A stretch of 64,000 bases of DNA, taken from positions 1,264,001-1,328,000 of the forward strand of contig NZ_CP016359.1 of NCBI RefSeq assembly GCF_001951155.1. The letters run 5' to 3'. A model generated the notes under the pieces. The model did not search any database and had not been told where the DNA came from. It worked only from the letters and a program-made list of their open reading frames with translations. The DNA comes from Christiangramia flava JLT2011. GTDB taxonomy: Bacteria; Bacteroidota; Bacteroidia; Flavobacteriales; Flavobacteriaceae. This document shows positions 1 to 64,000 of the stretch, one piece after another; positions within the stretch are counted from its first letter, which is position 1, and each line of letters opens with the position of its first letter. A program made the translations under genes and the position numbers.

Positions 1-33
1 GGGCTCGCGCTTTTCCGGAACTCTTATAAATTC

Positions 34-1566
34 TTAATTATTCTGATAAATCGTTACCGTACCGCTGTCTTCGTTACTTACAATCAGCAGATCTTTTTTA
101 CTGGGGCTGTCTTTGGCAGCCACTGCCAGCACGCCTTCCGGAGCTTCATCGCCTTCATGAGAGAGGATCTGGATAAACTGTGGATTCAGCGGATCGGTGA
201 TCTCGAAAACCAGCACCTGGTCAGTTCTTTCCAGACCCACGAACAGCAGCTGCCTGTTCCCGTTTACCTGAAGTGTTTCAATAGATTCTGGCTCAGCGCC
301 CTTATCGTCACTTCTTCCGTCGTCATCATTGAAACGATCTGGAGTTAGTGCCAGTGTGATTTCAGCGATCAGATTACCGCTATCATAAAGCAGTTCGCCA
401 TTGGGAGACCAGATACTGAAAGACCTCGCGCCATAGCTGTACAATTCGTCATAATCGCCATCACCATCCAGATCGCCAAGAGTCGTAGTGCTATTGAGCC
501 TGCCCAGGTTTTCATCCTGCTGCAGAATTTCAGCATTAGGAAAAGCGACGGGATCCAGCTGCAGGTCTTTAATCCGCACTTCTTCGCTGAACCCGCCATA
601 ATCCCTGGCGTCTCCTTCATTGGCTGAAATGAGGTATGCCGCACCTCGAAGTTTGAAATATTTAATAGCGTCTGGCTGATACATTCCGTAGACCGGCCAG
701 GTCTTCAAAGCTTTTTCCCCGTCGCGATTGCTGGCATCCAGGGAATTTTCAGGCAGGGAATGATCTTTAAACCCCAACGGATAGATAGCTTCCATACTTT
801 TAGTTTCGAGGTTGATCTTGGCAATTCCGTTATTTTCCTGCAGCGAAACCCAGGCAAAACGAGAATCTTCGGAAATTGCCACGTATTCCGGTTCGGTATC
901 GGCCGCCAGATCGGCTCCGGGCCCGAATACGCGATACCCGCCAAGAGCTAATTCCGAAGCCTGGTCGTTAAATGCCGAAAAATCCAAATTGGTGATAGCC
1001 CCGGTGTGCACTTCAATAATCGTTACGCTACCATCAGGATCTACCGTATAATCATCATTGGGTTCTCCCTCATTGGCAACAACCAAAAATTTTCCGTTTG
1101 GCGAAAAGCTCAGCATATCTGGCAAGGCACCGACCTGATACGATTGCAGTAAACCCAGGCTTTTCGCATCGTAAACATAGATTTTTCCTAGGTTTTGCTT
1201 GTTTGCAGCCTCCACCGCCACTGCCACTTTACCATGGCTTACGGCTACACTATTAGGACTGCCACCGGGAATACTGATCGGCTCTAATTTCTTCGGATGC
1301 TGAACATCGCTCAGGTCAAAAACTGAAATCTGGTCTTCCGCAGGATTCACGGTAAAAATTCTTTGCGAAGCAGGATCAAAAGCTGAAATCTCAGCCGAAG
1401 CCTCCCCGCCAACCTGAATGCTGCTAACGGGGTGGAAATGGATTTCAGACCAGCTTCCGCCGGCATTGATCTCATTGACTGGAGATGGTTCAGAAAAATT
1501 TTCCTGCGCACAGGAAAACAACAGCAGGGAACCTGCCAGGACTAAAGGAATGGTAATTTTTTTCAT
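34..1566 (-). CDS. Choice-of-anchor I type beta-propeller lipoprotein
   Basis: The 510-residue product begins with a lipoprotein signal peptide (MKKITIPLVLAGSLLLFSC, lipobox LFSC19), so it should be lipid-anchored in the envelope. The body is rich in propeller-like blades (repeats of the type VSHGKVAVAV, FSPNGKFLVVANEGEPND, ISEDSRFAWVSL) and ends with a SNEDSGTVTIY blade. NEGEPNDDY and SANEGDARDY segments are typical of the choice-of-anchor I family, in which many members are called esterase-like or alkaline-phosphatase-like without biochemical proof. No catalytic triad could be assigned. It is transcribed away from the left edge of the window, and Era lies 80 bp upstream on the same strand. 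The family call is fairly sure; the function is unknown. Confidence 0.75.
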   Translation of the reverse strand: MKKITIPLVLAGSLLLFSCAQENFSEPSPVNEINAGGSWSEIHFHPVSSIQVGGEASAEISAFDPASQRIFTVNPAEDQISVFDLSDVQHPKKLEPISIPGGSPNSVAVSHGKVAVAVEAANKQNLGKIYVYDAKSLGLLQSYQVGALPDMLSFSPNGKFLVVANEGEPNDDYTVDPDGSVTIIEVHTGAITNLDFSAFNDQASELALGGYRVFGPGADLAADTEPEYVAISEDSRFAWVSLQENNGIAKINLETKSMEAIYPLGFKDHSLPENSLDASNRDGEKALKTWPVYGMYQPDAIKYFKLRGAAYLISANEGDARDYGGFSEEVRIKDLQLDPVAFPNAEILQQDENLGRLNSTTTLGDLDGDGDYDELYSYGARSFSIWSPNGELLYDSGNLIAEITLALTPDRFNDDDGRSDDKGAEPESIETLQVNGNRQLLFVGLERTDQVLVFEITDPLNPQFIQILSHEGDEAPEGVLAVAAKDSPSKKDLLIVSNEDSGTVTIYQNN

Positions 1567-1646
1567 GTGTGGTTAATTGATTCGTTTCAAATCTAACCAC
1601 TGCATTTAACGTGAAGGTTATGGCAATCAGAAGGATAGGTTAGCGA

Positions 1647-2531
1647 TTACTTGTTATTGTAACCAAAACGTTTCAACTGTCGCTCATCGCTTCGCCAGTT
1701 CTTGTTCACCTTCACAAAAAGCTCCAGGTGGACCTGTTTTCCAAAAAACTTTTCCAGGTCTTTGCGCGCTTCCACTCCCACTCGTTTCAGGGCAGAACCT
1801 TTATGACCAATGATAATCCCTTTCTGCGTCTCTCTTTCCACCATGATCACGCTGCGCATCCTGATGATCTCCTCTTCCTCGAAAAATTCTGAAGTCTCCA
1901 CTTCCACGCTGTACGGAATCTCTTTTTTGTAATTCAGCAGGATCTTTTCCCGTACGATCTCGTTCACGAAAAAGCGTTCGGGTTTATCGGTTAGCGCATC
2001 TTTCGGGTAAAAAGCAGGGCCCTCTGGAAGCAATTCCACGATACGTTGAAAAACGTTCGAAACATTGAAGCCTTCCAAAGCCGAAATCGGGAAAATTTCC
2101 GCATTCGGTACTTTTTCCTGCCAGTAGGAAACCTGTTCTTCCAGCACTTGTTGGTTGGACTGGTCAATTTTATTCAGCAATAGCAAAACCGGAATTTCCG
2201 CATGGGTAATTTTATGGAAAAAATCGTCATCCTTCAGGTCTTTTTCACCAATTTCCACCATGTAGATCAGCACATCAGCATCTTCAAAAGCCGATTTCAC
2301 AAAATCCATCATCGAGCTTTGTAATTCATAAGCAGGCTTAATGATTCCCGGTGTATCGCTCAAGATGGCCTGGAAATCCTCACCATTCACGATCCCCAGA
2401 ATACGATGGCGAGTGGTCTGGGCCTTGGAGGTAATGATCGACAAACGTTCACCCACGAACGCATTCATCAAAGTTGATTTTCCCACGTTCGGGTTCCCGA
2501 TGATATTTACAAATCCTGCCTTATGTTCCAT
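1647..2531 (-). CDS. era: GTPase Era
   Basis: This is Era, the essential GTPase that binds the 3' end of 16S rRNA during 30S assembly. The 294 residues match the usual length. The G1 loop GNPNVGKST is at residues 12-20, G3 DTPG at 59-62, G4 NKID at 120-123, and a G5-like SAL at 150-152. The C-terminal KH domain carries the RNA-binding loop GIIIGHKGSA at about 238-247. A match to the Bacteroidota -7 promoter box lies just upstream, so it is probably transcribed on its own or with the lipoprotein gene that follows on the same strand. Nothing is missing or unusual. Confidence 0.97.
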   Translation of the reverse strand: MEHKAGFVNIIGNPNVGKSTLMNAFVGERLSIITSKAQTTRHRILGIVNGEDFQAILSDTPGIIKPAYELQSSMMDFVKSAFEDADVLIYMVEIGEKDLKDDDFFHKITHAEIPVLLLLNKIDQSNQQVLEEQVSYWQEKVPNAEIFPISALEGFNVSNVFQRIVELLPEGPAFYPKDALTDKPERFFVNEIVREKILLNYKKEIPYSVEVETSEFFEEEEIIRMRSVIMVERETQKGIIIGHKGSALKRVGVEARKDLEKFFGKQVHLELFVKVNKNWRSDERQLKRFGYNNK

Positions 2532-2547
2532 TTTGCTGAAGTTTCTG

Positions 2548-2555
2548 CAAAAGTA
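2548..2555 (-). promoter_or_regulatory. Candidate -7 promoter box for era
   Basis: On the minus strand the bases read TACTTTTG, a perfect match to the Bacteroidota -7 consensus TAnnTTTG, ending 16 bp before the era start codon. No convincing -33 TTTG was seen at the usual spacing, so the call rests on this box and its position. Confidence 0.45.
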
Positions 2556-2709
2556 CGAACAATCTTGCCCACAGAATCATCCGAACAGCGGGATTTTGAA
2601 TTTCGGCAAGGCTTCTTCTGAAATTGGTAGTTTTCAGCAGGCTATTTTAGCAATTCCTCAATGATAATCAGATAATTAGCCTCAGGCTTTTCATTCAAAT
2701 TAAATTGAC

Positions 2710-2717
2710 TATTTTTG
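2710..2717 (+). promoter_or_regulatory. Candidate -7 promoter box for the SulP gene
   Basis: The sequence TATTTTTG matches TAnnTTTG exactly and ends 27 bp before the ATG at 2745. A T-rich stretch lies at about the right distance upstream for a -33 element, but it is not a clean TTTG. Confidence 0.45.
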
Positions 2718-2744
2718 CCCGCTTAAAATTCAAGCCAAATAGGA

Positions 2745-4286
2745 ATGAAAAAAGTGCTGAACCTGTTCGATTTTTCTCAAAAAGTAAATTATAAAACCGA
2801 AATTCTTGCCGGGCTCACCGTTGCCCTGGCATTGATCCCGGAAGCAGTGGCTTTCGCCATGATCGCCAAACTATCCCCGCTTACCGGTCTTTACGCGGCT
2901 TTTATGATGGGATTGATCACGGCCATTCTTGGTGGTCGTCCAGGGATGATCTCTGGAGCAACCGGGGCGGTAGCCGTGGTGATCGTAGGTCTTTCCGTTT
3001 CTCACGGGCCGGAATATATCTTTGCAACCGTAGTTCTGGCTGGAATTTTACAGATCCTGGCCGGTGTCTTCAGGCTCGGAAAGCTCATTAGGCTCGTCCC
3101 GCAATCGGTCATCTTTGGTTTCGTGAACGGGCTTGCGGTCATCATTTTCACCTCCCAGCTCAACCAGTTCAAGGCGCCGAATGCCGCCGGGGAACTGGAG
3201 TGGATGACCGGGACACCCATGTTCATTTTCCTGGGACTGGTCTTGATCACCATGCTCATTATCTGGGGCCTTCCGAAGCTTACCAAAGTTTTCCCGGCTT
3301 CCCTGGCGGCGATCCTCACGGTTTTCGCAGTGGTAATGTTTTTTGGAATAGACACTAAAAATGTGGGCGACATGGCATCTATCAGCGGTGGCTTCCCTCC
3401 TTTCCATATTCCTGAAATCCCTGTGAGTTTTGAAACGCTGCAAATTATTTTCCCTTACGCATTGATCATGGCCGGTGTGGGATTGATCGAAAGTTTGCTC
3501 ACGCTGAATATCGTAGACGAAATTACCGAAAGCCGCGGCCGTGGCAATAAAGAATGCGTGGCACAGGGAACCGCAAATATCTTTTCAGGTTTTTTCTCCG
3601 GAATGGGTGGTTGTGCCATGCTTGGGCAAAGTCTTATCAACGTTTCTTCGGGAGCTCGCGCTCGTCTCTCCGGAATTACCGCGGCGGTCATGCTATTGGT
3701 ATTCATCATGTTTGGAGCCGATCTTATTGAAAAAGTTCCGATGGCCGCACTAACCGGGGTGATGATCATGGTTGCAGTGGGAACTTTTGAGTGGGCCAGT
3801 TTGAAAACCATCAACAAAATGCCGAAATCTGACGTGATCGTGATGGTCCTGGTAACCGCGGTGACCATCGTGCTTCACAATCTCGCCCTGGCGGTACTGA
3901 TTGGCGTGATTATTTCCGCACTGGTTTTTGCCTGGGATAACGCTAAACGGATCAGGGCCCGCAAGCATATCGACGAAAATGGGGTGAAATATTATGAAAT
4001 TTACGGGCCGCTTTTCTTCGGATCGATCAGCGCTTTCAACAGCAAATTCGATGTACAGAATGATCCGGAAGAAGTGGTGATCGATTTTTCTGAAAGCCGT
4101 GTGGTAGACATGTCGGGCATCGAAGCGCTCAACAAACTTACCGAACGCTACCAGAAATACGGCAAAAAACTGCACCTGAAGCACCTGAGCAAGGATTGCC
4201 GACAGTTGCTGGACAATGCCGAACAGATCATCGAGGTGAACATCCTGGAAGATCCTACCTACAAGGTTGCAACAGACAGGTTATAG
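2745..4286 (+). CDS. SulP family inorganic anion transporter with STAS domain
   Basis: A 513-residue inner-membrane protein of the SulP/SLC26 family, which moves sulfate, bicarbonate or other anions, often with sodium or protons. The N-terminal 400 residues are hydrophobic with many membrane spans and hold the family segments AGLTVALALIPEAVAFAMIA and GGRPGMISGATGAVAV. The C-terminal part (about residues 410-513) is a cytoplasmic STAS domain with VIDFSESRVVDMSGIEALNK. The substrate cannot be read from the sequence, and no carbonic anhydrase gene sits beside it to suggest bicarbonate. It stands alone after its own promoter box, and its 3' end overlaps the convergent VOC gene by 6 bp. Confidence 0.9.
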   Translation: MKKVLNLFDFSQKVNYKTEILAGLTVALALIPEAVAFAMIAKLSPLTGLYAAFMMGLITAILGGRPGMISGATGAVAVVIVGLSVSHGPEYIFATVVLAGILQILAGVFRLGKLIRLVPQSVIFGFVNGLAVIIFTSQLNQFKAPNAAGELEWMTGTPMFIFLGLVLITMLIIWGLPKLTKVFPASLAAILTVFAVVMFFGIDTKNVGDMASISGGFPPFHIPEIPVSFETLQIIFPYALIMAGVGLIESLLTLNIVDEITESRGRGNKECVAQGTANIFSGFFSGMGGCAMLGQSLINVSSGARARLSGITAAVMLLVFIMFGADLIEKVPMAALTGVMIMVAVGTFEWASLKTINKMPKSDVIVMVLVTAVTIVLHNLALAVLIGVIISALVFAWDNAKRIRARKHIDENGVKYYEIYGPLFFGSISAFNSKFDVQNDPEEVVIDFSESRVVDMSGIEALNKLTERYQKYGKKLHLKHLSKDCRQLLDNAEQIIEVNILEDPTYKVATDRL

Positions 4287-4724
4287 GCTGCCGTCATTGA
4301 TCTCGATCCAGTACCCATCAGGGTCCTGAAGATAGATCTGTTTCACACCATCCGGGCGCGTATTGGTCGTACCAGCCTCGCCCGGCCAGTTCTCAAAATG
4401 GATGTTTTTCGACTTCAGGTATTCCATCAGCTTCGGAAGCTCAGCCGTATTCCAGGCAAAATGAACCCCTTTGTTCTTTTCGGTCATCTCATCGCTCTGG
4501 ATTAGATGAATCTGGACTTTGTCACCCAGCTGAAACCATCGAATATGATCTGGCAGACCGCCATTGGGGATCTCCTTCAGCCCAAGTACATTTCCGTAGA
4601 AATCGGCCGATTTTTTCAGGTCTTTCACCAGCAAGGCGTCGTGGTCTTTATTCAGTTGAAATGGATTTTGCGCGGAAAGGCTGCTCATGCTCATAACTAA
4701 TATAATACAGATGAAAACTCTCAT
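4281..4724 (-). CDS. Secreted VOC (glyoxalase-fold) family protein
   Basis: A 147-residue protein of the vicinal oxygen chelate fold. After an N-terminal hydrophobic segment ending in SLSAQ, which looks like a signal peptide, comes a single glyoxalase/bleomycin-resistance module: DHDALLVKDLKKSADFYGNV at the start and the closing QIYLQDPDGYWIEIND strand, whose glutamate is a usual metal ligand. Secreted VOC proteins of this length are common in Flavobacteria, but the substrate is unknown. It is convergent with the SulP gene, with overlapping 3' ends. Confidence 0.8.
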   Translation of the reverse strand: MRVFICIILVMSMSSLSAQNPFQLNKDHDALLVKDLKKSADFYGNVLGLKEIPNGGLPDHIRWFQLGDKVQIHLIQSDEMTEKNKGVHFAWNTAELPKLMEYLKSKNIHFENWPGEAGTTNTRPDGVKQIYLQDPDGYWIEINDGSL

Positions 4725-4930
4725 TTTTCAGAAATTATAGTTTTTAAAGATAGCCTTTTTTACCGATTGCGTTTCGAGGCATTTCTTCGGAAGTTTATTA
4801 AAGCCTGGCGATCTTCCACTTCAGAAGCTGCTGAAAATTTTTCCGAAGATTTATTGTAAACATTACTTAAAAAACCGGGCAGGCTTGCTGAAGTTTACTA
4901 ACTTTCAGAGACCAAAAAAAAGCCACCGGT

Positions 4931-6382
4931 ATGTCTATAATTGATGAAAACGACGATAAATTTGAAAGCGTGCTCTCCATCGAGAATAAGTGCACCCGTC
5001 TAAATCTCAATGAAAACATTTATGGAACTTTCGCTGAAATTGGTGCCGGCCAGGAAACGGTAAGGCATTTTTTCAGGGCGAGAAATCCCAAGGGAACCAT
5101 AGCCAAAACGCTGAGTGCATATGATAAGGATTTCAGTGATGCGATCTACGGGCTGGACCCGCAGCACCGCTATGTGACCGAGCACCGCCTCAAGAGCATG
5201 ATGGAATATGAAACCGGGCTTATCGAAAAGCGTATTTCCCGAAAAAAGCACCCGAACAAGCTCTTTTTCAGCTATGCCAACACGGTGGCAACGATCGACT
5301 GGGCTAAAAAATACAAAGGTCACGGCTGGCTGGGCGTGCGTTTTCAGAAGGTTCCGAAACAGGAATACAGCGAGATCGTACTGCATGTCCAGTTTCATGA
5401 GAACAATGCTTCGCAGCAGCAGATCAGCCTCGGGATCATGGGGGTAAACCTCATCTACGCGGCCTACTACCAAAGTGAAGACCCGCGGGAACTCATCAGG
5501 CGGTTATACGATCATTTGAGCGTGGACAAGATCGAGATCGATGCCATCAATTTCACCGGGCCGGTTTTCGAGAATGTGGATAACAGGCTCATGAGTCTCG
5601 AACTCGTTAAAGAAGGTATTACCGAAGCCGTGATGTTTTCAAAAGACGGTCACAACATCCTGCCTGCCAACGTGCTATACAAAAAGAATCTGCTTACGCT
5701 TCGCGGAAGTTTCCGCCCGGTGACCAATCTCAACCTGCATATGTACAAAACGGGAAAAAGACTGTTTTTGCAGGAAGAGGAAGTAGACCCTGAAAAAACG
5801 GTGATCATTTTTGAAATGACCATTAACAACCTGAAATCTGAAGGGGAGATCGACGAGAAGGATTTTCTGGATCGCGCAGATCTGCTCTGTTCTTCCGGGC
5901 ATACGGTGATGATCTCTAGTTTCCAGGAATATTACAAAGTCGTGGAATATTTTGCGCAACATACCAAAGCCCAGATGGGACTGGTCATGGGAGTGGATAA
6001 CCTCCTAGATATATTTAATGAAAAATACTACCGGAATTTAAGCGGCGGTATGCTGGAAGCCTTCGGAAAACTATTCTTCAAAAACCTGAAAATCTACCTC
6101 TATCCTATTCTGAACGAGGAGACCGGTGAGATCATCAATAGTAAAAACCTGAAAGTGCATCCGAGACTAAAGGAACTTTACAAATTCTTTACCGATAATA
6201 ACAAGGTGGTAGATATTGAAGATTACGATAAAGAAACCCTGAAAATTCATCCTCGAAAGGTGTACCAGATGATGCTGGACGGCGATAAGGAATGGGAAAA
6301 AATGGTTCCCGGTCTAACAGCTAAAATGATCAAGGAAAACCAGATGTTCGGGATGCGCAAACGCGAAAAGACCGAGAATTAG
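4931..6382 (+). CDS. Large conserved protein of unknown function
   Basis: A 483-residue cytoplasmic protein with no signal peptide and no clear membrane span. I believe close relatives occur widely in Bacteroidota, and I recall some being labelled nicotinate-nucleotide adenylyltransferase. I see neither the HxGH-type nucleotide-binding motif nor the ISSTxxR motif of that enzyme, so I do not accept that label. Visible blocks are YGTFAEIGAGQETVRHFFRA near residue 31, an FFSYANTVAT segment near 108, LRGSFRPVTNLNLHMY near 250 and a charged C-terminus. The start is chosen because the acidic N-terminus runs straight into the conserved FESVLSIENKCTRLNLNENI block. The 3' end overlaps the convergent methyltransferase gene by 4 bp. 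Function unknown. Confidence 0.85.
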   Translation: MSIIDENDDKFESVLSIENKCTRLNLNENIYGTFAEIGAGQETVRHFFRARNPKGTIAKTLSAYDKDFSDAIYGLDPQHRYVTEHRLKSMMEYETGLIEKRISRKKHPNKLFFSYANTVATIDWAKKYKGHGWLGVRFQKVPKQEYSEIVLHVQFHENNASQQQISLGIMGVNLIYAAYYQSEDPRELIRRLYDHLSVDKIEIDAINFTGPVFENVDNRLMSLELVKEGITEAVMFSKDGHNILPANVLYKKNLLTLRGSFRPVTNLNLHMYKTGKRLFLQEEEVDPEKTVIIFEMTINNLKSEGEIDEKDFLDRADLLCSSGHTVMISSFQEYYKVVEYFAQHTKAQMGLVMGVDNLLDIFNEKYYRNLSGGMLEAFGKLFFKNLKIYLYPILNEETGEIINSKNLKVHPRLKELYKFFTDNNKVVDIEDYDKETLKIHPRKVYQMMLDGDKEWEKMVPGLTAKMIKENQMFGMRKREKTEN

Positions 6383-6843
6383 GTTGAAAATTCGGTTTTA
6401 GAAGCACGGTCGTACATCACGATACTTCCGGCTACCGATACGTTCAGGCTCAGCGTAGACTGAAATTTAACCAGAAAATGTGATTTTTCCTTCGCTTCAT
6501 TGGAAAGTCCGTGATCTTCAGCGCCGAGCAAATACACACAACGCCTGGGATGCTTGAAGCGCTCCAGCGGTTCTGCCTTTTCATCCAGCTCTACTCCTAC
6601 CAGCATCGCTCCCTTAGGAAGGTGCGCATAAAAATCTTCAAAAGTTTCATAATGAAAATAGGGCATTGCACCCACGGCTTTATGAGTATCACAAGCCTGC
6701 TTCGCATAGCGGTTCCCAATGGTGAAAATATAGCTGGCACCCATGTTCTGCGCCGAACGCCATAAAACTCCCAGATTTTCGGGAGTCTTCCCATTCTGAA
6801 TGCCGATTCCAAAAAAGCCCTGGTCTAAAGTATCTATCAACAT
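6379..6843 (-). CDS. SpoU/TrmH family RNA 2'-O-methyltransferase
   Basis: A 154-residue SPOUT-class methyltransferase that should put a 2'-O-methyl group on tRNA or rRNA using S-adenosylmethionine. The three SpoU motifs are present: motif 1 PENLGVLWRSAQNMGA (about residues 20-35), motif 2 YLLGAEDHGLS, and motif 3 LSLNVSVAGSIVMYDR near the C-terminus. There is no N-terminal RNA-binding extension, as in TrmL-like short members, so the target could be a tRNA wobble base or another site. It is monocistronic, with a promoter box immediately before its ATG. Confidence 0.88.
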   Translation of the reverse strand: MLIDTLDQGFFGIGIQNGKTPENLGVLWRSAQNMGASYIFTIGNRYAKQACDTHKAVGAMPYFHYETFEDFYAHLPKGAMLVGVELDEKAEPLERFKHPRRCVYLLGAEDHGLSNEAKEKSHFLVKFQSTLSLNVSVAGSIVMYDRASKTEFST

Positions 6844-6847
6844 GCTG

Positions 6848-6855
6848 CAAATTTA
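6848..6855 (-). promoter_or_regulatory. Candidate -7 box almost touching the SpoU start codon
   Basis: The minus strand reads TAAATTTG, an exact TAnnTTTG match, ending only 4 bp before the ATG at 6843. If it is used, the transcript would have almost no leader. Confidence 0.4.
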
Positions 6856-6924
6856 AGGATTCTGAAATTGTTAATTCCGGCCTTCCTTTTACAGATTTTT
6901 TCCAGCTGTTCATCCATTAACATG

Positions 6925-6945
6925 CTATAAGTCAAAAACTTATAG
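6925..6945. promoter_or_regulatory. Perfect inverted repeat upstream of the cytochrome c gene
   Basis: CTATAAGT, five bases, then ACTTATAG form perfect 8-bp arms (6925-6932 and 6938-6945), 34 bp before the cytochrome start. No T-run follows, so it is a better candidate for a dimeric regulator's operator than for a terminator. The regulator is unknown. Confidence 0.45.
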
Positions 6946-6979
6946 TAAATTAACTCTAATTAACCAATCAAACATTCTT

Positions 6980-7597
6980 ATGAAAAGTATTCACCAAAAG
7001 ATCGCAATCCGGGCGGGAACTTTCTGCCTGGTGTTGCTGTTACTTACTTCCTGTAACGATAAAAAATATGAAGACCAGGAAAGCGAATCAGCTGAAATGA
7101 GCCTGCAGGACAGTATTGCCCGCGGCAAATACCTGGTCACCACCATTGGTTGTGCCGATTGTCATTCTCCGAAAAGAATGACCGAGCGTGGCCCTGAAGA
7201 AATACCGGAACTCGCCCTCTCTGGCCACCCGGCAGGAGATACGCTACCTCCTCTTTCCATGGATGCCATGCAGAAAGGCTGGATGCTGATGACCGGAGAC
7301 CTTACGGCCGCGGTAGGGCCCTGGGGGATTTCTTTTTCTGCCAATCTTACTTCGGATGATACGGGAATTGGAAACTGGACGATGGAGCGTTTTAAAACCG
7401 CCATGCGTGAAGGAAAACTGAAAGGCGACAAAGGTGGCCGGATGATGCTGCCTCCAATGCCGTGGCAGAATTTCGCCAAACTATCTGATGAAGACCTGGA
7501 ATCGATGTTCAAATATTTGCAAAGCACGGAACCTGTTGAAAATGCGGTTCCGGCTCCTATACCGCCAACCAAACTGGATAGTTTGGCCACATCCTAA
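6980..7597 (+). CDS. Monoheme cytochrome c lipoprotein
   Basis: A 205-residue envelope lipoprotein (lipobox LLTSC25) with one covalent heme site, C58-A-D-C61-H62, in the segment ARGKYLVTTIGCADCHSPKR. The C-terminal part holds methionines (MMLPPMPWQNFAKLSDEDL) that could give the distal heme ligand, followed by the usual class I final helix (LSDEDLESMFKYLQST). This domain often acts as an electron-transfer subunit of periplasmic dehydrogenases. No dehydrogenase gene is adjacent, so its partner is unknown. It is preceded by a perfect palindrome and followed by a strong shared terminator. Confidence 0.88.
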   Translation: MKSIHQKIAIRAGTFCLVLLLLTSCNDKKYEDQESESAEMSLQDSIARGKYLVTTIGCADCHSPKRMTERGPEEIPELALSGHPAGDTLPPLSMDAMQKGWMLMTGDLTAAVGPWGISFSANLTSDDTGIGNWTMERFKTAMREGKLKGDKGGRMMLPPMPWQNFAKLSDEDLESMFKYLQSTEPVENAVPAPIPPTKLDSLATS

Positions 7598-7600
7598 GCG

Positions 7601-7628
7601 AAAAACCGGCAGATCTGCCGGTTTTTTT
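7601..7628. terminator. Perfect bidirectional intrinsic terminator
   Basis: A perfect inverted repeat with arms AAAAACCGGCAGA and TCTGCCGGTTTTT (7601-7626), flanked by A- and T-runs, lies between two convergent genes that stop at 7597 and 7627. It can serve both. Confidence 0.9.
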
Positions 7629-8613
7629 ATTCTACATGGAATTCTTTCAGCAATCCTTTTTCTCTCTGGTTGGGCACTTCAGAGATCAGCACATAATCTC
7701 CCGGTGTGAGTTCAGCAGTAAAATAACCATTTTTACCAGCAGCCATTTCCTGCATTCCTGCTATAAATTTGAAGCCTTTGGGCGCAGGAGTCATCAAACC
7801 TTTAGGCGTACTCCAGTTTAGCCAGTTGGCAAGCGTATTGAGGTTAGCCTCCTTTTCCTTTCTCACCAGTTGTACGTCGTGCCCCACAAAATTCTCATGA
7901 ACTTTCTGATCTTCGAAATACACTTTAAAAACTTTCTTACCAGTGCTTGGATTTCCTTCGAGTAGCATACCATTTTCGCTGCCAATGGAAATCTGATAAT
8001 CGGCTTGAGGTTCCGGAATATCACTGAGACTGTCTTTTACAATAATCTCGTCCACCATCCCTTCTACGGAATGAAAACGGCCATTAGGCATCTTCATATA
8101 ACACTCGATCGCGTAAATACCGGGATCCAGTTTGAGGGTAGATTGTGTAGTCGATTTCGGGGAAACCAAACCCGTCCCGCCATAAAATTGTACCTGACTA
8201 AACCATTCGGGTAATTTCCCAAAGGCTTCCATTGCCTTATCCATATTGCCTTCCATTATATAGTCCATACCTTCCTGGAAAGCCGGCCCCACTTCTTTTT
8301 CAGTATCTTCCAGGCGCTTGCCTTCGGGATATTTTTCAAAAACGATAAAATGCGTCTCGTTGCTGTTGTTCTTATAAACTATAGGGTTCCAGCCGCTCAG
8401 TAAAGTATCCTTCGGAAGAATAAATTCCATGGAATTGGTGACGATCTTAAAATTCTCAGCAGCTTTTTGTCTCGGAAGTTCCTGCTTCGCCAGGGAATCG
8501 CTGGCTGAGGTTTCCAGGTTCTTTTTGGATTCGTTTTTACAGGAGAATAAGGCGAAAGTCAGGCATGCACAAACCCAGGCTGAGGCTGTCCCTCTTAATA
8601 GTGAAGAAATCAT
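7627..8613 (-). CDS. Lipoprotein with two tandem beta-sandwich (cupredoxin-like) domains
   Basis: A 328-residue predicted lipoprotein: the signal segment ends in FALFSC25, followed by KNESKKN. The mature part seems to hold two related beta-sandwich units. The first (about residues 55-190) contains HFIVFEKYPEGK and STLKLDPGIYAIECYMKMP; the second (about 210-328) contains HDVQLVRKEKEAN and YFTAELTPGDYVLISEVP. The LxPGxYxxxxxxP strand is characteristic of copper-free cupredoxin-like folds. No complete type-1 copper site (His-Cys-His-Met) was found, so metal binding is not supported. It is convergent with the cytochrome c gene. Function unknown. Confidence 0.7.
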   Translation of the reverse strand: MISSLLRGTASAWVCACLTFALFSCKNESKKNLETSASDSLAKQELPRQKAAENFKIVTNSMEFILPKDTLLSGWNPIVYKNNSNETHFIVFEKYPEGKRLEDTEKEVGPAFQEGMDYIMEGNMDKAMEAFGKLPEWFSQVQFYGGTGLVSPKSTTQSTLKLDPGIYAIECYMKMPNGRFHSVEGMVDEIIVKDSLSDIPEPQADYQISIGSENGMLLEGNPSTGKKVFKVYFEDQKVHENFVGHDVQLVRKEKEANLNTLANWLNWSTPKGLMTPAPKGFKFIAGMQEMAAGKNGYFTAELTPGDYVLISEVPNQREKGLLKEFHVE

Positions 8614-8837
8614 AATTTTTGGTTTTAGTTAGTTGCCACAAAGGAGGTTGCGCATGGATGGGCATTTTAAATTTCTTAAAATTCCAGCAGTATTCCTAAC
8701 AATCTTTCAAGTTTCTGAAGATCAGCTTTTCCATTTCCTTAATTAATTGTCAAAATTTGAAACAAGTATCTCAATAGATATAAATTTAAGGATCAGTTTA
8801 GTACATTTAAGATTCCAGCTTTTTTAAAAAAGATTCT

Positions 8838-10781
8838 ATGCTTAAGAAAACACGAGTGGTCATTGAAGATATACAGCCCGTTATCAACTGCGGGGAATTT
8901 GCAGTAAAGCGGGTCATTGGAGAGATCGTTACGGTGCAGGCAGCTATTTTTGGAGATGGTCACGATATTATTCAGGCCGCTATTCAGTATAAACATCAAA
9001 CTCAAAAAAACTGGAAAGAGGTGCGTATGCGCCCGACTGAAAATGATCACTGGCAGGGCCACTTCAGCGTGGAAAAACAGGGCGATTATTTTTTTAAAAT
9101 CGAAGCCTGGGAGGATCATGGTCTCAACTGGCGACATGGGATCATCAAAAAGATCGAAGACGGCCAGTTTGTTAAATCTGAATTGCTGGAAGGAGCTGAA
9201 ATCCTCAAACCGCTACTGAAAAAATGCACGAAACAGGAGGCGGTTTTCATCAAAAAAGCGATTGCTGATTTTACTGACGAAGACCGAATGGACGAAGCCT
9301 GCGCCACCTGTACCGATCCATATCTTGAAGAAATTCTATTGAAGTACCCACATAAGGCTGTTCCTAATGAAAGCCAGGAATATCCGGTTTACGTAGACCG
9401 CAAAAAGGCACTTTTCAGCACCTGGTATGAATTCTTTCCCAGGTCAGCTTCGAGTGAGGCGGGGAAACACGGTACTTTTAAAGACTGTGAAAACATTTTG
9501 CCGCGTGTTGCCGAGATGGGGTTTGACACGCTCTATTTCCCGCCCGTGCATCCTATTGGAGAAGTGAACCGCAAGGGAAAGAACAACGCGACCGACGCTG
9601 CTCCGGGAGATGTAGGTTCGCCCTGGGGAATTGGTTCGAAAAAAGGCGGGCACAAAGACATCCACCCCGAGCTTGGCAGTTTAAAAGATTTTAAAAACCT
9701 GGTCAAAAAAGCCCAGGATATGGGAATTGAAGTGGCTATGGACTTTGCCTTACAGGCAGCCCCAGATCATCCCTATGTGCAGGAGCATCCAAAATGGTTC
9801 CGCTGGAGACCCGATGGAACGATACAATATGCTGAAAATCCGCCGAAAAAATACCAGGATATTCTGCCAATTTTCTTCGAATCTGAAGAATGGAAAAAGA
9901 TGTGGCAGGAATTCCTCGATATTGTTCTGTACTGGATCAGGGAAGCAGGCATCAAGGTTTTCCGGGTAGACAATCCGCATACCAAGCCTTTCTATTTCTG
10001 GGGCTGGCTTATTTCCGAAGTCAAAAAGAAATATCCGGATACGCTCTTTCTTTCCGAAGCCTTCACGCGGCCAAAGATCATGGCGCAACTGGCCAAACAG
10101 GGGTTTACACAATCCTACACGTACTTTACCTGGCGAAACAACAAACACGAGATCACTGAATATGTGAACGAGCTTACCAGGAGTGACTTGCGGGAATATT
10201 TCAGGCCAAATTTCTGGCCAAATACGCCCGATATCAATCCATACGCGCTGCAAGGTGCCAATGAATCGATGTATATGAATCGCTATTTTATGGCCGCAAC
10301 GCTGAGTTCCAATACCGGTATTTACGGACCCGTTTTTGAATTCATGATCTCTGATGCCGTTCCCGGAAAAGAAGAATATCATGATTCTGAAAAATACCAG
10401 ATCAGGCACTGGGACTGGCAGGCTGAAAATAAACTGATGCGCATTATCGCGAGGATCAATAAAGCGAGAAAAGAAAATGCTTCGCTACAGCAAACCAATA
10501 ATATCAATTTTTGCGAGATCCATAACGATGCCCTGCTTGCCTATCACAAATATGATGACCAGCGCGAGAATCATACACTCATGATCGTGAGCCTCGACCC
10601 CTATTATTCGCAAAAAGGTCATGTGCAGGTACCTCGGCACCAACTGGGATTGAACGACGGCCAGTCAATTACCGTGGAAGACCTGGTTACCGGAAATTCC
10701 TATAATTGGAACGATGAATGGTCTTTCGTGGAATTACATCCCGGTATGCCCTTTCACCTCTTCCGAATCCATAAAAATTAA
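8838..10781 (+). CDS. glgE: Alpha-1,4-glucan:maltose-1-phosphate maltosyltransferase
   Basis: GlgE moves maltose from alpha-maltose-1-phosphate onto the non-reducing end of an alpha-1,4-glucan, extending glycogen-like polymer in the cytoplasm. The 647 residues hold an N-terminal DUF3416-type sandwich (TVQAAIFGDGHDIIQAAI near residue 34) and then a GH13 barrel. The catalytic nucleophile is D378 in FRVDNPHTKP, the acid/base is E407 in LFLSEAFTRP, and a third conserved aspartate, D465, sits in NTPDINP. FRVDNPHTKP, with HTKP in place of the amylase sequence, is the GlgE hallmark. It is the first gene of a tight run with maltokinase (5-bp gap) and glgB. Length and motifs are normal. Confidence 0.95.
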   Translation: MLKKTRVVIEDIQPVINCGEFAVKRVIGEIVTVQAAIFGDGHDIIQAAIQYKHQTQKNWKEVRMRPTENDHWQGHFSVEKQGDYFFKIEAWEDHGLNWRHGIIKKIEDGQFVKSELLEGAEILKPLLKKCTKQEAVFIKKAIADFTDEDRMDEACATCTDPYLEEILLKYPHKAVPNESQEYPVYVDRKKALFSTWYEFFPRSASSEAGKHGTFKDCENILPRVAEMGFDTLYFPPVHPIGEVNRKGKNNATDAAPGDVGSPWGIGSKKGGHKDIHPELGSLKDFKNLVKKAQDMGIEVAMDFALQAAPDHPYVQEHPKWFRWRPDGTIQYAENPPKKYQDILPIFFESEEWKKMWQEFLDIVLYWIREAGIKVFRVDNPHTKPFYFWGWLISEVKKKYPDTLFLSEAFTRPKIMAQLAKQGFTQSYTYFTWRNNKHEITEYVNELTRSDLREYFRPNFWPNTPDINPYALQGANESMYMNRYFMAATLSSNTGIYGPVFEFMISDAVPGKEEYHDSEKYQIRHWDWQAENKLMRIIARINKARKENASLQQTNNINFCEIHNDALLAYHKYDDQRENHTLMIVSLDPYYSQKGHVQVPRHQLGLNDGQSITVEDLVTGNSYNWNDEWSFVELHPGMPFHLFRIHKN

Positions 10782-10786
10782 GATCC

Positions 10787-12433
10787 ATGTCAACCAAAGC
10801 ACCAACGCAAATGCAGGAAACCGAGTTCAACTTTAAATGTGACTGGAATGGAGCCTTTGAAGACCCTGAATTCATCAAGACCTTCAGTACCGAAATACTG
10901 GAGAACTACATCCTGAAAAAACGTTGGTATGCGGGAAAATCGAGTACGCTCAAATACATTGAAATCGTAGATTATTTCGAATTAAAATCTGAAAAAAACA
11001 CTTATTACGGTGTGCTGTTCGAGGTGAACTTCAGCGAAGCCTTTTTTCAGGATTATTTTATTCCGCTGAGTTTTATCAACCAGGAAAAAGATGCGCTGGA
11101 AACCAGTACGGTCATTGCACCGGTTAGTTTTAAAAATGAGGAAGGTTTTTTGATAGATGCCATCCATATTGAAGATTTTCGCAAGCTCGTATTTGAGAAT
11201 ATGATGCAATATTCTGCGGAAGCGGCCCCGGCAAAGACCGTTTTTCACCGCTCAGAGACCACGCATCCCGTTGCCTACGAATCTTCCCGTTTTATGGGTG
11301 GCGAACAAAGCAATACTTCGATCATTTTTAATGATTCCATGGTGATGAAATTCTTCCGAAGGATTTATACCAGCAAAAACCCTGATTATGAGATCGTTCG
11401 TTTTATTACTGAAAAGACCGATTTCAAGAACATTCCCGGATACGTGAGCAGCATGAACGTGGCTTTTGAAAATGGCGAGACCGTCACGCTGGGGCTGATG
11501 CAGGAATTGATCGAAAATGAAGGCGATGCCTGGAAATATATGCTGAATGAGCTCAAGGGTGTTTTTGCCAATTTGGAACGCAAAAAAATCAAAGCCTCCA
11601 GGTTGCCGAAGATCAGGATGTACCAGCGACAGCCCATCAATACCATTCCGCCGGAGATTATCGATTTTGCCGGTCTCAATCTTTTTCTGAAGGTCGCCAA
11701 GCTCGCGGTAAGAACTGCGGAAATGCACGTGGCTCTAGGTAGTGATATGCAGGACACCGCCTTCACCCCTACCAAATATAATGGAGATTATGCCGTATGG
11801 TTGAAAAACAGGCTCATCTACATGTTCCAGAACCGGCTGAACACCATTGAAAACAATATGCACAAGCTGGACGGCGAGGCACTGGAACTGGCCAAAGAAT
11901 TCTTGGATCGAAAAAAAGAAATTCGGGAACATTTTCTCAATTTTAACTGGACACGCATGAAAAGCGAGCGCATCAGGATCCACGGGGACTATCACCTGGG
12001 GCAGGTCCTTGTTGCCAACGACGATTTTTTCCTGCTGGATTTCGAAGGCGAACCAGAATCAACGATACAGGATCGCAAGGTCAAGCAACCGCCGCTGAAG
12101 GATGTGGCTGGCATGTTCCGCTCCTTTCACTATGCCATTTACTCCAGTATTTTTAATAGCGATGAAGAATTCAAGGTATCGCAGGATGAACTTTTTGAAG
12201 CCGGCGAAGTATTATACCGCTACATGATCGGGGTTTTTATGGAAACTTATGTAGATAAGGTACAGCGGGAGAATCTAAATATCGGTTATAAGCAGGAAAT
12301 CGAATTTTTACTCGATTACTGCCTGCTTGAAAAAGCCGTTTATGAATTGGGATATGAACTGAATTCCAGGCCGAGATGGACTATCATCCCGCTGCGTGGT
12401 ATTGCCAGTATCCTGAAAAACAAAATAACTTAA
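10787..12433 (+). CDS. Maltokinase
   Basis: A 548-residue kinase of the Mak/Pep2 family, which phosphorylates maltose with ATP to give maltose-1-phosphate, the donor for GlgE. The C-terminal lobe shows the phosphotransferase motif HGDYHLGQ (from H399) and the metal-binding D418-FEGEP, both close to the aminoglycoside-phosphotransferase pattern. The N-terminal cap domain contains KKRWYAGKS, typical of maltokinases. Many maltokinases are fused to trehalose synthase, but this one is free, and no treS gene lies in the window. It is 5 bp after glgE and 7 bp before glgB, so the three are almost certainly one operon. Confidence 0.92.
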   Translation: MSTKAPTQMQETEFNFKCDWNGAFEDPEFIKTFSTEILENYILKKRWYAGKSSTLKYIEIVDYFELKSEKNTYYGVLFEVNFSEAFFQDYFIPLSFINQEKDALETSTVIAPVSFKNEEGFLIDAIHIEDFRKLVFENMMQYSAEAAPAKTVFHRSETTHPVAYESSRFMGGEQSNTSIIFNDSMVMKFFRRIYTSKNPDYEIVRFITEKTDFKNIPGYVSSMNVAFENGETVTLGLMQELIENEGDAWKYMLNELKGVFANLERKKIKASRLPKIRMYQRQPINTIPPEIIDFAGLNLFLKVAKLAVRTAEMHVALGSDMQDTAFTPTKYNGDYAVWLKNRLIYMFQNRLNTIENNMHKLDGEALELAKEFLDRKKEIREHFLNFNWTRMKSERIRIHGDYHLGQVLVANDDFFLLDFEGEPESTIQDRKVKQPPLKDVAGMFRSFHYAIYSSIFNSDEEFKVSQDELFEAGEVLYRYMIGVFMETYVDKVQRENLNIGYKQEIEFLLDYCLLEKAVYELGYELNSRPRWTIIPLRGIASILKNKIT

Positions 12434-12440
12434 CACAATT

Positions 12441-14348
12441 ATGAAAAAGGAAGTACAGGTACATTCGCTGTTTTCAGAATTCGATATATATCTTTTCAAG
12501 TCGGGTAAACATTTCAGGCTCTACGAAAAATTTGGTGCACATCCCATGGAACTTCAGGGCGAGGAAGGAGTTTATTTTGCAGTGTGGGCTCCTTCGGCTA
12601 AAAATGTTTCCGTGATCGGTGATTTTAATTACTGGCTTGAAGGCGAGCACCCCTTAAATGTTCGCTGGGATGAAAGCGGCATCTGGGAAGGTTTTATTCC
12701 CGGGGTAAAGCTTGGCGATAAATACAAATACAAGATCCAGTCCAGCGTTAACGATGCTAAACTGGAAAAAGCCGATCCATATGCCCTGAAATGCGAACGG
12801 CCACCAAATACGGCTTCCATCGTCTGGGACCTCAACTATAAATGGAAAGACAAAAAATACCTGGAGTCACGGAAAGAAACAAACAGCCTGGATAAGCCAT
12901 TTTCGATCTACGAAGTCCATCTGGGTTCGTGGAAAAGAAAAGTGGAAGAAAACAGGGCCTTAAGTTACCTGGAGCTGGCCCAGGAACTGGTGTCATACGT
13001 CAAAGAATGTGGTTTCACTCACGTGGAATTTATGCCTATTATGGAGTATCCGTATGATCCCTCGTGGGGTTATCAGCTCACCGGTTATTTCGCACCCACT
13101 TCCCGTTTTGGGGATCCACAGGATTTTATGGCGCTGATCGACGCTTTTCACAAAGCCGGAATTGGTGTGATCCTCGACTGGGTGCCTTCACATTTTCCAG
13201 AAGACAAGCATGGTCTTGGAATGTTTGACGGGTCGCATCTTTATGAGCATCCCGATCCACGGAAAGGCTATCATCCAGACTGGAAAAGTCTTATTTTCAA
13301 TTACGGAAGAAATGAAGTGCGTTCCTTTCTCATCAGCAACGCGGTCTTCTGGCTGGATAAATATCATGCTGATGGTCTCCGGGTAGACGCGGTGGCCTCC
13401 ATGCTTTACCTGGACTATTCCAGGGAAGACGGCCAGTGGGAGCCGAATGAACACGGCGGAAGAGAAAACCTGGATGCCATACAATTCGTCCGGGAACTCA
13501 ATACGGAAGTTTACCGAAGTTTTGAAGGGGTACAGACCATTGCAGAAGAATCTACCTCTTTCCCCATGGTTTCCAAACCTGTTGATATCGGCGGTCTCGG
13601 TTTCGGAATGAAATGGATGATGGGCTGGATGCACGACACACTGGAATATTTCAAAAAAGACCCGATCTACCGGCAATACCACCAGAACGATATCAGTTTC
13701 AGTATGACCTATGCGTTTACTGAAAATTTCACCCTTCCTTTAAGCCATGATGAAGTAGTATATGGCAAGAAATCGATCTTAGGCAGGATGCCTGGCGATG
13801 AATGGCAGCGTTTTGCCAACCTGAGGTTACTATATTCATATATGTTTACCCATCCGGGTACCAATTTGTTGTTCATGGGAAGTGAATTTGGGCAGCATGA
13901 AGAATGGAAATTCAGCGGAAGCCTGGATTGGCATTTGTTGGAATATGATCTTCACAAAGGAGTGAAGGAGACCATTACGCAGCTGAACAGCCTGTACAAA
14001 AAACAACCTGCACTGCACGAAAAACAGTTCGAAGCCCGCGGTTTTGAATGGATTTCGTATGATGATGCCCAGAACTCCGTATTAGCTTATATGAGAAAAG
14101 GTGAAAACGAGAAGAAAGACCTGCTCGTAGTTTGCAATTTTACGCCGGGGATTTTAGAAAATTACCAGATCGGCGTACCTCGCAAAGGAAAACTCAAGGA
14201 AATTTTTAATTCTGACGCGAAAGAATTAGGCGGCTCTGGGGTTAAAAATGAACAGGTTAAAACTGCACCGGAAAGTTGGCACGGGCGCGAACACTCAGTA
14301 AAAATCACTATTCCGCCACTGGCAGCGGTTGTTTTTCAAATTTTATAA
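12441..14348 (+). CDS. glgB: 1,4-alpha-glucan branching enzyme
   Basis: GlgB makes the alpha-1,6 branches of glycogen by cutting and re-attaching alpha-1,4 chains. The 635 residues hold an N-terminal CBM48 module (YFAVWAPSAKNVSVIGDFNYW) and a GH13 barrel with PIMEYPYDPSWGYQLTGYFA, nucleophile D316 in GLRVDAVASMLYLDYSR, acid/base glutamate in IAEESTSFP (E369/E370), and the third site H436-D437 in LPLSHDEVVYGK, followed by a C-terminal beta domain. The extra N1 module of long branching enzymes is absent. Its place directly after glgE and maltokinase fits the GlgE route, in which GlgE and GlgB work together. Confidence 0.96.
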   Translation: MKKEVQVHSLFSEFDIYLFKSGKHFRLYEKFGAHPMELQGEEGVYFAVWAPSAKNVSVIGDFNYWLEGEHPLNVRWDESGIWEGFIPGVKLGDKYKYKIQSSVNDAKLEKADPYALKCERPPNTASIVWDLNYKWKDKKYLESRKETNSLDKPFSIYEVHLGSWKRKVEENRALSYLELAQELVSYVKECGFTHVEFMPIMEYPYDPSWGYQLTGYFAPTSRFGDPQDFMALIDAFHKAGIGVILDWVPSHFPEDKHGLGMFDGSHLYEHPDPRKGYHPDWKSLIFNYGRNEVRSFLISNAVFWLDKYHADGLRVDAVASMLYLDYSREDGQWEPNEHGGRENLDAIQFVRELNTEVYRSFEGVQTIAEESTSFPMVSKPVDIGGLGFGMKWMMGWMHDTLEYFKKDPIYRQYHQNDISFSMTYAFTENFTLPLSHDEVVYGKKSILGRMPGDEWQRFANLRLLYSYMFTHPGTNLLFMGSEFGQHEEWKFSGSLDWHLLEYDLHKGVKETITQLNSLYKKQPALHEKQFEARGFEWISYDDAQNSVLAYMRKGENEKKDLLVVCNFTPGILENYQIGVPRKGKLKEIFNSDAKELGGSGVKNEQVKTAPESWHGREHSVKITIPPLAAVVFQIL

Positions 14349-14412
14349 ACAATCACATCATTATTTGCCATAAATAGCTTTTTTTTAAAGCACCAAAAAA
14401 GATTGTAAGACT

Positions 14413-16836
14413 ATGATTACCAATACAGAACTGGAATATAAAGGGAATCTCTACCCCTCGGGATTGATTTCTTACGAGCATGACCAGGACACCATCAATT
14501 TTATCTCGAAAAATGGTGTTCGCCTTCAGGTGACGGTTTTGCGGGATAATATGTTGCGTTTTCGCTATGCGACCAATGGGATTTTTGAAAATGATTTTTC
14601 CTACGCGATAGACGAAGACAACCTGCACGGTTTTAGCCATCTGGATGTTTCCGAAGATGAAACGCATATCATCATAACTACTGAAAAAATCATCTGCAAG
14701 GTTGCCAAAGACGACCTGAGAGTAGGCACGTATGAGCTTAACGGTAAACCGATCCTGGAAGATGAACAGGGATTTCACTGGGAAGAAACCTTCGAATTCG
14801 GCGGAAACTTTGTGAAAATGAGCAAAATGTCACGCGATCAGGAAAATTATTTTGGGCTTGGAGATAAACCCACCAATTTTAACCTGAAAGGCAAAAGGCT
14901 CAGCCTATGGAATACCGATCAGTATGCCTTTGCAAAAGATACTGCAGAATTATACAAAGCTGTGCCATTTTACATGGGCCTTCATGGTAATTCTGCCTAC
15001 GGAATTTTCTTCGACAATACCTTTAAAACTCATTTTGATTTTTGCCACGAACGCCGCAACGTGACCAGTTTCTGGGCAGATGGAGGCGAGATGAACTATT
15101 ATTTCATCTATGGCCCTCAAATGAGCGATGTACTCACTTCGTATACTGATCTTACTGGGAAACCGGAACTTCCGCCTATGTGGGCATTGGGATTCCACCA
15201 GTGTAAGTGGAGTTACTACCCGGAAAGCAAGGTAAAGGAGATCGCCTCCAAATTCCGGGAACTGAATTTTCCCTGTGACGCGATCTACCTGGACATAGAT
15301 TATATGGATGGGTTTCGCTGTTTCACCTGGAACAAGGAATATTTCCCGGACCCCAAAAGAATGGTGAAGGAACTGGAAAGCGATGGTTTTAAAACCGTTG
15401 CCATCATTGACCCTGGAATCAAAATAGACCTGAATTATTCGGTTTTTAAGGAAGCGCTTGAAAACGATTATTTCTGCCGCCGTGCAGACGGACCTTATAT
15501 GAGAGGAAAAGTGTGGCCCGGAGAGTGCTATTTTCCAGATTTTACCCGCCCTGAAGTGCGCGAATGGTGGAGTAGTTTGTACCGTGAAATTATAGGCGAG
15601 ATCGGTGTTAAAGGTATCTGGAACGATATGAACGAACCCGCAGTGATGGAAGTTCCCGGGAAGACTTTCCCGCTGGACGTTCGCCATGATTTTGATGGGC
15701 ATCCCTGCAGCCACCGCAAGGCTCATAACGTTTACGGAATGCAAATGGCACGGGCTACCTATGAAGGAGTTAAAAAATTCAATTTTCCGAAACGACCTTT
15801 CATCATCACGAGGGCTAATTATTCCGGAGGGCAGCGCTACACCTCTACCTGGACCGGCGACAATGTGGCCACCTGGGAACACCTTTGGTTGGCAAACGTA
15901 CAGATCCAGCGCCTGTGTATGAGCGGGATGAGTTTCGCCGGATCAGATATTGGCGGTTTTGCCGAACAACCTTCCGGAGAACTTTTCACCCGCTGGCTGC
16001 AATTGGGTATTTTCCACCCTTTCTGCCGCGTACATTCCTCTGGCGATCATGGGGAACAGGAACCCTGGTTCTTTGGGGAAGATGTACTGGAAATTACCAG
16101 GAAATATGTAGAGTTGCGATACCAGTTACTGCCGTACCTCTACACCGCTTTCCAGAAGTATGTGGAAGAAGGCACGCCAATTCTGAAACCACTGGTTTAT
16201 TACGATCAGGAAGATGTCCAGACGCATTACCGTGCTGATGAATTCATCTTCGGAAACCAGATTTTAGTGTGTCCTGTCCAGGAACCTAACGTTCAGGGTC
16301 GCAGGATGTATATTCCACGGGGAAAATGGTACAACTTCTGGAATGACAAACTGGTCACCGGAGGCAAGGAAATGTGGGTAGATGCACCTTTGGATATCAT
16401 TCCTATTTATATCAAGGAAGGAGCGATCATACCAAAATACCCGGTTCAGCAATATGTTGATGAGGTAAAAATGGAAGAAATGTCACTGGACATTTACTAC
16501 AAAATTGGTAAGGAAAATTCTGAATTTTATGAAGATTCTCATGATGGTTACGAGTACCGCCAGGGCATTTACAGCCACCGTACTTTCAAATTTACAGGGA
16601 AAGAAGGCGAGATGATCATTCAGCAGCATAAACAGGGGAAATTCTCTGCTCCCTATACCACCTTCAAATTAAAATTCCACGGAATGCCTTTCGAGATCAA
16701 ACGGGTATTCTTTGAAAATGAAGAAGTGAACGTGGAAGATCTGCACTATGACAAAGAAAACCAGACAATGATCGTGCATAAAGATTTTTCTGAACTCCAT
16801 ATCGTGGGAAATTCGAACGGGAATACGGCTGAATAA
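14413..16836 (+). CDS. GH31 family alpha-glucosidase
   Basis: An 807-residue glycoside hydrolase of family 31, which removes terminal alpha-linked glucose or related sugars. The N-terminal galactose-mutarotase-like sandwich and the GFHQCKWSYYPES entry to the barrel are typical. The nucleophile is D405 in WNDMNEPAVME and the acid/base is D483 in TWTGDNVATW. No signal peptide is visible, so it should act in the cytoplasm, in line with a role in trimming or recycling the alpha-glucan made by the preceding genes. It lies 64 bp after glgB and may be co-transcribed. A strong terminator follows. Exact specificity (maltose, isomaltose, alpha-xyloside) cannot be read. Confidence 0.93.
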   Translation: MITNTELEYKGNLYPSGLISYEHDQDTINFISKNGVRLQVTVLRDNMLRFRYATNGIFENDFSYAIDEDNLHGFSHLDVSEDETHIIITTEKIICKVAKDDLRVGTYELNGKPILEDEQGFHWEETFEFGGNFVKMSKMSRDQENYFGLGDKPTNFNLKGKRLSLWNTDQYAFAKDTAELYKAVPFYMGLHGNSAYGIFFDNTFKTHFDFCHERRNVTSFWADGGEMNYYFIYGPQMSDVLTSYTDLTGKPELPPMWALGFHQCKWSYYPESKVKEIASKFRELNFPCDAIYLDIDYMDGFRCFTWNKEYFPDPKRMVKELESDGFKTVAIIDPGIKIDLNYSVFKEALENDYFCRRADGPYMRGKVWPGECYFPDFTRPEVREWWSSLYREIIGEIGVKGIWNDMNEPAVMEVPGKTFPLDVRHDFDGHPCSHRKAHNVYGMQMARATYEGVKKFNFPKRPFIITRANYSGGQRYTSTWTGDNVATWEHLWLANVQIQRLCMSGMSFAGSDIGGFAEQPSGELFTRWLQLGIFHPFCRVHSSGDHGEQEPWFFGEDVLEITRKYVELRYQLLPYLYTAFQKYVEEGTPILKPLVYYDQEDVQTHYRADEFIFGNQILVCPVQEPNVQGRRMYIPRGKWYNFWNDKLVTGGKEMWVDAPLDIIPIYIKEGAIIPKYPVQQYVDEVKMEEMSLDIYYKIGKENSEFYEDSHDGYEYRQGIYSHRTFKFTGKEGEMIIQQHKQGKFSAPYTTFKLKFHGMPFEIKRVFFENEEVNVEDLHYDKENQTMIVHKDFSELHIVGNSNGNTAE

Positions 16837-16860
16837 AACCTGATTTTGATCAATAAAAAA

Positions 16861-16890
16861 CCGCCGACTGGCTCGTCCAGTTCGGCGGTT
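16861..16890. terminator. Intrinsic terminator between GH31 and the hybrid regulator
   Basis: The arms CCGCCGACTGG and CCAGTTCGGCGG (one bulged base) form a strong hairpin, with an A-run before and TTTTC after, between two convergent genes. It can act in both directions. Confidence 0.8.
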
Positions 16891-16911
16891 TTCAGTATCG
16901 GGACAAACTGA

Positions 16912-19900
16912 TCAACGCGACTTATCAACCGAACCGGTCGGTGAATAGCCATAAAACTTTTTGAAGGAACTGTAGAACAATTTAGGACTCGAAAACCCTG
17001 ATTTATAAGCTACTTCCATACTATTGTATTCATTTTGATCCATCAGCTCACGAGCATAGTTCAACCTGGTGAACTCCATGAAATCCTGTGGAGAAAGGTT
17101 CACAAGGTTTTTCAGTTTCATGAACAGGGCGTTACTGCTGATGCCAACCGCCGCACTGAGATCATGCACTGTAAAATTCTCATTCTTGATGTTCTCCAAA
17201 ATGATCTCCCCCAGGTTCTGAATGAATTTTTCATCGTTCGCGCTTCTGAACTCGGGTGTTTTATCTTCCACGTAAGCTTTGACGTAATTGCTTCGAAGCT
17301 GTTGCTGCCACGCCAGTTTCTCACTGATCTTGGTGAGCAGCAGGTTCACATCTATCGGCTTCCTGATGACTTCTGAAAAACCGTCCAGCTGTTCTTCGCT
17401 CAATTGTACCTCGCCATCGGCAATCATGAAAATATTGATATGATTCAGACCAATATTGCGTTTCAGCATTTTTGCGAGCTGAAAGGCATTCATATCTGGC
17501 AGCACACTTGCGGAAATAATGATATCCGGGAAGATCATCCCTGCCTTTTCCATCCCTTCCTCCGCGGTTGCGGCCTGGTAGACCTGGCAATATTTTCCAA
17601 TATTCCGAAGCAATAATTCCCTGATTTTAGCATCGTTTTCGATCACCAGGATCTTGCTGTCGCTATAATTGGCAATAGCCTTCGGAAATTTGGTCTTCGG
17701 GTTCTTTTTCTGCTTTTCTGCCAGGAAAACCTGCGCAGCCCTGGATGGAACCTTGCGGTAATCCTGTTTTCGGTTCTTCAGGATCACCGTAAACGTGGAG
17801 CCTTCATTTTTCTCCGTATCGTAACTGAAGCTTCCGCCGCTGTTCTGGGCCAGTTCACGTGCCTGGATCAGGGAAGCCAGGCCATTAGCATCACGGTATT
17901 TCCTACCCTTCGGCATACTGGTCATACGATCCAGCGTTCGCTGGTGGGATTCGGGTACACCACGGCCATTATCAGTGATCTGTAATTTGAGATCGCCCAC
18001 GCTGGTTTCGATCAAATTCACGATGATCTTCCCATGTTCATGGCAATATTGTGCGCTGGCAGACACCAGACCGAAAATGATCTTATCCAGTACCTCAAGG
18101 TTATAGAAAAATGCTTCTTCACCCCATTGATCATTGATACTGAATTCCAGTTTTTTATCTTCGAACAAAGGTTTCATATCCTTCAGCATGACGCTGAGGT
18201 GTTTGTGCATATCTATTTTTGAAATTTCATAAACAGATTCTTCGTAATTGAAATTCAAAATCTGCCTGAAAAGATCGTCAAACCGGGCTGCATACCGCTG
18301 AAGATCTTCCGGAGAATTTTCAGCTGCTTCGGAAATTTTGCTGAGTGAATGCACAGCGCTTTCCACTGGTTTGCCGAATTCCTGCTTCAGTTTTTCCCGA
18401 AGTTCCGCTTTCGCCTGGCGATCAGCACTTCTAGAACGCTTCACAAAGACAATCACGAAAATGGCGATCATTGCCAGCACGCTGATTCCCATGAAGAGAT
18501 ACACGGTACTGATGGTTCCGCCGGTATCGGCCACGCGAATATCCAGCAATTTTGGGTTACTCCAGCCTCCTTCGCTAATCCTGGATCGAACCATAAAAGT
18601 GTAATCTCCAGGTGGCAAACTGGCATAACTCACGGAGTTCAATTTCGTTGGTTTGGTCCAGTCATCATCAAAATTAGCCAGTTTCCAGCTATATTCAATC
18701 CCTTCCGGATCCAGATTGGAACGCCCCCTGAACTTCAGCTGGAAGGCTGCCTCTTCCTGAATTTCGACCTCACCTAAACCGGCAAGATCAATTTTCCCGG
18801 CTTCTTCCCTGGTTTTGGAAGGCAGAATCATTTTTTCCAGCGTCAGCTCTGGTTTAAATTCCTGCTGCGCGAGCAGTTCTTTCGGTTTAAAAATATTGAG
18901 CCCTTTAGTGCTGCCGAACATGAGGTCTTCTTTTCGCAGCTTCGTAATGCCTGTGGTAATTTCATTAGTTGATAGCCCGTTTAATTCTGAAAACAACCTC
19001 AGATCTTTAGTGTTCTGGTTATAATAAGCGAGTCCGTTATCTGTCGTAATCCAGATCGCACCTTCATGCTCCCAGTCCACGCCCAAAATATTGTTCGAGG
19101 GCAGGCCGTCACTGGTCGAAAGTTGCTGCGTGCGCTCCTTGTCGAAATCATATAGAATGAGACCGGCACCTTCCGTCGCAAAAAGTCCAATTCCCTGGTT
19201 GGTAATCTGGAGATCATTCATCCCATAATAGACCATATTTGCCTTCGCAGTGAGCTTGGTGAGGTCTGTGATCCTTCCGGTGTACGGATTGAGCGAGTGG
19301 ACTCGGGATTTCGTGGCAACGATGAGTTGCTTCGGCCCCAGTTCTGAGATGGCTTCCACGTTCTTGATCGGGTAACTTTTGAAGGTATTATCTGGTTTGA
19401 TCTGGGTGAGGTACCCGTCTTTGCCTCCTATCCATATATTTTTATGACCATCTATAAAAACGGCATTGGCCGCCTGGATAGGCGTTTTGTACAGTGCGTC
19501 CACGGAATAATGGGCCCGAAGCAATGTGTGAATATTGACCTTATATACGCCGTCATCTGCCGTGGCAATCCACATATGATCATCCACGCTGGCCATATCA
19601 GTGATCTTATCAGGATCTTTGATATTCCTGGTATAATTCAGGTTTTCTATATGCCGCCAACGATCGGTTTCCGGGTTCCAAATACTTAGCCCTTTTGCAG
19701 TACCAACCCAGAGATTCCCTTCACTGTCTTTTTCTGAAGCGGTTACAAAATCATCTCCCAGGCTGGAATATTTCGCAGGATCATGAGTGACGTTGGCCAC
19801 GACATTTCCTGAAAAATTCTGCAAATACAAACCTTTATTAGAAACCATCCAAAGCAGATTCTGGTTGTCCAGGCAGGTGGCATAAACATTATTAGGGTAA

Positions 19901-20766
19901 CCGGCCGATTCTTTTTTAAGCAATTCGAGTTTATTGTTCAGCACCACCACCCCGGCTCCGCGAGTGGAAACAATGATTTCCTGGTTAAACAATTGCAGAG
20001 AAGTGATCTCCGAACTGGACACCTCGTAAGGCAGGTATGCTCGCTGAAATTTTTTGAAATCGGGATCGGTTTTATATAAACCGCTATCTTTTGTGCCGAA
20101 GATGATCGCATCGGGCAAGGAAAGAATGCTGGTGATCTGGAGATTCTGGTAATATCCCATATCGATCTTATTGAATTTCCCCGATTTCCGGTCGATAGTC
20201 AGGACTCCGTTGGGGCCTGCAAAAACAATCTGATTCCCATGAAGTACGATCCCAGCGGCCATGGTATTTTCAGAAAGAAAACGAGAAAGTCCAAAATCAT
20301 CTTTTTCTGAGTTGGTATTCAACTTATAAACACCATTTTCCGCAGCGATCCACAGCTGGTTGCCGGCATCCTCCCGGAGCGCATAAATTTTTCCGGTCAC
20401 TCCACTCACAAAACGGAAAATGCTTTGCCCGTTTTCGAGCACCGCAATTCCGGCAGAGCCTGCCAGCCATACGTTTCCCTGAGAGTCAGTATACGTTTCC
20501 AGATATTCCCCGCCTACTTCCTTGGGGATTCCCATAAATTTGTTGAAAACCTCGGTGTCTCCGGAATTGTATTTAAGAATTTTAACCGCTGTGGTGATCC
20601 AGAGATTTCGCCTGGAATCCTGCTGAATATGCACTTCATCAGCCTTGATAAAAGGCTCGATCGCATTAACTTTTTGAACTGACCTTGTATTCTGCCCGGT
20701 TAGCGTACCGGCAATTCCGGAAATAAAAACCAGAACCAACAGAAATCTCCATCTAAAATGCCCCAA
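16912..20766 (-). CDS. Hybrid two-component regulator with degenerate kinase and receiver
   Basis: A 1284-residue one-protein regulator of the Bacteroidota HTCS class. After a signal peptide (ends near GTLTGQ) come two periplasmic propellers (about 30-680), a Y_Y_Y domain (about 685-745, with SYASLPPGDYTFMVRSR), a membrane span (about 747-768), a kinase-like region, a receiver-like domain (about 1037-1155) and an AraC-type HTH (last 100 residues). In typical members the kinase motif is SHEFRTPL; here it reads KQEFGKPV with Q795 where the phospho-histidine should be. The N-box asparagines are also lost (IIFGLVSASAQYC). In the receiver the phospho-acceptor position of IISDVMMP is alanine (IISASVLP, A1086). 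The frame is open throughout, so it is not a pseudogene. It faces the glucan cluster and may regulate it without phosphotransfer. Confidence 0.92.
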   Translation of the reverse strand: MGHFRWRFLLVLVFISGIAGTLTGQNTRSVQKVNAIEPFIKADEVHIQQDSRRNLWITTAVKILKYNSGDTEVFNKFMGIPKEVGGEYLETYTDSQGNVWLAGSAGIAVLENGQSIFRFVSGVTGKIYALREDAGNQLWIAAENGVYKLNTNSEKDDFGLSRFLSENTMAAGIVLHGNQIVFAGPNGVLTIDRKSGKFNKIDMGYYQNLQITSILSLPDAIIFGTKDSGLYKTDPDFKKFQRAYLPYEVSSSEITSLQLFNQEIIVSTRGAGVVVLNNKLELLKKESAGYPNNVYATCLDNQNLLWMVSNKGLYLQNFSGNVVANVTHDPAKYSSLGDDFVTASEKDSEGNLWVGTAKGLSIWNPETDRWRHIENLNYTRNIKDPDKITDMASVDDHMWIATADDGVYKVNIHTLLRAHYSVDALYKTPIQAANAVFIDGHKNIWIGGKDGYLTQIKPDNTFKSYPIKNVEAISELGPKQLIVATKSRVHSLNPYTGRITDLTKLTAKANMVYYGMNDLQITNQGIGLFATEGAGLILYDFDKERTQQLSTSDGLPSNNILGVDWEHEGAIWITTDNGLAYYNQNTKDLRLFSELNGLSTNEITTGITKLRKEDLMFGSTKGLNIFKPKELLAQQEFKPELTLEKMILPSKTREEAGKIDLAGLGEVEIQEEAAFQLKFRGRSNLDPEGIEYSWKLANFDDDWTKPTKLNSVSYASLPPGDYTFMVRSRISEGGWSNPKLLDIRVADTGGTISTVYLFMGISVLAMIAIFVIVFVKRSRSADRQAKAELREKLKQEFGKPVESAVHSLSKISEAAENSPEDLQRYAARFDDLFRQILNFNYEESVYEISKIDMHKHLSVMLKDMKPLFEDKKLEFSINDQWGEEAFFYNLEVLDKIIFGLVSASAQYCHEHGKIIVNLIETSVGDLKLQITDNGRGVPESHQRTLDRMTSMPKGRKYRDANGLASLIQARELAQNSGGSFSYDTEKNEGSTFTVILKNRKQDYRKVPSRAAQVFLAEKQKKNPKTKFPKAIANYSDSKILVIENDAKIRELLLRNIGKYCQVYQAATAEEGMEKAGMIFPDIIISASVLPDMNAFQLAKMLKRNIGLNHINIFMIADGEVQLSEEQLDGFSEVIRKPIDVNLLLTKISEKLAWQQQLRSNYVKAYVEDKTPEFRSANDEKFIQNLGEIILENIKNENFTVHDLSAAVGISSNALFMKLKNLVNLSPQDFMEFTRLNYARELMDQNEYNSMEVAYKSGFSSPKLFYSSFKKFYGYSPTGSVDKSR

Positions 20767-21010
20767 ATCTTAAATATTGAATGATGATTTCCTGTAAATT
20801 AAAAAAACATCGAGGCAAACGATCCCGACTCTAAAAGTTTTAAAACGAATTTATTAAGATGATATTAACAGAGAAAAACGAACGAATCGCGGCAAACCAT
20901 CAGTAAAATCAGTCGGTTTCAAAAACATCAGTTTTTTCGTACAAGTAGTAAATTATGAAAACGCCTGATTTTCAGCCCCTGAAAAATTCCGAAGCAGCCA
21001 TTCAGCGGTC

Positions 21011-21619
21011 TCACATATGTAATTTATTGAGCTCGATCACGGCATTTCCCCTGATGCTCACATGCACCCAAAGATGTGTGGGCCCTGCTTCGATCTGGGA
21101 TAGGTGTAAATCATTGAGCCTCCCGGAAAGCTCAATGCCTTCCTTAGCTTCAATCTTGTCTTCCAGCTTCTCGTTCACTTCCATTAGCTTTTCCTCGATC
21201 TGCGGCATAAAATCAAAATTCATCTTTTGCTTGATCTTGTCATGCATCCAGTTGTTCAGCAGCGTTTCCAAAAGGGTGTCGCCGAGCCAGTTGTTGGTTT
21301 TGCCCTCCACTTCAAATTCACTGATGAAGATTTGCTGCAATTCTTCCTGGAGTTCCATTTTCAGATGAAAAACCGCTGCTCCCTGCTTATTTTTGAAAAG
21401 CGTGGTAAGCGTTTGGAAAGTCACGATCAGCGCCAGGTCAAATTCTGGCTTATCACTGTGGTGCAAACCTGCATCGAGAATCTGCGCATAATTACGCGCC
21501 GAACCATCATCTTTTTCTTTTTTGATCATTTCACCCACCAGTTTTTCGCGAAGGTGTTCTTCCAGTACTTCGTAAGGAATTTTGACAGGCAAGGTGAGTG
21601 CTAGTTCTGGGTGTTCCAT
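21011..21619 (-). CDS. Conserved hypothetical protein, possibly DUF4403-like
   Basis: A 202-residue protein with no signal peptide. It starts with a strand-rich segment (LALTLPVKIPYEVLEEHLRE), continues with charged helices, and ends with strand pairs (IELSGRLNDLHLSQIEAG, THLWVHVSIRGNAVIEL). The end pattern resembles one half of DUF4403 proteins, which are usually more than twice as long and secreted, so this would be a short cytoplasmic relative. That resemblance is from memory and is weak. No motif points to an enzyme. It is flanked by about 200 bp on each side and seems monocistronic. Confidence 0.6.
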   Translation of the reverse strand: MEHPELALTLPVKIPYEVLEEHLREKLVGEMIKKEKDDGSARNYAQILDAGLHHSDKPEFDLALIVTFQTLTTLFKNKQGAAVFHLKMELQEELQQIFISEFEVEGKTNNWLGDTLLETLLNNWMHDKIKQKMNFDFMPQIEEKLMEVNEKLEDKIEAKEGIELSGRLNDLHLSQIEAGPTHLWVHVSIRGNAVIELNKLHM

Positions 21620-21830
21620 TGGTTGAATCTTTCAAAAGATAATATAGAAATTTCTGCGGCCTGTCAATGGTAAAATTCTCTTAAGAATTGGCTCCGATCT
21701 CAGAAAAAACAATCCTTCAGCAGTTTCGAAACACAACTGGAACATTTTGCCATAATCTTTTGTTAATCATTTGAGTAAAGCTGCCTTTCTTTTTAATTTG
21801 AAGGATTGTTCAACCAAAAATCAATAAATC

Positions 21831-22034
21831 ATGAGTGTTATAAAAGTAATAGAAGTCATTGCGACTTCCGAAAACAGTTTTGAAGAAGCCGTTAAAAATG
21901 CGGTAACAGAAGCCGGCAGGACGGTTAAGAACATTAAATCGGTTTATGTGAAAGATATGAACGGAAAAGTCCAGGACAATAAAATTGTTTCGTATGGTGT
22001 CACCGCCAAAATTTCCTTCCTTGTAAATGATTAA
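21831..22034 (+). CDS. Dodecin family flavin-storage protein
   Basis: Dodecins are small proteins that assemble into hollow dodecamers and bind pairs of flavins, buffering free riboflavin, FMN or FAD. The 67 residues have the normal length and pattern: VIKVIEVIATSENSFEEAVK, then AVTEAGRTVKNIKSVYVKDM and a closing strand YGVTAKISFLV. The family tryptophan that stacks on the flavin in archaeal dodecin is not visible at the NIKSVYVKDM strand (V-Y-V instead); bacterial members vary here. It is a single-gene unit with its own strong terminator. Confidence 0.9.
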   Translation: MSVIKVIEVIATSENSFEEAVKNAVTEAGRTVKNIKSVYVKDMNGKVQDNKIVSYGVTAKISFLVND

Positions 22035-22040
22035 ATCGAA

Positions 22041-22066
22041 AATGCAGTGGATCTTCACTGCATTTT
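22041..22066 (+). terminator. Intrinsic terminator after the dodecin gene
   Basis: Arms AATGCAGTG (22041-22049) and CACTGCATT (22056-22064) pair perfectly around a six-base loop and are followed by a T-run. It starts 6 bp after the dodecin stop codon. Confidence 0.9.
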
Positions 22067-22112
22067 TTCAATTTACGAACCTTGGCGCTTAACGATCTAT
22101 TCAACTGAAAAA

Positions 22113-23174
22113 TTATCCCGAAACGGCCTTTTTGGGACTATAATATTTAGCCTTGAGATAAAAGGAGAATCTCACCAGCAAGATAAGCGCCGGCACTTCC
22201 ACCAGTGGCCCAACCACGCCGGCAAAAGCCTGCCCTGAATTCAACCCGAAAACTGCAATAGCTACAGCGATCGCCAGTTCAAAATTGTTCCCGGCGGCGG
22301 TAAACGAAATGGCTGCATTTCGGTCATATTCCACTCCGCGGGCTTTGCTAATGAAAAAGCCAACTATGAACATGACCAGGAAATAGATCAATAAGGGAAT
22401 CGCGATCAATAGCACGTCAAACGGAATTTTTACGATCATTTCTCCCTTTAAACTGAACATCATGATGATCGTTGCCAGCAACGCGATGAGGGTGACTGGC
22501 GAAACTGTGGGCAGAAACTGCTTTTCATACCACAGCTTTCCTCGCCAGGCGGTGAGTAGGAGTCGGCTCAAAATTCCTAATAAAAAGGGAATACCAAGAT
22601 AAATCAGCACACTTTCAGCAATCGTGGAAATTGGAATATTGACGATCGCTCCTTCAAAGCCCAGTAAAGGCGGCAGTTTGGTGATAAATAACCACGCGTA
22701 AAAACTGTAACCAAAAACCTGGAAAATACTGTTCAGGGCCACCAAACCGGCTCCATATTCGCTACTCCCTTCCGCCAGGTCATTCCACACCAGCACCATG
22801 GCAATGCAGCGTGCCAGGCCAATTAAGATCAAACCCACCATATACTCAGGATGGTCCTGGAGAAAGATCAAGGCTAGAGCGAACATCAGTACCGGGCCTA
22901 TAATCCAGTTGAGGAGTAACGAGATTCCGAGGGTTTTGACATCTTTAAAAACTTTGGGTAACAGGGTGTAATCTACTTTTGCCAGTGGTGGATACATCAT
23001 CAATACCAGCCCGACCGCGATAGGAATATTGGTCGTTCCCTGGCTGTAAGAGTTCATATTTTCAGCAAATCCAGGGAAAAAATAGCCGAGGCCCACTCCT
23101 GTAAGCATGGCCAGAAAGATCCATAAAGTAAGGTAGTTGCTGAGGAAATCCAGCTTTTTAATATCAGTTTTCAT
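22113..23174 (-). CDS. acr3: ACR3 family arsenite efflux transporter
   Basis: A 353-residue inner-membrane exporter with about ten spans that pumps arsenite out of the cell. The conserved cysteine of the ACR3 family is present as C123 in [18 protein letters not shown], and the C-terminal half has the family segment [20 protein letters not shown] with the equally conserved glutamate. It is the last gene of the ars operon, and its start overlaps the arsenate reductase gene by 11 bp. The usual length and all key residues are present. Confidence 0.95.
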
Positions 23175-23793
23175 ATAGCCTGGCTTTTACCTGCTGAAAA
23201 ACATACAGCATTTCTGTTGCAATCTGATTGCTGCGTTCCTGATAATGCCTGGCTTCCTCGCTGCTGCCATCTGAGATCTTCGGATCTTCGAAGGTCATTT
23301 TCAGGCGAATGGAAGCGGAAGGAATAAAAGGGCAATTTTCATCTGCATCGGCACAGGTCATGATCGCAGCAAAATTTTTGGGATTAAATGGGTGATCGAA
23401 TTCTTTGGAAAATGCAATAATTGGCAGCTGATTTTCGCCATATCGAATACTGAAAATCGGGTTTTCACCATTGCCTAGTTCAGCAATTTCGAAACCCGAA
23501 TGCTGTAAGCTCGAAATTACCGATTGATACACGGCGGTCGCTTCAGTCCCACCAGAATAACATTCGATCTTCGGAAGTTCCAGCCAGGCGGCGATCGTTT
23601 GTGCCCAAATCTGAGCAAAATGACTCCTTCTGGAATTATGAGTGCAGATAAAATTCAGTCGAACAGCTTCTTCCGAAGCTATTTGAGAGACCATATGCTC
23701 TATAAATACTTGCAGGATTTCCTGTCTTTCCGGAGTAATTTCCGCAGTATCCAGTGCGCTTAAAAAATCTTCGATCTTCTTAAAAATTCTCAT
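23164..23793 (-). CDS. arsC: Thioredoxin-type arsenate reductase (LMW phosphatase fold)
   Basis: This reduces arsenate to arsenite for export by the next gene product. The 209-residue protein has the low-molecular-weight phosphatase P-loop CX5R as C50-THNSR-R56 and, further on, C145 and C152 in [10 protein letters not shown], which match the spacing of the Cys82/Cys89 pair of the thioredoxin-coupled ArsC class. A DP motif (FEDPKISDG) follows. An N-terminal helical extension of about 45 residues precedes the fold, as in many Bacteroidota members labelled protein-tyrosine-phosphatase. It overlaps the GNAT gene by 4 bp and acr3 by 11 bp. Confidence 0.9.
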
Positions 23794-24284
23794 GATTTGA
23801 TGCCTATGATTTTACTTCTTCTTTCCATCAGGATATTGTCGCGCCAGATGCCATTCAGCCTGCCAATCTTTTCCCGGTAGCCTACCACCCGAAATCCGCA
23901 TTTCTCATGCAGTTTTAAACTGGCGGTATTTTCCCGCATCATGGCGGCATTTAGTGTCCAAATTTCATTGTCCTCGCTAATGCGAATCAATTCCTTCAGC
24001 AACAGTTCCCCATATTTTTTTCCTCTATTTTCGGAACTCACATACACGCTCACTTCGGCCACTCCGCGGTAAACGCAACGGTCGCTCACCGGTGAAAGCG
24101 TTGCCCATCCCAGCATCTCGCCATGATCATACAGGGCAATCCTCCCGAAAGGTTTTCTGCTGGCATCCCATTTTTCAAATGAAGGAGTTTCAGTCTCAAA
24201 GGTTGCCATTCCCGTGGCAATACCTTGCTGGTAAATACGCCGAAAATCGTTAAAATTCTTACGGGATATCGGTCGAAATTCCAT
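23790..24284 (-). CDS. GNAT acetyltransferase of the ars operon, ArsN/PAT-like
   Basis: A GNAT-fold N-acetyltransferase. From the start chosen here it has 164 residues: FRPISRKNFNDFRRIYQQGI at the N-terminus, a central VAEVSVYVSSENRGKKYGELLL with the acetyl-CoA-binding R/K-x-x-G/K-x-G turn, and the SLKLHEKCGFRVVGYREKIG C-terminal pattern shared with phosphinothricin acetyltransferases. In arsenic operons such enzymes (ArsN1) acetylate arsinothricin, an organoarsenical antibiotic; that role is inferred from context. The start at 24284 is one base after the DUF6428 stop codon; a longer reading from 24311 would overlap that gene by 26 bp and adds nothing conserved. Confidence 0.82.
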   Translation of the reverse strand: MEFRPISRKNFNDFRRIYQQGIATGMATFETETPSFEKWDASRKPFGRIALYDHGEMLGWATLSPVSDRCVYRGVAEVSVYVSSENRGKKYGELLLKELIRISEDNEIWTLNAAMMRENTASLKLHEKCGFRVVGYREKIGRLNGIWRDNILMERRSKIIGIKS

Positions 24285-24285
24285 T

Positions 24286-24744
24286 TTAGCAACAGCCTGA
24301 CCCCGGTGCACACGACGTAGTTAATTCTGCCAGATTTTTCTTTGGTTTCTCCACTACCCCACATTTTTCCTGCGCGAGACAGGTCGTGGCTTTATTGATC
24401 AGCAGGAAATCAGCACCGTCAAAATCCAGGTCATATTTACCAATTGTGGAGGACTGGTATTCCACTTCGATCTCCCAGTCACCCAATTCCAGCACTTTTT
24501 CGGAAAGCTCGATGATGTGCAGCAACTTCTCGGGATGCAGCCGGTGATCATAATCGTTTGCTTCCCATAGCTGAAAACTGATTTTGGTTTCTTCGCGAAG
24601 CGTTCCGCCGCAATCGATAAATTTCTTAGCGATCTTACCAATTTCGGTTACATGAAAATGCCTTGGCACGAGATTTCCGTCAGGCAGTTTGAAGGCAATG
24701 CATTCCAGTCCTGCCAATTCTTTTTTAATTTCTGAAAGTTTCAT
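24286..24744 (-). CDS. DUF6428 family protein of the ars operon, cysteine-rich tail
   Basis: A 152-residue cytoplasmic protein that I place in DUF6428, a family I recall next to arsR and arsC in Bacteroidota. The core is mixed (ECIAFKLPDGNLVPRHFHVT, then KISFQLWEANDYDHRLHPEK, then WEIEVEYQSSTIGKYDLDF). The tail carries five of its cysteines: C in TTCLAQEKCG and a terminal SCAPGSGCC. Those thiols and the HFH segment could bind As(III) or another metal, but no activity is known. It is the first gene after arsR, with its own ArsR-type palindrome 3 bp before its ATG. Confidence 0.8.
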   Translation of the reverse strand: MKLSEIKKELAGLECIAFKLPDGNLVPRHFHVTEIGKIAKKFIDCGGTLREETKISFQLWEANDYDHRLHPEKLLHIIELSEKVLELGDWEIEVEYQSSTIGKYDLDFDGADFLLINKATTCLAQEKCGVVEKPKKNLAELTTSCAPGSGCC

Positions 24745-24746
24745 TT

Positions 24747-24762
24747 ATCGGTATTTTACGAT
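24747..24762. promoter_or_regulatory. Second ArsR-type operator, before DUF6428
   Basis: The bases ATCGGTATTTTACGAT carry the same ATCG...CGAT half-sites, spacing and TTACGATTAA flank as the site before arsR. The centre is less symmetrical. It ends 3 bp before the DUF6428 start codon, inside the 36-bp gap after arsR. Confidence 0.55.
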
Positions 24763-24780
24763 TAATTGTTTTAAATTTTT

Positions 24781-25110
24781 TTAGCAGCAATCGGCTCCTT
24801 TAAAAGACTGGGATAGAAAAGCATTAAAATCAGCCTTCATACTTTCCCATTTCACGGCATCCAGGCAATAGCAAACCGATGTTCCTTCTATGGTTCCCCT
24901 GACCAGGCCAGCCTGTTTCAGTTCCTTCAAATGCTGGGAAACGGTTGCCTGCGCAAGACCAACTACTTCCACGATCTCACCGCAAACACAGGTATTGCGT
25001 TTGGCCAACTCCTGTAAGATCGCGATACGTGCGGGATGACCGAGCACCTTGGCCATATTGGCCAACCGGTTTTGTTCTGCTGAAAATTTTTGTGATTTTG
25101 TGACTCCCAT
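24781..25110 (-). CDS. arsR: ArsR family arsenic-responsive repressor
   Basis: A 109-residue winged-helix repressor of the ArsR/SmtB class. Helix region LGHPARIAILQELAKRNTCVCGEIV carries the arsenite-sensing CxC (C41, C43 from this start); the recognition helix is GLAQATVSQHLKELKQAGLV and the wing has RGTIEGTSVCYCL. The protein ends in ADCC, which could add thiol ligands. The start at 25110 is preferred because it places the near-perfect ATCG...CGAT palindrome 4 bp upstream, the same layout as before DUF6428. Starts at 25116 (inside the palindrome) and 25197 (inside a terminator hairpin) look less likely. It should repress itself and the four genes after it. Confidence 0.92.
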   Translation of the reverse strand: MGVTKSQKFSAEQNRLANMAKVLGHPARIAILQELAKRNTCVCGEIVEVVGLAQATVSQHLKELKQAGLVRGTIEGTSVCYCLDAVKWESMKADFNAFLSQSFKGADCC

Positions 25111-25114
25111 ATTC

Positions 25115-25130
25115 ATCGCAATATTACGAT
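25115..25130. promoter_or_regulatory. ArsR operator before arsR
   Basis: ATCGCAATATTACGAT is a near-perfect palindrome (14 of 16 positions symmetrical) directly before the arsR start. The half-site ATCG and the flank TTACGATTAA recur before DUF6428 at 24747, which supports binding by the same protein. Confidence 0.7.
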
Positions 25131-25160
25131 TAAAAAATGGTAACTTCAAAATGAGATAAT

Positions 25161-25191
25161 AAAAAAGGGCGCGATGGTCATCAGCACCCTT
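25161..25191 (-). terminator. Minus-strand intrinsic terminator in the arsR leader
   Basis: Read on the minus strand, AAGGGTGC and GCGCCCTT (plus positions 25184-25191 and 25165-25172) pair fully with one G-U pair around an 11-base loop, and a T-run follows. On the plus strand the same pair is a C-A mismatch, so it is directional. It sits about 50 bp upstream of arsR, so it either ends a transcript that begins further upstream or acts as an attenuator. Confidence 0.6.
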
Positions 25192-25426
25192 CATCATAAA
25201 CTATAAAAATATCCTTAGCGTTTGGTTTCGCTGCGCTGAAGATACGAAAATATCCAAGATTGGATGAGATTTAGCTAATCCCAGCTTTTTAGGAAGGCAT
25301 CTATTAAAATTAAGCATTAGAACGATCGATAAAATCATTGCTTCTATCTAGTGAATTTCCTTATTGGTATATAAGATTATTATTTCCGGAAACAGCGTCA
25401 TAAAATTTGTAGTCAAGAATTTGTTT
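25192..25426. other. Non-coding gap between arsR leader and tolC
   Basis: No gene is supported here. Between the leader terminator and the TolC start the DNA is AT-rich, with GGATATTTT occurring twice on the minus strand (about 25207-25250) and a small ATCCAA/TTGGAT hairpin near 25251-25264. These could belong to a short minus-strand transcript ending at 25161. No clear TAnnTTTG promoter was found in front of tolC. Confidence 0.4.
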
Positions 25427-26743
25427 ATGACACGGACGGCTCTCATAATATTAGTTTTTTTATCCTTTTACAATCGGTCTTTTTCCCAGGAGGAAAAAAA
25501 AGTCTGGTCTCTGGAAGATTGCCTGCTATATGCGGAAGATCATAACCTTACGATTACCGATGCGCTACTGGATCAAGCTGTTGCCGAAGTCACCTACGAT
25601 CAATCCAAGCTACAAAAAATCCCAAGCATTACCGGAAATATTTCACAGAGTTTGACCAATGGGTACAGCATTGACCCTATTACCAGCAGTTATATCAATG
25701 AACAAATAAGTTCTACCAGCTCGTACCTCAACGCCCAGGTAAGTCTTTTTAATGGCAATAAGCTCAACAACCAGATTGCCCAAAATAAACTCCTAGTACA
25801 GCAAAGCAATTTGTTTGTAGAAGAAGCTAAAAATAATATTGGCCTAAGCATCATACAATCGTATTTACAGGCATTATATTTAAAAGAATCTATATCTATA
25901 GCTCGCAAAAGCCTTGAAAATTCCCAGCAGGAGACCTTGCTTTCCAAAAAAAGATATGAGGCCGGAGCTATTGCCAAAAAGGATTATTCAGATGCCCGAT
26001 CACAGGAAGCAAAAAACCAATATGAACTTCTCAATGCCAGGAACAATTATTCAGCTGAAATTACTTTCTTAAAACAGCTGCTGAATCTTCCGCAGTCACA
26101 ACAGCTGGAAATTACAGAACCTCAAGAGACCTATCTCTACCCTGTACCATTCAGTGCGGAACAGATCTACCTTCATTCTCTGCAAGAGTCACCCTCGATC
26201 CAGGCGTCCAGCATGAACATCGAGATCTCAGAAAAAGATATTGATATCGCAAAAGCCGACTTTTTACCTTCCCTGAGCCTGAGCGGCAGCCTGGGCAGCG
26301 GTTATACCAGCATCCAGGATATGAACTTTCTGGATCAATATGACCTGAACTTTAACCAGCGAGTGGGACTTGCCCTGAGTATTCCTATTTTCAACCAGGG
26401 AGCTACCAAAGCCAGTGTTAGGAAGGCGGAAATTCGCAAAGAACAAGCAAACATCGCATTAGAAAATTCCAAAAATGAGCTGTATCAAAATATCACGACG
26501 GCCTGGCAGAACTACACCTCGGCAGAAGAACAATTTAATGCCGCGAAATTGGCAATTGATGCCGCGAAAGACTCCTACCAATTGGCAAGTAAGCAATTTG
26601 AGCAGGGTTTGATTAACTCAGCTGATCTTATTGTTAGCCAAAACAATTACACCACTGCCCAGCAAAATCACCTTCAGGCAAAATATATGGTGATCCTGTA
26701 TTCCAGATTGCTGAATTTTTATAATACCAATCAACTTTACTGA
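25427..26743 (+). CDS. TolC family outer-membrane efflux channel
   Basis: A 438-residue outer-membrane factor that forms the exit duct of the efflux pump encoded by the next three genes. The start at 25427 (MTRTALIILVFLSFYNRSFS) gives a clean signal peptide; a longer reading from 25364 would put 21 extra residues in front of it. The mature protein shows the duplicated TolC pattern: WSLEDCLLYAEDHNL at the start, the long helices with YEAGAIAKKDYSDARSQEA, and in the second half SIPIFNQGATKASVRKAEI and SKQFEQGLINSADLIVSQN. It is 3 bp before the adaptor gene. Confidence 0.92.
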   Translation: MTRTALIILVFLSFYNRSFSQEEKKVWSLEDCLLYAEDHNLTITDALLDQAVAEVTYDQSKLQKIPSITGNISQSLTNGYSIDPITSSYINEQISSTSSYLNAQVSLFNGNKLNNQIAQNKLLVQQSNLFVEEAKNNIGLSIIQSYLQALYLKESISIARKSLENSQQETLLSKKRYEAGAIAKKDYSDARSQEAKNQYELLNARNNYSAEITFLKQLLNLPQSQQLEITEPQETYLYPVPFSAEQIYLHSLQESPSIQASSMNIEISEKDIDIAKADFLPSLSLSGSLGSGYTSIQDMNFLDQYDLNFNQRVGLALSIPIFNQGATKASVRKAEIRKEQANIALENSKNELYQNITTAWQNYTSAEEQFNAAKLAIDAAKDSYQLASKQFEQGLINSADLIVSQNNYTTAQQNHLQAKYMVILYSRLLNFYNTNQLY

Positions 26744-26746
26744 TCT

Positions 26747-27970
26747 ATGAAAGCAATTCAAAAAAAAGGCCTCTTAATCACTTTAGTGTTACTGGTTGTA
26801 GCGCTGACCGCCTGGTTAGTATTGAGGAAAAATGAAGAACAATCCATTGCACCTGAAACAGTTACCGTGAAATTGGCTGATATTTCCAAATTAGTCACCG
26901 CAACGGGAACTATCGAGCCAGTGAACGAAGTGGCGGTAGGAACTCAGGTATCTGGAGAAGTTGAAAAAATATATGTTGACTATAATACCAAGGTTAAAAA
27001 GGGTGATTTAATTGCCGAATTAGACAAGACCAATTTAAAGGCCGCCCTGCAACAGTCTCAGGCCACTTATCAAAACCGGCAAAATGAAAAGAATTACTAC
27101 GAGCGAATTTATAATCGTCAAAACAGCCTTTTTCAGGAGGAGGTTATTAGTAAATCTGATTTTGAAGAAGCGGAGTTCAACTATCAAAATGCCAGACTGG
27201 CTGTAAACCAGGCAGCGTCTGATCTTCAGCAGGCAAAAACAAACCTGGGTTATGCTGATATCTACTCGCCTATAGACGGGGTGATCTTATCTCGAGAGGT
27301 GGATGAAGGCCAAACGGTTGCCGCCAATTTTGAAGCGCCAACCCTGTTCACCATAGCCCAGGACCTCGAACAAATGCAGGTTGAAGCTAATGTAGATGAA
27401 GCTGATATTGGTCACGTTGCAGAAGGACAAAATGTAACATTTACCGTAGATGCTTTTCCAGATATGACTTTTACCGGGAAAGTGCTGCAGGTGCGCCTCG
27501 ACCCCACCAATGAAGAGAACGTGATCACCTACAAGGTAGTTATCCAGGCTGAAAATAAAGACCTGAAGCTGAAACCGGGCATGACTGCAACTGTATCGAT
27601 CAAAACCCTCGAACTCCACAATGTCTTATCTCTGGAAATGAAGGCACTGAATTTCCAGCCTTCTCCTGAAGAATTGAAAAAATTACAGTCTGAATATAAA
27701 CCGCGTGTCCCCGCACAAAAAGAATCCTCTTCAGAAACCAGTACCGGGAAAAATATGGTATGGAAATATGATCAAAATACTCTGGTTCCAACTCCCATAA
27801 TCACCGGCGAAAGCGATGGAATTAATATTCAGATAATAGAAGGATTGGCAGCAGGAGAAAAGGTCGTCTACCGTCTCAATACTTCTGGGGAAAGTACTCC
27901 TTCAGCAATTCAAGCCGAAGAAAGTCCGTTTATGCCGAAGCCACCGGGTCGAAATAATAAAAAAAATTAA
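26747..27970 (+). CDS. MacA-like periplasmic adaptor (membrane fusion protein)
   Basis: A 407-residue membrane fusion protein that should link the MacB-like transporter to TolC. One N-terminal span (LLITLVLLVVALTAWLVL) anchors it. It then has the lipoyl/barrel-sandwich halves (VGTQVSGEVEKIYVDYNTKV and TNLGYADIYSPIDGVILSR) around a coiled-coil hairpin (about residues 95-165), then beta-barrel segments (NVDEADIGHVAEGQNVTF, LKLKPGMTATVSI). The C-terminal tail is Pro/Asn/Lys rich. It is directly followed by the ATPase gene, whose ATG starts on the next base after its stop codon. Confidence 0.93.
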   Translation: MKAIQKKGLLITLVLLVVALTAWLVLRKNEEQSIAPETVTVKLADISKLVTATGTIEPVNEVAVGTQVSGEVEKIYVDYNTKVKKGDLIAELDKTNLKAALQQSQATYQNRQNEKNYYERIYNRQNSLFQEEVISKSDFEEAEFNYQNARLAVNQAASDLQQAKTNLGYADIYSPIDGVILSREVDEGQTVAANFEAPTLFTIAQDLEQMQVEANVDEADIGHVAEGQNVTFTVDAFPDMTFTGKVLQVRLDPTNEENVITYKVVIQAENKDLKLKPGMTATVSIKTLELHNVLSLEMKALNFQPSPEELKKLQSEYKPRVPAQKESSSETSTGKNMVWKYDQNTLVPTPIITGESDGINIQIIEGLAAGEKVVYRLNTSGESTPSAIQAEESPFMPKPPGRNNKKN

Positions 27971-28714
27971 ATGAACATGGGAATTTTGAAGGTAGATGAT
28001 TTAACGCGGGAATTCCGGATGGGCCAGGAGATCATCAGGGCTTTAGACGATATTTCCTTTAGTGTGGAGCAAGGAGAATTTGTAACTATCATGGGTTCCA
28101 GTGGTTCGGGTAAAAGCACTTTATTGAATATACTCGGTTGCCTGGATACGGCAACTTCCGGGGATTACGAGATAGACCAGCGCAAAACACGCAATTTAAC
28201 TAAAGACCAGTTAGCCAAGATCAGGAATAAAAAAATTGGTTTCATTTTTCAATCGTACAACCTTCTCGCGAGAACTTCAGCTATCGAAAATGTGGAACTT
28301 CCGCTACTCTACAATCCCCTTATTTCTTCCGGCGAACGGAGGAAGCGTGCTATCAAGTCTCTGGAAATGGTAGGTCTCGGGGAACGTTTGCATCATACTC
28401 CAGCGCAATTATCAGGAGGTCAGCAACAACGAGTGGCAATTGCCCGCTCCCTGGTAAATGACCCGGTGGTTATCCTGGCAGATGAAGCCACTGGAAATCT
28501 TGACACCAAAACTTCTTATGAAATTATGAGTTTGTTCCAGGATCTCAATATCCAGGGCAAAACGATCATTTTTGTCACTCACGAACCAGATATCGCTGCT
28601 TTCAGCGGCCGGACCATCATTTTAAAGGATGGAAAAATCAAGCATGATAAGCTCAATAACCAGATTTTAATCGCAAAGGAAGAACTAGAAAATATACAGC
28701 AATCTTCAGAATGA
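27971..28714 (+). CDS. MacB-type ABC transporter ATP-binding protein
   Basis: A 247-residue ABC ATPase of the LolD/MacB class. Walker A is GSSGSGKST (near residue 39), the Q-loop segment is FIFQSYNLLARTSAIENVEL, the signature is LSGGQQQRVAIARSL, and Walker B is VVILADEATGNLD, followed by the H-loop FVTHEPD. It is separate from its permease, whereas in E. coli MacB the two are fused. The stop overlaps the permease start by 4 bp (ATGA), so the two are translationally coupled. Confidence 0.94.
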   Translation: MNMGILKVDDLTREFRMGQEIIRALDDISFSVEQGEFVTIMGSSGSGKSTLLNILGCLDTATSGDYEIDQRKTRNLTKDQLAKIRNKKIGFIFQSYNLLARTSAIENVELPLLYNPLISSGERRKRAIKSLEMVGLGERLHHTPAQLSGGQQQRVAIARSLVNDPVVILADEATGNLDTKTSYEIMSLFQDLNIQGKTIIFVTHEPDIAAFSGRTIILKDGKIKHDKLNNQILIAKEELENIQQSSE

Positions 28715-29925
28715 GAATACGCAACCTTTTAAAAATCGCCTGGCGTGCTATTAGCCTGAATAAAACCCGAACCTTCCTCACCATGTTAGGGATTATTATT
28801 GGTGTGGCTTCAGTGATCGCGATGCTGGCTATAGGCGAGGGTTCCAAAGCAAGCATCAAATCCCAAATTTCCAGCATGGGCTCCAATATGATCACCATTA
28901 GGCCCGGCGCGGGAATGCAGGGCGGAGTACGAATGGATCCTGGTCAATCCCAGTCTTTGAAATTAAGCGATTATGAAGCCCTTTCTGATGCCAGTAACCT
29001 GTCTCATCTATCTCCCCAGGTTCAAGGCTCCGGGCAGGCCATTAACGGTAGTGAAAACTGGCCAACTCAAATATATGGCGTGGCACCAGCCTATCTTGAA
29101 ATTCGAAAATTGGAGATGCGTTCGGGAAGCATGTTTTCACAACAAGAGGTCTCTTCGGCCTCGAAGGTAGCCGTACTGGGGCAAACGGTGGTAGACAATC
29201 TATTTCCTAATGAAGATCCAATCGGAAAAATGATTCGGTTTAATAAAATTCCGTTCCAGGTCATAGGGGTTCTGGAATCAAAAGGACAAAACACTTTTGG
29301 TCAGGACCAAGATGATCTTATTTTAGCTCCCTATACCACCGTTCAGAAACGTATTCTGGCGGTTGATTATCTTCAGACCATTGTGGCTTCCGCGACCAGT
29401 GAAGAAAACGCTCCAGCTGCAGTTGAAGAAGTGGAAAGCATTTTACGAAAAAGCCATAACCTATCCATTTCGGCAGAAAATGATTTCAATGTATTTTCTA
29501 TGGAAGAATTGATAAGCACCTTCAGCTCAACCAGTGAAATGCTTACGGTACTTTTAGTTGCCATCGCCGCAATTTCTTTGTTTGTTGGAGGAATCGGGAT
29601 TATGAATATTATGTATGTCTCTGTAAAGGAGCGCACACGGGAAATTGGTTTACGAATGGCCGTAGGTGGCCAGAGCGGTGATATTTTACTTCAATTCCTT
29701 ATCGAGTCTGTTCTAATTAGTGTTACAGGCGGAATAATTGGCGTGTGTTTGGGGTTTGCCACTACCCTGCTAATTAAAAATATTCTACATTGGCCTGTGA
29801 TCATTACCTTATACTCGGTAATCGTGTCATTTTTAGTCTGCGCGATCACCGGGATATTTTTTGGATGGTACCCTGCCCGGAAGGCATCGGTATTAGATCC
29901 TATAGTAGCCCTGAGGTATGAATAA
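28711..29925 (+). CDS. MacB-type ABC transporter permease
   Basis: A 404-residue permease with the MacB layout: an N-terminal span (TRTFLTMLGIIIGVASVIAM), a large periplasmic MacB_PCD domain (about 45-250), then three C-terminal spans of the FtsX domain, including LFVGGIGIMNIMYVSVKERT, REIGLRMAVGG and a last span before WYPARKASVLDPIVALRYE. These pumps export peptides, macrolides or lipophilic molecules by mechanotransmission. The substrate here is unknown. Its 3' end overlaps the sensor kinase start by 8 bp. Confidence 0.94.
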   Translation: MRIRNLLKIAWRAISLNKTRTFLTMLGIIIGVASVIAMLAIGEGSKASIKSQISSMGSNMITIRPGAGMQGGVRMDPGQSQSLKLSDYEALSDASNLSHLSPQVQGSGQAINGSENWPTQIYGVAPAYLEIRKLEMRSGSMFSQQEVSSASKVAVLGQTVVDNLFPNEDPIGKMIRFNKIPFQVIGVLESKGQNTFGQDQDDLILAPYTTVQKRILAVDYLQTIVASATSEENAPAAVEEVESILRKSHNLSISAENDFNVFSMEELISTFSSTSEMLTVLLVAIAAISLFVGGIGIMNIMYVSVKERTREIGLRMAVGGQSGDILLQFLIESVLISVTGGIIGVCLGFATTLLIKNILHWPVIITLYSVIVSFLVCAITGIFFGWYPARKASVLDPIVALRYE

Positions 29926-30976
29926 GAAAATTATGGCTCAATTGAACTGGTCTAACAAATCTATTATCGCAACGCTGCATTTCCTCGTTTGGGCCATGCT
30001 ATTTATTCTACCTTATTATCTCACAGGCAGCGATCCTGATCCCTTTTTCCTGAAGAATACATGGGTTTCACTAGCTCTCTTTGGAATTGCGTTTTACGCC
30101 AATTACTTCTTTTTGATCGATCGGTTCTTTTTTGGGAATTCAAGAACGATATGGTTTTTTCTTTTAAATGTTCTTCTGGTAGTGGTTCTCACCTATATCA
30201 AGATCAGTCTTAAAAATGATCCCGGCCCTCCTCCCGGGGAGCGAATGCGAGAATTGCGTAAACCGCCGATTAATTTTTTCATCTATTTTGATCTACTAAC
30301 CTTCCTGGTGCCAATCGTCTTTTCAGTAGCTTTAAAATCTTTGGAGAAATGGAAAAAGGTTGAAGAAAAGAATAAGGAAGCTGAAAAAGAGCGACTGGAA
30401 TCTGAACTTATTCAATTAAAATACCAGTTGCAACCGCACTTCTTTTTTAATGCACTGAATAATATTTATGCGCTAGTAGATATTAATCCAGAAACAGCTA
30501 AAAGTACGATTCATAACCTTGGTAAGCTGATGCGCTACCTGCTATATGAAACGAATTCAACGTATGTGGCGCTACAGCAAGAGGTTTCTTTCATGCAAAC
30601 CTATATCGCACTGATGCGACAGCGATTTTCTAAAAGCATGCAAATTACCTTTTCCCTTCCGAAACATTTGAACCACAGCAAAGTAGCCCCACTGCTATTT
30701 GTGACATTGATGGAGAATGCTTTTAAGCACGGCGTCTCTTCAGAGGCTGTGGCGAATATCGATTTTAGCCTGGAGATCACTGCTACTGAATTGATTTTTT
30801 CAGCCATCAATAATTATTACCCGAAAGATGAGCAGGATAAAAGTGGTTCCGGAATTGGTCTTCAAAACCTGCGAAAACGCTTAAATTTAATCTATGGCGA
30901 GAAATATAGCCTGGAAAACTATTTAAAAGAGAATCGCTATCATGCCATATTAACACTACCCATAACAGCCTCGTAA
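29918..30976 (+). CDS. LytS-type membrane sensor histidine kinase
   Basis: A 352-residue histidine kinase of the LytS/YehU (His_kinase) class. Four hydrophobic segments (about residues 18-36, 48-66, 78-97 and 120-140) form the membrane sensor, followed by a coiled-coil linker (SLEKWKKVEEKNKEAEKERL) and the phospho-acceptor H174 in QLQPHFFFNALNNIYAL. The ATPase part shows FVTLMENAFKHGV and GSGIGLQNLRKRL. It overlaps the transporter permease gene and is directly followed by its response regulator, so the pump and its sensor form one operon. Translation may also start at residue 6 (29933). Confidence 0.93.
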   Translation: MNKKIMAQLNWSNKSIIATLHFLVWAMLFILPYYLTGSDPDPFFLKNTWVSLALFGIAFYANYFFLIDRFFFGNSRTIWFFLLNVLLVVVLTYIKISLKNDPGPPPGERMRELRKPPINFFIYFDLLTFLVPIVFSVALKSLEKWKKVEEKNKEAEKERLESELIQLKYQLQPHFFFNALNNIYALVDINPETAKSTIHNLGKLMRYLLYETNSTYVALQQEVSFMQTYIALMRQRFSKSMQITFSLPKHLNHSKVAPLLFVTLMENAFKHGVSSEAVANIDFSLEITATELIFSAINNYYPKDEQDKSGSGIGLQNLRKRLNLIYGEKYSLENYLKENRYHAILTLPITAS

Positions 30977-31732
30977 ATGGAAGAACTAAAATTAAATTGT
31001 TTGATAGTAGATGACGAGGAGATGGCCTTGAACCTACTCGAAAGTTACGTTCAAAAAACTCCTTTTCTGGAATTAAAGGGCAAATGTCATAATGCTATTG
31101 AAGCACTTCAGCAGGTTAAATCTCAGGAGTCCATAGATCTCATCCTGCTTGATATCCAGATGCCCGATCTAAATGGAATTGAGTTTTCCAAGACCCTGGA
31201 CAAGAATACACGAGTGATCTTCACAACCGCTTTTGACAAATATGCGCTGGATGGGTTTAAAGTGGATGCGCTGGATTTTTTACTGAAACCCTTCAATTAT
31301 TCTGAATTCCTGACGGCTGTGAATAAAGCTTATGAATGGTTTGACCTGAAAAGAGGAAAACACCCATATTCTGCCTCTCCAGGTCATTCTGAAACTAAAA
31401 AATTCCTCTTTGTAAAATCAGAATACCGCCAATTAAAGATCGACCTGGCTGATGTCCTGTATTTTGAAGGTTTGAAAGATTACATTAAAATCAAACTTGG
31501 TAGCTCCACCAAACCTGTTTTAACTTTACAAAGTTTAAAAGCTCTTGAAAACATCCTCTCTCCTGAAAAATTTATGCGCATTCATCGTTCCTATATTATT
31601 TCCCTGGATAAAATTGAAGAAATCGAACGGAGCCATGTCATAATTGACGGTAAAAGGATCAAAGTTTCCGAACAATATAAGGCTGATTTTCAAAATTACC
31701 TTTCTAAAAATTCTATTTTACCAGACTCCTGA
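30977..31732 (+). CDS. LytTR family response regulator
   Basis: A 251-residue regulator with an N-terminal receiver (acidic D12-D13, phospho-acceptor D59 in LILLDIQMPDLNG, lysine in DFLLKPFNYSEF) and a C-terminal LytTR DNA-binding domain (FLFVKSEYRQLKIDLADVLY, FEGLKDYIKIKL, FMRIHRSYIISLDKI). It starts on the base after the kinase stop codon. The likely target is this efflux operon. It is convergent, with one base between, with the outer-membrane protein gene that follows. Confidence 0.95.
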   Translation: MEELKLNCLIVDDEEMALNLLESYVQKTPFLELKGKCHNAIEALQQVKSQESIDLILLDIQMPDLNGIEFSKTLDKNTRVIFTTAFDKYALDGFKVDALDFLLKPFNYSEFLTAVNKAYEWFDLKRGKHPYSASPGHSETKKFLFVKSEYRQLKIDLADVLYFEGLKDYIKIKLGSSTKPVLTLQSLKALENILSPEKFMRIHRSYIISLDKIEEIERSHVIIDGKRIKVSEQYKADFQNYLSKNSILPDS

Positions 31733-31733
31733 A

Positions 31734-32981
31734 CTAATAGAATCTTCTCTTGGTAAACCAGTTTCCTATCAGGCTCAAATTTAGCGTCAACAGGTGGTAA
31801 TTTTCACGAACCAGCCCATTTGAAATGGTGCCCCGGTCACCATAGGTATATGAAAGATTGATCATGGAACCCAGACTAAGGTTAAGTGGAATACCCACAC
31901 CAGTGCTCAACCCGTAACCCGATACATTCTCACCGTTAAAATTCATATTTCCGCTATCGTATTTTAATCCCAGTCGATATTCCATTGCTTTAGTTTTCAT
32001 CCTGTTCTCTGGAAGGTATTCGAGCCCCAAACCATAAAAATCGCGATCTATGAAATCACCAATATCATCAGTTTGATTGGTTTGATCCCAGAATTCATGC
32101 CTGTAATCGGCTGAAATCATCAGCTCTTTTATCAATTCAGTCTTGAAACCCATACCTATTTCCAGCGGAAGAATAAAATCATCATTACTGGTCTCGATCG
32201 TCTCAGTACCGAGCAGTGTTCCGGTTATTCCTCCCCTATACTGAAATATTTCCTGTTCCTGTACGCTTTTAAGGTTTACCGGGGAGTTTACGACCGCTCC
32301 CAGGGAAGTATTCTTAAAAAAATCATATTGAATCCCGAAGCCAAACCGAAAGCCGGAATAGCTGTTATCTTCCCGGAGATACAAAGTGTTGTTGACAAAA
32401 TAGTTGTATTCATTTTCCGTAATTTTCCCAAAAAGGAAGGAAGAAGACAGGCCTACCCGCAGATTTTCAGAAAACGCATAGCCATAATTCAAATTTAGGT
32501 CATTCAATCCTCCATGTCCTTCCACGTTGGTTAAAAAGATCTCGTCAGTTCCTTCTATATTGCTTTGAATATCCGAAATTTCGTATCCTACGTTGGTATA
32601 GGGAGCCAGAATAATTCCCATTCCTGATTTTTCCGTAACCGGAAATGCAAACGAAATACCGGAGAAATTGCCGCTGTTCTTGGTTTCTGATTCGTACGAC
32701 TGCTGAAGGTTCTGCACTTCATATCGCAAGCCAACGTCATAAGTGAAGGTGTTTAACGGAATACCGGCAAAAGATGCCGGATTCAGCTTGTTGATAGATC
32801 CAAAGCTATTATCAGCAATACCAGTGTATCCAAGGGCGTTAGCTTTCCCCGGTGTTTGGTAATTGTACACACCTAAACCGTACAGTGAATAAGGTGATGA
32901 AGAAAGTGTACTCAATTGTCCATTCATCAAGATGGGCCATAATAATCCTAAAAAATGGATAAAAGCCAGCTTATTCTTCAT
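31734..32981 (-). CDS. Predicted outer-membrane beta-barrel protein
   Basis: A 415-residue protein from the start chosen here (MKNKLAFIHFLGLLWPILMNG, a signal peptide). A longer reading from 33023 adds 14 residues without a signal character. The mature part starts with STLSSSPYSLYGLGVYNYQ and has alternating polar/hydrophobic strands and YxYG turns up to the end (NLSYTYGDRGTISNGLVREN, last residues RRFY). This is the layout of FadL/PorV-like barrels common in Bacteroidota. Its start overlaps the DUF4270 gene by 11 bp, so the two are translationally coupled. Confidence 0.75.
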   Translation of the reverse strand: MKNKLAFIHFLGLLWPILMNGQLSTLSSSPYSLYGLGVYNYQTPGKANALGYTGIADNSFGSINKLNPASFAGIPLNTFTYDVGLRYEVQNLQQSYESETKNSGNFSGISFAFPVTEKSGMGIILAPYTNVGYEISDIQSNIEGTDEIFLTNVEGHGGLNDLNLNYGYAFSENLRVGLSSSFLFGKITENEYNYFVNNTLYLREDNSYSGFRFGFGIQYDFFKNTSLGAVVNSPVNLKSVQEQEIFQYRGGITGTLLGTETIETSNDDFILPLEIGMGFKTELIKELMISADYRHEFWDQTNQTDDIGDFIDRDFYGLGLEYLPENRMKTKAMEYRLGLKYDSGNMNFNGENVSGYGLSTGVGIPLNLSLGSMINLSYTYGDRGTISNGLVRENYHLLTLNLSLIGNWFTKRRFY

Positions 32982-34275
32982 GATATATTGCATAGGTGAT
33001 TTCCAGTTTGATTCGTTCTTCATCTGAAGCCATATTTCTAAAGAAAATATATTGGTCTACAGCTTGATTGTTTTCTGAAGGCACTATCGCCAAAGACCAT
33101 TTTTCTCCTCCGTATTCCGTAAGCTTGGAATCTAAAAATGCTTTTACATCCAGGCTATAGCTCGCCGTATTGTATTCCTCATCTTCCTCGGTAAGAATGG
33201 CATATGCGACATCAGTGCCCAGAATGTTATAAAGCTGGCCAAGTATTTCCGATTTGGAATCGACTAAAAAAAATTGTAGAGAATCCTGTACGGGTAGTTC
33301 ACGAAACCGGGAACGATCTAGCCCTATCTTCAAATTGGCGCTCACGATATATCCCTCTCCTTCGATATCATAAAGTCTTTCCAGATAAGGAACTTCAATT
33401 TTAGTAGAAATTCCCGTTCCAGCCTGCATATAAGACCTGTTGCCAGTTTCCTCACTGTATAGCTGTTCTTCCTGACTAAGTTGCTCTAATAGGCCATTGT
33501 TCCTTTCTGAAGAAATGTGATGGAAACTGTTGGCGTAACCCAGGGTGAAATCCATGATGTGTTCTTCATTTTCCAGTTCATCGGGCACCGAATAATAAAA
33601 CCGCAGATAACTTTCATTTTTATCAAATCCCAGCACTGCAGAATTGTTAGCCGAAGCCATTACGAGGAGACCGCGAAATTCCCGTAGCAGATCATCTGCA
33701 TTGTTGATTTCATTTTGCTGAATACCTTCAAAAATGGCATTCCCAAACAGGTAATCCATTGGAATTTTAATCGAATCCTGAATATGGGTATAAGGCTTAA
33801 ACTGCAGGGCGCCAATAACCGTTGAATCGTATTGAAAATCTGAAGTATTATAGAAATAATCATCTTCTTCCGGTTCAATTTGTTCCAGAACCTGATGTAT
33901 TTCGAATGTTTGGCTGGAAAGGGTGTCGTTATAATAATAGCCATCATATTTCATGATTAACTGAATGGAATCCAACTCGGCATCATCATCCAAATTATAA
34001 GTTGTATTCAAAAAGCTGAGATAAGATGAGGCACTGGTTCTGCCGAAGATGTCATTCTCATAGGAGCCAATCAGCAACCTATCGGTAGAAGAAACCTGGA
34101 CAGAATCGAACTTAAAGGTAGAGCTTCGAACTGTGAGAGTATCAATAAAATACGCCTTGGTATTGCTTCGTATCCAATCTTCACCAACCCCCGAAGCGGT
34201 TTCTTCTTCCGAACAGGCCACCAACAAACTACATAAGCTTATGAGGTAACTAATTGCAAGAACTGTTTTCTGCAT
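32971..34275 (-). CDS. DUF4270 family surface lipoprotein
   Basis: A 434-residue lipoprotein (lipobox LLVAC21, followed by SEEETASG). The acidic stretch after the cysteine fits the lipoprotein export signal that sends proteins to the Bacteroidota cell surface. The body has the DUF4270 features: a beginning with TVRSSTFKFDSVQVSSTDRLL, LIGSYENDIFGRTSASSYLS, and alternating strands with no enzyme motif. It is the first gene of a two-gene unit with the barrel protein and has a clear promoter. DUF4270 proteins have no established function. Confidence 0.88.
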   Translation of the reverse strand: MQKTVLAISYLISLCSLLVACSEEETASGVGEDWIRSNTKAYFIDTLTVRSSTFKFDSVQVSSTDRLLIGSYENDIFGRTSASSYLSFLNTTYNLDDDAELDSIQLIMKYDGYYYNDTLSSQTFEIHQVLEQIEPEEDDYFYNTSDFQYDSTVIGALQFKPYTHIQDSIKIPMDYLFGNAIFEGIQQNEINNADDLLREFRGLLVMASANNSAVLGFDKNESYLRFYYSVPDELENEEHIMDFTLGYANSFHHISSERNNGLLEQLSQEEQLYSEETGNRSYMQAGTGISTKIEVPYLERLYDIEGEGYIVSANLKIGLDRSRFRELPVQDSLQFFLVDSKSEILGQLYNILGTDVAYAILTEEDEEYNTASYSLDVKAFLDSKLTEYGGEKWSLAIVPSENNQAVDQYIFFRNMASDEERIKLEITYAIYHEE

Positions 34276-34287
34276 GTAAATTTTTTA

Positions 34288-34319
34288 CGAACCTATCCCA
34301 AAGAAGTATTCTATTCAAA
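34288..34319 (-). promoter_or_regulatory. Promoter for the DUF4270 unit
   Basis: On the minus strand TTTG (34319-34316) is followed after 20 bases by TAGGTTCG (34295-34288), one mismatch from TAnnTTTG. The box ends 12 bp before the ATG, so the leader would be very short. Confidence 0.55.
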
Positions 34320-34331
34320 ATGCAATAGATG

Positions 34332-34397
34332 GGGCCAGCAAACATGTAGACAGGCCCTGATATTTTATCGATGGAAACAGCTTTGAAGCTGCCATCG
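34332..34397. other. Pair of hairpins between divergent surface-protein genes
   Basis: The gap between the DUF4270 and DUF6268-like genes holds GGGCC/GGCCC (34332-34336 and 34353-34357) and then a strong hairpin with arms CGATGG+CAGCTT and AAGCTG+CCATCG (34369-34397, three bulged bases). Neither has a T-run, so they are not ordinary terminators. Role unknown. Confidence 0.45.
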
Positions 34398-34446
34398 TAA
34401 AAATTCCCGGCTTCGTCTAGGCCTTTTCCACGCTCGTCTATTTCAG

Positions 34447-34477
34447 TTGAGGCTTTCGCAATCTGTAACTAGTTTTG
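34447..34477 (+). promoter_or_regulatory. Promoter for the DUF6268-like / kelch unit
   Basis: TTG (34447-34449) and an exact TAGTTTTG (34470-34477) at 20-bp spacing match the Bacteroidota -33/-7 pattern. The box ends 20 bp before the ATG at 34498. Confidence 0.6.
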
Positions 34478-34497
34478 AGCCGGTTAAGATTCGATGA

Positions 34498-35340
34498 ATG
34501 GCTAAAAGAAATCTCATGTTGCTCTTTATTATTTGTATTACTGGTAAAACATTTAGCCAGGTAAAACTAAAGGAAGACGGTATAGGATGGACCTATGATT
34601 ATATTCCTTCGAATGCCTCGAGCGGAGGATTGGAAAATTATCAGCTCCTGAATGAAATTTCGGCAACGGCCGGGAGGTTTGCCTTTAAAAATGAAACACA
34701 GGCAGGAATTTTAAGGTATTCCAGCAATTATAACAGTTTTCAGCAATCATTCCTTAACCTGGAAAACCATATTCAAACCAGTTATAAAGTCATGCCGAAT
34801 TTCAGTTTTCAAACAAAGCTGGGAATCGGGGTATATACCAATTATCAAGGAGACCTGAACCTGAATGACCTGGTTTTTACCGGTATATCTACTTTCATTA
34901 AAACCTGGGGCGAGGAAGGAAATTTAGAGACCTCCCTGGAAGCCGGTATAGCTTACGAAACCTACCTTGGGGAACCTGCCATTTTACCGGTAATTGCATT
35001 CCGTACACCTATAAGCCCGAATGTATCTCTTACAGCCGGTTTTCCATATAGCGCTCTGGCATTTCATTTGAATGATCAAAATACGATTAAACTCGCTCAT
35101 GTTTTCGAAGGCTCTTTCTATAAACTTTCAGAAAATCCTTCAGGGGCAACTGCCAGCATAGCATTGCAAAAATTGGGAATTTCCTTTCAGCATGAACTTT
35201 TTCAAAGTTGGTCATTCCATTTAGGAAGCGATTATATTTTGAAAAGTGAAACCAACATCCCTGCGCCTGGCGGGGATGAAGAATATAACAATTCCCTCAA
35301 TGCTTTCTCCATCAATGCAGGATTCAATATTAAACTTTAA
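34498..35340 (+). CDS. DUF6268-like outer-membrane protein
   Basis: A 280-residue protein with a signal peptide (MAKRNLMLLFIICITGKTFS) followed by a barrel-like series of amphipathic strands (FSFQTKLGIGVYTNYQGDLN, GISTFIKTWG, FHLGSDYILKSETN) and a C-terminal strand NAFSINAGFNIKL that ends in a hydrophobic residue as barrels do. I place it in DUF6268 by pattern; the match is from memory. It is 13 bp before the kelch lipoprotein gene and probably co-transcribed with it. Confidence 0.7.
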   Translation: MAKRNLMLLFIICITGKTFSQVKLKEDGIGWTYDYIPSNASSGGLENYQLLNEISATAGRFAFKNETQAGILRYSSNYNSFQQSFLNLENHIQTSYKVMPNFSFQTKLGIGVYTNYQGDLNLNDLVFTGISTFIKTWGEEGNLETSLEAGIAYETYLGEPAILPVIAFRTPISPNVSLTAGFPYSALAFHLNDQNTIKLAHVFEGSFYKLSENPSGATASIALQKLGISFQHELFQSWSFHLGSDYILKSETNIPAPGGDEEYNNSLNAFSINAGFNIKL

Positions 35341-35353
35341 ATAACTTCAACTA

Positions 35354-36340
35354 ATGACAATTTATAATTTGAAATACTTTTTATATGCACTGCTGGTTAC
35401 TACACTAATTTCCTGCAGTAGCGACGACGATGACTCTGAAAGAGGGAACTGGATCGAACGATCGGTTTTTGATGGCACACCAAGAAGTAACGCAGCAGGC
35501 TTCACCATTGGCAGTACCGGTTATATGGGAACAGGCTATGACGGAGATGATTATTTAACCGATTTCTGGTCCTACAATATCGAAGGAGATTACTGGGAAC
35601 AGTTAACCGATTTTCCGGGCGAAGCTCGCAGCAGCGCATCCGGTTTTGCGATAGACAGTAAGGGATACATTGGTATTGGCTATAATGGCGAGGAAGAACT
35701 TCAAGATTTTTACGAATATGATCCCAGTTCGAATTCCTGGACGCAAAAAGCTGATTTTATGGGAGGACCACGGCGAGCAGCTATTGGATTCGGAATAAAT
35801 GGAAACGGGTTCATTGGTACCGGTTACGATGGAGATAACGATCTTAAAGATTTCTACAAGTTCGACCCTGTCGAAAATGAATGGAGCCTACTGGTAGGTT
35901 TTGGAGGTGAGAAAAGACGCAACGCGACCGCATTTAGCATTAACGGGAAAGTTTATCTAGGAACGGGTGTGAGTAACGGCCTATACAAAGAAGACTTTTG
36001 GGTGTTTGATCCTAATACAGAAATTTTTACCCGATTGAATGACCTGGATGAAGACGACGACTACAGCATTACGAGATCGAACGCGGTATCTTTTGAACTC
36101 GGTGGCTACGGCTATATCACCACTGGTTATATTGGCGGCGCTACCGCTACTACCTGGGAATATGACCCAACTACCGACACCTGGGAAGAGATCACCGCAC
36201 TGGAAGGCAATATTCGCCAGGATGCGCTGGGATTTTCTAATGGGGATCGTGCCTACGTCCTTTTAGGAAGGTCTGGATCCCTGTATATGGACGATATTTA
36301 TGAATTGCATTCGCAAGAAGAATACGATGATGAAGACTAA
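35354..36340 (+). CDS. Kelch-repeat surface lipoprotein
   Basis: A 328-residue lipoprotein (lipobox TLISC21, then SSDDDDSERG). The run of aspartates after the cysteine is a strong surface-export signal. The rest is six kelch blades with the repeating pattern GFxIxxxGYxGTGYDGDxxLxDFWxYD and WxxxxDFxGxxRxxAxGF, giving a beta-propeller. Such propellers usually bind protein or sugar partners and no active site is visible. It follows the DUF6268-like gene and precedes a terminator and a DUF4907 gene. Confidence 0.88.
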   Translation: MTIYNLKYFLYALLVTTLISCSSDDDDSERGNWIERSVFDGTPRSNAAGFTIGSTGYMGTGYDGDDYLTDFWSYNIEGDYWEQLTDFPGEARSSASGFAIDSKGYIGIGYNGEEELQDFYEYDPSSNSWTQKADFMGGPRRAAIGFGINGNGFIGTGYDGDNDLKDFYKFDPVENEWSLLVGFGGEKRRNATAFSINGKVYLGTGVSNGLYKEDFWVFDPNTEIFTRLNDLDEDDDYSITRSNAVSFELGGYGYITTGYIGGATATTWEYDPTTDTWEEITALEGNIRQDALGFSNGDRAYVLLGRSGSLYMDDIYELHSQEEYDDED

Positions 36341-36374
36341 GTTGTTTGGATTTTAATTTTGTTGGATTTCTTGA

Positions 36375-36416
36375 CCCAAAGGCCTGCTCACTCACATCAT
36401 GGTCTTTGGGTTTTTT
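36375..36416 (+). terminator. Intrinsic terminator between kelch and DUF4907 genes
   Basis: Arms CCCAAAG (36375-36381) and CTTTGGG (36404-36410) enclose a 22-base loop and are followed by six Ts. The DUF4907 start codon lies only 11 bp after the T-run, so that gene depends on read-through or a promoter inside the terminator region. Confidence 0.7.
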
Positions 36417-36427
36417 ATTGATATACT

Positions 36428-36751
36428 ATGTTTCAAAAAATCATTTATGTAGTGGGGATCCTAGTTTTTCTATTCAGCCTCATATTTGTTATAAACCTGA
36501 AAGTAAAACCGGAAGAATACACTTACCAAATCGACGAATACAAATCAGCTGGATACGGATACTCCATATTCTATAACCACCGATTATTAATTAAACAGAA
36601 AAAGATTCCGGTTATCCAGTGCAATCAGAAATTTCACACGAAACAGGACGCCGGCGAAGTAGCAGAACTGGTTATAATCAAAATGAAAAATGGGATCAAT
36701 CCTTCCATCAGCTACGAAGAACTGGTCAATCTTAGCATAACCATTAAATAG
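36428..36751 (+). CDS. DUF4907 family small membrane-anchored protein
   Basis: A 107-residue protein with one N-terminal span (YVVGILVFLFSLIFVINL), then a small periplasmic domain with YTYQIDEYKSAGYGYSIFYN, IPVIQCNQKFHTKQDAGEVA and a final amphipathic helix (SYEELVNLSITIK). The FHTKQDAGEVAELVIIKMKNG stretch is the DUF4907 hallmark. In other Bacteroidota I recall DUF4907 genes beside kelch and DUF4270 genes, as here. The function is unknown. Confidence 0.8.
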   Translation: MFQKIIYVVGILVFLFSLIFVINLKVKPEEYTYQIDEYKSAGYGYSIFYNHRLLIKQKKIPVIQCNQKFHTKQDAGEVAELVIIKMKNGINPSISYEELVNLSITIK

Positions 36752-36774
36752 GCTGTTTTCAGAAGGTAATAAAT

Positions 36775-36801
36775 AAAAAAAAAGCCACCCGAAAAGGTGG
36801 C
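36775..36801 (-). terminator. Terminator of the tRNA-fMet transcript
   Basis: GCCACC and GGTGGC (36784-36789, 36796-36801) form the stem. On the minus strand it is followed by nine Ts (plus-strand A-run 36775-36783), so it ends the tRNA transcript. Confidence 0.85.
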
Positions 36802-36814
36802 TTGTCTTTCTTAG

Positions 36815-36887
<73 letters not shown>

Positions 36888-36945
36888 ATATTGGATGGCA
36901 AATATAAGGCAGAAAAAAGGTTCCTACCAAACTTTTTTCAGAAAA

Positions 36946-37299
36946 TTAATGAGAAATCCAGTTGATGGCATCCAGCCTGTTTGTGGAATCAAACGTACGC
37001 ACCTCGCACGGTAATACCAGGTCGTTGATTCCCATAAAAGTACGCATCCAGGAGGCATCAGAAATGAAAGCCAACTTATTAAGGTTTTTTGAATTCTCGT
37101 ATTTAAATTTCAATTCTTTCATCAATACTTTTAATGGTACCTGTTGTCCCTTTTGAATTTCACAGAACAAATTGATCTTCCCGTGAAGCGCTATCTTCTC
37201 CAGGATGATTTTATGAATTTCTTCGAGATATTCTTCGGTAAGATCGCGATCTACCATAATTCCCACGACATGACCGGCCAGTTCAAAACTTGATACCAT
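36946..37299 (-). CDS. SpoIIAA-like (STAS/SEC14-type) protein
   Basis: A 117-residue cytoplasmic protein of the SpoIIAA-like family (PF11964). The pattern fits: an opening strand HVVGIMVDRDLTEEYLEEIH, then HGKINLFCEIQKG, a helix FKYENSKNLNKLAFISDASW, and VRTFDSTNRLDAINWI at the end. The family has no established activity; the fold resembles lipid- or ligand-binding STAS domains. It is 43 bp downstream of the small cysteine-rich protein gene on the same strand. Confidence 0.8.
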   Translation of the reverse strand: MVSSFELAGHVVGIMVDRDLTEEYLEEIHKIILEKIALHGKINLFCEIQKGQQVPLKVLMKELKFKYENSKNLNKLAFISDASWMRTFMGINDLVLPCEVRTFDSTNRLDAINWISH

Positions 37300-37342
37300 T
37301 TACGTAATTATTTGATGCACAAAGTACTAAAAAATATCCAAC

Positions 37343-37525
37343 TTATTGTTCAATATCCCGCACCTCGAATTGAACAAGTTCCCCATCCTCAAATGCCACT
37401 TCAAATTCAATGGGACGGCAACAAACTTCACAATCTTCAATATAGGTTTGATGGTTGATCGAAGGATCCAGTAAAACCGAAATTTCTTCCCAGCAATATG
37501 GGCATTGAAAAAAGTGTTCGTTCAT
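37343..37525 (-). CDS. CPXCG motif cysteine-rich small protein
   Basis: A 60-residue protein with CPYC (near residue 8) and CEVCC (near residue 32), two cysteine pairs that form a zinc-ribbon-like site, followed by an acidic beta-rich tail (EFEVAFEDGELVQFEVRDI). Proteins of this size and layout are annotated as CPXCG motif-containing proteins in Flavobacteria and Gammaproteobacteria and have no known role. It lies 12 bp after the ABC-F gene and is likely part of the same transcript. Confidence 0.85.
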   Translation of the reverse strand: MNEHFFQCPYCWEEISVLLDPSINHQTYIEDCEVCCRPIEFEVAFEDGELVQFEVRDIEQ

Positions 37526-37537
37526 TTCGTAACTTTT

Positions 37538-39451
37538 TTAATTCTTTTCCAGAGCCAGCTGCAGGTCTTCCCACTCTTCCATCAGTTTCTCCAGCTTCTT
37601 CTTGGAAGCATTGTAATTCGGAAGAAAATCTGCCTGCGTGATCGTTTTTTCATAATTTTCGGCAAGCTGCCTGTCTTTCGCCTTGATATCGGCCTCCATC
37701 TTCGTAATCTTCATTTCAATCTTGCTCAGGCGATTCTTCAGTTTCTTGCGCTCTTTCTGGTTAACCTGCGATCCTTTCTGTGCTCCGCTTTTTTCAGCAG
37801 AATTTTTCTTCTGAACTTCCCTTTTTTCCACGGCTCGCATGTCCTGAAGTTTCCGCTGGTCCAGGTAATAATCAATATCACCCAAATATTCGTTGATCTG
37901 GTGATTTCGGAATTCATAAACCTTATCAGTAAGTCCTTGCAGAAAATCCCGGTCGTGAGAAACCAAAAGCAAGGTCCCTTCAAATCTGCTCAAAGCTTCT
38001 TTCAGGACATTTTTGGATTTGATGTCCAGGTGGTTGGTGGGCTCATCCATCACCAGCACATTAAAAGGTTCCAGCAGCATTTTACAAAGTGCCAGCCGGT
38101 TTCTCTCCCCTCCGCTAAGCACTTTCACTTTCTTTTCCACTTCATCCCCACGGAATAGGAAAGCGCCCAGCATATCGCGTACTTTGGTCCTGTTGGTTTC
38201 ATTTGCCGCATCGACCATGGTTTCTAAAACCGATTTTTCTCCATTCAGGTAATCCGCCTGGTTTTGTGCAAAATAACCCAGTTGTACGTTGTGACCCAGT
38301 TTGAGTTCACCTTCATGCTGAAGTTCCCCGATAATGATCTTTGCGAGCGTGGTTTTTCCCTGGCCGTTCTGTCCAACAAACGCGATCTTACTCTGCCGCT
38401 CCACCAGCAAATTGATATCATCAAGCACCTTTTTATCACCGTAAGCTTTTTCAAGGTGGTGCGCTTCGATCACTACCTTTCCCGGGTTCACACTCACGGG
38501 AAAATTCACGCTCATCACGGCATTGTCATCTTCATCAACCTCGATCCTGTCAATCTTCTCAAGCTTTTTCATCAGGGATTGCGCCATCGAAGCCTTGGTG
38601 GCCTTGGCACGGAATTTATCGATCAGCTTTTCGGTATGCTCAATCTCTTTCTGCTGATTCTTCTGAGCTGCCAGCTGCTGTTCGCGAAGTTCCTTCCGAA
38701 ATTCCATGAATTCTGAATACGGCTTTTTGTAATCGTAAATATTTCCGAGGGAAATTTCAATACTGCGATTGGTCACATTGTTCAGAAACATCTTGTCGTG
38801 AGAGACCAGCATTACACAGCCAGGATAATTATTAAGAAAGCTTTCCAGCCAGATGATACTTTCGATATCGAGGTGGTTGGTGGGCTCATCCAGCAGCAAA
38901 ATGTCATTGTTTTGGAGCAGTAGTTTGGCCAGCTCGATACGCATACGCCATCCACCGGAAAATGTATCGGTTTGCTTATGAAAATCGTCGCGGGTAAAAC
39001 CCAGTCCCAAAAGCACTTTCTCGGTATCACCTTCGTAATTGTATCCGCCAATGATCTCGTACTGGTGCGTGATCTCACTCAGATCCTGGATCAACTGGTT
39101 ATACGACTCACTTTCATAATCGGTCCTCGTAGCCAGCTGCTCATTGATATGAGTCATTTCTGCCTCCAGTTTTTTGATTTCGGTAAAAGCCTGGTAGGAC
39201 TCATCCAGCACCGTACGGCCCTTTTCAAAATCGAGATCCTGCTTTAAAAATCCAATTTTTAAGGCTTTATCTTTCGAGATCTGCCCGGAATCGTATTCCT
39301 GCTCCCCGGCAATAATCTTTAGCATCGTAGATTTTCCCGCGCCATTTTTCCCAATAAGACCTACTCGATCTCCCGGACCCAGCCTGAAACTGATGTCCTT
39401 AAAAAGGTATTCTCCTGCAAACGAAACGGAAAGATTATGAATATTCAGCAT
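37538..39451 (-). CDS. ABC-F family ATPase
   Basis: An ABC-F protein of 637 residues from the start chosen here, with two ATPase domains and no membrane spans, acting on the ribosome. Domain 1 has GLIGKNGAGKST, FSGGWRMRIELAKLL and LLLDEPTNHLD; domain 2 has AFVGQNGQGKTT, LSGGERNRLALCKML and VLVMDEPTNHLD. The inter-domain linker is long and charged, and the C-terminus is a coiled coil. Start 39451 (MLNIHNLSVSFAG) is the usual beginning of the family; the upstream ATG at 39484 adds 11 residues. It resembles Uup/YdiF-type housekeeping members more than resistance proteins. Confidence 0.93.
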   Translation of the reverse strand: MLNIHNLSVSFAGEYLFKDISFRLGPGDRVGLIGKNGAGKSTMLKIIAGEQEYDSGQISKDKALKIGFLKQDLDFEKGRTVLDESYQAFTEIKKLEAEMTHINEQLATRTDYESESYNQLIQDLSEITHQYEIIGGYNYEGDTEKVLLGLGFTRDDFHKQTDTFSGGWRMRIELAKLLLQNNDILLLDEPTNHLDIESIIWLESFLNNYPGCVMLVSHDKMFLNNVTNRSIEISLGNIYDYKKPYSEFMEFRKELREQQLAAQKNQQKEIEHTEKLIDKFRAKATKASMAQSLMKKLEKIDRIEVDEDDNAVMSVNFPVSVNPGKVVIEAHHLEKAYGDKKVLDDINLLVERQSKIAFVGQNGQGKTTLAKIIIGELQHEGELKLGHNVQLGYFAQNQADYLNGEKSVLETMVDAANETNRTKVRDMLGAFLFRGDEVEKKVKVLSGGERNRLALCKMLLEPFNVLVMDEPTNHLDIKSKNVLKEALSRFEGTLLLVSHDRDFLQGLTDKVYEFRNHQINEYLGDIDYYLDQRKLQDMRAVEKREVQKKNSAEKSGAQKGSQVNQKERKKLKNRLSKIEMKITKMEADIKAKDRQLAENYEKTITQADFLPNYNASKKKLEKLMEEWEDLQLALEKN

Positions 39452-39491
39452 CCCTGTAACAATTGTAACTCTAAATTCCTGCAAAGATGCT

Positions 39492-39499
39492 TAAATTTG
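39492..39499 (+). promoter_or_regulatory. Candidate -7 box for the DUF983 gene
   Basis: TAAATTTG matches TAnnTTTG exactly and ends 18 bp before the ATG at 39518, between the divergent ABC-F and DUF983 genes. Confidence 0.45.
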
Positions 39500-39517
39500 T
39501 AATGCAAAAAAAATTAG

Positions 39518-39907
39518 ATGAAAGCTCTTAAAGGAACCAAGCTCTATAGTATTTTAACCGGTACCTGTCCCGTTTGCCACGAAGAAAGCATGTACCTGGA
39601 GTCAAATCCCTACAAATTGAGCAGGGTCCTGGAAATGCACGAACGCTGTTCTCACTGCGGTACGAAGTATAAAATCGAGCCTTCTTTTTTCTACGGCGCC
39701 ATGTATGTAAGCTATGCCGTTGGTGTTGCGTTTGCGGTTGCCGCTTTTATCATCTCCTATTTTTTCTTCGAAAGCAGTCCCTTGACTGCATTTTTTGCGA
39801 TTACGGGTACCCTGATCGTTTTTATGCCGATCATCATGCGCCTTTCCAGGAATATCTGGATCAACTTTTTCTTTTCCTATAAAGGCACGGAAAAAGCTGA
39901 AAACTAA
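39518..39907 (+). CDS. DUF983 membrane protein with two CxxC pairs
   Basis: A 129-residue protein with an N-terminal zinc-ribbon-like part (CPVC and CSHC, near residues 17 and 45) followed by two membrane spans (AVGVAFAVAAFIISYFFF, LTAFFAITGTLIVFMPIIM). This is the DUF983 layout. The family is widespread and its function is not settled. Its stop codon overlaps the convergent FAD oxidoreductase gene by 4 bp. Confidence 0.9.
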   Translation: MKALKGTKLYSILTGTCPVCHEESMYLESNPYKLSRVLEMHERCSHCGTKYKIEPSFFYGAMYVSYAVGVAFAVAAFIISYFFFESSPLTAFFAITGTLIVFMPIIMRLSRNIWINFFFSYKGTEKAEN

Positions 39908-40962
39908 TGCTGAAAATATTTTTTGGTAAAGCGGTTAAGATCCACCTCCGCATCAATTCCTGATTGGTCGTCAATAAAATCAAGCAATTGCCTGGCCATT
40001 ACCGGGCCAGCCAGCACCCCACGACTTCCGAAGCCGTTGCAACAATAAAGATTGGAATGTTCCGGGTGCCTCCCAATAATTGGTCTTCTATCGATCATTG
40101 CCGGCCGTATTCCTGCCACCTGATCTACCACCTCGAAATCACAATTGATCACCTGCCTCACCTGCTGAACCAGTCTTTCACATGCCTGGGACGTTATCTC
40201 GGGGCTTTTATCCTGATTATCATAAGTCGCTCCCACTTTATAAAGGTCATCGCCTAGCGGAAGAATAAATACGGAAGATTTTATCGCCTCTTTTAACTGC
40301 AGTTCCCTGGAGCGAATGGTGATATACTCCCCTTTGTTTCCGCGAAGCGGTAAATACTGAAAATACGGATTGCGACGCAACCCAAAGCCCTCGCAAAAAA
40401 TCACCGATTCAAAATGGCCATCCTGGTATTTGACCCTTCCGTCTTCTAGTTGTAATTGATCATAATCGAAATTTTCAAAAAGAATGCTGTTTTTTTCAGC
40501 CAGATACTTGCGGTAGGCAGCCAACATTTTCCCGGTGTCTACATGCCCGGTTTGCTGAACTTTTCCGTAGGAATACGGAGCACTGATATGTGGATTATCG
40601 ATCTGGTGCAATTTCGTATCCAGGAATTCACCTAATCGTTCCTTATCGGTCGCCACAAACCAGTTGTTCTGTTCTTCCACCGAATGGAATCTTCGGAAAA
40701 TATTCCAGAAATGCACCAGCGGGATATGTAGCTTTTGCTCCAGCGACTGATAAAAAGGGATGGATACCTTCAATTGTTCATCGGCATCCCAGGCTAATGT
40801 AAAGCGCTTCAGAATAACGGGATTGAAAATTCCACCGGCCACAAAAGAAGACTTCTGGCTGTTATCTTCATATACCCTGAAACTATGCCCTCGTTTTTCC
40901 AGTTCTTCACAAATGGCGAGTCCGCTAAGGCCAAGTCCCACTACCAAAAAATCTTGTTTCAT
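39904..40962 (-). CDS. FAD-dependent amino acid oxidase-type oxidoreductase
   Basis: A 352-residue protein of the DAO (D-amino acid oxidase) fold. The FAD-binding GxGxxG is at the N-terminus (DFLVVGLGLSGLAICEELEK), and the C-terminal VAGIRPAMIDRRPIIGRHPE followed by LYCCNGFGSRGVLAGPVMAR is the second FAD-binding part shared with glycine oxidase and MnmC. The start at 40962 puts the FAD motif right at the N-terminus; the longer reading from 40998 would start inside the gldN terminator. The substrate is unknown. Confidence 0.88.
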   Translation of the reverse strand: MKQDFLVVGLGLSGLAICEELEKRGHSFRVYEDNSQKSSFVAGGIFNPVILKRFTLAWDADEQLKVSIPFYQSLEQKLHIPLVHFWNIFRRFHSVEEQNNWFVATDKERLGEFLDTKLHQIDNPHISAPYSYGKVQQTGHVDTGKMLAAYRKYLAEKNSILFENFDYDQLQLEDGRVKYQDGHFESVIFCEGFGLRRNPYFQYLPLRGNKGEYITIRSRELQLKEAIKSSVFILPLGDDLYKVGATYDNQDKSPEITSQACERLVQQVRQVINCDFEVVDQVAGIRPAMIDRRPIIGRHPEHSNLYCCNGFGSRGVLAGPVMARQLLDFIDDQSGIDAEVDLNRFTKKYFQH

Positions 40963-40984
40963 GAAATGCTTTTCAGCAAAATTA

Positions 40985-41011
40985 AAAAAGCGCTCCAAGA
41001 GAGCGCTTTTT
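40985..41011. terminator. Terminator after the gld operon
   Basis: AAAAAGCGCTC and GAGCGCTTTTT (40985-40995, 41001-41011) pair perfectly around a five-base loop. It lies 21 bp after the gldN stop codon on the minus strand and overlaps the leader of the next gene. Confidence 0.85.
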
Positions 41012-41031
41012 CAAAATATATTTTTTCAGGA

Positions 41032-41925
41032 TTAGTAATTCCACATGTCCTGTTCGAAATTACGTATCTGTTCTTTGATCCTTTCAGATTCGAGCAGCTG
41101 CATAAAGGCATTATCCACGATATAATCATCAATTTGCCGGTCACCCTGCACGTTATCTTCTTTATAGATCACGGCATCAAAGCGCCGTGAGTTCAATAAA
41201 TGATCAAAAGAAACGGTATTTGAAGTGTTTCCGCCCATGAAAACCTTGGCTTCATGAAGCACTTCACGTGCATCTGGATACCAAACCCAGAAAAGTTCTA
41301 CCAGGTCTGTCTGGCCCGAATCAATAAAGTTTACATCTGGGGCCACTGGTGCGATTCCAAGTAAACGATATTTCAATTCAGCTAAACGCTTATCAAAGTA
41401 CCACATCCCGCGGATGTGATATTCAGCGATATCAGCTGCACCAAGATCTCGACGATCGATATACTGCGCCGCTACCTCTTCACCTGCGTTATACTGCTCG
41501 ATACCAAGATCGGTCGTATCAACTTTTGAAAGCGTTGCCCGAATATCCTTCAGCGTTCTTTTCTCATTGAAATAAGAATCGGCATAAATATTCTGGATCT
41601 TACCATCTTTAATAGCTCTGATCAATACATCATACAGGGAACGTCTACTGGTCCCAATATTGTTGGTATCAATAGGATAGTACAACGGGAAATTCACACG
41701 CTCATCCAGATCGATGATCTCCCAGGTGCCTTTTGACCATAGAATATCGCGGTCTCCCACGTATCCGTATTCCAAAGGTTTATCTTCTTCGTCTACGGCA
41801 AGCTGAGCCTCAGATTTTTTCCCAATATCCTCGGGCTTATCAGCATTAAGGATGTTTGCCTGCCCAAAAGATGCAGCGCCCATCATCATCGTAAAACCAA
41901 ACACTAAAAATCCTTTCAAGCTCAT
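41032..41925 (-). CDS. gldN: Gliding motility / T9SS protein GldN
   Basis: A 297-residue secreted protein with a signal peptide (FLVFGFTMMMGAASFGQA). It holds the conserved PorN/GldN segments: an N-terminal region with WSKGTWEIIDLDERVNFPLY, then LIRAIKDGKIQNIYADSYFN, and YHIRGMWYFDKRLAELKYRL in the middle. GldN with GldK forms the periplasmic ring of the type IX secretion system. It is the last gene of the gldKLMN run, 10 bp after gldM, and is followed by a strong terminator. Confidence 0.95.
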   Translation of the reverse strand: MSLKGFLVFGFTMMMGAASFGQANILNADKPEDIGKKSEAQLAVDEEDKPLEYGYVGDRDILWSKGTWEIIDLDERVNFPLYYPIDTNNIGTSRRSLYDVLIRAIKDGKIQNIYADSYFNEKRTLKDIRATLSKVDTTDLGIEQYNAGEEVAAQYIDRRDLGAADIAEYHIRGMWYFDKRLAELKYRLLGIAPVAPDVNFIDSGQTDLVELFWVWYPDAREVLHEAKVFMGGNTSNTVSFDHLLNSRRFDAVIYKEDNVQGDRQIDDYIVDNAFMQLLESERIKEQIRNFEQDMWNY

Positions 41926-41935
41926 TTTGTAAATT

Positions 41936-43474
41936 TTAATTTGTTAGCTCGATAAATACCGGAGCTACTTTTTTCAACTTATAGCTGGAATTACCTGCTA
42001 AAGAAGCCTCGATGTCGTATACCTGAACGCTTTCTCCACGTCCGGCACGACGTAAGGCTGCTTTTGCCCTATCATCTAAACGATTTCCACGTACAATAAT
42101 TGTTGGCTGCCCAGGAACTTTAAATTTAAATCCGGTTACATTAAGATTCAGATCGAAATCGAAATCTGGCAGGGAAGCGCCAATATTGGCAATTTCCAGG
42201 CTGTTTCGCTGCATCGATACAGAACCATCTTCACCTCTAACAGTTCCAACAGGACGAGGAATATCTTTAATTCGGAAGGTCTTGCTATCTGAAACTGTTT
42301 CACCGGTAGGTAGTTTACCACTAACTTTAATGGCAACTTCTCTCGCCTGAAGCGTGGTTACATCCATAGTATATTTTCCGGCACCACCAGCCTGACGCAA
42401 TCCAGGTGCGTTCGCACTCACACTTGGTACTCCAGGAATGGAAATAGTCATCGGGTTTTGAACTCCACGATACACCACGTTCATTTTATCAGCAGAAATC
42501 ACTGCATTATTAGGTTTCGGAATCACAGTGTACGAACTGCTTACCGGAATTACCACGGTTGAATCACCTTCCTTGAATTCCAATTGCCCCTTGATATCCT
42601 GCTCTCCGATATTTCCAGCTGGAAAATCCAGAACAACCTGCCCGGCCTGAGTGCTTTCAACTTTTTTTCCATTGATCGTTACATTATCAAACTGAAGCGT
42701 ATTGTCCACACGGCCAAGTACCACCTTTCCTTTGAAGTTTTCACCGCTAAAGAATGCTGTCTTGTCTGGAACCACGATCGCCTGATAGTTGGTCAATGAG
42801 ACTTCGCTCTGCAGCTGCCCAGAAAGCATAGCCGAAAGAATCTGGCTCTCGGTGCTTTTTACATCAACCTGCATTTGAGTAAGTTTTGTAATAGAAGCGA
42901 TCAATGGGAACCCCTGATAATGATAATCCAACCAGGGCTTCTTGATATTTTCACGAGTTGTGACTTCTCCAGTGGAAAATTCACTTCTTACTTTTTGAGC
43001 GATCTGAGGAAATGCATCTTCAATAGTAGAAGCCACGCCCTCACGGTAGATCTCGATCTGGTTCAGGAATTCCTCACCTTTCGGAGAAATCGTCCCACTC
43101 TGGAAAAACATTTCGTCCAGTTCGTTCGATTTGTCCATGGTTTCATAATCCTCAGGATCACTTACCGTCGCTTGTAGTTCATTTTTTAAATTGTCTATAT
43201 AAGCAGTAAAGTTAGAAGATAGCTCATCGATCTTATCTGCTTTTTCCTTAAGAGGAGCATATTTCTTAGGTTGCTCGCTTACTTTTTCAGCAAGACCAGC
43301 CATAAATGCCGAATTTCGCTGAGTGGTTGCCGTACTTGATTCGGCAAGCTTTTCATTCATCAATCCGAAGGCTGTCAACACCTCCTTGGACATATTTAAC
43401 GCCATCATCGCGATGAACACCAGGTACATTAGGTTGATCATCTTCTGCCGTGGCGATTGTTTTCCGGATGCCAT
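41936..43474 (-). CDS. gldM: Gliding motility / T9SS protein GldM
   Basis: A 512-residue bitopic protein: a short cytoplasmic start (MASGKQSPRQKMINLMY), one membrane span (LVFIAMMALNMSKEV) and a large periplasmic part of four domains. GldM couples the proton-driven GldL motor in the inner membrane to the GldK/GldN ring. The start region (SPRQKMINLMYLVFIAMMAL) is highly conserved in PorM/GldM. The usual length and order are kept. It is 51 bp after gldL. Confidence 0.95.
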   Translation of the reverse strand: MASGKQSPRQKMINLMYLVFIAMMALNMSKEVLTAFGLMNEKLAESSTATTQRNSAFMAGLAEKVSEQPKKYAPLKEKADKIDELSSNFTAYIDNLKNELQATVSDPEDYETMDKSNELDEMFFQSGTISPKGEEFLNQIEIYREGVASTIEDAFPQIAQKVRSEFSTGEVTTRENIKKPWLDYHYQGFPLIASITKLTQMQVDVKSTESQILSAMLSGQLQSEVSLTNYQAIVVPDKTAFFSGENFKGKVVLGRVDNTLQFDNVTINGKKVESTQAGQVVLDFPAGNIGEQDIKGQLEFKEGDSTVVIPVSSSYTVIPKPNNAVISADKMNVVYRGVQNPMTISIPGVPSVSANAPGLRQAGGAGKYTMDVTTLQAREVAIKVSGKLPTGETVSDSKTFRIKDIPRPVGTVRGEDGSVSMQRNSLEIANIGASLPDFDFDLNLNVTGFKFKVPGQPTIIVRGNRLDDRAKAALRRAGRGESVQVYDIEASLAGNSSYKLKKVAPVFIELTN

Positions 43475-43525
43475 GTCTAATTAATTCGTTTTAAGTTAAA
43501 AATTTAGCTTAATTGAAAATTTCAA

Positions 43526-44173
43526 TTAGACTCTCGCTTTTCCGTTCATTGCAGTAAGCATTCCACCATAAACGTTGTTTAGGGAAGCCATATTTTCTGC
43601 AAGAGAATCCATCTGTGCCTTCAGTTTTCCGGCATTTTCAGCTACTTCCTGGTTGATCTCAGCCTGACGTGAAGCTGAATCTACCTGAGCTTTATAAATA
43701 TTGTTCAAAGTTTCCATCTGCGCAGCTGCAACACTAAGTTCCTCGCTGTATTTTTTCTGTGAAGCCATGGAATCTACGGTAGGGGCTATTCCTTTGGCGG
43801 CACCTTCAAAATTTCGGATACTTTCGCTTAATGAACTCATCAAATTAGCGTCAATTTTCGCTTCGCGTAGCATGTCGTCCAGTTTCTTGCTCAACATACC
43901 CTGAGTTTCTTGCTGCTCTACTAAAGCTGCTTTTCGGTTAGCAGGCTCACCTCCTGCCAATTCTGGATAAACTAAAGACCAGTCCAGTTCATCGTCTACC
44001 GGTTCGAAAGCCGAGTATGCGAATACTAAAGCTTCCACACAAAGACCGATGATAAGCATTGCGTTACCAAACGGCCAGTGCATAATTTTAAAAAGGGCAC
44101 CCAGAATTACTACAGATGCTCCAAGACCGTAGACCATGTTGGTCACTTTTTTCGTTGCTCTTGATTTTGCCAT
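43526..44173 (-). CDS. gldL: Gliding motility / T9SS motor protein GldL
   Basis: A 215-residue inner-membrane protein with two spans (VYGLGASVVILGALFKIM and MLIIGLCVEALVFAYSAF) and a long cytoplasmic coiled-coil tail. E47 in the second span corresponds to the buried glutamate known to be essential for proton use in homologues, and the conserved KIMHWPFGNAML loop lies between the spans. With GldM it forms the rotary motor that drives secretion and gliding. It is 55 bp after gldK. Confidence 0.96.
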   Translation of the reverse strand: MAKSRATKKVTNMVYGLGASVVILGALFKIMHWPFGNAMLIIGLCVEALVFAYSAFEPVDDELDWSLVYPELAGGEPANRKAALVEQQETQGMLSKKLDDMLREAKIDANLMSSLSESIRNFEGAAKGIAPTVDSMASQKKYSEELSVAAAQMETLNNIYKAQVDSASRQAEINQEVAENAGKLKAQMDSLAENMASLNNVYGGMLTAMNGKARV

Positions 44174-44228
44174 AACTTAAATGTTTAGATTTCTTGGTTT
44201 TTTATAAATAGGTTAAATTCATCCAAGT

Positions 44229-45596
44229 CTATTTGTTAGAAGATTGGTTTAAGGTTACATCAGTTCCCAAATAATCCTGAACTGTTCGGAAGCCGATATA
44301 ACTTCTGGCTGAATCAGCATATTCATAATCTCTGGAACTTACCTGAAGGAAATAAGCGACATCCTTCCATGACCCTCCTCTAACTACTTTTCTCATATCA
44401 TCAGGATTGTTAACGGTGGGGTTCATGGTAGACATGTATTCATATGATCCTGGATCATATGAAGAATCTACCCATTCCGAAACATTCCCGGCCATGTTGT
44501 ACAACCCAAAATCGTTCGGGTCATAAGATTTTGCTTCTACGGTATACAAAGCCTGATCGGCGGCATAATCTCCTCGAAGCGGCTTAAAGTTTGCCATAAA
44601 ACACCCACGATCATTCTTGGTGTACGGTCCACCCCAAGGATAGGTAGCTCCATCCAGGCCGCCTCTCGCAGCATATTCCCACTCCCCTTCAGTTGGTAAG
44701 CGGTAAGAAGGAACATTGGCATCTCCCTTGGATTTTTTATAATCGTTATGATATTTTGTTCTCCACTGGGTAAAAGCACGAGCTTGCTTCCAGCTCACTC
44801 CTACCACAGGATATTCATCATAAGCACTATGCCAGAAATAATCGTTGTGCATGGGCTCATTGTAAGAGTAGTTGAAATCCTTGATCCATACGGTGGTATC
44901 AGGATATACGGAAACTTCTTCGGTTTTAATGTAATCGCTACGGTCTCCCTGCTGTTTCGCGGCAGACTGGATGTCCATCCAGCTGTATCTGAATTTCAGT
45001 TTTTTCACATCGATCGTACGCTGGCCATTGTATACTTCATCCATCGGGATATACATCGAATCCATGACTTCCGCGTAATATACATCGGGATACTTATCTG
45101 TCTCCCAAACCAAATCTACGTCTTTATTCAGTTTACGGTTGGCATAATCGTCTGAAGGACCGCCCTGACCGTAAGTATTCATCATATATTCCTGATACGG
45201 AGTCATATCTTCCGGATCAGCATCAGCAAACGCATATTCCCCAATCCCATCATCGCCGGGAACAGCGCCCTGCATTTCTGCCATGATCGCAAGTTTCACC
45301 CGAACGACCGAATCGCGAACATAGTTCACGAACTGGCGATACTCTGAGTTAGTAATTTCGGTCTCATCCATGTAAAATGAGCGAACCGTAACGGTCTTTG
45401 GAGGGGCATTCCTCTGCCCGGCAATATCGTCATCAGATTTACCCATGACGAAGGCACCGCCAGGAATCAATGTCATACCATAAGGTTTCTCCGGATTCCA
45501 CTTCTTACCCTCCGCACCAACAAGCTGTCCACGATCGCCTCCACCACAGCTGGAAAGCAAGGCTAGAACAGCAATGAGCGAAATATACTTCTTCAT
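44229..45596 (-). CDS. gldK: Gliding motility / T9SS lipoprotein GldK
   Basis: A 455-residue outer-membrane lipoprotein (lipobox LLSSC17) with an FGE/SUMF1-type domain: MTLIPGGAFVMGKSDDD at the start, YPVVGVSWKQARAFTQWRTK in the middle, RLPTEGEWEYAARGG, and the closing KVVRGGSWKDVAYF and SYIGFRTVQDY. The generating-enzyme cysteine pair of true FGE is absent, as in other GldK proteins, so it is structural. It is the first of gldKLMN and has its own promoter. Confidence 0.96.
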   Translation of the reverse strand: MKKYISLIAVLALLSSCGGGDRGQLVGAEGKKWNPEKPYGMTLIPGGAFVMGKSDDDIAGQRNAPPKTVTVRSFYMDETEITNSEYRQFVNYVRDSVVRVKLAIMAEMQGAVPGDDGIGEYAFADADPEDMTPYQEYMMNTYGQGGPSDDYANRKLNKDVDLVWETDKYPDVYYAEVMDSMYIPMDEVYNGQRTIDVKKLKFRYSWMDIQSAAKQQGDRSDYIKTEEVSVYPDTTVWIKDFNYSYNEPMHNDYFWHSAYDEYPVVGVSWKQARAFTQWRTKYHNDYKKSKGDANVPSYRLPTEGEWEYAARGGLDGATYPWGGPYTKNDRGCFMANFKPLRGDYAADQALYTVEAKSYDPNDFGLYNMAGNVSEWVDSSYDPGSYEYMSTMNPTVNNPDDMRKVVRGGSWKDVAYFLQVSSRDYEYADSARSYIGFRTVQDYLGTDVTLNQSSNK

Positions 45597-45632
45597 AGTT
45601 ATCTTAGGTTAAGACATTTTGATTTACGGCAG

Positions 45633-45663
45633 TAAACCTATCTAATTATTTTCTAAAAAACAA
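45633..45663 (-). promoter_or_regulatory. Promoter for gldKLMN
   Basis: On the minus strand TTG (45663-45661) is followed after 20 bases by TAGGTTTA (45640-45633), one mismatch from TAnnTTTG, and the box ends 36 bp before the gldK start codon. It lets gldK-N be expressed apart from topA. Confidence 0.5.
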
Positions 45664-45710
45664 TATTTCAGATAAAAATAGCCTAAATCAAATAATGTCT
45701 GATGTATTTT

Positions 45711-46871
45711 TTAAACTTCGTTTTTTCTTTTTGCTTTATACCATCTTTCAGGGATCACCTGGTTGCATGCTTCCAGATAATCTTCCTCTGTGCAAGGTAA
45801 TAACGTATGCCTTTTTAATTTAGTATTCACATGATCCAAAAACGGGATCTCGATCCACCACCTGCCGCTCACTGGGCTTTTAAAGAACACCAACACCTCA
45901 TCTTCAATAGGCACCTGGTATCTTATAAACTCTTTTTTAGCGGAAATAGTATTCTCGTTCGTACGGTAGTTCACGCCTTCTACGAAATACCAAATGATCT
46001 GGGCAACCAGCGTATTTGCTAAGTCTCCCAGGTTATTCTGATATTCATAAACACCGAAAGAAGAAACTTTATCACTAATCCCGGCATAACGAGCCAGAGC
46101 GCAAATCTCCCTTCCGTTAAAACCATTAGGTGAATTGAAATAAGCTGAATTCATCGAGCCCGAATCAATCGCATTCAGGTCCATTCCAACCAGATTGGCA
46201 TTCCTGAAGACCGGTTCCATCGCCGCAATATCCGCAGTGACTTCTCCCAGTCGATAAGCCTCAAAAAACAGCCTCTCCATTAATTCGATCTCTTCCTGAG
46301 AATTGAAATAGGTCTGGTAGCCTAAAGCCGAATAATTAAATAAATTATAAGGCTGATCAACTACGATTTTTCCTACATAAGACTCACTGGTAATCGCCTT
46401 GTCAGCATCGCCAAGATCAAATTTACTATCGATATTTACCAGGTTAACCATCTGATCCAGTTTATCATACGCCCTGTATTGGGCATAAATCAAATCCTGG
46501 CTTCCACCCAGTATCACCGGCAAAATATCCTTTTTTATCAGGCTTTCAACGATTTGTTGTACCGCGAAATAGGTATCGTCAACGGTTGCGCCTGCTTCCA
46601 CATCCCCCAGATCAGCAATATTCACACGCCAGTTCCCGGGGAATAGTCTGTAAAAATTTCTTCTAAGCTGTGAAAATTCAGGGGTTTCGCTTTTCCGTAC
46701 CGCTCGGCGGTTATCTTTCACGCCAAAAATAGCCACGTGAACATTTTCCAGATCAGGTAAGCCCGAACGCTCGCTATGGAACAGGGTTTTCGCTCCAAGG
46801 GAATGCTGGTCTAAGTTCTTGATTTGATCAAGCAGGTCCTGACTCAGGGGAGCAAGAAAATCGATCTCCAT
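45711..46871 (-). CDS. Arginase-fold protein with degenerate metal site
   Basis: A 386-residue protein of the ureohydrolase (arginase/formimidoylglutamase) fold that always, as far as I recall, sits between topA and gldK in Flavobacteriaceae. Real arginases need three motifs for their two manganese ions. Here GGDH is GGSQ (Q125 for the histidine), DAHxD is DSKFD (K150 for the second histidine; D148 and D152 kept) and SxDxDxxD is MDLNAID (N233 for an aspartate; D231 and D236 kept). Three of six ligands are lost, so hydrolase activity is unlikely. A C-terminal extension of about 60 residues (RWWIEIPF onwards) is not part of arginase. It starts 3 bp after the topA stop codon. Automatic names such as formimidoylglutamase should not be trusted. 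Confidence 0.88.
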   Translation of the reverse strand: MEIDFLAPLSQDLLDQIKNLDQHSLGAKTLFHSERSGLPDLENVHVAIFGVKDNRRAVRKSETPEFSQLRRNFYRLFPGNWRVNIADLGDVEAGATVDDTYFAVQQIVESLIKKDILPVILGGSQDLIYAQYRAYDKLDQMVNLVNIDSKFDLGDADKAITSESYVGKIVVDQPYNLFNYSALGYQTYFNSQEEIELMERLFFEAYRLGEVTADIAAMEPVFRNANLVGMDLNAIDSGSMNSAYFNSPNGFNGREICALARYAGISDKVSSFGVYEYQNNLGDLANTLVAQIIWYFVEGVNYRTNENTISAKKEFIRYQVPIEDEVLVFFKSPVSGRWWIEIPFLDHVNTKLKRHTLLPCTEEDYLEACNQVIPERWYKAKRKNEV

Positions 46872-46874
46872 TGA

Positions 46875-49373
46875 TTACTTCTTTTTGGTGGTTTTTTTGG
46901 TCGTTTTCTTTTTGGTCGTTTTTTTCTTGGTAGCCTTTTTCTCGATAATAGCTTTGGCTTCTTCGAGAGTCATTTTCTCGACCTTGGTAGTTTTTGGCAT
47001 TTCCACCTTAGTCTTACCTTTAATTATGTTGAAACGTCCCCATCTGGCCTTTTCCACACGAATCCCTTCTTCTTCCCAATTATGAATGATCTTCTCACGC
47101 TCTTTTTTCAGTTTGTCCTCGATCAGTTCCTCGATATCATCTCCGGAAAGATTATCAAAATCATACTTCTTATTTACGTTGATGAAGATATTGTTCCATT
47201 TTAAATAAGGTCCAAATCGACCAACTCCTTTTTGCACCGGTTTATCCTGGTACTCATAGATTGGTGCGTCGGCCTTTTCTTTTTCCTTAATAAGCTCCAT
47301 CGCACGATCAAAACTTACGTCATGCGGATCTTCACCCTTTTCTAGTGAAACGAATTTTTTTCCGAAGCGCACGTACGGCCCGTATCGACCATTATTCACC
47401 TCTACGCTTTCACCTTTATACTCCCCTAATTTCTTCGGAAGATCAAACAAGGCCATCGCCTCTTCATAGGTAAGGGTTTCCATGTTCTGATCTGGTGCCA
47501 GACTTGCAAACTGTGGTTTTTCTTCATCTTCCACGCTACCTATCTGCACCATTGGTCCGAATTTCCCTAAACGAACACTCACTGGCTTTCCGGTTTCCGG
47601 ATCTTCCCCAAGGATTCGCTCGCCCACTTCACGATCGGCATTTTTAGCAACGTCCTGAACATGAGGATGGAAATCTTTATAGAATTCCTTCATCATGCTG
47701 GTCCATTCTTTATTTCCTTCCGCGATATTATCAAAGCTTTCTTCGACTTTCGCGGTAAAATTATAATCCAGGATATTGCTGAAATGATTTACCAGGAAAT
47801 CGTTTACCACCATTCCGGTAGCGGTAGGAACCAGTTTCCCTTTATCGCTACCTACGGTTTCGGTAAGATTCTTCTCGGTAAGCTTATCTCCTTTCAGGGT
47901 AAATTGTACATATTCTCTTTCAGTGCCATCTACCGAACCTCTTTCGATATAATTCCTGCTTTGGATCGTGGAAATGGTAGGCGCATAAGTTGACGGTCTT
48001 CCAATGCCCAGTTCCTCCAGTTTCTTTACTAGGGAGGCTTCCGTATAGCGATACGGCGGACGCGTAAATCGCTCGGTTGCGGTGATGTAATCCTTGAAAA
48101 GCGGCTGACCAGCTTTCATGGCGGGCAGCATACCACTTTGTTCTTCATCTTCCTCATCGCTGCCTTCCAGGTAAACCTTTAGAAACCCTTCAAATTTCAA
48201 TACTTCACCATTGGCGGTAAAAATATTATCGTGCTTATCTGCCTCGATCTTCACGTTGGTACGCTCCAGTTGCGCATCACTCATCTGCGATGCGATCGCA
48301 CGCTTCCAGATCAGTTCATACAGCCGCTGTTGATCTCTTTCCGCAGAAATGCTGTGATTGGCAAAATTCGTAGGCCTGATGGCTTCGTGAGCTTCCTGAG
48401 CTCCTTTGGCCTTTCCTTTGAACTGGCGGGATTTAGCATATTTCTCGCCGTAAGCTTTCAGAATCTCTTCCTTGGCACCTTTTCGAGCCTCGTCAGAAAG
48501 GTTCACACTATCAGTTCTCATATAGGTAATATGCCCGGCCTCGTATAGTCGTTGCGCCAAAGTCATAGTTTTCCCTACTGAAAAATATAATTTTCTGGAT
48601 GCTTCCTGCTGAAGGGTGGACGTAGTAAACGGCGGCGCAGGGTTTTTCTTCGCCGGTTTGGTCGTAAGATCAGCCACCTTGAAATTCGCGCCAATATTAT
48701 CTTTCAGAAACTGTTCAGCTTCTTCGCGGGTTTCAAAGTTCTTCGGAATTTTAGCTTTCAGGCTTTTTCCGTCTTCCGTAGAAAATTCTGCATCGATCCT
48801 GTAAGAAGCTTCAGGTGTAAAATCCTGAATTTCGCGTTCTCTTTCCACAATCAGCCGTACGGCAACCGATTGTACCCTACCAGCCGATAGTCCGCCCTTG
48901 ACCTTACGCCATAGCACCGGAGACAACTCATAACCAACCAGCCTGTCCAGTACTCGCCGGGCCTGCTGCGCGTTTACAAGGTTGTAATCGATCGTTCTGG
49001 GATTTTCGATCGCTTTCAGAATCGCCTGTTTGGTGATCTCATGAAAAACGATTCGTTTGGTATTGGTATTTTTCAGGTCGAGTTCTTCCGCCAGGTGCCA
49101 GGCAATCGCCTCTCCCTCCCGGTCCTCATCACTCGCCAGCCAGACGGTTTCTGCTGATTTCGCAAGACTCTTCAGTTTCTTTACAACATCCTTTTTATCC
49201 CGCGATACTATATATTTAGGTGTAAAGTCACCCTCGGTGTCCACCCCGATTTCTTTGGTTGGCAGATCGGCTATATGACCAAAGCTGGAAGCTACCTTAT
49301 AATCGGCGCCCAGAAATTTTTCAATGGTTTTGGCCTTTGCCGGGGACTCTACAATCACTAAATTTTTTGCCAT
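46875..49373 (-). CDS. topA: DNA topoisomerase I
   Basis: An 832-residue type IA topoisomerase that removes negative supercoils. The Toprim domain starts VIVESPAKAKTIEKFLGADY and carries SDEDREGEAIAWHL; the catalytic tyrosine is Y284 in GHITYMRTDSVNLS; and the C-terminal half has three topoisomerase C-terminal repeats of the GRFGPYLKWN / GRYGPYVRFGKKF type instead of classical zinc fingers. The last 35 residues are a lysine-threonine-rich tail (KKATKKKTTKKKTTKKTT), as in many Bacteroidota. It is the first gene of the topA - arginase-like pair before gldK. Confidence 0.97.
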   Translation of the reverse strand: MAKNLVIVESPAKAKTIEKFLGADYKVASSFGHIADLPTKEIGVDTEGDFTPKYIVSRDKKDVVKKLKSLAKSAETVWLASDEDREGEAIAWHLAEELDLKNTNTKRIVFHEITKQAILKAIENPRTIDYNLVNAQQARRVLDRLVGYELSPVLWRKVKGGLSAGRVQSVAVRLIVEREREIQDFTPEASYRIDAEFSTEDGKSLKAKIPKNFETREEAEQFLKDNIGANFKVADLTTKPAKKNPAPPFTTSTLQQEASRKLYFSVGKTMTLAQRLYEAGHITYMRTDSVNLSDEARKGAKEEILKAYGEKYAKSRQFKGKAKGAQEAHEAIRPTNFANHSISAERDQQRLYELIWKRAIASQMSDAQLERTNVKIEADKHDNIFTANGEVLKFEGFLKVYLEGSDEEDEEQSGMLPAMKAGQPLFKDYITATERFTRPPYRYTEASLVKKLEELGIGRPSTYAPTISTIQSRNYIERGSVDGTEREYVQFTLKGDKLTEKNLTETVGSDKGKLVPTATGMVVNDFLVNHFSNILDYNFTAKVEESFDNIAEGNKEWTSMMKEFYKDFHPHVQDVAKNADREVGERILGEDPETGKPVSVRLGKFGPMVQIGSVEDEEKPQFASLAPDQNMETLTYEEAMALFDLPKKLGEYKGESVEVNNGRYGPYVRFGKKFVSLEKGEDPHDVSFDRAMELIKEKEKADAPIYEYQDKPVQKGVGRFGPYLKWNNIFINVNKKYDFDNLSGDDIEELIEDKLKKEREKIIHNWEEEGIRVEKARWGRFNIIKGKTKVEMPKTTKVEKMTLEEAKAIIEKKATKKKTTKKKTTKKTTKKK

Positions 49374-49394
49374 AGATTATGTGCTTTGTAAGTG

Positions 49395-49402
49395 CAAAAG
49401 TA
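49395..49402 (-). promoter_or_regulatory. Candidate -7 box for topA
   Basis: The minus strand reads TACTTTTG, an exact TAnnTTTG match, 21 bp before the topA start codon. Upstream TTG triplets exist, but none is at the standard spacing. Confidence 0.5.
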
Positions 49403-49516
49403 TATCAAATTTTTATTCAAGTTGTTCAACCTGGACTTTTGCTGCTATTAAAACTTCTGAAAACACCAATAAAATCAAGGCTTTTCAGAATTTAAAGATT
49501 TTTCTGTGAACTGCTT

Positions 49517-50500
49517 TTACCTCGTGTAAAAGTAAATTGCCGACACTTTCGCAAGCGGGTAATTAAGATCTGGCGCAAGATTCCCTTTTGCCGAACGTGC
49601 ATTATTAAAAGCTACGATCCTTCCGCCGCCATTTAACTGTTCGGCCACAAATATCACATTATATGCTGAATCGTAAACTACTTTTACCGGATTTCCCAAC
49701 TTGGTATTGGCGCCCTGCAACACCAGCTGATCGTCAACCGGGATTGCCGCTCCATCAGCCACTCCGTTTAGAACGCCCTGAAAATCGGGCATGATTTGTA
49801 AACTCCCGTCATTGTCAGCGGTCTCCGTACCAATATCAGAAAGCACCAAAAGATTATCTTCGAAATCCATCCCGTAAATACGCGTTACGCCTTCTATAGT
49901 CACCGTTTTATTCGCGCGAACCACATTGGTGATCCTGTTTTCCAGGAAATCGTTGAAAACTGCCAGTTTATTAGAGGTTTTGTGTGATACAAGCAGGTCG
50001 TCCCCCATGAATTCCACCGCCCAAACACGAAAATTCAAAAAAATCACGTTCCGCAATTTCAAACTGGATCCCTCATGCTGAAACACAAACAACCTGCTAT
50101 CTTCGGTAAGCGGATCTCCATCGGCATCGGCGTCATCAGCCACTACGAAAAAGGAATTATTGACGGCCAGGTCGTGGGGATGCTCCAGAGACTGCGAACC
50201 TTCCAACCTCTCCTCCAGTGCATTTCCAGAAATCCCAAAAGTTTTCAGTGATTTATCGGTCATCGAAAGAATCGCGAGCGAATCGACATCCAAACCATAT
50301 AAACCTGTTATATCGCCGGCTCCACTGGAATAGGTCCCAACTTTCCCGGTATTGATATTGTAACGTTTCACCTGCCCTTCCTGGGTTGCAGCAAAAAGGA
50401 AAGAATTCTTCGAAATCTGAACTTTAGTCGAAGGTTCGTCCTTGCTGCAGGAATGTAAAAATCCCAAACCGCAAATGATCAAAAACGCTTTTCGTAACAT
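49517..50500 (-). CDS. Beta-propeller surface lipoprotein
   Basis: A 327-residue lipoprotein (lipobox FLHSC18 followed by SKDEPSTK, a good surface-export signal). The mature part is a run of propeller blades (FLFAATQEGQVKRYNINTG, LAVNNSFFVVADDADADGDP, MDFEDNLLVLSDIGTET) and ends YPLAKVSAIYFYTR. The blades resemble YncE/SMP-30-type propellers, but no metal site was found. It is a single gene with 143 bp to topA upstream. Function unknown. Confidence 0.75.
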   Translation of the reverse strand: MLRKAFLIICGLGFLHSCSKDEPSTKVQISKNSFLFAATQEGQVKRYNINTGKVGTYSSGAGDITGLYGLDVDSLAILSMTDKSLKTFGISGNALEERLEGSQSLEHPHDLAVNNSFFVVADDADADGDPLTEDSRLFVFQHEGSSLKLRNVIFLNFRVWAVEFMGDDLLVSHKTSNKLAVFNDFLENRITNVVRANKTVTIEGVTRIYGMDFEDNLLVLSDIGTETADNDGSLQIMPDFQGVLNGVADGAAIPVDDQLVLQGANTKLGNPVKVVYDSAYNVIFVAEQLNGGGRIVAFNNARSAKGNLAPDLNYPLAKVSAIYFYTR

Positions 50501-50587
50501 GTTATGAGCTTACAAGGTTCCCGCAAACTTAAAATATTCCTGATATATCGCAGAATTTTTAAGAGAAGCTTACGAAAATCAAGGAGA

Positions 50588-51166
50588 TTATCGTTCGTTC
50601 AATCCCTTTCCCGCTATGATTTTCGGCCTGCTTTTTTCAATTCGCCTGGAACGTGTCGCTTCCTGTTGTGCCTCGTTAAAATGAATGAGATACATCCTTC
50701 GACGACCTGGAGTTAATTTCTGGAAGGCCGATCGCAGCGGTTCATCCTGTTCAAAAATTGTTTCCAGTTCTGGCGGAAGACGTTGTTCTTCCTGATTTTC
50801 AGGTAGCTGAACACCCCGATTTTCAATATCCACCGCCTCTTTTAAAAATTCCTGGATGGCGATTCGTTTCTCTTCAATTTCTTCGGGATTCCTAAAACTC
50901 AATCGCTTGGCCGATCTTGAATTGGGTCCCTGTTCCTCCAGCAATCCGTTAGGATCCTTCAGCAAAACACCTTTAAAGAACATGAGTGCCACGGAATCCT
51001 TGAACGGCTGAATGATCACGATGTTTTTCCCTTCGGAAGTGTAACAGGGTTTTCCCCATTTGAGTTCCTCGCTTAAGCCTGCAGCCATTGCTAGTTCGCG
51101 TAGTTGCCCAATCTCTGCCTTCCATTTTCGGTCTTTCTGAAGATAGTTCTGCATCATGGATTCCAT
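50588..51166 (-). CDS. YdeI/OmpD-associated family protein (DUF1801-type)
   Basis: A 192-residue cytoplasmic protein. Its first part (LRELAMAAGLSEELKWGKPC, then GKNIVIIQPFKDSVALMFFK and GVLLKDPNGLLEEQGPNSRS) is the DUF1801/YdhG fold, and the C-terminal part (PPELETIFEQDEPLRSAFQK, LTPGRRRMYLIHFNEAQQEA) is the OmdA-like helix bundle. The name comes from a weak link to OmpD and tells little about function. It is a single gene. Confidence 0.85.
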   Translation of the reverse strand: MESMMQNYLQKDRKWKAEIGQLRELAMAAGLSEELKWGKPCYTSEGKNIVIIQPFKDSVALMFFKGVLLKDPNGLLEEQGPNSRSAKRLSFRNPEEIEEKRIAIQEFLKEAVDIENRGVQLPENQEEQRLPPELETIFEQDEPLRSAFQKLTPGRRRMYLIHFNEAQQEATRSRRIEKSRPKIIAGKGLNER

Positions 51167-51270
51167 ATTTCTGATTGTTTCGTTATCAAAATGAAGGCGC
51201 CCACATCAAAATACGGGGTATTCAACTGCCTTTCAGGTTATAAGCAAGGAAATTACATATTTTTAGCCAC

Positions 51271-51771
51271 ATGAAAACACTCATCTTACTTATTAGCCTC
51301 AGCATATTTCCGTTTCCAACAATTGAAGCACAGGAATGTGCCTGCTGCTCGGCTGATTTCAGGGGTTTCGATTTCTGGATCGGCGACTGGGAAGTCTATA
51401 ACCCTGAAGGGAAGAAAATTGGAGAAAACAAAGTGATAGCCCTGGAAGACCACTGCATTATTGCGGAAAACTGGACCGGAGCCAGCGGCGGTTCCGGCAA
51501 AAGCTTTAATTACTTCGATAAAAATGACCATACCTGGAACCAGCTCTGGATCAGTAATACTGGTAATATCCTGAAGTTGAAGGGCACTGGTTCAGAAAGC
51601 AAAATGGTGCTGCAAAGCGAACAAAAGCCTGGTGAAGTTCACAATAAGATCACCTGGACCTTAAATGACGATGGCAGCGTAACCCAGCTTTGGGAAGTGC
51701 TGGATGCCAACGGGAAGGTCACACAAAAAGCTTTTGAAGGTATTTACCGAAAAAACATTACTGAAAAATAG
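51271..51771 (+). CDS. Secreted DUF1579-like beta-barrel protein
   Basis: A 166-residue secreted protein: signal peptide MKTLILLISLSIFPFPTIEA, then CACC, then a small barrel beginning FRGFDFWIGDWEVYNPEGKK and running through VIALEDHCIIAENWTGASGG and HNKITWTLNDDGSVTQLWEV. The FDFWIGDWEV opening is common to DUF1579-type calycin-like proteins, which have no proven role. Its 3' end overlaps the convergent thiol-disulfide gene by 14 bp, so neither has a terminator of its own. Confidence 0.75.
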   Translation: MKTLILLISLSIFPFPTIEAQECACCSADFRGFDFWIGDWEVYNPEGKKIGENKVIALEDHCIIAENWTGASGGSGKSFNYFDKNDHTWNQLWISNTGNILKLKGTGSESKMVLQSEQKPGEVHNKITWTLNDDGSVTQLWEVLDANGKVTQKAFEGIYRKNITEK

Positions 51772-53791
51772 CCGTTTTTGACTCCATAGTTGTATCGCCT
51801 GAAAATGCATCAATACCTTCACGAAGCCATTCCAAATAAGAATCGGTATCTGGCTGGTAACCTATTGGCGCATTCAGTTTATTTTCCTGGTGATCGATCA
51901 AAACGTAATAGGGCTGGGCATTCGCCCCATAACGCGTGATCTGAAAATCGCTCCATTTATTCCCGATGGTTTCAATATCTTTCCCGGTTTCTTCTGAAAC
52001 ATATTGCTCGGAAGCCGGCAATTCTCGTTTGTCATCTACGTACAGAGAAATCAACACGATCTCATTTTTTAGCACGTTTAAAACCTGCGGCTCGCTCCAG
52101 ACCCTCTCTTCCATCTTACGGCAATTCACACAGGCATGGCCCGTAAAATCGATCATCACCGGCAGGCCTTGTGCTTTGGCGTATGCCATTCCTTCTTCAT
52201 AATCATGGAAAGAGATAATATCGTGTGGCCCCAAAACGGCATTTTCCGGTAATCCCGAAGCGTTGGATACTCCGCCTCCCTTGGAATTTCCTACACCGTA
52301 AGGGGATTCACTGTATTGTAAGGGTGGTGGGAAACCACTGATAAGCTTCAGGGGCGCTCCCCATAAACCCGGAATAAGGTAGATCGTAAAAGCCAGCACC
52401 AGTAAACCGGTCAGCAATCGGCCCACTGAAATATGTTCCAGTGGCGAATCGTGAGGCAACCTTATTTTTCCGAATAAATAGAAGGCCAAGGCTCCAAACA
52501 CTGTGATCCAGATCGCCAGAAACACTTCTCTTTCCAAAAAGTGCATCTGCAAAACGAGGTCGGCGTTCGATAAAAATTTAAATGCCAGCGCCAGTTCCAG
52601 AAATCCAAGGAAAACTTTGACCGTGTTAAGCCAGCCCCCAGACTTTGGCAATGAATTCAGCCATCCAGGGAAAGCTGCGAACAATGCGAATGGCAGTGCG
52701 ATCGCGGAAGAAAAGCCCAGCATCCCGATCACGGGCGCCATACCGCCCTTTGATGCCGCATCCACCAGCAATGTTCCCACAATGGGACCGGTACAGGAAA
52801 ATGATACGATAGCCAGGGCGAGAGCCATGAAAAATATCCCGACAAATCCCCCTTTATCAGCCTTTGAATCGATCTTTGTTCCCCAGCTACTAGGCAGGAC
52901 GATCTCGTAAGCCCCCAGAAAAGAAAAGGCAAAGAATAGCAGCAGGATAAAGAAAATAATATTAAACCAGACATTGGTGGATAAAGCGTTCAAAGAATCG
53001 GCACCAAAGATCACCGTCACCAGCGTCCCAAGAAAAACGTAAATCACAATGATCGCTAGACCATAAAAAATCGCATTCCTGATGCCCGCAGCACGGGATT
53101 GTGACTGCTTGGTAAAAAAGCTTACGGTCATCGGGATCATGGGAAAAACGCAGGGAGTCAGCAATGCCGCAAAGCCTGATAAAAAAGCAATGAAAAAGAT
53201 CCCCCAGAAATTTTGTTTTTGTTCTGGTTCTAAAGTAGCCGTTTCTATAGACTCTTCGGAAGGCGTCGCAGCAGCTGAAGTGCTTGAATCTTTTGCTGAA
53301 GTCGAAGTAGTTTCCGCTTCAATTGGCTCGCCATTTAACGAAAAAGCGAATTTCTTGGTATCATAAGTACAGGCTTTGTCATCACAGGACTGGTATTCGA
53401 TCTCCGCGTTGATCCTGGTTAGATCGGGATTTTTAAGACGAATCTTTTGCCGGAACTGCGCCTCATCAGAAAAATAGGCCAAATCCATTTCAAAAACCTG
53501 GTCATATTCCACTTCTGGTTCTGATTGTGTTACGCCCCCGACCAATTCATAATCTTCCCCCGCAGCTTCAAATGTGAAAGTAGTTGGATTGGGACCTTCC
53601 GCAGGCATTTCCGTAGCATACAAATGCCAGTGCGGCTCAATTTCGGCATGAAAGATCAGCTCATATTCGGTTTCAGAAATCTTGTTTAACTCGGTTTCCC
53701 AGTGTACCGGATTCAGTATTTGGGAAAAAGCGATGGTTTGAAAGAGCAGGAAAAGCGGTAAAAAGCCTTTCCGAATAAGAGTTTGAAACAT
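51758..53791 (-). CDS. DsbD-like cytochrome c biogenesis / thiol-disulfide interchange protein
   Basis: A 677-residue protein that carries reducing power from the cytoplasm to the periplasm. After the signal peptide come the DsbD alpha domain (CDDKACTYD, about residue 136), a membrane part of eight spans with the two redox cysteines in TPCVFPMIPMTVS and FSCTGPIVGTL, and a C-terminal thioredoxin domain with CVNC (near residue 553, TGHACVNCRKMEERVW). All three cysteine pairs are present, so it should be active. The C-terminal domain is longer than in E. coli DsbD (DKRELPASEQYVSEETG insertion), as is usual in Bacteroidota. Confidence 0.94.
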   Translation of the reverse strand: MFQTLIRKGFLPLFLLFQTIAFSQILNPVHWETELNKISETEYELIFHAEIEPHWHLYATEMPAEGPNPTTFTFEAAGEDYELVGGVTQSEPEVEYDQVFEMDLAYFSDEAQFRQKIRLKNPDLTRINAEIEYQSCDDKACTYDTKKFAFSLNGEPIEAETTSTSAKDSSTSAAATPSEESIETATLEPEQKQNFWGIFFIAFLSGFAALLTPCVFPMIPMTVSFFTKQSQSRAAGIRNAIFYGLAIIVIYVFLGTLVTVIFGADSLNALSTNVWFNIIFFILLLFFAFSFLGAYEIVLPSSWGTKIDSKADKGGFVGIFFMALALAIVSFSCTGPIVGTLLVDAASKGGMAPVIGMLGFSSAIALPFALFAAFPGWLNSLPKSGGWLNTVKVFLGFLELALAFKFLSNADLVLQMHFLEREVFLAIWITVFGALAFYLFGKIRLPHDSPLEHISVGRLLTGLLVLAFTIYLIPGLWGAPLKLISGFPPPLQYSESPYGVGNSKGGGVSNASGLPENAVLGPHDIISFHDYEEGMAYAKAQGLPVMIDFTGHACVNCRKMEERVWSEPQVLNVLKNEIVLISLYVDDKRELPASEQYVSEETGKDIETIGNKWSDFQITRYGANAQPYYVLIDHQENKLNAPIGYQPDTDSYLEWLREGIDAFSGDTTMESKTAIFQ

Positions 53792-53992
53792 AGATTCTGA
53801 AAAATTTGGTTCCGTTTAATTCAATCGTTAAGCCGAAGCTCACCCATAAAAGGTCGTTCAAAAATATCGATTCTTACGTAAAACAGGAAAACAGCAAGCA
53901 TTTATCGTGTGACAAGCGTTATATATTCGTTAAACGATCATTGATTATCAGCATTTTTACCGATTTTATGGTAGATCAAAAATAAAATTGTT

Positions 53993-54370
53993 ATGAGTTA
54001 TTTAGAAAAAGCAAAAGACATTTACAGCCAGCTCCAGCAGGGAAAATTGCTGGATGCTTTTGACCAGTATTACCATGATGATGTGGTGATGACCGAGCCA
54101 AAAGGAGGAACGCGCAAAGGCAAAAAAGATTGCCGGGATTATGAGGAAAAATTCCTTTCTAATGTTAAGGAATTCCATAATCTGGAGATCAGGAACGTGG
54201 GATCTAATGAAAATGAAAAGTCTACTTTCGTAGAATCTATGATGGATGCCACGCTACAGGATGGCAAACGCTACCAGATGGAGCAAACTGCTGTTCAGCA
54301 ATGGGCCGGGGATCACATTATTTACGAACGTTTTTATTACGATAAGGCTATTTGGCCAGACCTGAAATAA
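53993..54370 (+). CDS. SnoaL-like (NTF2 fold) small protein
   Basis: A 125-residue single-domain NTF2-fold protein. It has the usual opening helix (AKDIYSQLQQGKLLDAFDQY) and the beta sheet with YHDDVVMTEPKGGTRKGKKD, STFVESMMDATLQDG and WAGDHIIYERFYYD. Family members are polyketide cyclases, ligand-binding proteins or stress proteins; no catalytic pair is visible, so the role is unknown. A terminator follows at once. Confidence 0.85.
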   Translation: MSYLEKAKDIYSQLQQGKLLDAFDQYYHDDVVMTEPKGGTRKGKKDCRDYEEKFLSNVKEFHNLEIRNVGSNENEKSTFVESMMDATLQDGKRYQMEQTAVQQWAGDHIIYERFYYDKAIWPDLK

Positions 54371-54376
54371 TTGAAG

Positions 54377-54402
54377 AGCCGGGTTCTGCCCGGCTTTTTT
54401 TT
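54377..54402. terminator. Intrinsic terminator between convergent genes
   Basis: AGCCGGG (54377-54383) and CCCGGCT (54389-54395) form a perfect stem with loop TTCTG, followed by eight Ts that reach the stop codon of the convergent kinase gene at 54401. It serves the SnoaL-like gene. Confidence 0.88.
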
Positions 54403-55591
54403 ATTTGATCGGTATCTGGATCGCTACTTTTGTACCTTTTATGTTTCCTGCTGAAATATGAAATTCGCCGTTTCGCTCGGCAACCATCTGCTTTACCAGT
54501 GGCAAACCAAGACCAAAACCTCTTTCACCATCGGTTCCCAGGGAAGTTCCAGGCTCCAGGTCATTGATCTTTTGTAAGCCTTCTTCGGAAATCCCATCAC
54601 CGCTGTCACTTACCAGAATTTGCAAAAAATAACACGCTTCTTTTTGAAGGATTTCCAGATTCACATTGATTTCTCCACCTTCCGAAGTGAATTTAATGGC
54701 ATTGGAAACCAGGTTTCCAATGATCGATAACAATTTTCTTCGAGAGAAAGTCACTTGCTGGTGTTCCCCGGAAAGCTGTACATTTAGCGAAAGCTCCTTT
54801 GCGCCGGCCGGCAGACGGTATAGTTCCAGGATCTTATTCCGAAGTTCCTGAATATTGAGCAGGTGGGCATTCAGCAGATGATGACGGGCCTCCCTGTTTA
54901 GAATATCATCGGTCATTTCGATGATCCCGTTTGCTGATTTACTGATCATGTCTAGGTATTCCCGCATTTCTTCCCCGGTGATCTCCTCATCCCGAAGGGT
55001 GTCTGCCAGGCCTGAAATTCCAAATACCGGGCCTCGTACGTCATGAGCGATCTGGTTTCTGGATTTTTCCGCGGTGATCAAGGCATATTCCAACTCATGA
55101 ATCTTGCGTTTCATTTCGAGTTTCCCCACGATTTCCTCGGCCAGCAACTTTAGGAACCGCCGTTGCTTTTCACTGATCGATTTTTCGCCACGGTCCAGCA
55201 CGCATAGCGCCCCGATCTTCTCGCCACTTTCCAGCTGCAGTGGCACACCGAAATAATAGCGAAAACCGTCTTCTTTTTTCACATATTCCTTGGACTGGAA
55301 ACGCTCGTCCAGGTGCAGGCCATTCACTTCCATATGATCTGCTTCAGACTGGATGGTGACACTACAAATGGAATCTTCTCGCGGAATATTCCGAAATTCG
55401 TTCGCTGAAATAGACCACTGGTTGTAATTATCGATAAGGTTCAGGAAAGAAATCTCTGTTCCGGCAATAGTAGCTGCAAGATCGGTGATTTGCCCGAATT
55501 CTTCGGCCATTTCCTGGTATTGGAGATCAAATTCGCTAAGCTTGTGAATTCGACAAAATTCCTGTTCTTCTGTCGAGACCTGCTGAATCAT
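54401..55591 (-). CDS. Soluble GAF-domain sensor histidine kinase
   Basis: A 396-residue cytosolic kinase with no membrane span. The N-terminal GAF domain (about 20-165, with SICSVTIQSEADHMEVNGLH and YYFGVPLQLESGEKIGALCV) is followed by a dimerisation helix with the phospho-acceptor H183 in NQIAHDVRGPVFG and a full ATPase domain (LLSIIGNLVSNAIKFTSEGG, SDSGDGISEEGL, GFGLGLPLVKQMV). All sites are intact, in contrast to the regulator at 16.9-20.8 kb. No response regulator lies beside it, so it is an orphan kinase. The ligand of GAF is unknown. Confidence 0.93.
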   Translation of the reverse strand: MIQQVSTEEQEFCRIHKLSEFDLQYQEMAEEFGQITDLAATIAGTEISFLNLIDNYNQWSISANEFRNIPREDSICSVTIQSEADHMEVNGLHLDERFQSKEYVKKEDGFRYYFGVPLQLESGEKIGALCVLDRGEKSISEKQRRFLKLLAEEIVGKLEMKRKIHELEYALITAEKSRNQIAHDVRGPVFGISGLADTLRDEEITGEEMREYLDMISKSANGIIEMTDDILNREARHHLLNAHLLNIQELRNKILELYRLPAGAKELSLNVQLSGEHQQVTFSRRKLLSIIGNLVSNAIKFTSEGGEINVNLEILQKEACYFLQILVSDSGDGISEEGLQKINDLEPGTSLGTDGERGFGLGLPLVKQMVAERNGEFHISAGNIKGTKVAIQIPIK

Positions 55592-55681
55592 AAATCAGAT
55601 TTTTGGCTGCCAAAGATAAAAGATATCCCATGCATCGAAAGAAAATTTCAGAAAATGCTAATTTGGATGAAAATTCAGAAA

Positions 55682-56785
55682 ATGACCAGAAACCTGCTTC
55701 TTTTTGCTTTCGTACTGGCTAGTCTCCAGACCTTAAATGCTCAGGATTCCCTGAAAACCTGGATGCTGGGTCCGTTTTTCAGATCCGAAGATCCCAAACC
55801 TATCAGCCAGAGCGATCCGGAATCCAGTTTCAAAGACCCCATTACCGGCAACGTGGCGTACTGGGAATCGATGGCCACCTTTAACCCGGCAGCTATCGTC
55901 AAAAATGGCAAAGTCCAGGTCTTTTATCGCGCAGAAGAAAAACTGGGAGAAAAGGAGATTGGAGGGCATCGCTCCAGAATTGGACTCATGACTTCGGGAG
56001 ACGGGATCACTTTTCAGAAGAACAAGCAACCCGTTTTCTATCCCGATAACGACTCACAAAAAGCAAATGAATGGCCAGGCGGAACGGAAGACCCCAGGTT
56101 GGTACAAACCGAAGAAGGGCTATTCGTACTTACCTATACGCAGTGGAACAGAAAGGTTCCAAAACTGGCCGTAGCAACTTCTAAAGATCTTATAAACTGG
56201 GATAAACACGGCCCGGTTTTTCAGAATTACAAAGATGGAAGCTATCAGGAGCAGGAAACCAAATCTGGTGCAATAGTCACAAAACTGGAAAATGGCAGGC
56301 TGGTAGCAACAAAAATCAATGGAAAATACTGGATGTATTATGGTGTGCCTACGATCAACCTGGCATATTCCGAAGACCTGATCAACTGGATCCCGCTGGA
56401 AGATTTCGAGGGAAAAGCTGCCGCTGTTTTAAAACCGCGAACGGGTTATTTTGATTCCTGGCTGGTGGAAGCAGGACCACCGCCAGTGCTTACCAAAGAT
56501 GGGATCGTGGTGCTGTACAATGCCGGAAATTCCCGGAATATCGGTCAGCAGGATCTTGCCAACCGAATATACACGGGCGGGCAGGCTTTATTCAGCGCTA
56601 CCGAACCCTGGAAATTACTGGATCGATCAGCAAAACCTTTTATACAACCGGAAACCGACTTTGAAAAATCGGGACAATACCAGGATGGTACAACTTTCAT
56701 TGAGGGTCTGGTATATTTTCAGCAGAAATGGTTTCTCTACTATGGAACCGCAGACAGCATGATCGGTGTGGTGAGCACCAAATAA
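55682..56785 (+). CDS. GH130-type glycoside hydrolase/phosphorylase, secreted
   Basis: A 367-residue five-bladed beta-propeller protein with signal peptide (MTRNLLLFAFVLASLQTLNA). The segments FNPAAIVKNGKVQVFYRAEE, GGTEDPRLVQTEEGLFVLTY and YYGTADSMIGVVST are those of the GH130 family, in which the EDPR aspartate is the acid. GH130 members are beta-mannoside phosphorylases or hydrolases; which type cannot be read, but secretion favours hydrolysis. Starts at 55655, 55667 or 55682 are possible; the last keeps a full signal peptide. The longer reading (55490) overlaps the divergent kinase gene and is rejected. Confidence 0.82.
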   Translation: MTRNLLLFAFVLASLQTLNAQDSLKTWMLGPFFRSEDPKPISQSDPESSFKDPITGNVAYWESMATFNPAAIVKNGKVQVFYRAEEKLGEKEIGGHRSRIGLMTSGDGITFQKNKQPVFYPDNDSQKANEWPGGTEDPRLVQTEEGLFVLTYTQWNRKVPKLAVATSKDLINWDKHGPVFQNYKDGSYQEQETKSGAIVTKLENGRLVATKINGKYWMYYGVPTINLAYSEDLINWIPLEDFEGKAAAVLKPRTGYFDSWLVEAGPPPVLTKDGIVVLYNAGNSRNIGQQDLANRIYTGGQALFSATEPWKLLDRSAKPFIQPETDFEKSGQYQDGTTFIEGLVYFQQKWFLYYGTADSMIGVVSTK

Positions 56786-56806
56786 AAGAATAAAAGCTAC
56801 CCATTT

Positions 56807-56836
56807 TTTGTTTGCAGCAGAAATCCCTTAATTTCG
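56807..56836 (+). promoter_or_regulatory. Candidate promoter for the tandem membrane-protein genes
   Basis: TTTG (56807-56810) and, after 18 bases, TAATTTCG (56829-56836, one mismatch from TAnnTTTG) end only 5 bp before the ATG at 56842. This would place the transcription start nearly at the start codon and argues for the start at 56842. Confidence 0.4.
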
Positions 56837-56841
56837 CTGGC

Positions 56842-57396
56842 ATGAATCGAATGTTACGCCGGCTGGCCTTCTTTTTATTTCTCTTCCTACAATTTAGCTT
56901 CCTGTTTTCCATTCTTTTTGAGAAACTTGAAACTCCCTTTTTGGTAGGCATCATTCTGGTGCTTTCTGGCTTACTGAGTTTTGCTTATTACCAGTCCCCA
57001 AGGTCTGAGGAGCGATTCTTCATAAAAGATAGTTTTCTAATACTTTTTGTAGTGAGCGGTGCGATCATTTCCTATCTGATCAACCTGAAAATGGGACCCG
57101 TCATTGCCGCCGGAGCTACGGGCACCGTGGCATCTTTTATCCCTAGTTTTATAAAGTCTGAAAAACGCAAAGGCCTGGTCAAAGAAGTTCCGGCAGCAGT
57201 TTATTGCGGCGCATTTGTAGGAATGACGGCGCCTGCAGTGGCAGGAAATCTCCATTTCATCATTTTTGCAGGCTTTATTGCCGGTACTTTTCTATTACTG
57301 GCGAAGAACATTTTTAATGGTTTCGGCGGAAAGTTAGGCACCATTGCGTTTGGTGGTGTGGCCCTTGCTTCAGCGGTAATTTACTGGATCTTCTGA
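56842..57396 (+). CDS. Multi-span membrane protein A with GMTAP and GFGGxLGT motifs
   Basis: A 184-residue membrane protein with about five spans, unrecognised. The C-terminal part has AAVYCGAFVGMTAPAVAGN, FIIFAGFIAGTFLLLAKNIF and then NGFGGKLGTIAFGGVALA. The same pattern, (F/Y)xxGxFxGM ... F-x-GFGGxLGT-x-A, recurs in the next gene product, so the two are paralogous and probably pair in one complex. A cytoplasmic loop (FIKSEKRKGLVKEVP) separates the spans. A start at 56812 would lie inside a promoter-like box. No enzymatic or transport motif is known to me. It is one base before the next gene. Confidence 0.75.
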   Translation: MNRMLRRLAFFLFLFLQFSFLFSILFEKLETPFLVGIILVLSGLLSFAYYQSPRSEERFFIKDSFLILFVVSGAIISYLINLKMGPVIAAGATGTVASFIPSFIKSEKRKGLVKEVPAAVYCGAFVGMTAPAVAGNLHFIIFAGFIAGTFLLLAKNIFNGFGGKLGTIAFGGVALASAVIYWIF

Positions 57397-57397
57397 A

Positions 57398-57838
57398 ATG
57401 GAAATAACAATCCTGATACTCACCGGAATCCTGGCAGCAGTTAGTACTTATGTTCTTAATAACAACCTGAAACAAGGTGCTGTTCGGGCATCTGCGCTGC
57501 TTTCTCTCCTAGTAGGACTATTTTTTTACTTTTTTCCGGATCTTTTTTCTGAAAAACTGACCCAGCAAATACCCGTTGTGTTTATTGGCGGAAGCTTTAT
57601 AGGAATGGTTTCCTCGAGGATCCTTAGCAGTTACGTGTTGCTCGCGATCTCCGGAACGATCTTCTCCATCCTATTCATTAATAGCAGCAGGTTTTTTGAG
57701 GGGTTTGGCGGCGGCCTGGGTACCACCGCAGCGATCTCGCTCCTGGTATCTTTAAGTCTGGCCATTATCGCCAGGAAATCTCCAATTCAAAAATTCAAAC
57801 AGAAGGTTTCAAAAATCCGCAAATCCAAAAGGTCCTAA
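57398..57838 (+). CDS. Multi-span membrane protein B, homologous to protein A
   Basis: A 146-residue membrane protein with four or five spans, encoded one base after protein A's stop codon. It shares with it VVFIGGSFIGMVSSRILSS and FFEGFGGGLGTTAAISLLVS, and ends with a basic tail (KFKQKVSKIRKSKRS). It is shorter because it lacks A's N-terminal span and charged loop. The pair looks like a duplicated gene whose products form a hetero-oligomer. The function is unknown. Low-complexity hydrophobic sequence limits what can be said. Confidence 0.75.
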   Translation: MEITILILTGILAAVSTYVLNNNLKQGAVRASALLSLLVGLFFYFFPDLFSEKLTQQIPVVFIGGSFIGMVSSRILSSYVLLAISGTIFSILFINSSRFFEGFGGGLGTTAAISLLVSLSLAIIARKSPIQKFKQKVSKIRKSKRS

Positions 57839-57841
57839 AAC

Positions 57842-57880
57842 AAAAAAGCCTTCTCCCGAAGAATCGGAAAAAAGCTTCTC
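57842..57880. terminator. Intrinsic terminator after the tandem membrane proteins
   Basis: Arms at 57846-57859 and 57864-57877 (outer AAGC/GCTT, inner CCGA/TCGG, loop AGAA) form a stem. On the minus strand it pairs fully by G-U pairs and is followed by a T-run; on the plus strand some pairs are lost. It ends minus-strand reading at least and may serve both sides. Confidence 0.55.
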
Positions 57881-57974
57881 ATTGGCTAGCCCAGTATCCT
57901 AACAATTGTAGAAATCGCAGGCTAACTACACATCCCTGCTTCCAGGGACAAACAACACAACTAATCTTTAGTGC

Positions 57975-58002
57975 CAAAAAAAGCCCCCCATTTTGAGGAG
58001 CT
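57975..58002 (-). terminator. Minus-strand terminator after the R-M-S gene
   Basis: On the minus strand AGCTCCTC and GGGGGGCT (plus 58002-57995 and 57989-57982) pair fully with G-U pairs around AAAAT and are followed by seven Ts. On the plus strand three of the pairs become mismatches, so it is directional. It lies about 110 bp after the stop codon at 58113. Confidence 0.7.
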
Positions 58003-58112
58003 TTCTTTTTGCAATTTTGCGGTCTGGACGAGAGATTAAAATTCTAATTTACCATGCTATCTTCAAACCACTTACAGAAATTAATTAAAAGAGGGTACCC
58101 TTTTTCTGCTTA

Positions 58113-60749
58113 TTAAGCTTCAAAAATATTTGATATTGCCTTACTAGAACCCTTCACTGCATTGTTCAATTGAATTCTAGCTTTTTCCGCCTGGATTGCG
58201 TTGTTTATAATTTCCTGTCTCATTTCTTTTTTGACTGGAATTGGAATAATAATTTCCTCCTTAAAAATGTTTTCTCTCACCTCTGGCTGAGATGCGGTAA
58301 TAGAAAGGTAATAAATTTGTTTCCTAAAAAATTCCGATTCCATAATTCCCCATAATAAATATTTTTCCTCCTGATTTTTAGGTCTAATCCCGATAAATCC
58401 AGTTGTTACTAATTGGTCATCAAATTCTTTTGGTATTATAACTGTAGTTCCCCTACTACTATTATTCTTGGCAAAAATCACATCATCCTTTTTAACTTGT
58501 AAACGTGCTCTAGTTGGCAAACTATTAAATTCATCTTCTCTAAATTTTACAATTGTACCGTCAATTGTAACATCTCCAATTTCGAAATATTTGAATGTAG
58601 AGCCAGATAATTTGTTTGCCTGACTTTTCTTAATATCCTTAATAATATTAAAATCTTTACCGTAATGTAATTTAATTACGCCCTTTTTACCTAGTTCTAT
58701 TAATTTATCTTTAGTTTGTCTTAATTCTGGTGAGTAATAAAAGGCATCTAATCTTTCAGGGTTTAAATCCTCTGGTTTTACAGTAAATATCTGAAGAGGA
58801 CATGATAAAGGTTCATCATAAGATTCATTTTTAATTATTACGTCTTCAATTTCTTCGCCTTGTTGCCATCTTTCATAATACCTAATAATTTCCCGCAGAT
58901 TATTTCTTTCAGGAGTAGGCTTTTTATGGTCGTCATGACCAATGTTATTAGCAATAGCCATAAAAATTTCACCTTGCTTTTCTCCTGGTGATTTCTTTCT
59001 TAGATGAACTATTGAAGTCTTCACATTTGCTTCAGCCCCAAAAAAGGTATTAAATGGTAGTGAAACTATCTGAAGTATCACGAAATTTTCTAGAATGAAA
59101 TCTCTATAACGTTGGCTTTTTTGCCCATTAATAACCGTATCATCTATTACTGTTGATAATTCCCCCGTACTATCTTTCAACAAATCAAAATATCTTTCTA
59201 AAAATAAAACATTAGATTTTTCGGATTTTGAATATGCTGTCCCTACCCTGTTAATCTTTTTATACTGGTCCAAAATCACCTTTTCATTAGGGTCCTTTGA
59301 ATCATACTTCATGCTGAATGGTGGATTGGAAAGAATTACATCAAACTTTAAATTCTTTTTATTGAATTCATCACGTAATTCATCAAGCCCCTCCTTCTCT
59401 TCCTTTAAAATTCCATCTTCCGCTTGTATCATTTTATCTAAAGCATCAGCCTTAAATATTTTACTACCACCATCTCCGTGCAGGTACATATTAAGCCTAG
59501 CAATACGTGCTATTTTACCATTTGCTTCGATACCATATAGATGGTTGTTTTTAACCTCTTCTAGATAATCCTCTTTTTCCTGCTTAGATAAATTTTTCTT
59601 ATTAAGGATATCTCTTACGAATTGAGCCATCGCATCAATCAAAAAACCTCCACTACCACAACAACCGTCAAATACGAATGGAATATTTTCTGATATTTCA
59701 TTAGCCTTATTTACCCTCACATGTAATGGAGTAGACTCTACCATATAGTGCACAACACCTCTTGGAGTAAAGAATTGTCCTAAACCTTTTCCACGAACAG
59801 TTGCATTTAAAAATGTTTCAAACATTCGTCCATTTAAGTCTTCATCTATTCCGTACAAATCAAAATGCTGAAGCTTTTTTACTACCTCTAATACAGTAGA
59901 GGCTTTCAAGTTTAACCCCTCTCCTTTTTCAAAAACTCTTTTTTTCTTATTATTTTTAATTTGGTCCTCTAAATCTTCTTGAACTTGGGAAAATAGTATT
60001 TTATCAAATGGATGACTTTCTACTTTTGTCATTGTATTTAACCAATGCTCAGAAAACACAAAGTCTTCTTTTTTAAGCTGTTTACCACTCTTAAATAAGT
60101 CATGAATTTTATTATCCTCCCTAATTTTGATGAACATAATTTTAGCAAACTCATAAAATGCATCAGTAGGATTAACTTTCTCCTTTTTCCAAATTAAATC
60201 GTGACATTCATTAAATTTCTTCAATAAAGTATGTAAGGTTGGTCTTTCGTGTTCAAAAACACCCTTGGTAGCTTTTGCGTGTGCAAATGCTGAAAAAGAT
60301 AACTTTGACCTTAGTTCAATGAAGCTTTCATTATGTGCAATAAAGTCTTCAAATCTTAAAAAATGTTCAGGATTATTATTATCCCAAGGATATACTGACA
60401 AATACAAACCATTAGTTAGTACAGTAAATATTACAGGATTACGGTCCTTATATTTCTGGTTTAAACTCAAAGCATAAGATGATACTTGATAATAGTAGTC
60501 TTCTATTTTTTCACTAGGAGACTTTGCATCAATAACCACAATTGGGTCACCTGCAGAATCTAATAAAACATAATCTGGTTTATATTTTTCTTTTTTACTA
60601 CCTCGCCCAATTACAATTTCATCTAATGACTTCTTTCTAAGAACCTTATCATCTGGATAGGAAAAGTAATTTAATAGTCTTTCAACAAAAAGGGCTTCTA
60701 CATCCGCTTCATTTCTTAGGTCAGTTGAATTACAGAATAAGTTTTTCAT
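58113..60749 (-). CDS. Fused restriction-modification-specificity protein (nuclease, N6-methylase, TRD)
   Basis: An 878-residue polypeptide that seems to hold a whole restriction-modification unit. Residues 1-150 are an HsdR_N-like nuclease core with PD (D59) and DAK (D74, K76) of the PD-(D/E)xK fold. Then a HsdM-like N6-adenine methylase has motif I in FDGCCGSGGFLIDAM (D361) and catalytic N475-PPF-478. The C-terminal part (about 690-878, with FKYFEIGDVTIDGTIVKFRE and QPEVRENIFKEEIIIPIPV) is a single specificity domain. No translocase is fused, as in type IIG-like enzymes. It overlaps the HTH-like gene upstream by 4 bp and is much richer in AT than the genes to the left. Confidence 0.9.
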   Translation of the reverse strand: MKNLFCNSTDLRNEADVEALFVERLLNYFSYPDDKVLRKKSLDEIVIGRGSKKEKYKPDYVLLDSAGDPIVVIDAKSPSEKIEDYYYQVSSYALSLNQKYKDRNPVIFTVLTNGLYLSVYPWDNNNPEHFLRFEDFIAHNESFIELRSKLSFSAFAHAKATKGVFEHERPTLHTLLKKFNECHDLIWKKEKVNPTDAFYEFAKIMFIKIREDNKIHDLFKSGKQLKKEDFVFSEHWLNTMTKVESHPFDKILFSQVQEDLEDQIKNNKKKRVFEKGEGLNLKASTVLEVVKKLQHFDLYGIDEDLNGRMFETFLNATVRGKGLGQFFTPRGVVHYMVESTPLHVRVNKANEISENIPFVFDGCCGSGGFLIDAMAQFVRDILNKKNLSKQEKEDYLEEVKNNHLYGIEANGKIARIARLNMYLHGDGGSKIFKADALDKMIQAEDGILKEEKEGLDELRDEFNKKNLKFDVILSNPPFSMKYDSKDPNEKVILDQYKKINRVGTAYSKSEKSNVLFLERYFDLLKDSTGELSTVIDDTVINGQKSQRYRDFILENFVILQIVSLPFNTFFGAEANVKTSIVHLRKKSPGEKQGEIFMAIANNIGHDDHKKPTPERNNLREIIRYYERWQQGEEIEDVIIKNESYDEPLSCPLQIFTVKPEDLNPERLDAFYYSPELRQTKDKLIELGKKGVIKLHYGKDFNIIKDIKKSQANKLSGSTFKYFEIGDVTIDGTIVKFREDEFNSLPTRARLQVKKDDVIFAKNNSSRGTTVIIPKEFDDQLVTTGFIGIRPKNQEEKYLLWGIMESEFFRKQIYYLSITASQPEVRENIFKEEIIIPIPVKKEMRQEIINNAIQAEKARIQLNNAVKGSSKAISNIFEA

Positions 60750-61024
60750 TTATTTTTTTTATAAAGATTCTTATAAAACTCATCTCTTTCAGAGTTTGTT
60801 TTATACGGTGATATTATTTCTAAGTTATGGCAGCCTAATACATATAAACATTGCATAAAAAAGGTAGCGGAAAAGGTTCCTCTACTTATTTTATTACTTA
60901 AACTAGTCGTATTGATATCTATCCCCAGTTGAGACAATCTATCAGCTAGCTCAGCATTCTTGACACCTTTTTTAGCCATTTCAGACTTCAAAAGTCTCTT
61001 TAAATGTTCATTCCAATCCTGCAA
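60746..61024 (-). CDS. DUF6471-like small HTH protein, probable R-M controller
   Basis: A 92-residue protein. I recognise the DUF6471 pattern: LKRLLKSEMAKKGVKNAELADR, LSQLGIDINTTSLSNKISRG, then FSATFFMQCLYVLGCHNLEI. The middle has the helix-turn-helix spacing of XRE/controller proteins (AELADRLSQLGIDINTTSLS). It overlaps the R-M-S gene by 4 bp and is transcribed first, which is the layout of C-protein regulators that delay restriction; that role is inferred. It is preceded by the repeat-bearing intergenic region. Confidence 0.72.
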   Translation of the reverse strand: MQDWNEHLKRLLKSEMAKKGVKNAELADRLSQLGIDINTTSLSNKISRGTFSATFFMQCLYVLGCHNLEIISPYKTNSERDEFYKNLYKKNK

Positions 61025-61070
61025 ATTCAGATATGTTAGGATAAATTCAAATATACACTAAATGAAATAA

Positions 61071-61127
61071 AATATCATTAACATATATTAGAATATCATT
61101 TATGACATTAATTCATCATTTTTGATG
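61071..61127. promoter_or_regulatory. Direct repeats and inverted repeat between HTH and helicase genes
   Basis: AATATCATT occurs at 61071-61079 and 61092-61100, exactly 21 bp apart (two helical turns), and CATCA/TGATG (61114-61127, four-base loop) follows. The AT-rich gap between the divergent HTH-like and helicase genes is where a shared regulator would bind. The HTH-like protein is the obvious candidate. Confidence 0.45.
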
Positions 61128-61206
61128 TTTTTTCATCTTATTCAATATTTTTCTTTAAATAAAAATTGCGTAATTATGCCTCAATAATATTTGCTCCACA
61201 GTAATT

Positions 61207-63558
61207 ATGAAGAATAAAAAATCTAGAAAATTAGAAATTCATATAAACAAATACATCTCCGAAATTTCGAAGGAAATAACTTCAATCATAGAAGAGGAAA
61301 GAAAAATTCTTTTAAATGCTAGTCCTGGTAGTGGCAAGACCACATTCTTCGCCAACTTATGTATCAAGCATCTACAAGAAAAGAGACCAGGAAGAATTAT
61401 ATTTTGCAGTCCCTTTCTCATAATTCAAAGTCAATTTAAAACTACTATTGAAAAAAAAGGTCTCAAAGTTGATTTAGAGCTCAATCATACTAATAAAAGG
61501 AAGCATATTAATTCCAAAGACAGGATAATTACTTCAACCTTTAAAAGTCTTCGCAAAATTAATTCTGATTTAAGAAAGGATGATTTAATCATTATTGATG
61601 AAGCTCATTCTCTACTTTTCACATATGGAGCAGGAAAGAAAAGAGAATTTTTTAGTAAAACTGTTCAAGTACTTTTCAACACGAATGCTAAAGTCGTTTT
61701 AATGACAGGTACTCCCTATAGTGGGATTACAAAAATTCTGAACTTATTTGAAATAAAAGTACTGAAGGAAAACAAAAATGCCACAGTTAATATTCAATAC
61801 ACAAATGAAAGGGAAACTATGCTTGCTCTTTCATTCGCTCAGAACTGCCTAAAGAAATTTGGTAAGGATAGCCTTAATATAATCTATATTAAGAGTACAA
61901 GGAAATGTGAACTTATAAAAGATATTATTGAGAAATATTTGAATGTAAAAGCCTTTGTTTTAACTGCAAGTAAAAAAAGCAGTCAGGTTTATCATGAGTT
62001 AGAAACAAACTCAATAATTTCTGAAGGAATTACCTTTTTAATTACTACCAATGTGATAAGTACAGGGACTAATATACTTAATGACAATATTGGTAAAGCT
62101 TTAATGCTAAATGAATATAACCCTACTGAAATCAAACAATTTTCGAAAAGGTTTCGCAAAAAGTTAGATATTGAAATAGATGTACTCAATCATAAATATG
62201 GAACTTCTGATGAAGATATGAGTAATCTAAGAAAGGAAGTAAATAAAGAAAGATTACATCAACGAATGTTCTACGAACTCACCCTAGTTAATTTATTAAT
62301 TAACACTGAGAAACATCAACCTTTTTTAGAAATTGACAGCGCCTATCACCCTGATAAAGTAGGTTCTCCTCGAAAATTAATAAATGATATTATTACAAGA
62401 ATGGTCATTCAGGAAGCATACTTTGCTGACAAGATAGCTCAGACATATAATTCTGAGGAAGAGTTAGCGAATGCTCTTAACAGTTATGAAGATGTAATTA
62501 GTGTTACCACAAAATATTATACAGAGGACTATACTAATACAAATTTGGGTGAAAAAGAAATTGAAGATTTAAAAAATCAAGAACTAGAAAACTTTATTGA
62601 TGACTTTATTATTCATCAAGAACTATTCTTAAAAACTGCCTATTGGTATGCTAAGAAGAATAAGATTACTACGTTATATTATAATCTCGAAACATACTTA
62701 TTACCCGAAATTGAAACAAGACTGATAGGTATTCATGATATTGATAAAAAATTAAATGAAATTTTTATCCATACACGGTTTATAAAAGAAGTGTTAGAAC
62801 CTCTTTTAGAAATAGATGAGTTCTTCAAGGATAGAGGCAAAAGCCTTCAATTCATTAAAGAGGTTAATACTAATAAAAGAAAACCTCATTTAATAGCATT
62901 TCACGTAATGGATTTAATTAAATCTATGTTCAGCTATGATTTTGAGGAAATTCCGAGTCTTCCACCAGAATTAAAACTGAAATCCTCAGTCAATAAATTT
63001 CTTTTACAAAGAGACCAAGAGTTAAGGTTAAAATTGGATTTGATTAAAGCCATTTATGACCAAATAGCCTGGTCAGAATATATAAATTATAATGACCTAA
63101 ATGATTATCTAGTAAGGACATTTCAGCGAGAGGTCCCTTATAAAACTGAAGATATCCTTCTACAAGAAATAAGTATAGATGGCAATAATATGCCTATTAA
63201 ATTTGAGAGAAATTTATTGATAGGAATATGTAACGGACTATTCTATTTACATAAAAAAGGTAAGAGAGAAACACACCCTGTTACTGGCAATAGACTATTA
63301 ACTATTAGATTTCAGAAAGAACTACCCAATCCAGAAACTGCTATCAATCAGACACAAAAAGAAGAAAGGATTTCAATATTAAATGAATCTATTGTAAAAA
63401 GATATGACATTCCAACTCGTGAGCTTGGCAAAAGATTAAATCTCAACACAACAACTCGAATTTTTAACAATAAAAAGTTATATCTACATTCAATAACAGC
63501 AAATTCATATTATAAGATTTTAGAGAATTCCAACAATGAATTGGAAGAAGTGAAGTAA
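61207..63558 (+). CDS. SF2 DEAH-type helicase of accessory type
   Basis: A 783-residue protein with an SF2 helicase core in the first 330 residues: Walker A NASPGSGKTT (37-46), motif II DEAH (131-134), motif III TGTP (167-170), motif V TNVISTGTN (281-289), and a motif VI-like QFSKRFRK (311-318) in place of the usual QxxGRxxR. The remaining 450 residues are unrecognised, mostly helical and charged, and end with an HTH-like segment (PTRELGKRLNLNTTTRIFNN). It is neither an HsdR nor a RecQ/UvrB type. Codon use is AT-rich like the R-M-S gene, from which it diverges. It could be a translocase for the R-M-S enzyme, an independent defence gene or a replication initiator of a mobile element. Confidence 0.8.
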   Translation: MKNKKSRKLEIHINKYISEISKEITSIIEEERKILLNASPGSGKTTFFANLCIKHLQEKRPGRIIFCSPFLIIQSQFKTTIEKKGLKVDLELNHTNKRKHINSKDRIITSTFKSLRKINSDLRKDDLIIIDEAHSLLFTYGAGKKREFFSKTVQVLFNTNAKVVLMTGTPYSGITKILNLFEIKVLKENKNATVNIQYTNERETMLALSFAQNCLKKFGKDSLNIIYIKSTRKCELIKDIIEKYLNVKAFVLTASKKSSQVYHELETNSIISEGITFLITTNVISTGTNILNDNIGKALMLNEYNPTEIKQFSKRFRKKLDIEIDVLNHKYGTSDEDMSNLRKEVNKERLHQRMFYELTLVNLLINTEKHQPFLEIDSAYHPDKVGSPRKLINDIITRMVIQEAYFADKIAQTYNSEEELANALNSYEDVISVTTKYYTEDYTNTNLGEKEIEDLKNQELENFIDDFIIHQELFLKTAYWYAKKNKITTLYYNLETYLLPEIETRLIGIHDIDKKLNEIFIHTRFIKEVLEPLLEIDEFFKDRGKSLQFIKEVNTNKRKPHLIAFHVMDLIKSMFSYDFEEIPSLPPELKLKSSVNKFLLQRDQELRLKLDLIKAIYDQIAWSEYINYNDLNDYLVRTFQREVPYKTEDILLQEISIDGNNMPIKFERNLLIGICNGLFYLHKKGKRETHPVTGNRLLTIRFQKELPNPETAINQTQKEERISILNESIVKRYDIPTRELGKRLNLNTTTRIFNNKKLYLHSITANSYYKILENSNNELEEVK

Positions 63559-63715
63559 GGAATTCTGTTTAAAATCCGTTTCGGTTAAGTATTGTTTAAG
63601 TATAGTGGAAATTTATCTTAAAAACATTAATTCGCTATAATATTAATAAGAGATAAACTTCCACTTCGCTTACTTTAAACTTTATAACTTTTTGTTTGTT
63701 TGTATGAGGCATCTT

Positions 63716-63985
63716 TCAACCTGAAGGGTCATCTAATATCCTGAAATGACTATAGAAATATGCCCGCCCTTTTACAATAAATACAGTTTTAATATCAGCG
63801 GTAACTTTAACTGCATCCACTAGAACTCTTTCTCCCTCATTTAAATCCCCAATTGGATGTTTTACCATCACTTCAAATGGACAGAATAGTAGTTTTAATA
63901 GATTATTCCAGGTAACTATATATAATGTATTAGGCGAGCTATATTTCAATATTTCTGCTAACTGTTTCTCATTCATCTTACTCAA
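63716..63985 (-). CDS. Small orphan protein of unknown function
   Basis: An 89-residue protein not recognised. It has an amphipathic opening (NEKQLAEILKYSSPNTLYI), a hydrophobic middle (WNNLLKLLFCPFEVMVKHPI) and strand-like repeats (GERVLVDAVKVTADIKTVF, KGRAYFYSHFRIL). No signal peptide. Starts at 63985 or 63976 are both possible. It is close to the window edge, so it may be preceded by more of the same operon. AT content matches the helicase gene. Confidence 0.5.
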   Translation of the reverse strand: MSKMNEKQLAEILKYSSPNTLYIVTWNNLLKLLFCPFEVMVKHPIGDLNEGERVLVDAVKVTADIKTVFIVKGRAYFYSHFRILDDPSG

Positions 63986-64000
63986 AAGAGCTATATAATT

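Follow-up and report, generated by a model that had tools for sequence, protein, structure and literature searches.

A hybrid two-component regulator lacking its phosphorelay residues is conserved across the genus Christiangramia

Can a hybrid two-component system (HTCS) regulator still carry a signal once the residues of its phosphorelay are gone? The question is raised by one gene in the window analyzed here, a stretch of 64,000 nucleotides from Christiangramia flava JLT2011. An open reading frame without stops on the minus strand (16912..20766) encodes, from a TTG start, a protein of 1284 aa, assigned from the list of reading frames and from its orthologues in the genus Gramella/Christiangramia. 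All of its modules lie on the same strand: a periplasmic beta-propeller region (residues 46-635, limits set by hand; 18862..20631), identified by Reg_prop matches and by alignment to the sensor structures 4a2l and 3v9f; a Y_Y_Y domain found by Pfam (residues 685-745; 18532..18714); a single transmembrane helix at a hydropathy peak (about residues 751-775; 18442..18516); a pseudo-DHp (residues 777-848; 18223..18438); a pseudo-CA/HATPase_c domain supported by Pfam, alignment and model (residues 849-1005; 17752..18222); a pseudo-receiver (residues 1036-1152; 17311..17661); and an AraC-type HTH found by Pfam and in the model (residues 1179-1277; 16936..17232). A preliminary description had called this the standard Bacteroidota HTCS order, with frame, propellers, membrane span and AraC HTH intact, and both statements hold, since Pfam and hydropathy place sensor, membrane span, HATPase_c, receiver and HTH in one chain and 24/24 genomes of the genus carry a single full-length orthologue, free of stops and likewise without the relay residues. 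Pfam recognized Reg_prop, Y_Y_Y, HATPase_c and HTH_18 in the window protein, while the receiver fell below its cut-off (27.3 vs 30.2 bits) and HisKA gave no match at E<=10. HisKA was matched in 4/4 canonical relatives scanned. In the genus, HATPase_c was recognized in all 24 orthologues, and HisKA was absent from the best 25 of the 32 families matched by the 24 DHp-CA sequences, a weak match to a single sequence being possible.

In the kinase motif, KQEFGKPV from residue 794, Q795 occupies the His position (codon 18382-18384); the N-box region reads IIFGLVSASAQYC from residue 896, with both Asn lost (positions 899 and 903); and in the receiver, IISASVLP from residue 1083 places A1086 at the phospho-Asp position (codon 17509-17511). 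These replacements, as first described for this one protein, recur in 24/24 genus orthologues, which carry K (19) or Q (5) at the His position, S (22) or G (2) at 899, G (21), A (2) or S (1) at 903, and A (21), T (2) or G (1) at 1086. The receiver acid D1044 is kept in 1/24, and the receiver Lys is still present in 20/24. The G1 box keeps D932, G934, G936 and P938 in every orthologue; in the G2 box G962 is kept 24/24 and the second Gly (964) is replaced 24/24. H806, which had been named as a nearby candidate to replace the missing His, was rejected, being His in just 2/24 orthologues. A local sequencing error, which canonical orthologues would expose, was likewise rejected, since all 24 genus orthologues show equal losses.

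The proposed alignment with close Flavobacteriaceae orthologues was run, and it shows the losses to be genus-wide. A search of 397 family genomes with the window protein at E<=1e-100 (two candidates scored per genome) returned 15 genomes outside the genus, all with canonical residues, and thus no intermediate was seen in other genera. A survey of other HTCSs gave 29 loci, of which 8 rows were dropped for low query coverage; two of the remaining 21 (L129 and L146) are one gene, leaving 20 genes, all canonical. The earlier view that such a change is unusual for the class is therefore borne out locally, with 35/35 other HTCS genes canonical, and a printed precedent exists for the loss of the His (BT4236). 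Beyond the genus, a DHp-CA profile matched 3/395 genomes of the order at E<=1e-40 (with as many as seven candidates per genome scored among the rows listed) and 1/198 relatives at E<=1e-35; all four are among the 15 canonical relatives. Among the 12 genomes outside the genus that match the GH31 best, the 10 other than G179 and G353 gave no hit to the window protein at E<=1e-60; empty searches outside the genus mean absence at the sensitivity used only. In the tree, the 24 genus sequences form one clade (100/100) on a stem of 1.49, which is nested among canonical HTCSs when the tree is rooted on other HTCSs, a placement that rests on this long stem and comes with the tool's warning of long branches. 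Because the 24 form one clade inside the canonical set, on a long stem, the relay residues were probably lost once, long ago.

The gene shows the marks of constraint. Among the 8 closest of 276 pairs, dN/dS is 0.065-0.096 for the whole gene and about 0.04-0.09 for the propeller; it is 0.02-0.14 for DHp (7 pairs, one saturated) and, in close pairs, 0.045-0.115 for CA and 0.057-0.136 for REC, values that represent few close lineages, the window protein not among them, with domain limits set by hand. Mean pairwise identity in the genus is highest in DHp (74.7%), followed by HTH (69.4%), CA (66.2%), REC (64.2%) and the propeller (57.6%). For the same two genomes, DHp, CA, REC and HTH are 77, 57, 66 and 72% identical in the pseudo-HTCS pair and 73, 62, 69 and 76% in a probable canonical orthologue pair, so that CA, REC and HTH are each 3-5 points lower in the pseudo pair. 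Given this difference, and given that REC conservation trails that of HTH by more in the genus (64.2 vs 69.4%) than among the 15 canonical relatives (75.7 vs 77.3%), a slight relaxation is possible. Between the membrane span and the HTH, 41 columns carry a fixed new residue and 85 the fixed old one, and the region is therefore re-constrained rather than free. Judged by sequence comparison, DHp, CA, REC and HTH are under continued purifying selection since the loss. Genus-wide conservation, low dN/dS and a near-ordinary rate back the earlier proposal of selection for a protein without phosphotransfer, and a decaying gene or pseudogene was rejected, with 24/24 copies intact and in a single clade, and with dN/dS under 0.1 among the 8 closest pairs.

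Structure models are consistent with retained folds. The REC-HTH model is confident (pLDDT 92.5, pTM 0.87), and together with the family match it indicates a pseudo-receiver that keeps the REC fold without its active-site residues; helix alpha4 appears to be absent, as seen in the model of the window protein alone. Confidence is moderate for the DHp-CA model (pLDDT 73.8), whose DHp helices are weak (block means 49-63, hairpin end 44). The DHp-CA fold and the residue losses would fit a pseudo-histidine kinase, predicted to be inactive. The lid residues of Gao et al., N1108, H1109, K1217 and D1178 (D and K placed in this analysis), are kept 24/24; the first lid position is N in all 24 orthologues and likewise in 14/15 canonical relatives. 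In 23/24 the S/CHIP lid motif has lost its Pro, so that a loose lid and a constitutively active protein are possible.

Since an intact protein is kept under selection genus-wide despite the lost relay residues, the data suggest that its signal is passed by shape change alone. The explanation that we favor, at slightly better than an even chance, is a pseudo-HTCS, that is, a PUL-type hybrid regulator whose relay residues were lost a single time, in the ancestor of the genus, turning it into a one-component-like regulator that is anchored in the membrane and works without phosphate. A ligand-driven conformational mechanism is plausible: the regulator would be a constitutive dimer through DHp, and a ligand at the propeller/Y_Y_Y part would shift the TM/DHp coiled coil, directly rearranging pseudo-CA, pseudo-REC and HTH so that the AraC domains are freed or presented, with REC serving as a mechanical or inhibitory lid. 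More tentatively, at a little under an even chance, a complete transmembrane phosphorelay was converted a single time into a transmembrane transcription factor that works by mechanics alone, now fixed in the genus, in which pseudo-DHp, pseudo-CA and pseudo-REC form the allosteric linkage from a sugar-type sensor to AraC, with a receiver that lacks the switch helix alpha4.

The altered lid motif also fits a signal-free, constitutive DNA binder, mainly an autoregulator or repressor, whose sensor is vestigial or serves positioning only. The lost Pro and a single conserved candidate site, in the regulator's own promoter, point that way, as do changes to the lid motif of BT4124 that gave phosphorylation-independent binding (PMC11253607). 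We regard this as unlikely, since N1108, H1109, D1178 and K1217 are all kept and a sensor intact in 24/24, with its low propeller dN/dS, is hard to square with a vestigial role. Less probable still is a nucleotide-gated pseudokinase, in which pseudo-CA would still hold ATP or ADP, with no catalysis, and the bound nucleotide would determine the conformation, joining energy and sugar signals. The conserved G1 residues, G962 and the universal HATPase_c match speak for it; the replaced second G2 Gly and the missing N-box Asn, the residue that holds Mg, speak against it.

DivL and RetS are pseudo-histidine kinases without normal kinase function, which act on partner kinases. A modulator of this kind, dampening a canonical HTCS or kinase through a DHp heterodimer, would agree with DHp being the best conserved domain and with RetS (6dk8, 6dk7) and DivL (4q20) among the 50 best fold matches of the DHp-CA model. 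We nevertheless consider it quite improbable, as ordinary active kinases make up most of that list and rank higher, in the tree the cytosolic part is distant from the genome's other HTCSs, and a full AraC output domain of its own is kept. Phosphotransfer on other residues is very improbable: H856 (24/24), D1081 (24/24) and D1091 (22/24) are conserved candidates, but none of them is in the H-box or at the Asp position, canonical relatives carry H856 (11/15) and D1081 (13/15) alongside the true sites, and both N-box Asn and, in 23 orthologues, the acid D1044 are gone. Sequencing error or gene decay, which has nothing beyond the missing residues in its favor, is hardly credible against 24 intact orthologues in one clade with dN/dS this low.

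Like DivL and RetS, the favored pseudo-HTCS is predicted to have a DHp-CA fold without normal kinase function; unlike them, it has its own DNA-binding domain. It resembles the Bacteroidota HTCSs BT4124 and BT4663 in domain order and in its sensor (4a2l and 3v9f matches), its REC-AraC half matches 12aw_A (E 1e-30; the 50 Foldseek matches listed do not include 12aw) and the REC-DBD lid motif is partly kept, whereas it lacks the relay residues, an adjacent SusC/D and a recognized HisKA. SusR is a membrane-spanning Bacteroidota regulator of alpha-glucan genes without phosphorelay, and is not known to have kinase or receiver remains; the window regulator keeps such remains. SusR has direct-repeat sites, and in its DNA-binding part it does not significantly resemble any other known transcription factor (PMC3878776). 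The closest precedent is BT4236 of B. thetaiotaomicron, with Gln for the phospho-His and a changed lid motif as in the window protein, and thought by its authors to work independently of phosphorylation; PMC11253607 mentions it as a single gene, whereas receiver Asp loss, N-box loss and a conserved clade are seen for the genus protein. A 2025 review (PMC12632262) finds the His missing in 0.9% of HisKA domains (722 of 76,471) and the Asp in 2.0% of receivers (3,111 of 152,269), describes Asp-less receivers that keep their fold, as here, and calls the on/off switching of bacterial pseudo-receivers a mystery; here the pseudo-REC instead shares one chain with a dead kinase. Our literature searches turned up no HTCS lacking both the His and Asp sites. 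BT4236 is a published HTCS without the His; in the genus protein, His, N-box and Asp are all missing from one chain that is kept by selection across a genus. With sensor, linker, lid and output united in a single chain, the pseudo-HTCS makes it possible to ask cleanly if the scaffold of a histidine kinase can transmit a signal purely through conformation, and which part of HTCS signaling depends on phosphate.

The regulator was said to face a glgE-type glucan cluster, and this is what adjoins it on the plus strand: GlgE maltosyltransferase (8838..10781; 13/20 loci, one of the other 7 ending before it), a maltokinase of the TreS C-terminal type, below the model cut-off (10787..12433; 14/20), GlgB branching enzyme (12441..14348; 20/20) and, convergent with the regulator, a GH31 alpha-glucosidase (14413..16836; 20/20). 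The regulator gene faces GH31-GlgB in 20/20 loci. Among the window reading frames scanned on either side, no SusC/D and no SusC-sized ORF was found. Upstream of the regulator, on the minus strand, lies a conserved element (20848..20872; core TTNATATCNTNTTNATAA at 20851-20868), a candidate operator in its own promoter. The 18-nt core is present in 24/24 upstream regions, a count that is partly by construction because the motif was built from these same regions; independent support comes from the upstream alignment and from a single match in its own genome at <=1 mismatch, with no other. Looser matches mean little, since <=3 mismatches give 62 in the genome vs 39 for the reversed control. Each of the 20 genus context loci has a single exact copy of the core, ahead of the regulator. 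One further exact copy, taken as chance, sits inside the SusC-sized ORF of a canonical locus (the handles L019, L098 and L133 denote one place). No operator shared with the glucan operon was found in the 20 genus loci or by motif scoring of the window: the block upstream of GlgE is conserved but different, and the regulator motif scores at best -22 bits there, against 33.6 at its own site and 7.8 at the next best place in the window. The suggestion that the protein senses a glucan thus keeps the synteny of storage-glucan neighbors in its favor, and lacks SusC/D and an element before the glucan operon. In one pair of loci (L018/L046), the sensor and the upstream flank have diverged and the output half has not, with the break near residue 800, an observation that speaks for the favored reading. 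The regulator likely binds the direct-repeat element that precedes its own gene, and the GH31-GlgB cluster is likely a target.

The pseudo-HTCS is encoded on the minus strand (16912-20766; 1284 residues, TTG start), and an in-frame TTG occupies the same position in each of the 23 aligned upstream regions long enough to include it (24 rows, one slice being shorter). Pfam recognizes Reg_prop, Y_Y_Y, HATPase_c and HTH_18/HTH_AraC in the protein, with a sub-threshold receiver and no match to HisKA. The hydrophobic N terminus and single TM helix (residues ~751-775) fit the HTCS class, and the sensor can be aligned with the solved sensor structures 4a2l and 3v9f. For the REC-HTH half, the aligned structure is 12aw_A (“hybrid two-component system protein”). 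The canonical relatives are the 15 HTCSs that a search of 397 family genomes at E<=1e-100 identified outside the genus, 28-33% identical to the regulator. Compared with these, the H-box reads KQEFGKPV instead of THEIKTPL, with Q795 at the His place, the N-box GLVSASAQYC instead of NLISNAIKYS, and the receiver IISASVLP instead of IILTDLIMP, with A1086 at the Asp place. The four residues (His, two N-box Asn, Asp) are intact in all 15 relatives, and 20 other HTCS genes, including three from the window's own genome (L129, L130, L155), are likewise canonical; one canonical-motif HTCS match (L144, G398:C2) carries an internal TAG and is possibly a broken copy.

In contrast, all four residues are absent from each of the 24 genus orthologues, which confirms and strengthens the loss of both phospho-acceptor residues claimed in the preliminary description. 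The orthologue is found in 24/24 genus genomes (own included) as a single, full-length copy with no internal stop, showing that the loss is no accident; the named relatives (8 loci) are Gramella and Christiangramia. Elsewhere in the receiver, the Thr position (1116) is occupied by Ala in 19 of the 24 sequences, by Thr in four and by Val in one; the acid position 1044 is Asp in one sequence, and Lys 1136 is retained in 20.

We then compared constraint across the domains. In the 8 closest of 276 pairs, which represent few lineages and never the window copy, whole-gene dN/dS was 0.065-0.096; by domain, it was 0.02-0.14 in the DHp (777-848; one saturated-dS pair set aside), 0.045-0.115 in the CA (849-1005) and 0.057-0.136 in the REC (1036-1152). 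Mean pairwise identity over all 24 sequences is 74.7% in the DHp, 69.4% in the HTH (1179-1277), 66.2% in the CA, 64.2% in the REC and 57.6% in the propeller, whereas the 15 canonical relatives give HTH 77.3%, REC 75.7%, DHp 72.7% and CA 61.4%, a different order, so that the REC has lost some of its relative conservation in the genus. In a control on one pair of genomes (G000 and G413), DHp/CA/REC/HTH identities were 77/57/66/72% for the pseudo-HTCS and 73/62/69/76% for canonical HTCSs (probable orthologues). Relaxation of the dead modules is slight at most. Of the columns between TM helix and HTH, 41 have become fixed for a residue that is new in the genus (at least 22/24 genus vs. at least 13/15 canonical sequences), and 85 are fixed for the old residue. 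The new ones include R1211S, T1212N and Y1215F, which fall where the first recognition helix should lie, and these three changes suggest a changed DNA target. By eye, the second HTH and C terminus (residues ~1257-1284) of six orthologues (L018, L046 and L051-L054) seem to depart from the AraC pattern more than those of the others.

Among the open-licence papers listed by our literature searches, judged by title and abstract opening, we found no HTCS reported to lack both His and Asp and no publication on this gene; related papers are PMC12632262, PMC3243724, PMC3404733 and PMC5361649. Combining AlphaFold models with biochemical work on several B. theta HTCSs, Gao et al. (PMC11253607) proposed that the AraC domain is held on the REC via an S/CHIP-DK motif until phosphorylation, and report that motif changes allow phosphate-free DNA binding; their BT4236 has Gln in place of His, as does our protein at Q795. 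In the genus, H1109 of this lid motif is kept in 24/24 sequences and the Pro lost in 23/24, and residues 1178 and 1217, which we place at their D and K, are kept in 24/24. We infer a phosphate-free signalling mechanism: the motif pattern fits a retained but re-tuned lid that would open by conformation, and it also fits a leaky lid. The regulator would dimerize through its DHp, which would explain why the best-conserved part is the one without its catalytic residue. The CA keeps its G1 box (D932, G934, G936), so the pseudo-CA could possibly bind nucleotide. The REC-HTH model (pLDDT 92.5, pTM 0.87) resembles ordinary receivers in its REC fold, with the alpha4 stretch predicted as coil. The DHp-CA model, of moderate confidence (pLDDT 73.8), shows a helical hairpin, its weakest part (block means 49-63), and an ATPase fold; its structural matches are mainly ordinary kinases and include DivL and RetS.

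In one pair of orthologues, the sensor appears to have been exchanged. Compared in 80-residue steps, the G266 and G407 copies (L018, L046) share 87-99% identity over residues 801-1280 and 62-85% before; their DNA is 79-93% identical in the stretch that starts at the break and runs on into GH31, and 56-83% identical upstream of it, except for one 150-bp block at 100%. A recombination event seems to have brought in a different sensor together with its upstream flank, the junction with the output half lying in the DHp, near residue 800.

Maximum-likelihood analysis of the cytosolic part (a 59-row tree, drawn with a midpoint root and a tool warning of long branches) places the 24 genus sequences in a single clade (100/100). 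When the tree is rooted on the branch to other HTCSs, this clade is nested within the canonical group, next to 13 of the 15 relatives, and its stem measures 1.49 changes/site. A SusC-size ORF (1054-1097 aa, judged by length) follows 13/15 canonical relatives, with SusD, GH3 and sulfatase also present at the one such locus scanned, and the other two adjoin MFS/GH94 and sulfatase genes, indicating that the pseudo-HTCS probably descends from an ordinary PUL regulator. In g101, the nearest genus by GH31 similarity, two genomes carry GlgB-GH31, a gap and DUF4403-ACR3 arranged as in the window, but they lack the regulator; its place between GH31 and DUF4403 holds a NUDIX-NrtR/AraR-type regulator (L113 7461-8210; L114 11768-12538) and a 122-124 aa ORF, plus a 196-aa ORF in one genome. 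At 8 further loci from 6 genera, GH31 is followed by an M48 peptidase in seven and a ThuA-domain protein in the eighth. Probably, therefore, the ancestor of the genus gained the regulator at this location, or else its kin lost it.

Consistently across 20 genus loci (20 genomes, window excluded), the regulator is convergent with GH31 (14413-16836), followed by GlgB (12441-14348). Maltokinase (10787-12433) is present in 14 and GlgE (8838-10781) in 13, one GlgE-less locus ending before the GlgE position. Six loci (L015, L057, L059-L062) lack maltokinase and GlgE here but retain GlgB, GH31 and the pseudo-HTCS, which ties the regulator to GH31-GlgB rather than the GlgE pathway. In marine bacteria, glg genes make storage alpha-glucan (PMC11093988); the link between regulator and glucan genes is a putative one.

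Upstream of the regulator, a core TTNATATCNTNTTNATAA is found in 24/24 (CTGTTAATATCATCTTAATAA in the window), a near direct repeat of TTAATA with an 11-bp period. In the window, 81 nt separate the end of the 25-nt block that contains it from the TTG; no second copy with at most one mismatch was found in the genome, and no such element ahead of GlgE or GlgB. Published HTCS sites are direct repeats, the mean distance between tandem sites being 21 bp (PMC3878776), so the element is no more than a candidate. Before GlgE (window 8578-8837), a block CTTAATTAATTGTCAAAA...AAACAAG is strongly conserved in nine aligned regions (the window, L009-L014, L016 and L066; 9/14 GlgE-bearing loci, the rest too short upstream), making it a candidate site for a regulator acting on the GlgE operon, distinct from the pseudo-HTCS element. 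Beside DUF4403, the window also holds an arsenic cluster (22113-25197; ACR3, a weak LMWP match, an ArsR-type regulator), and g101 has a similar set there.
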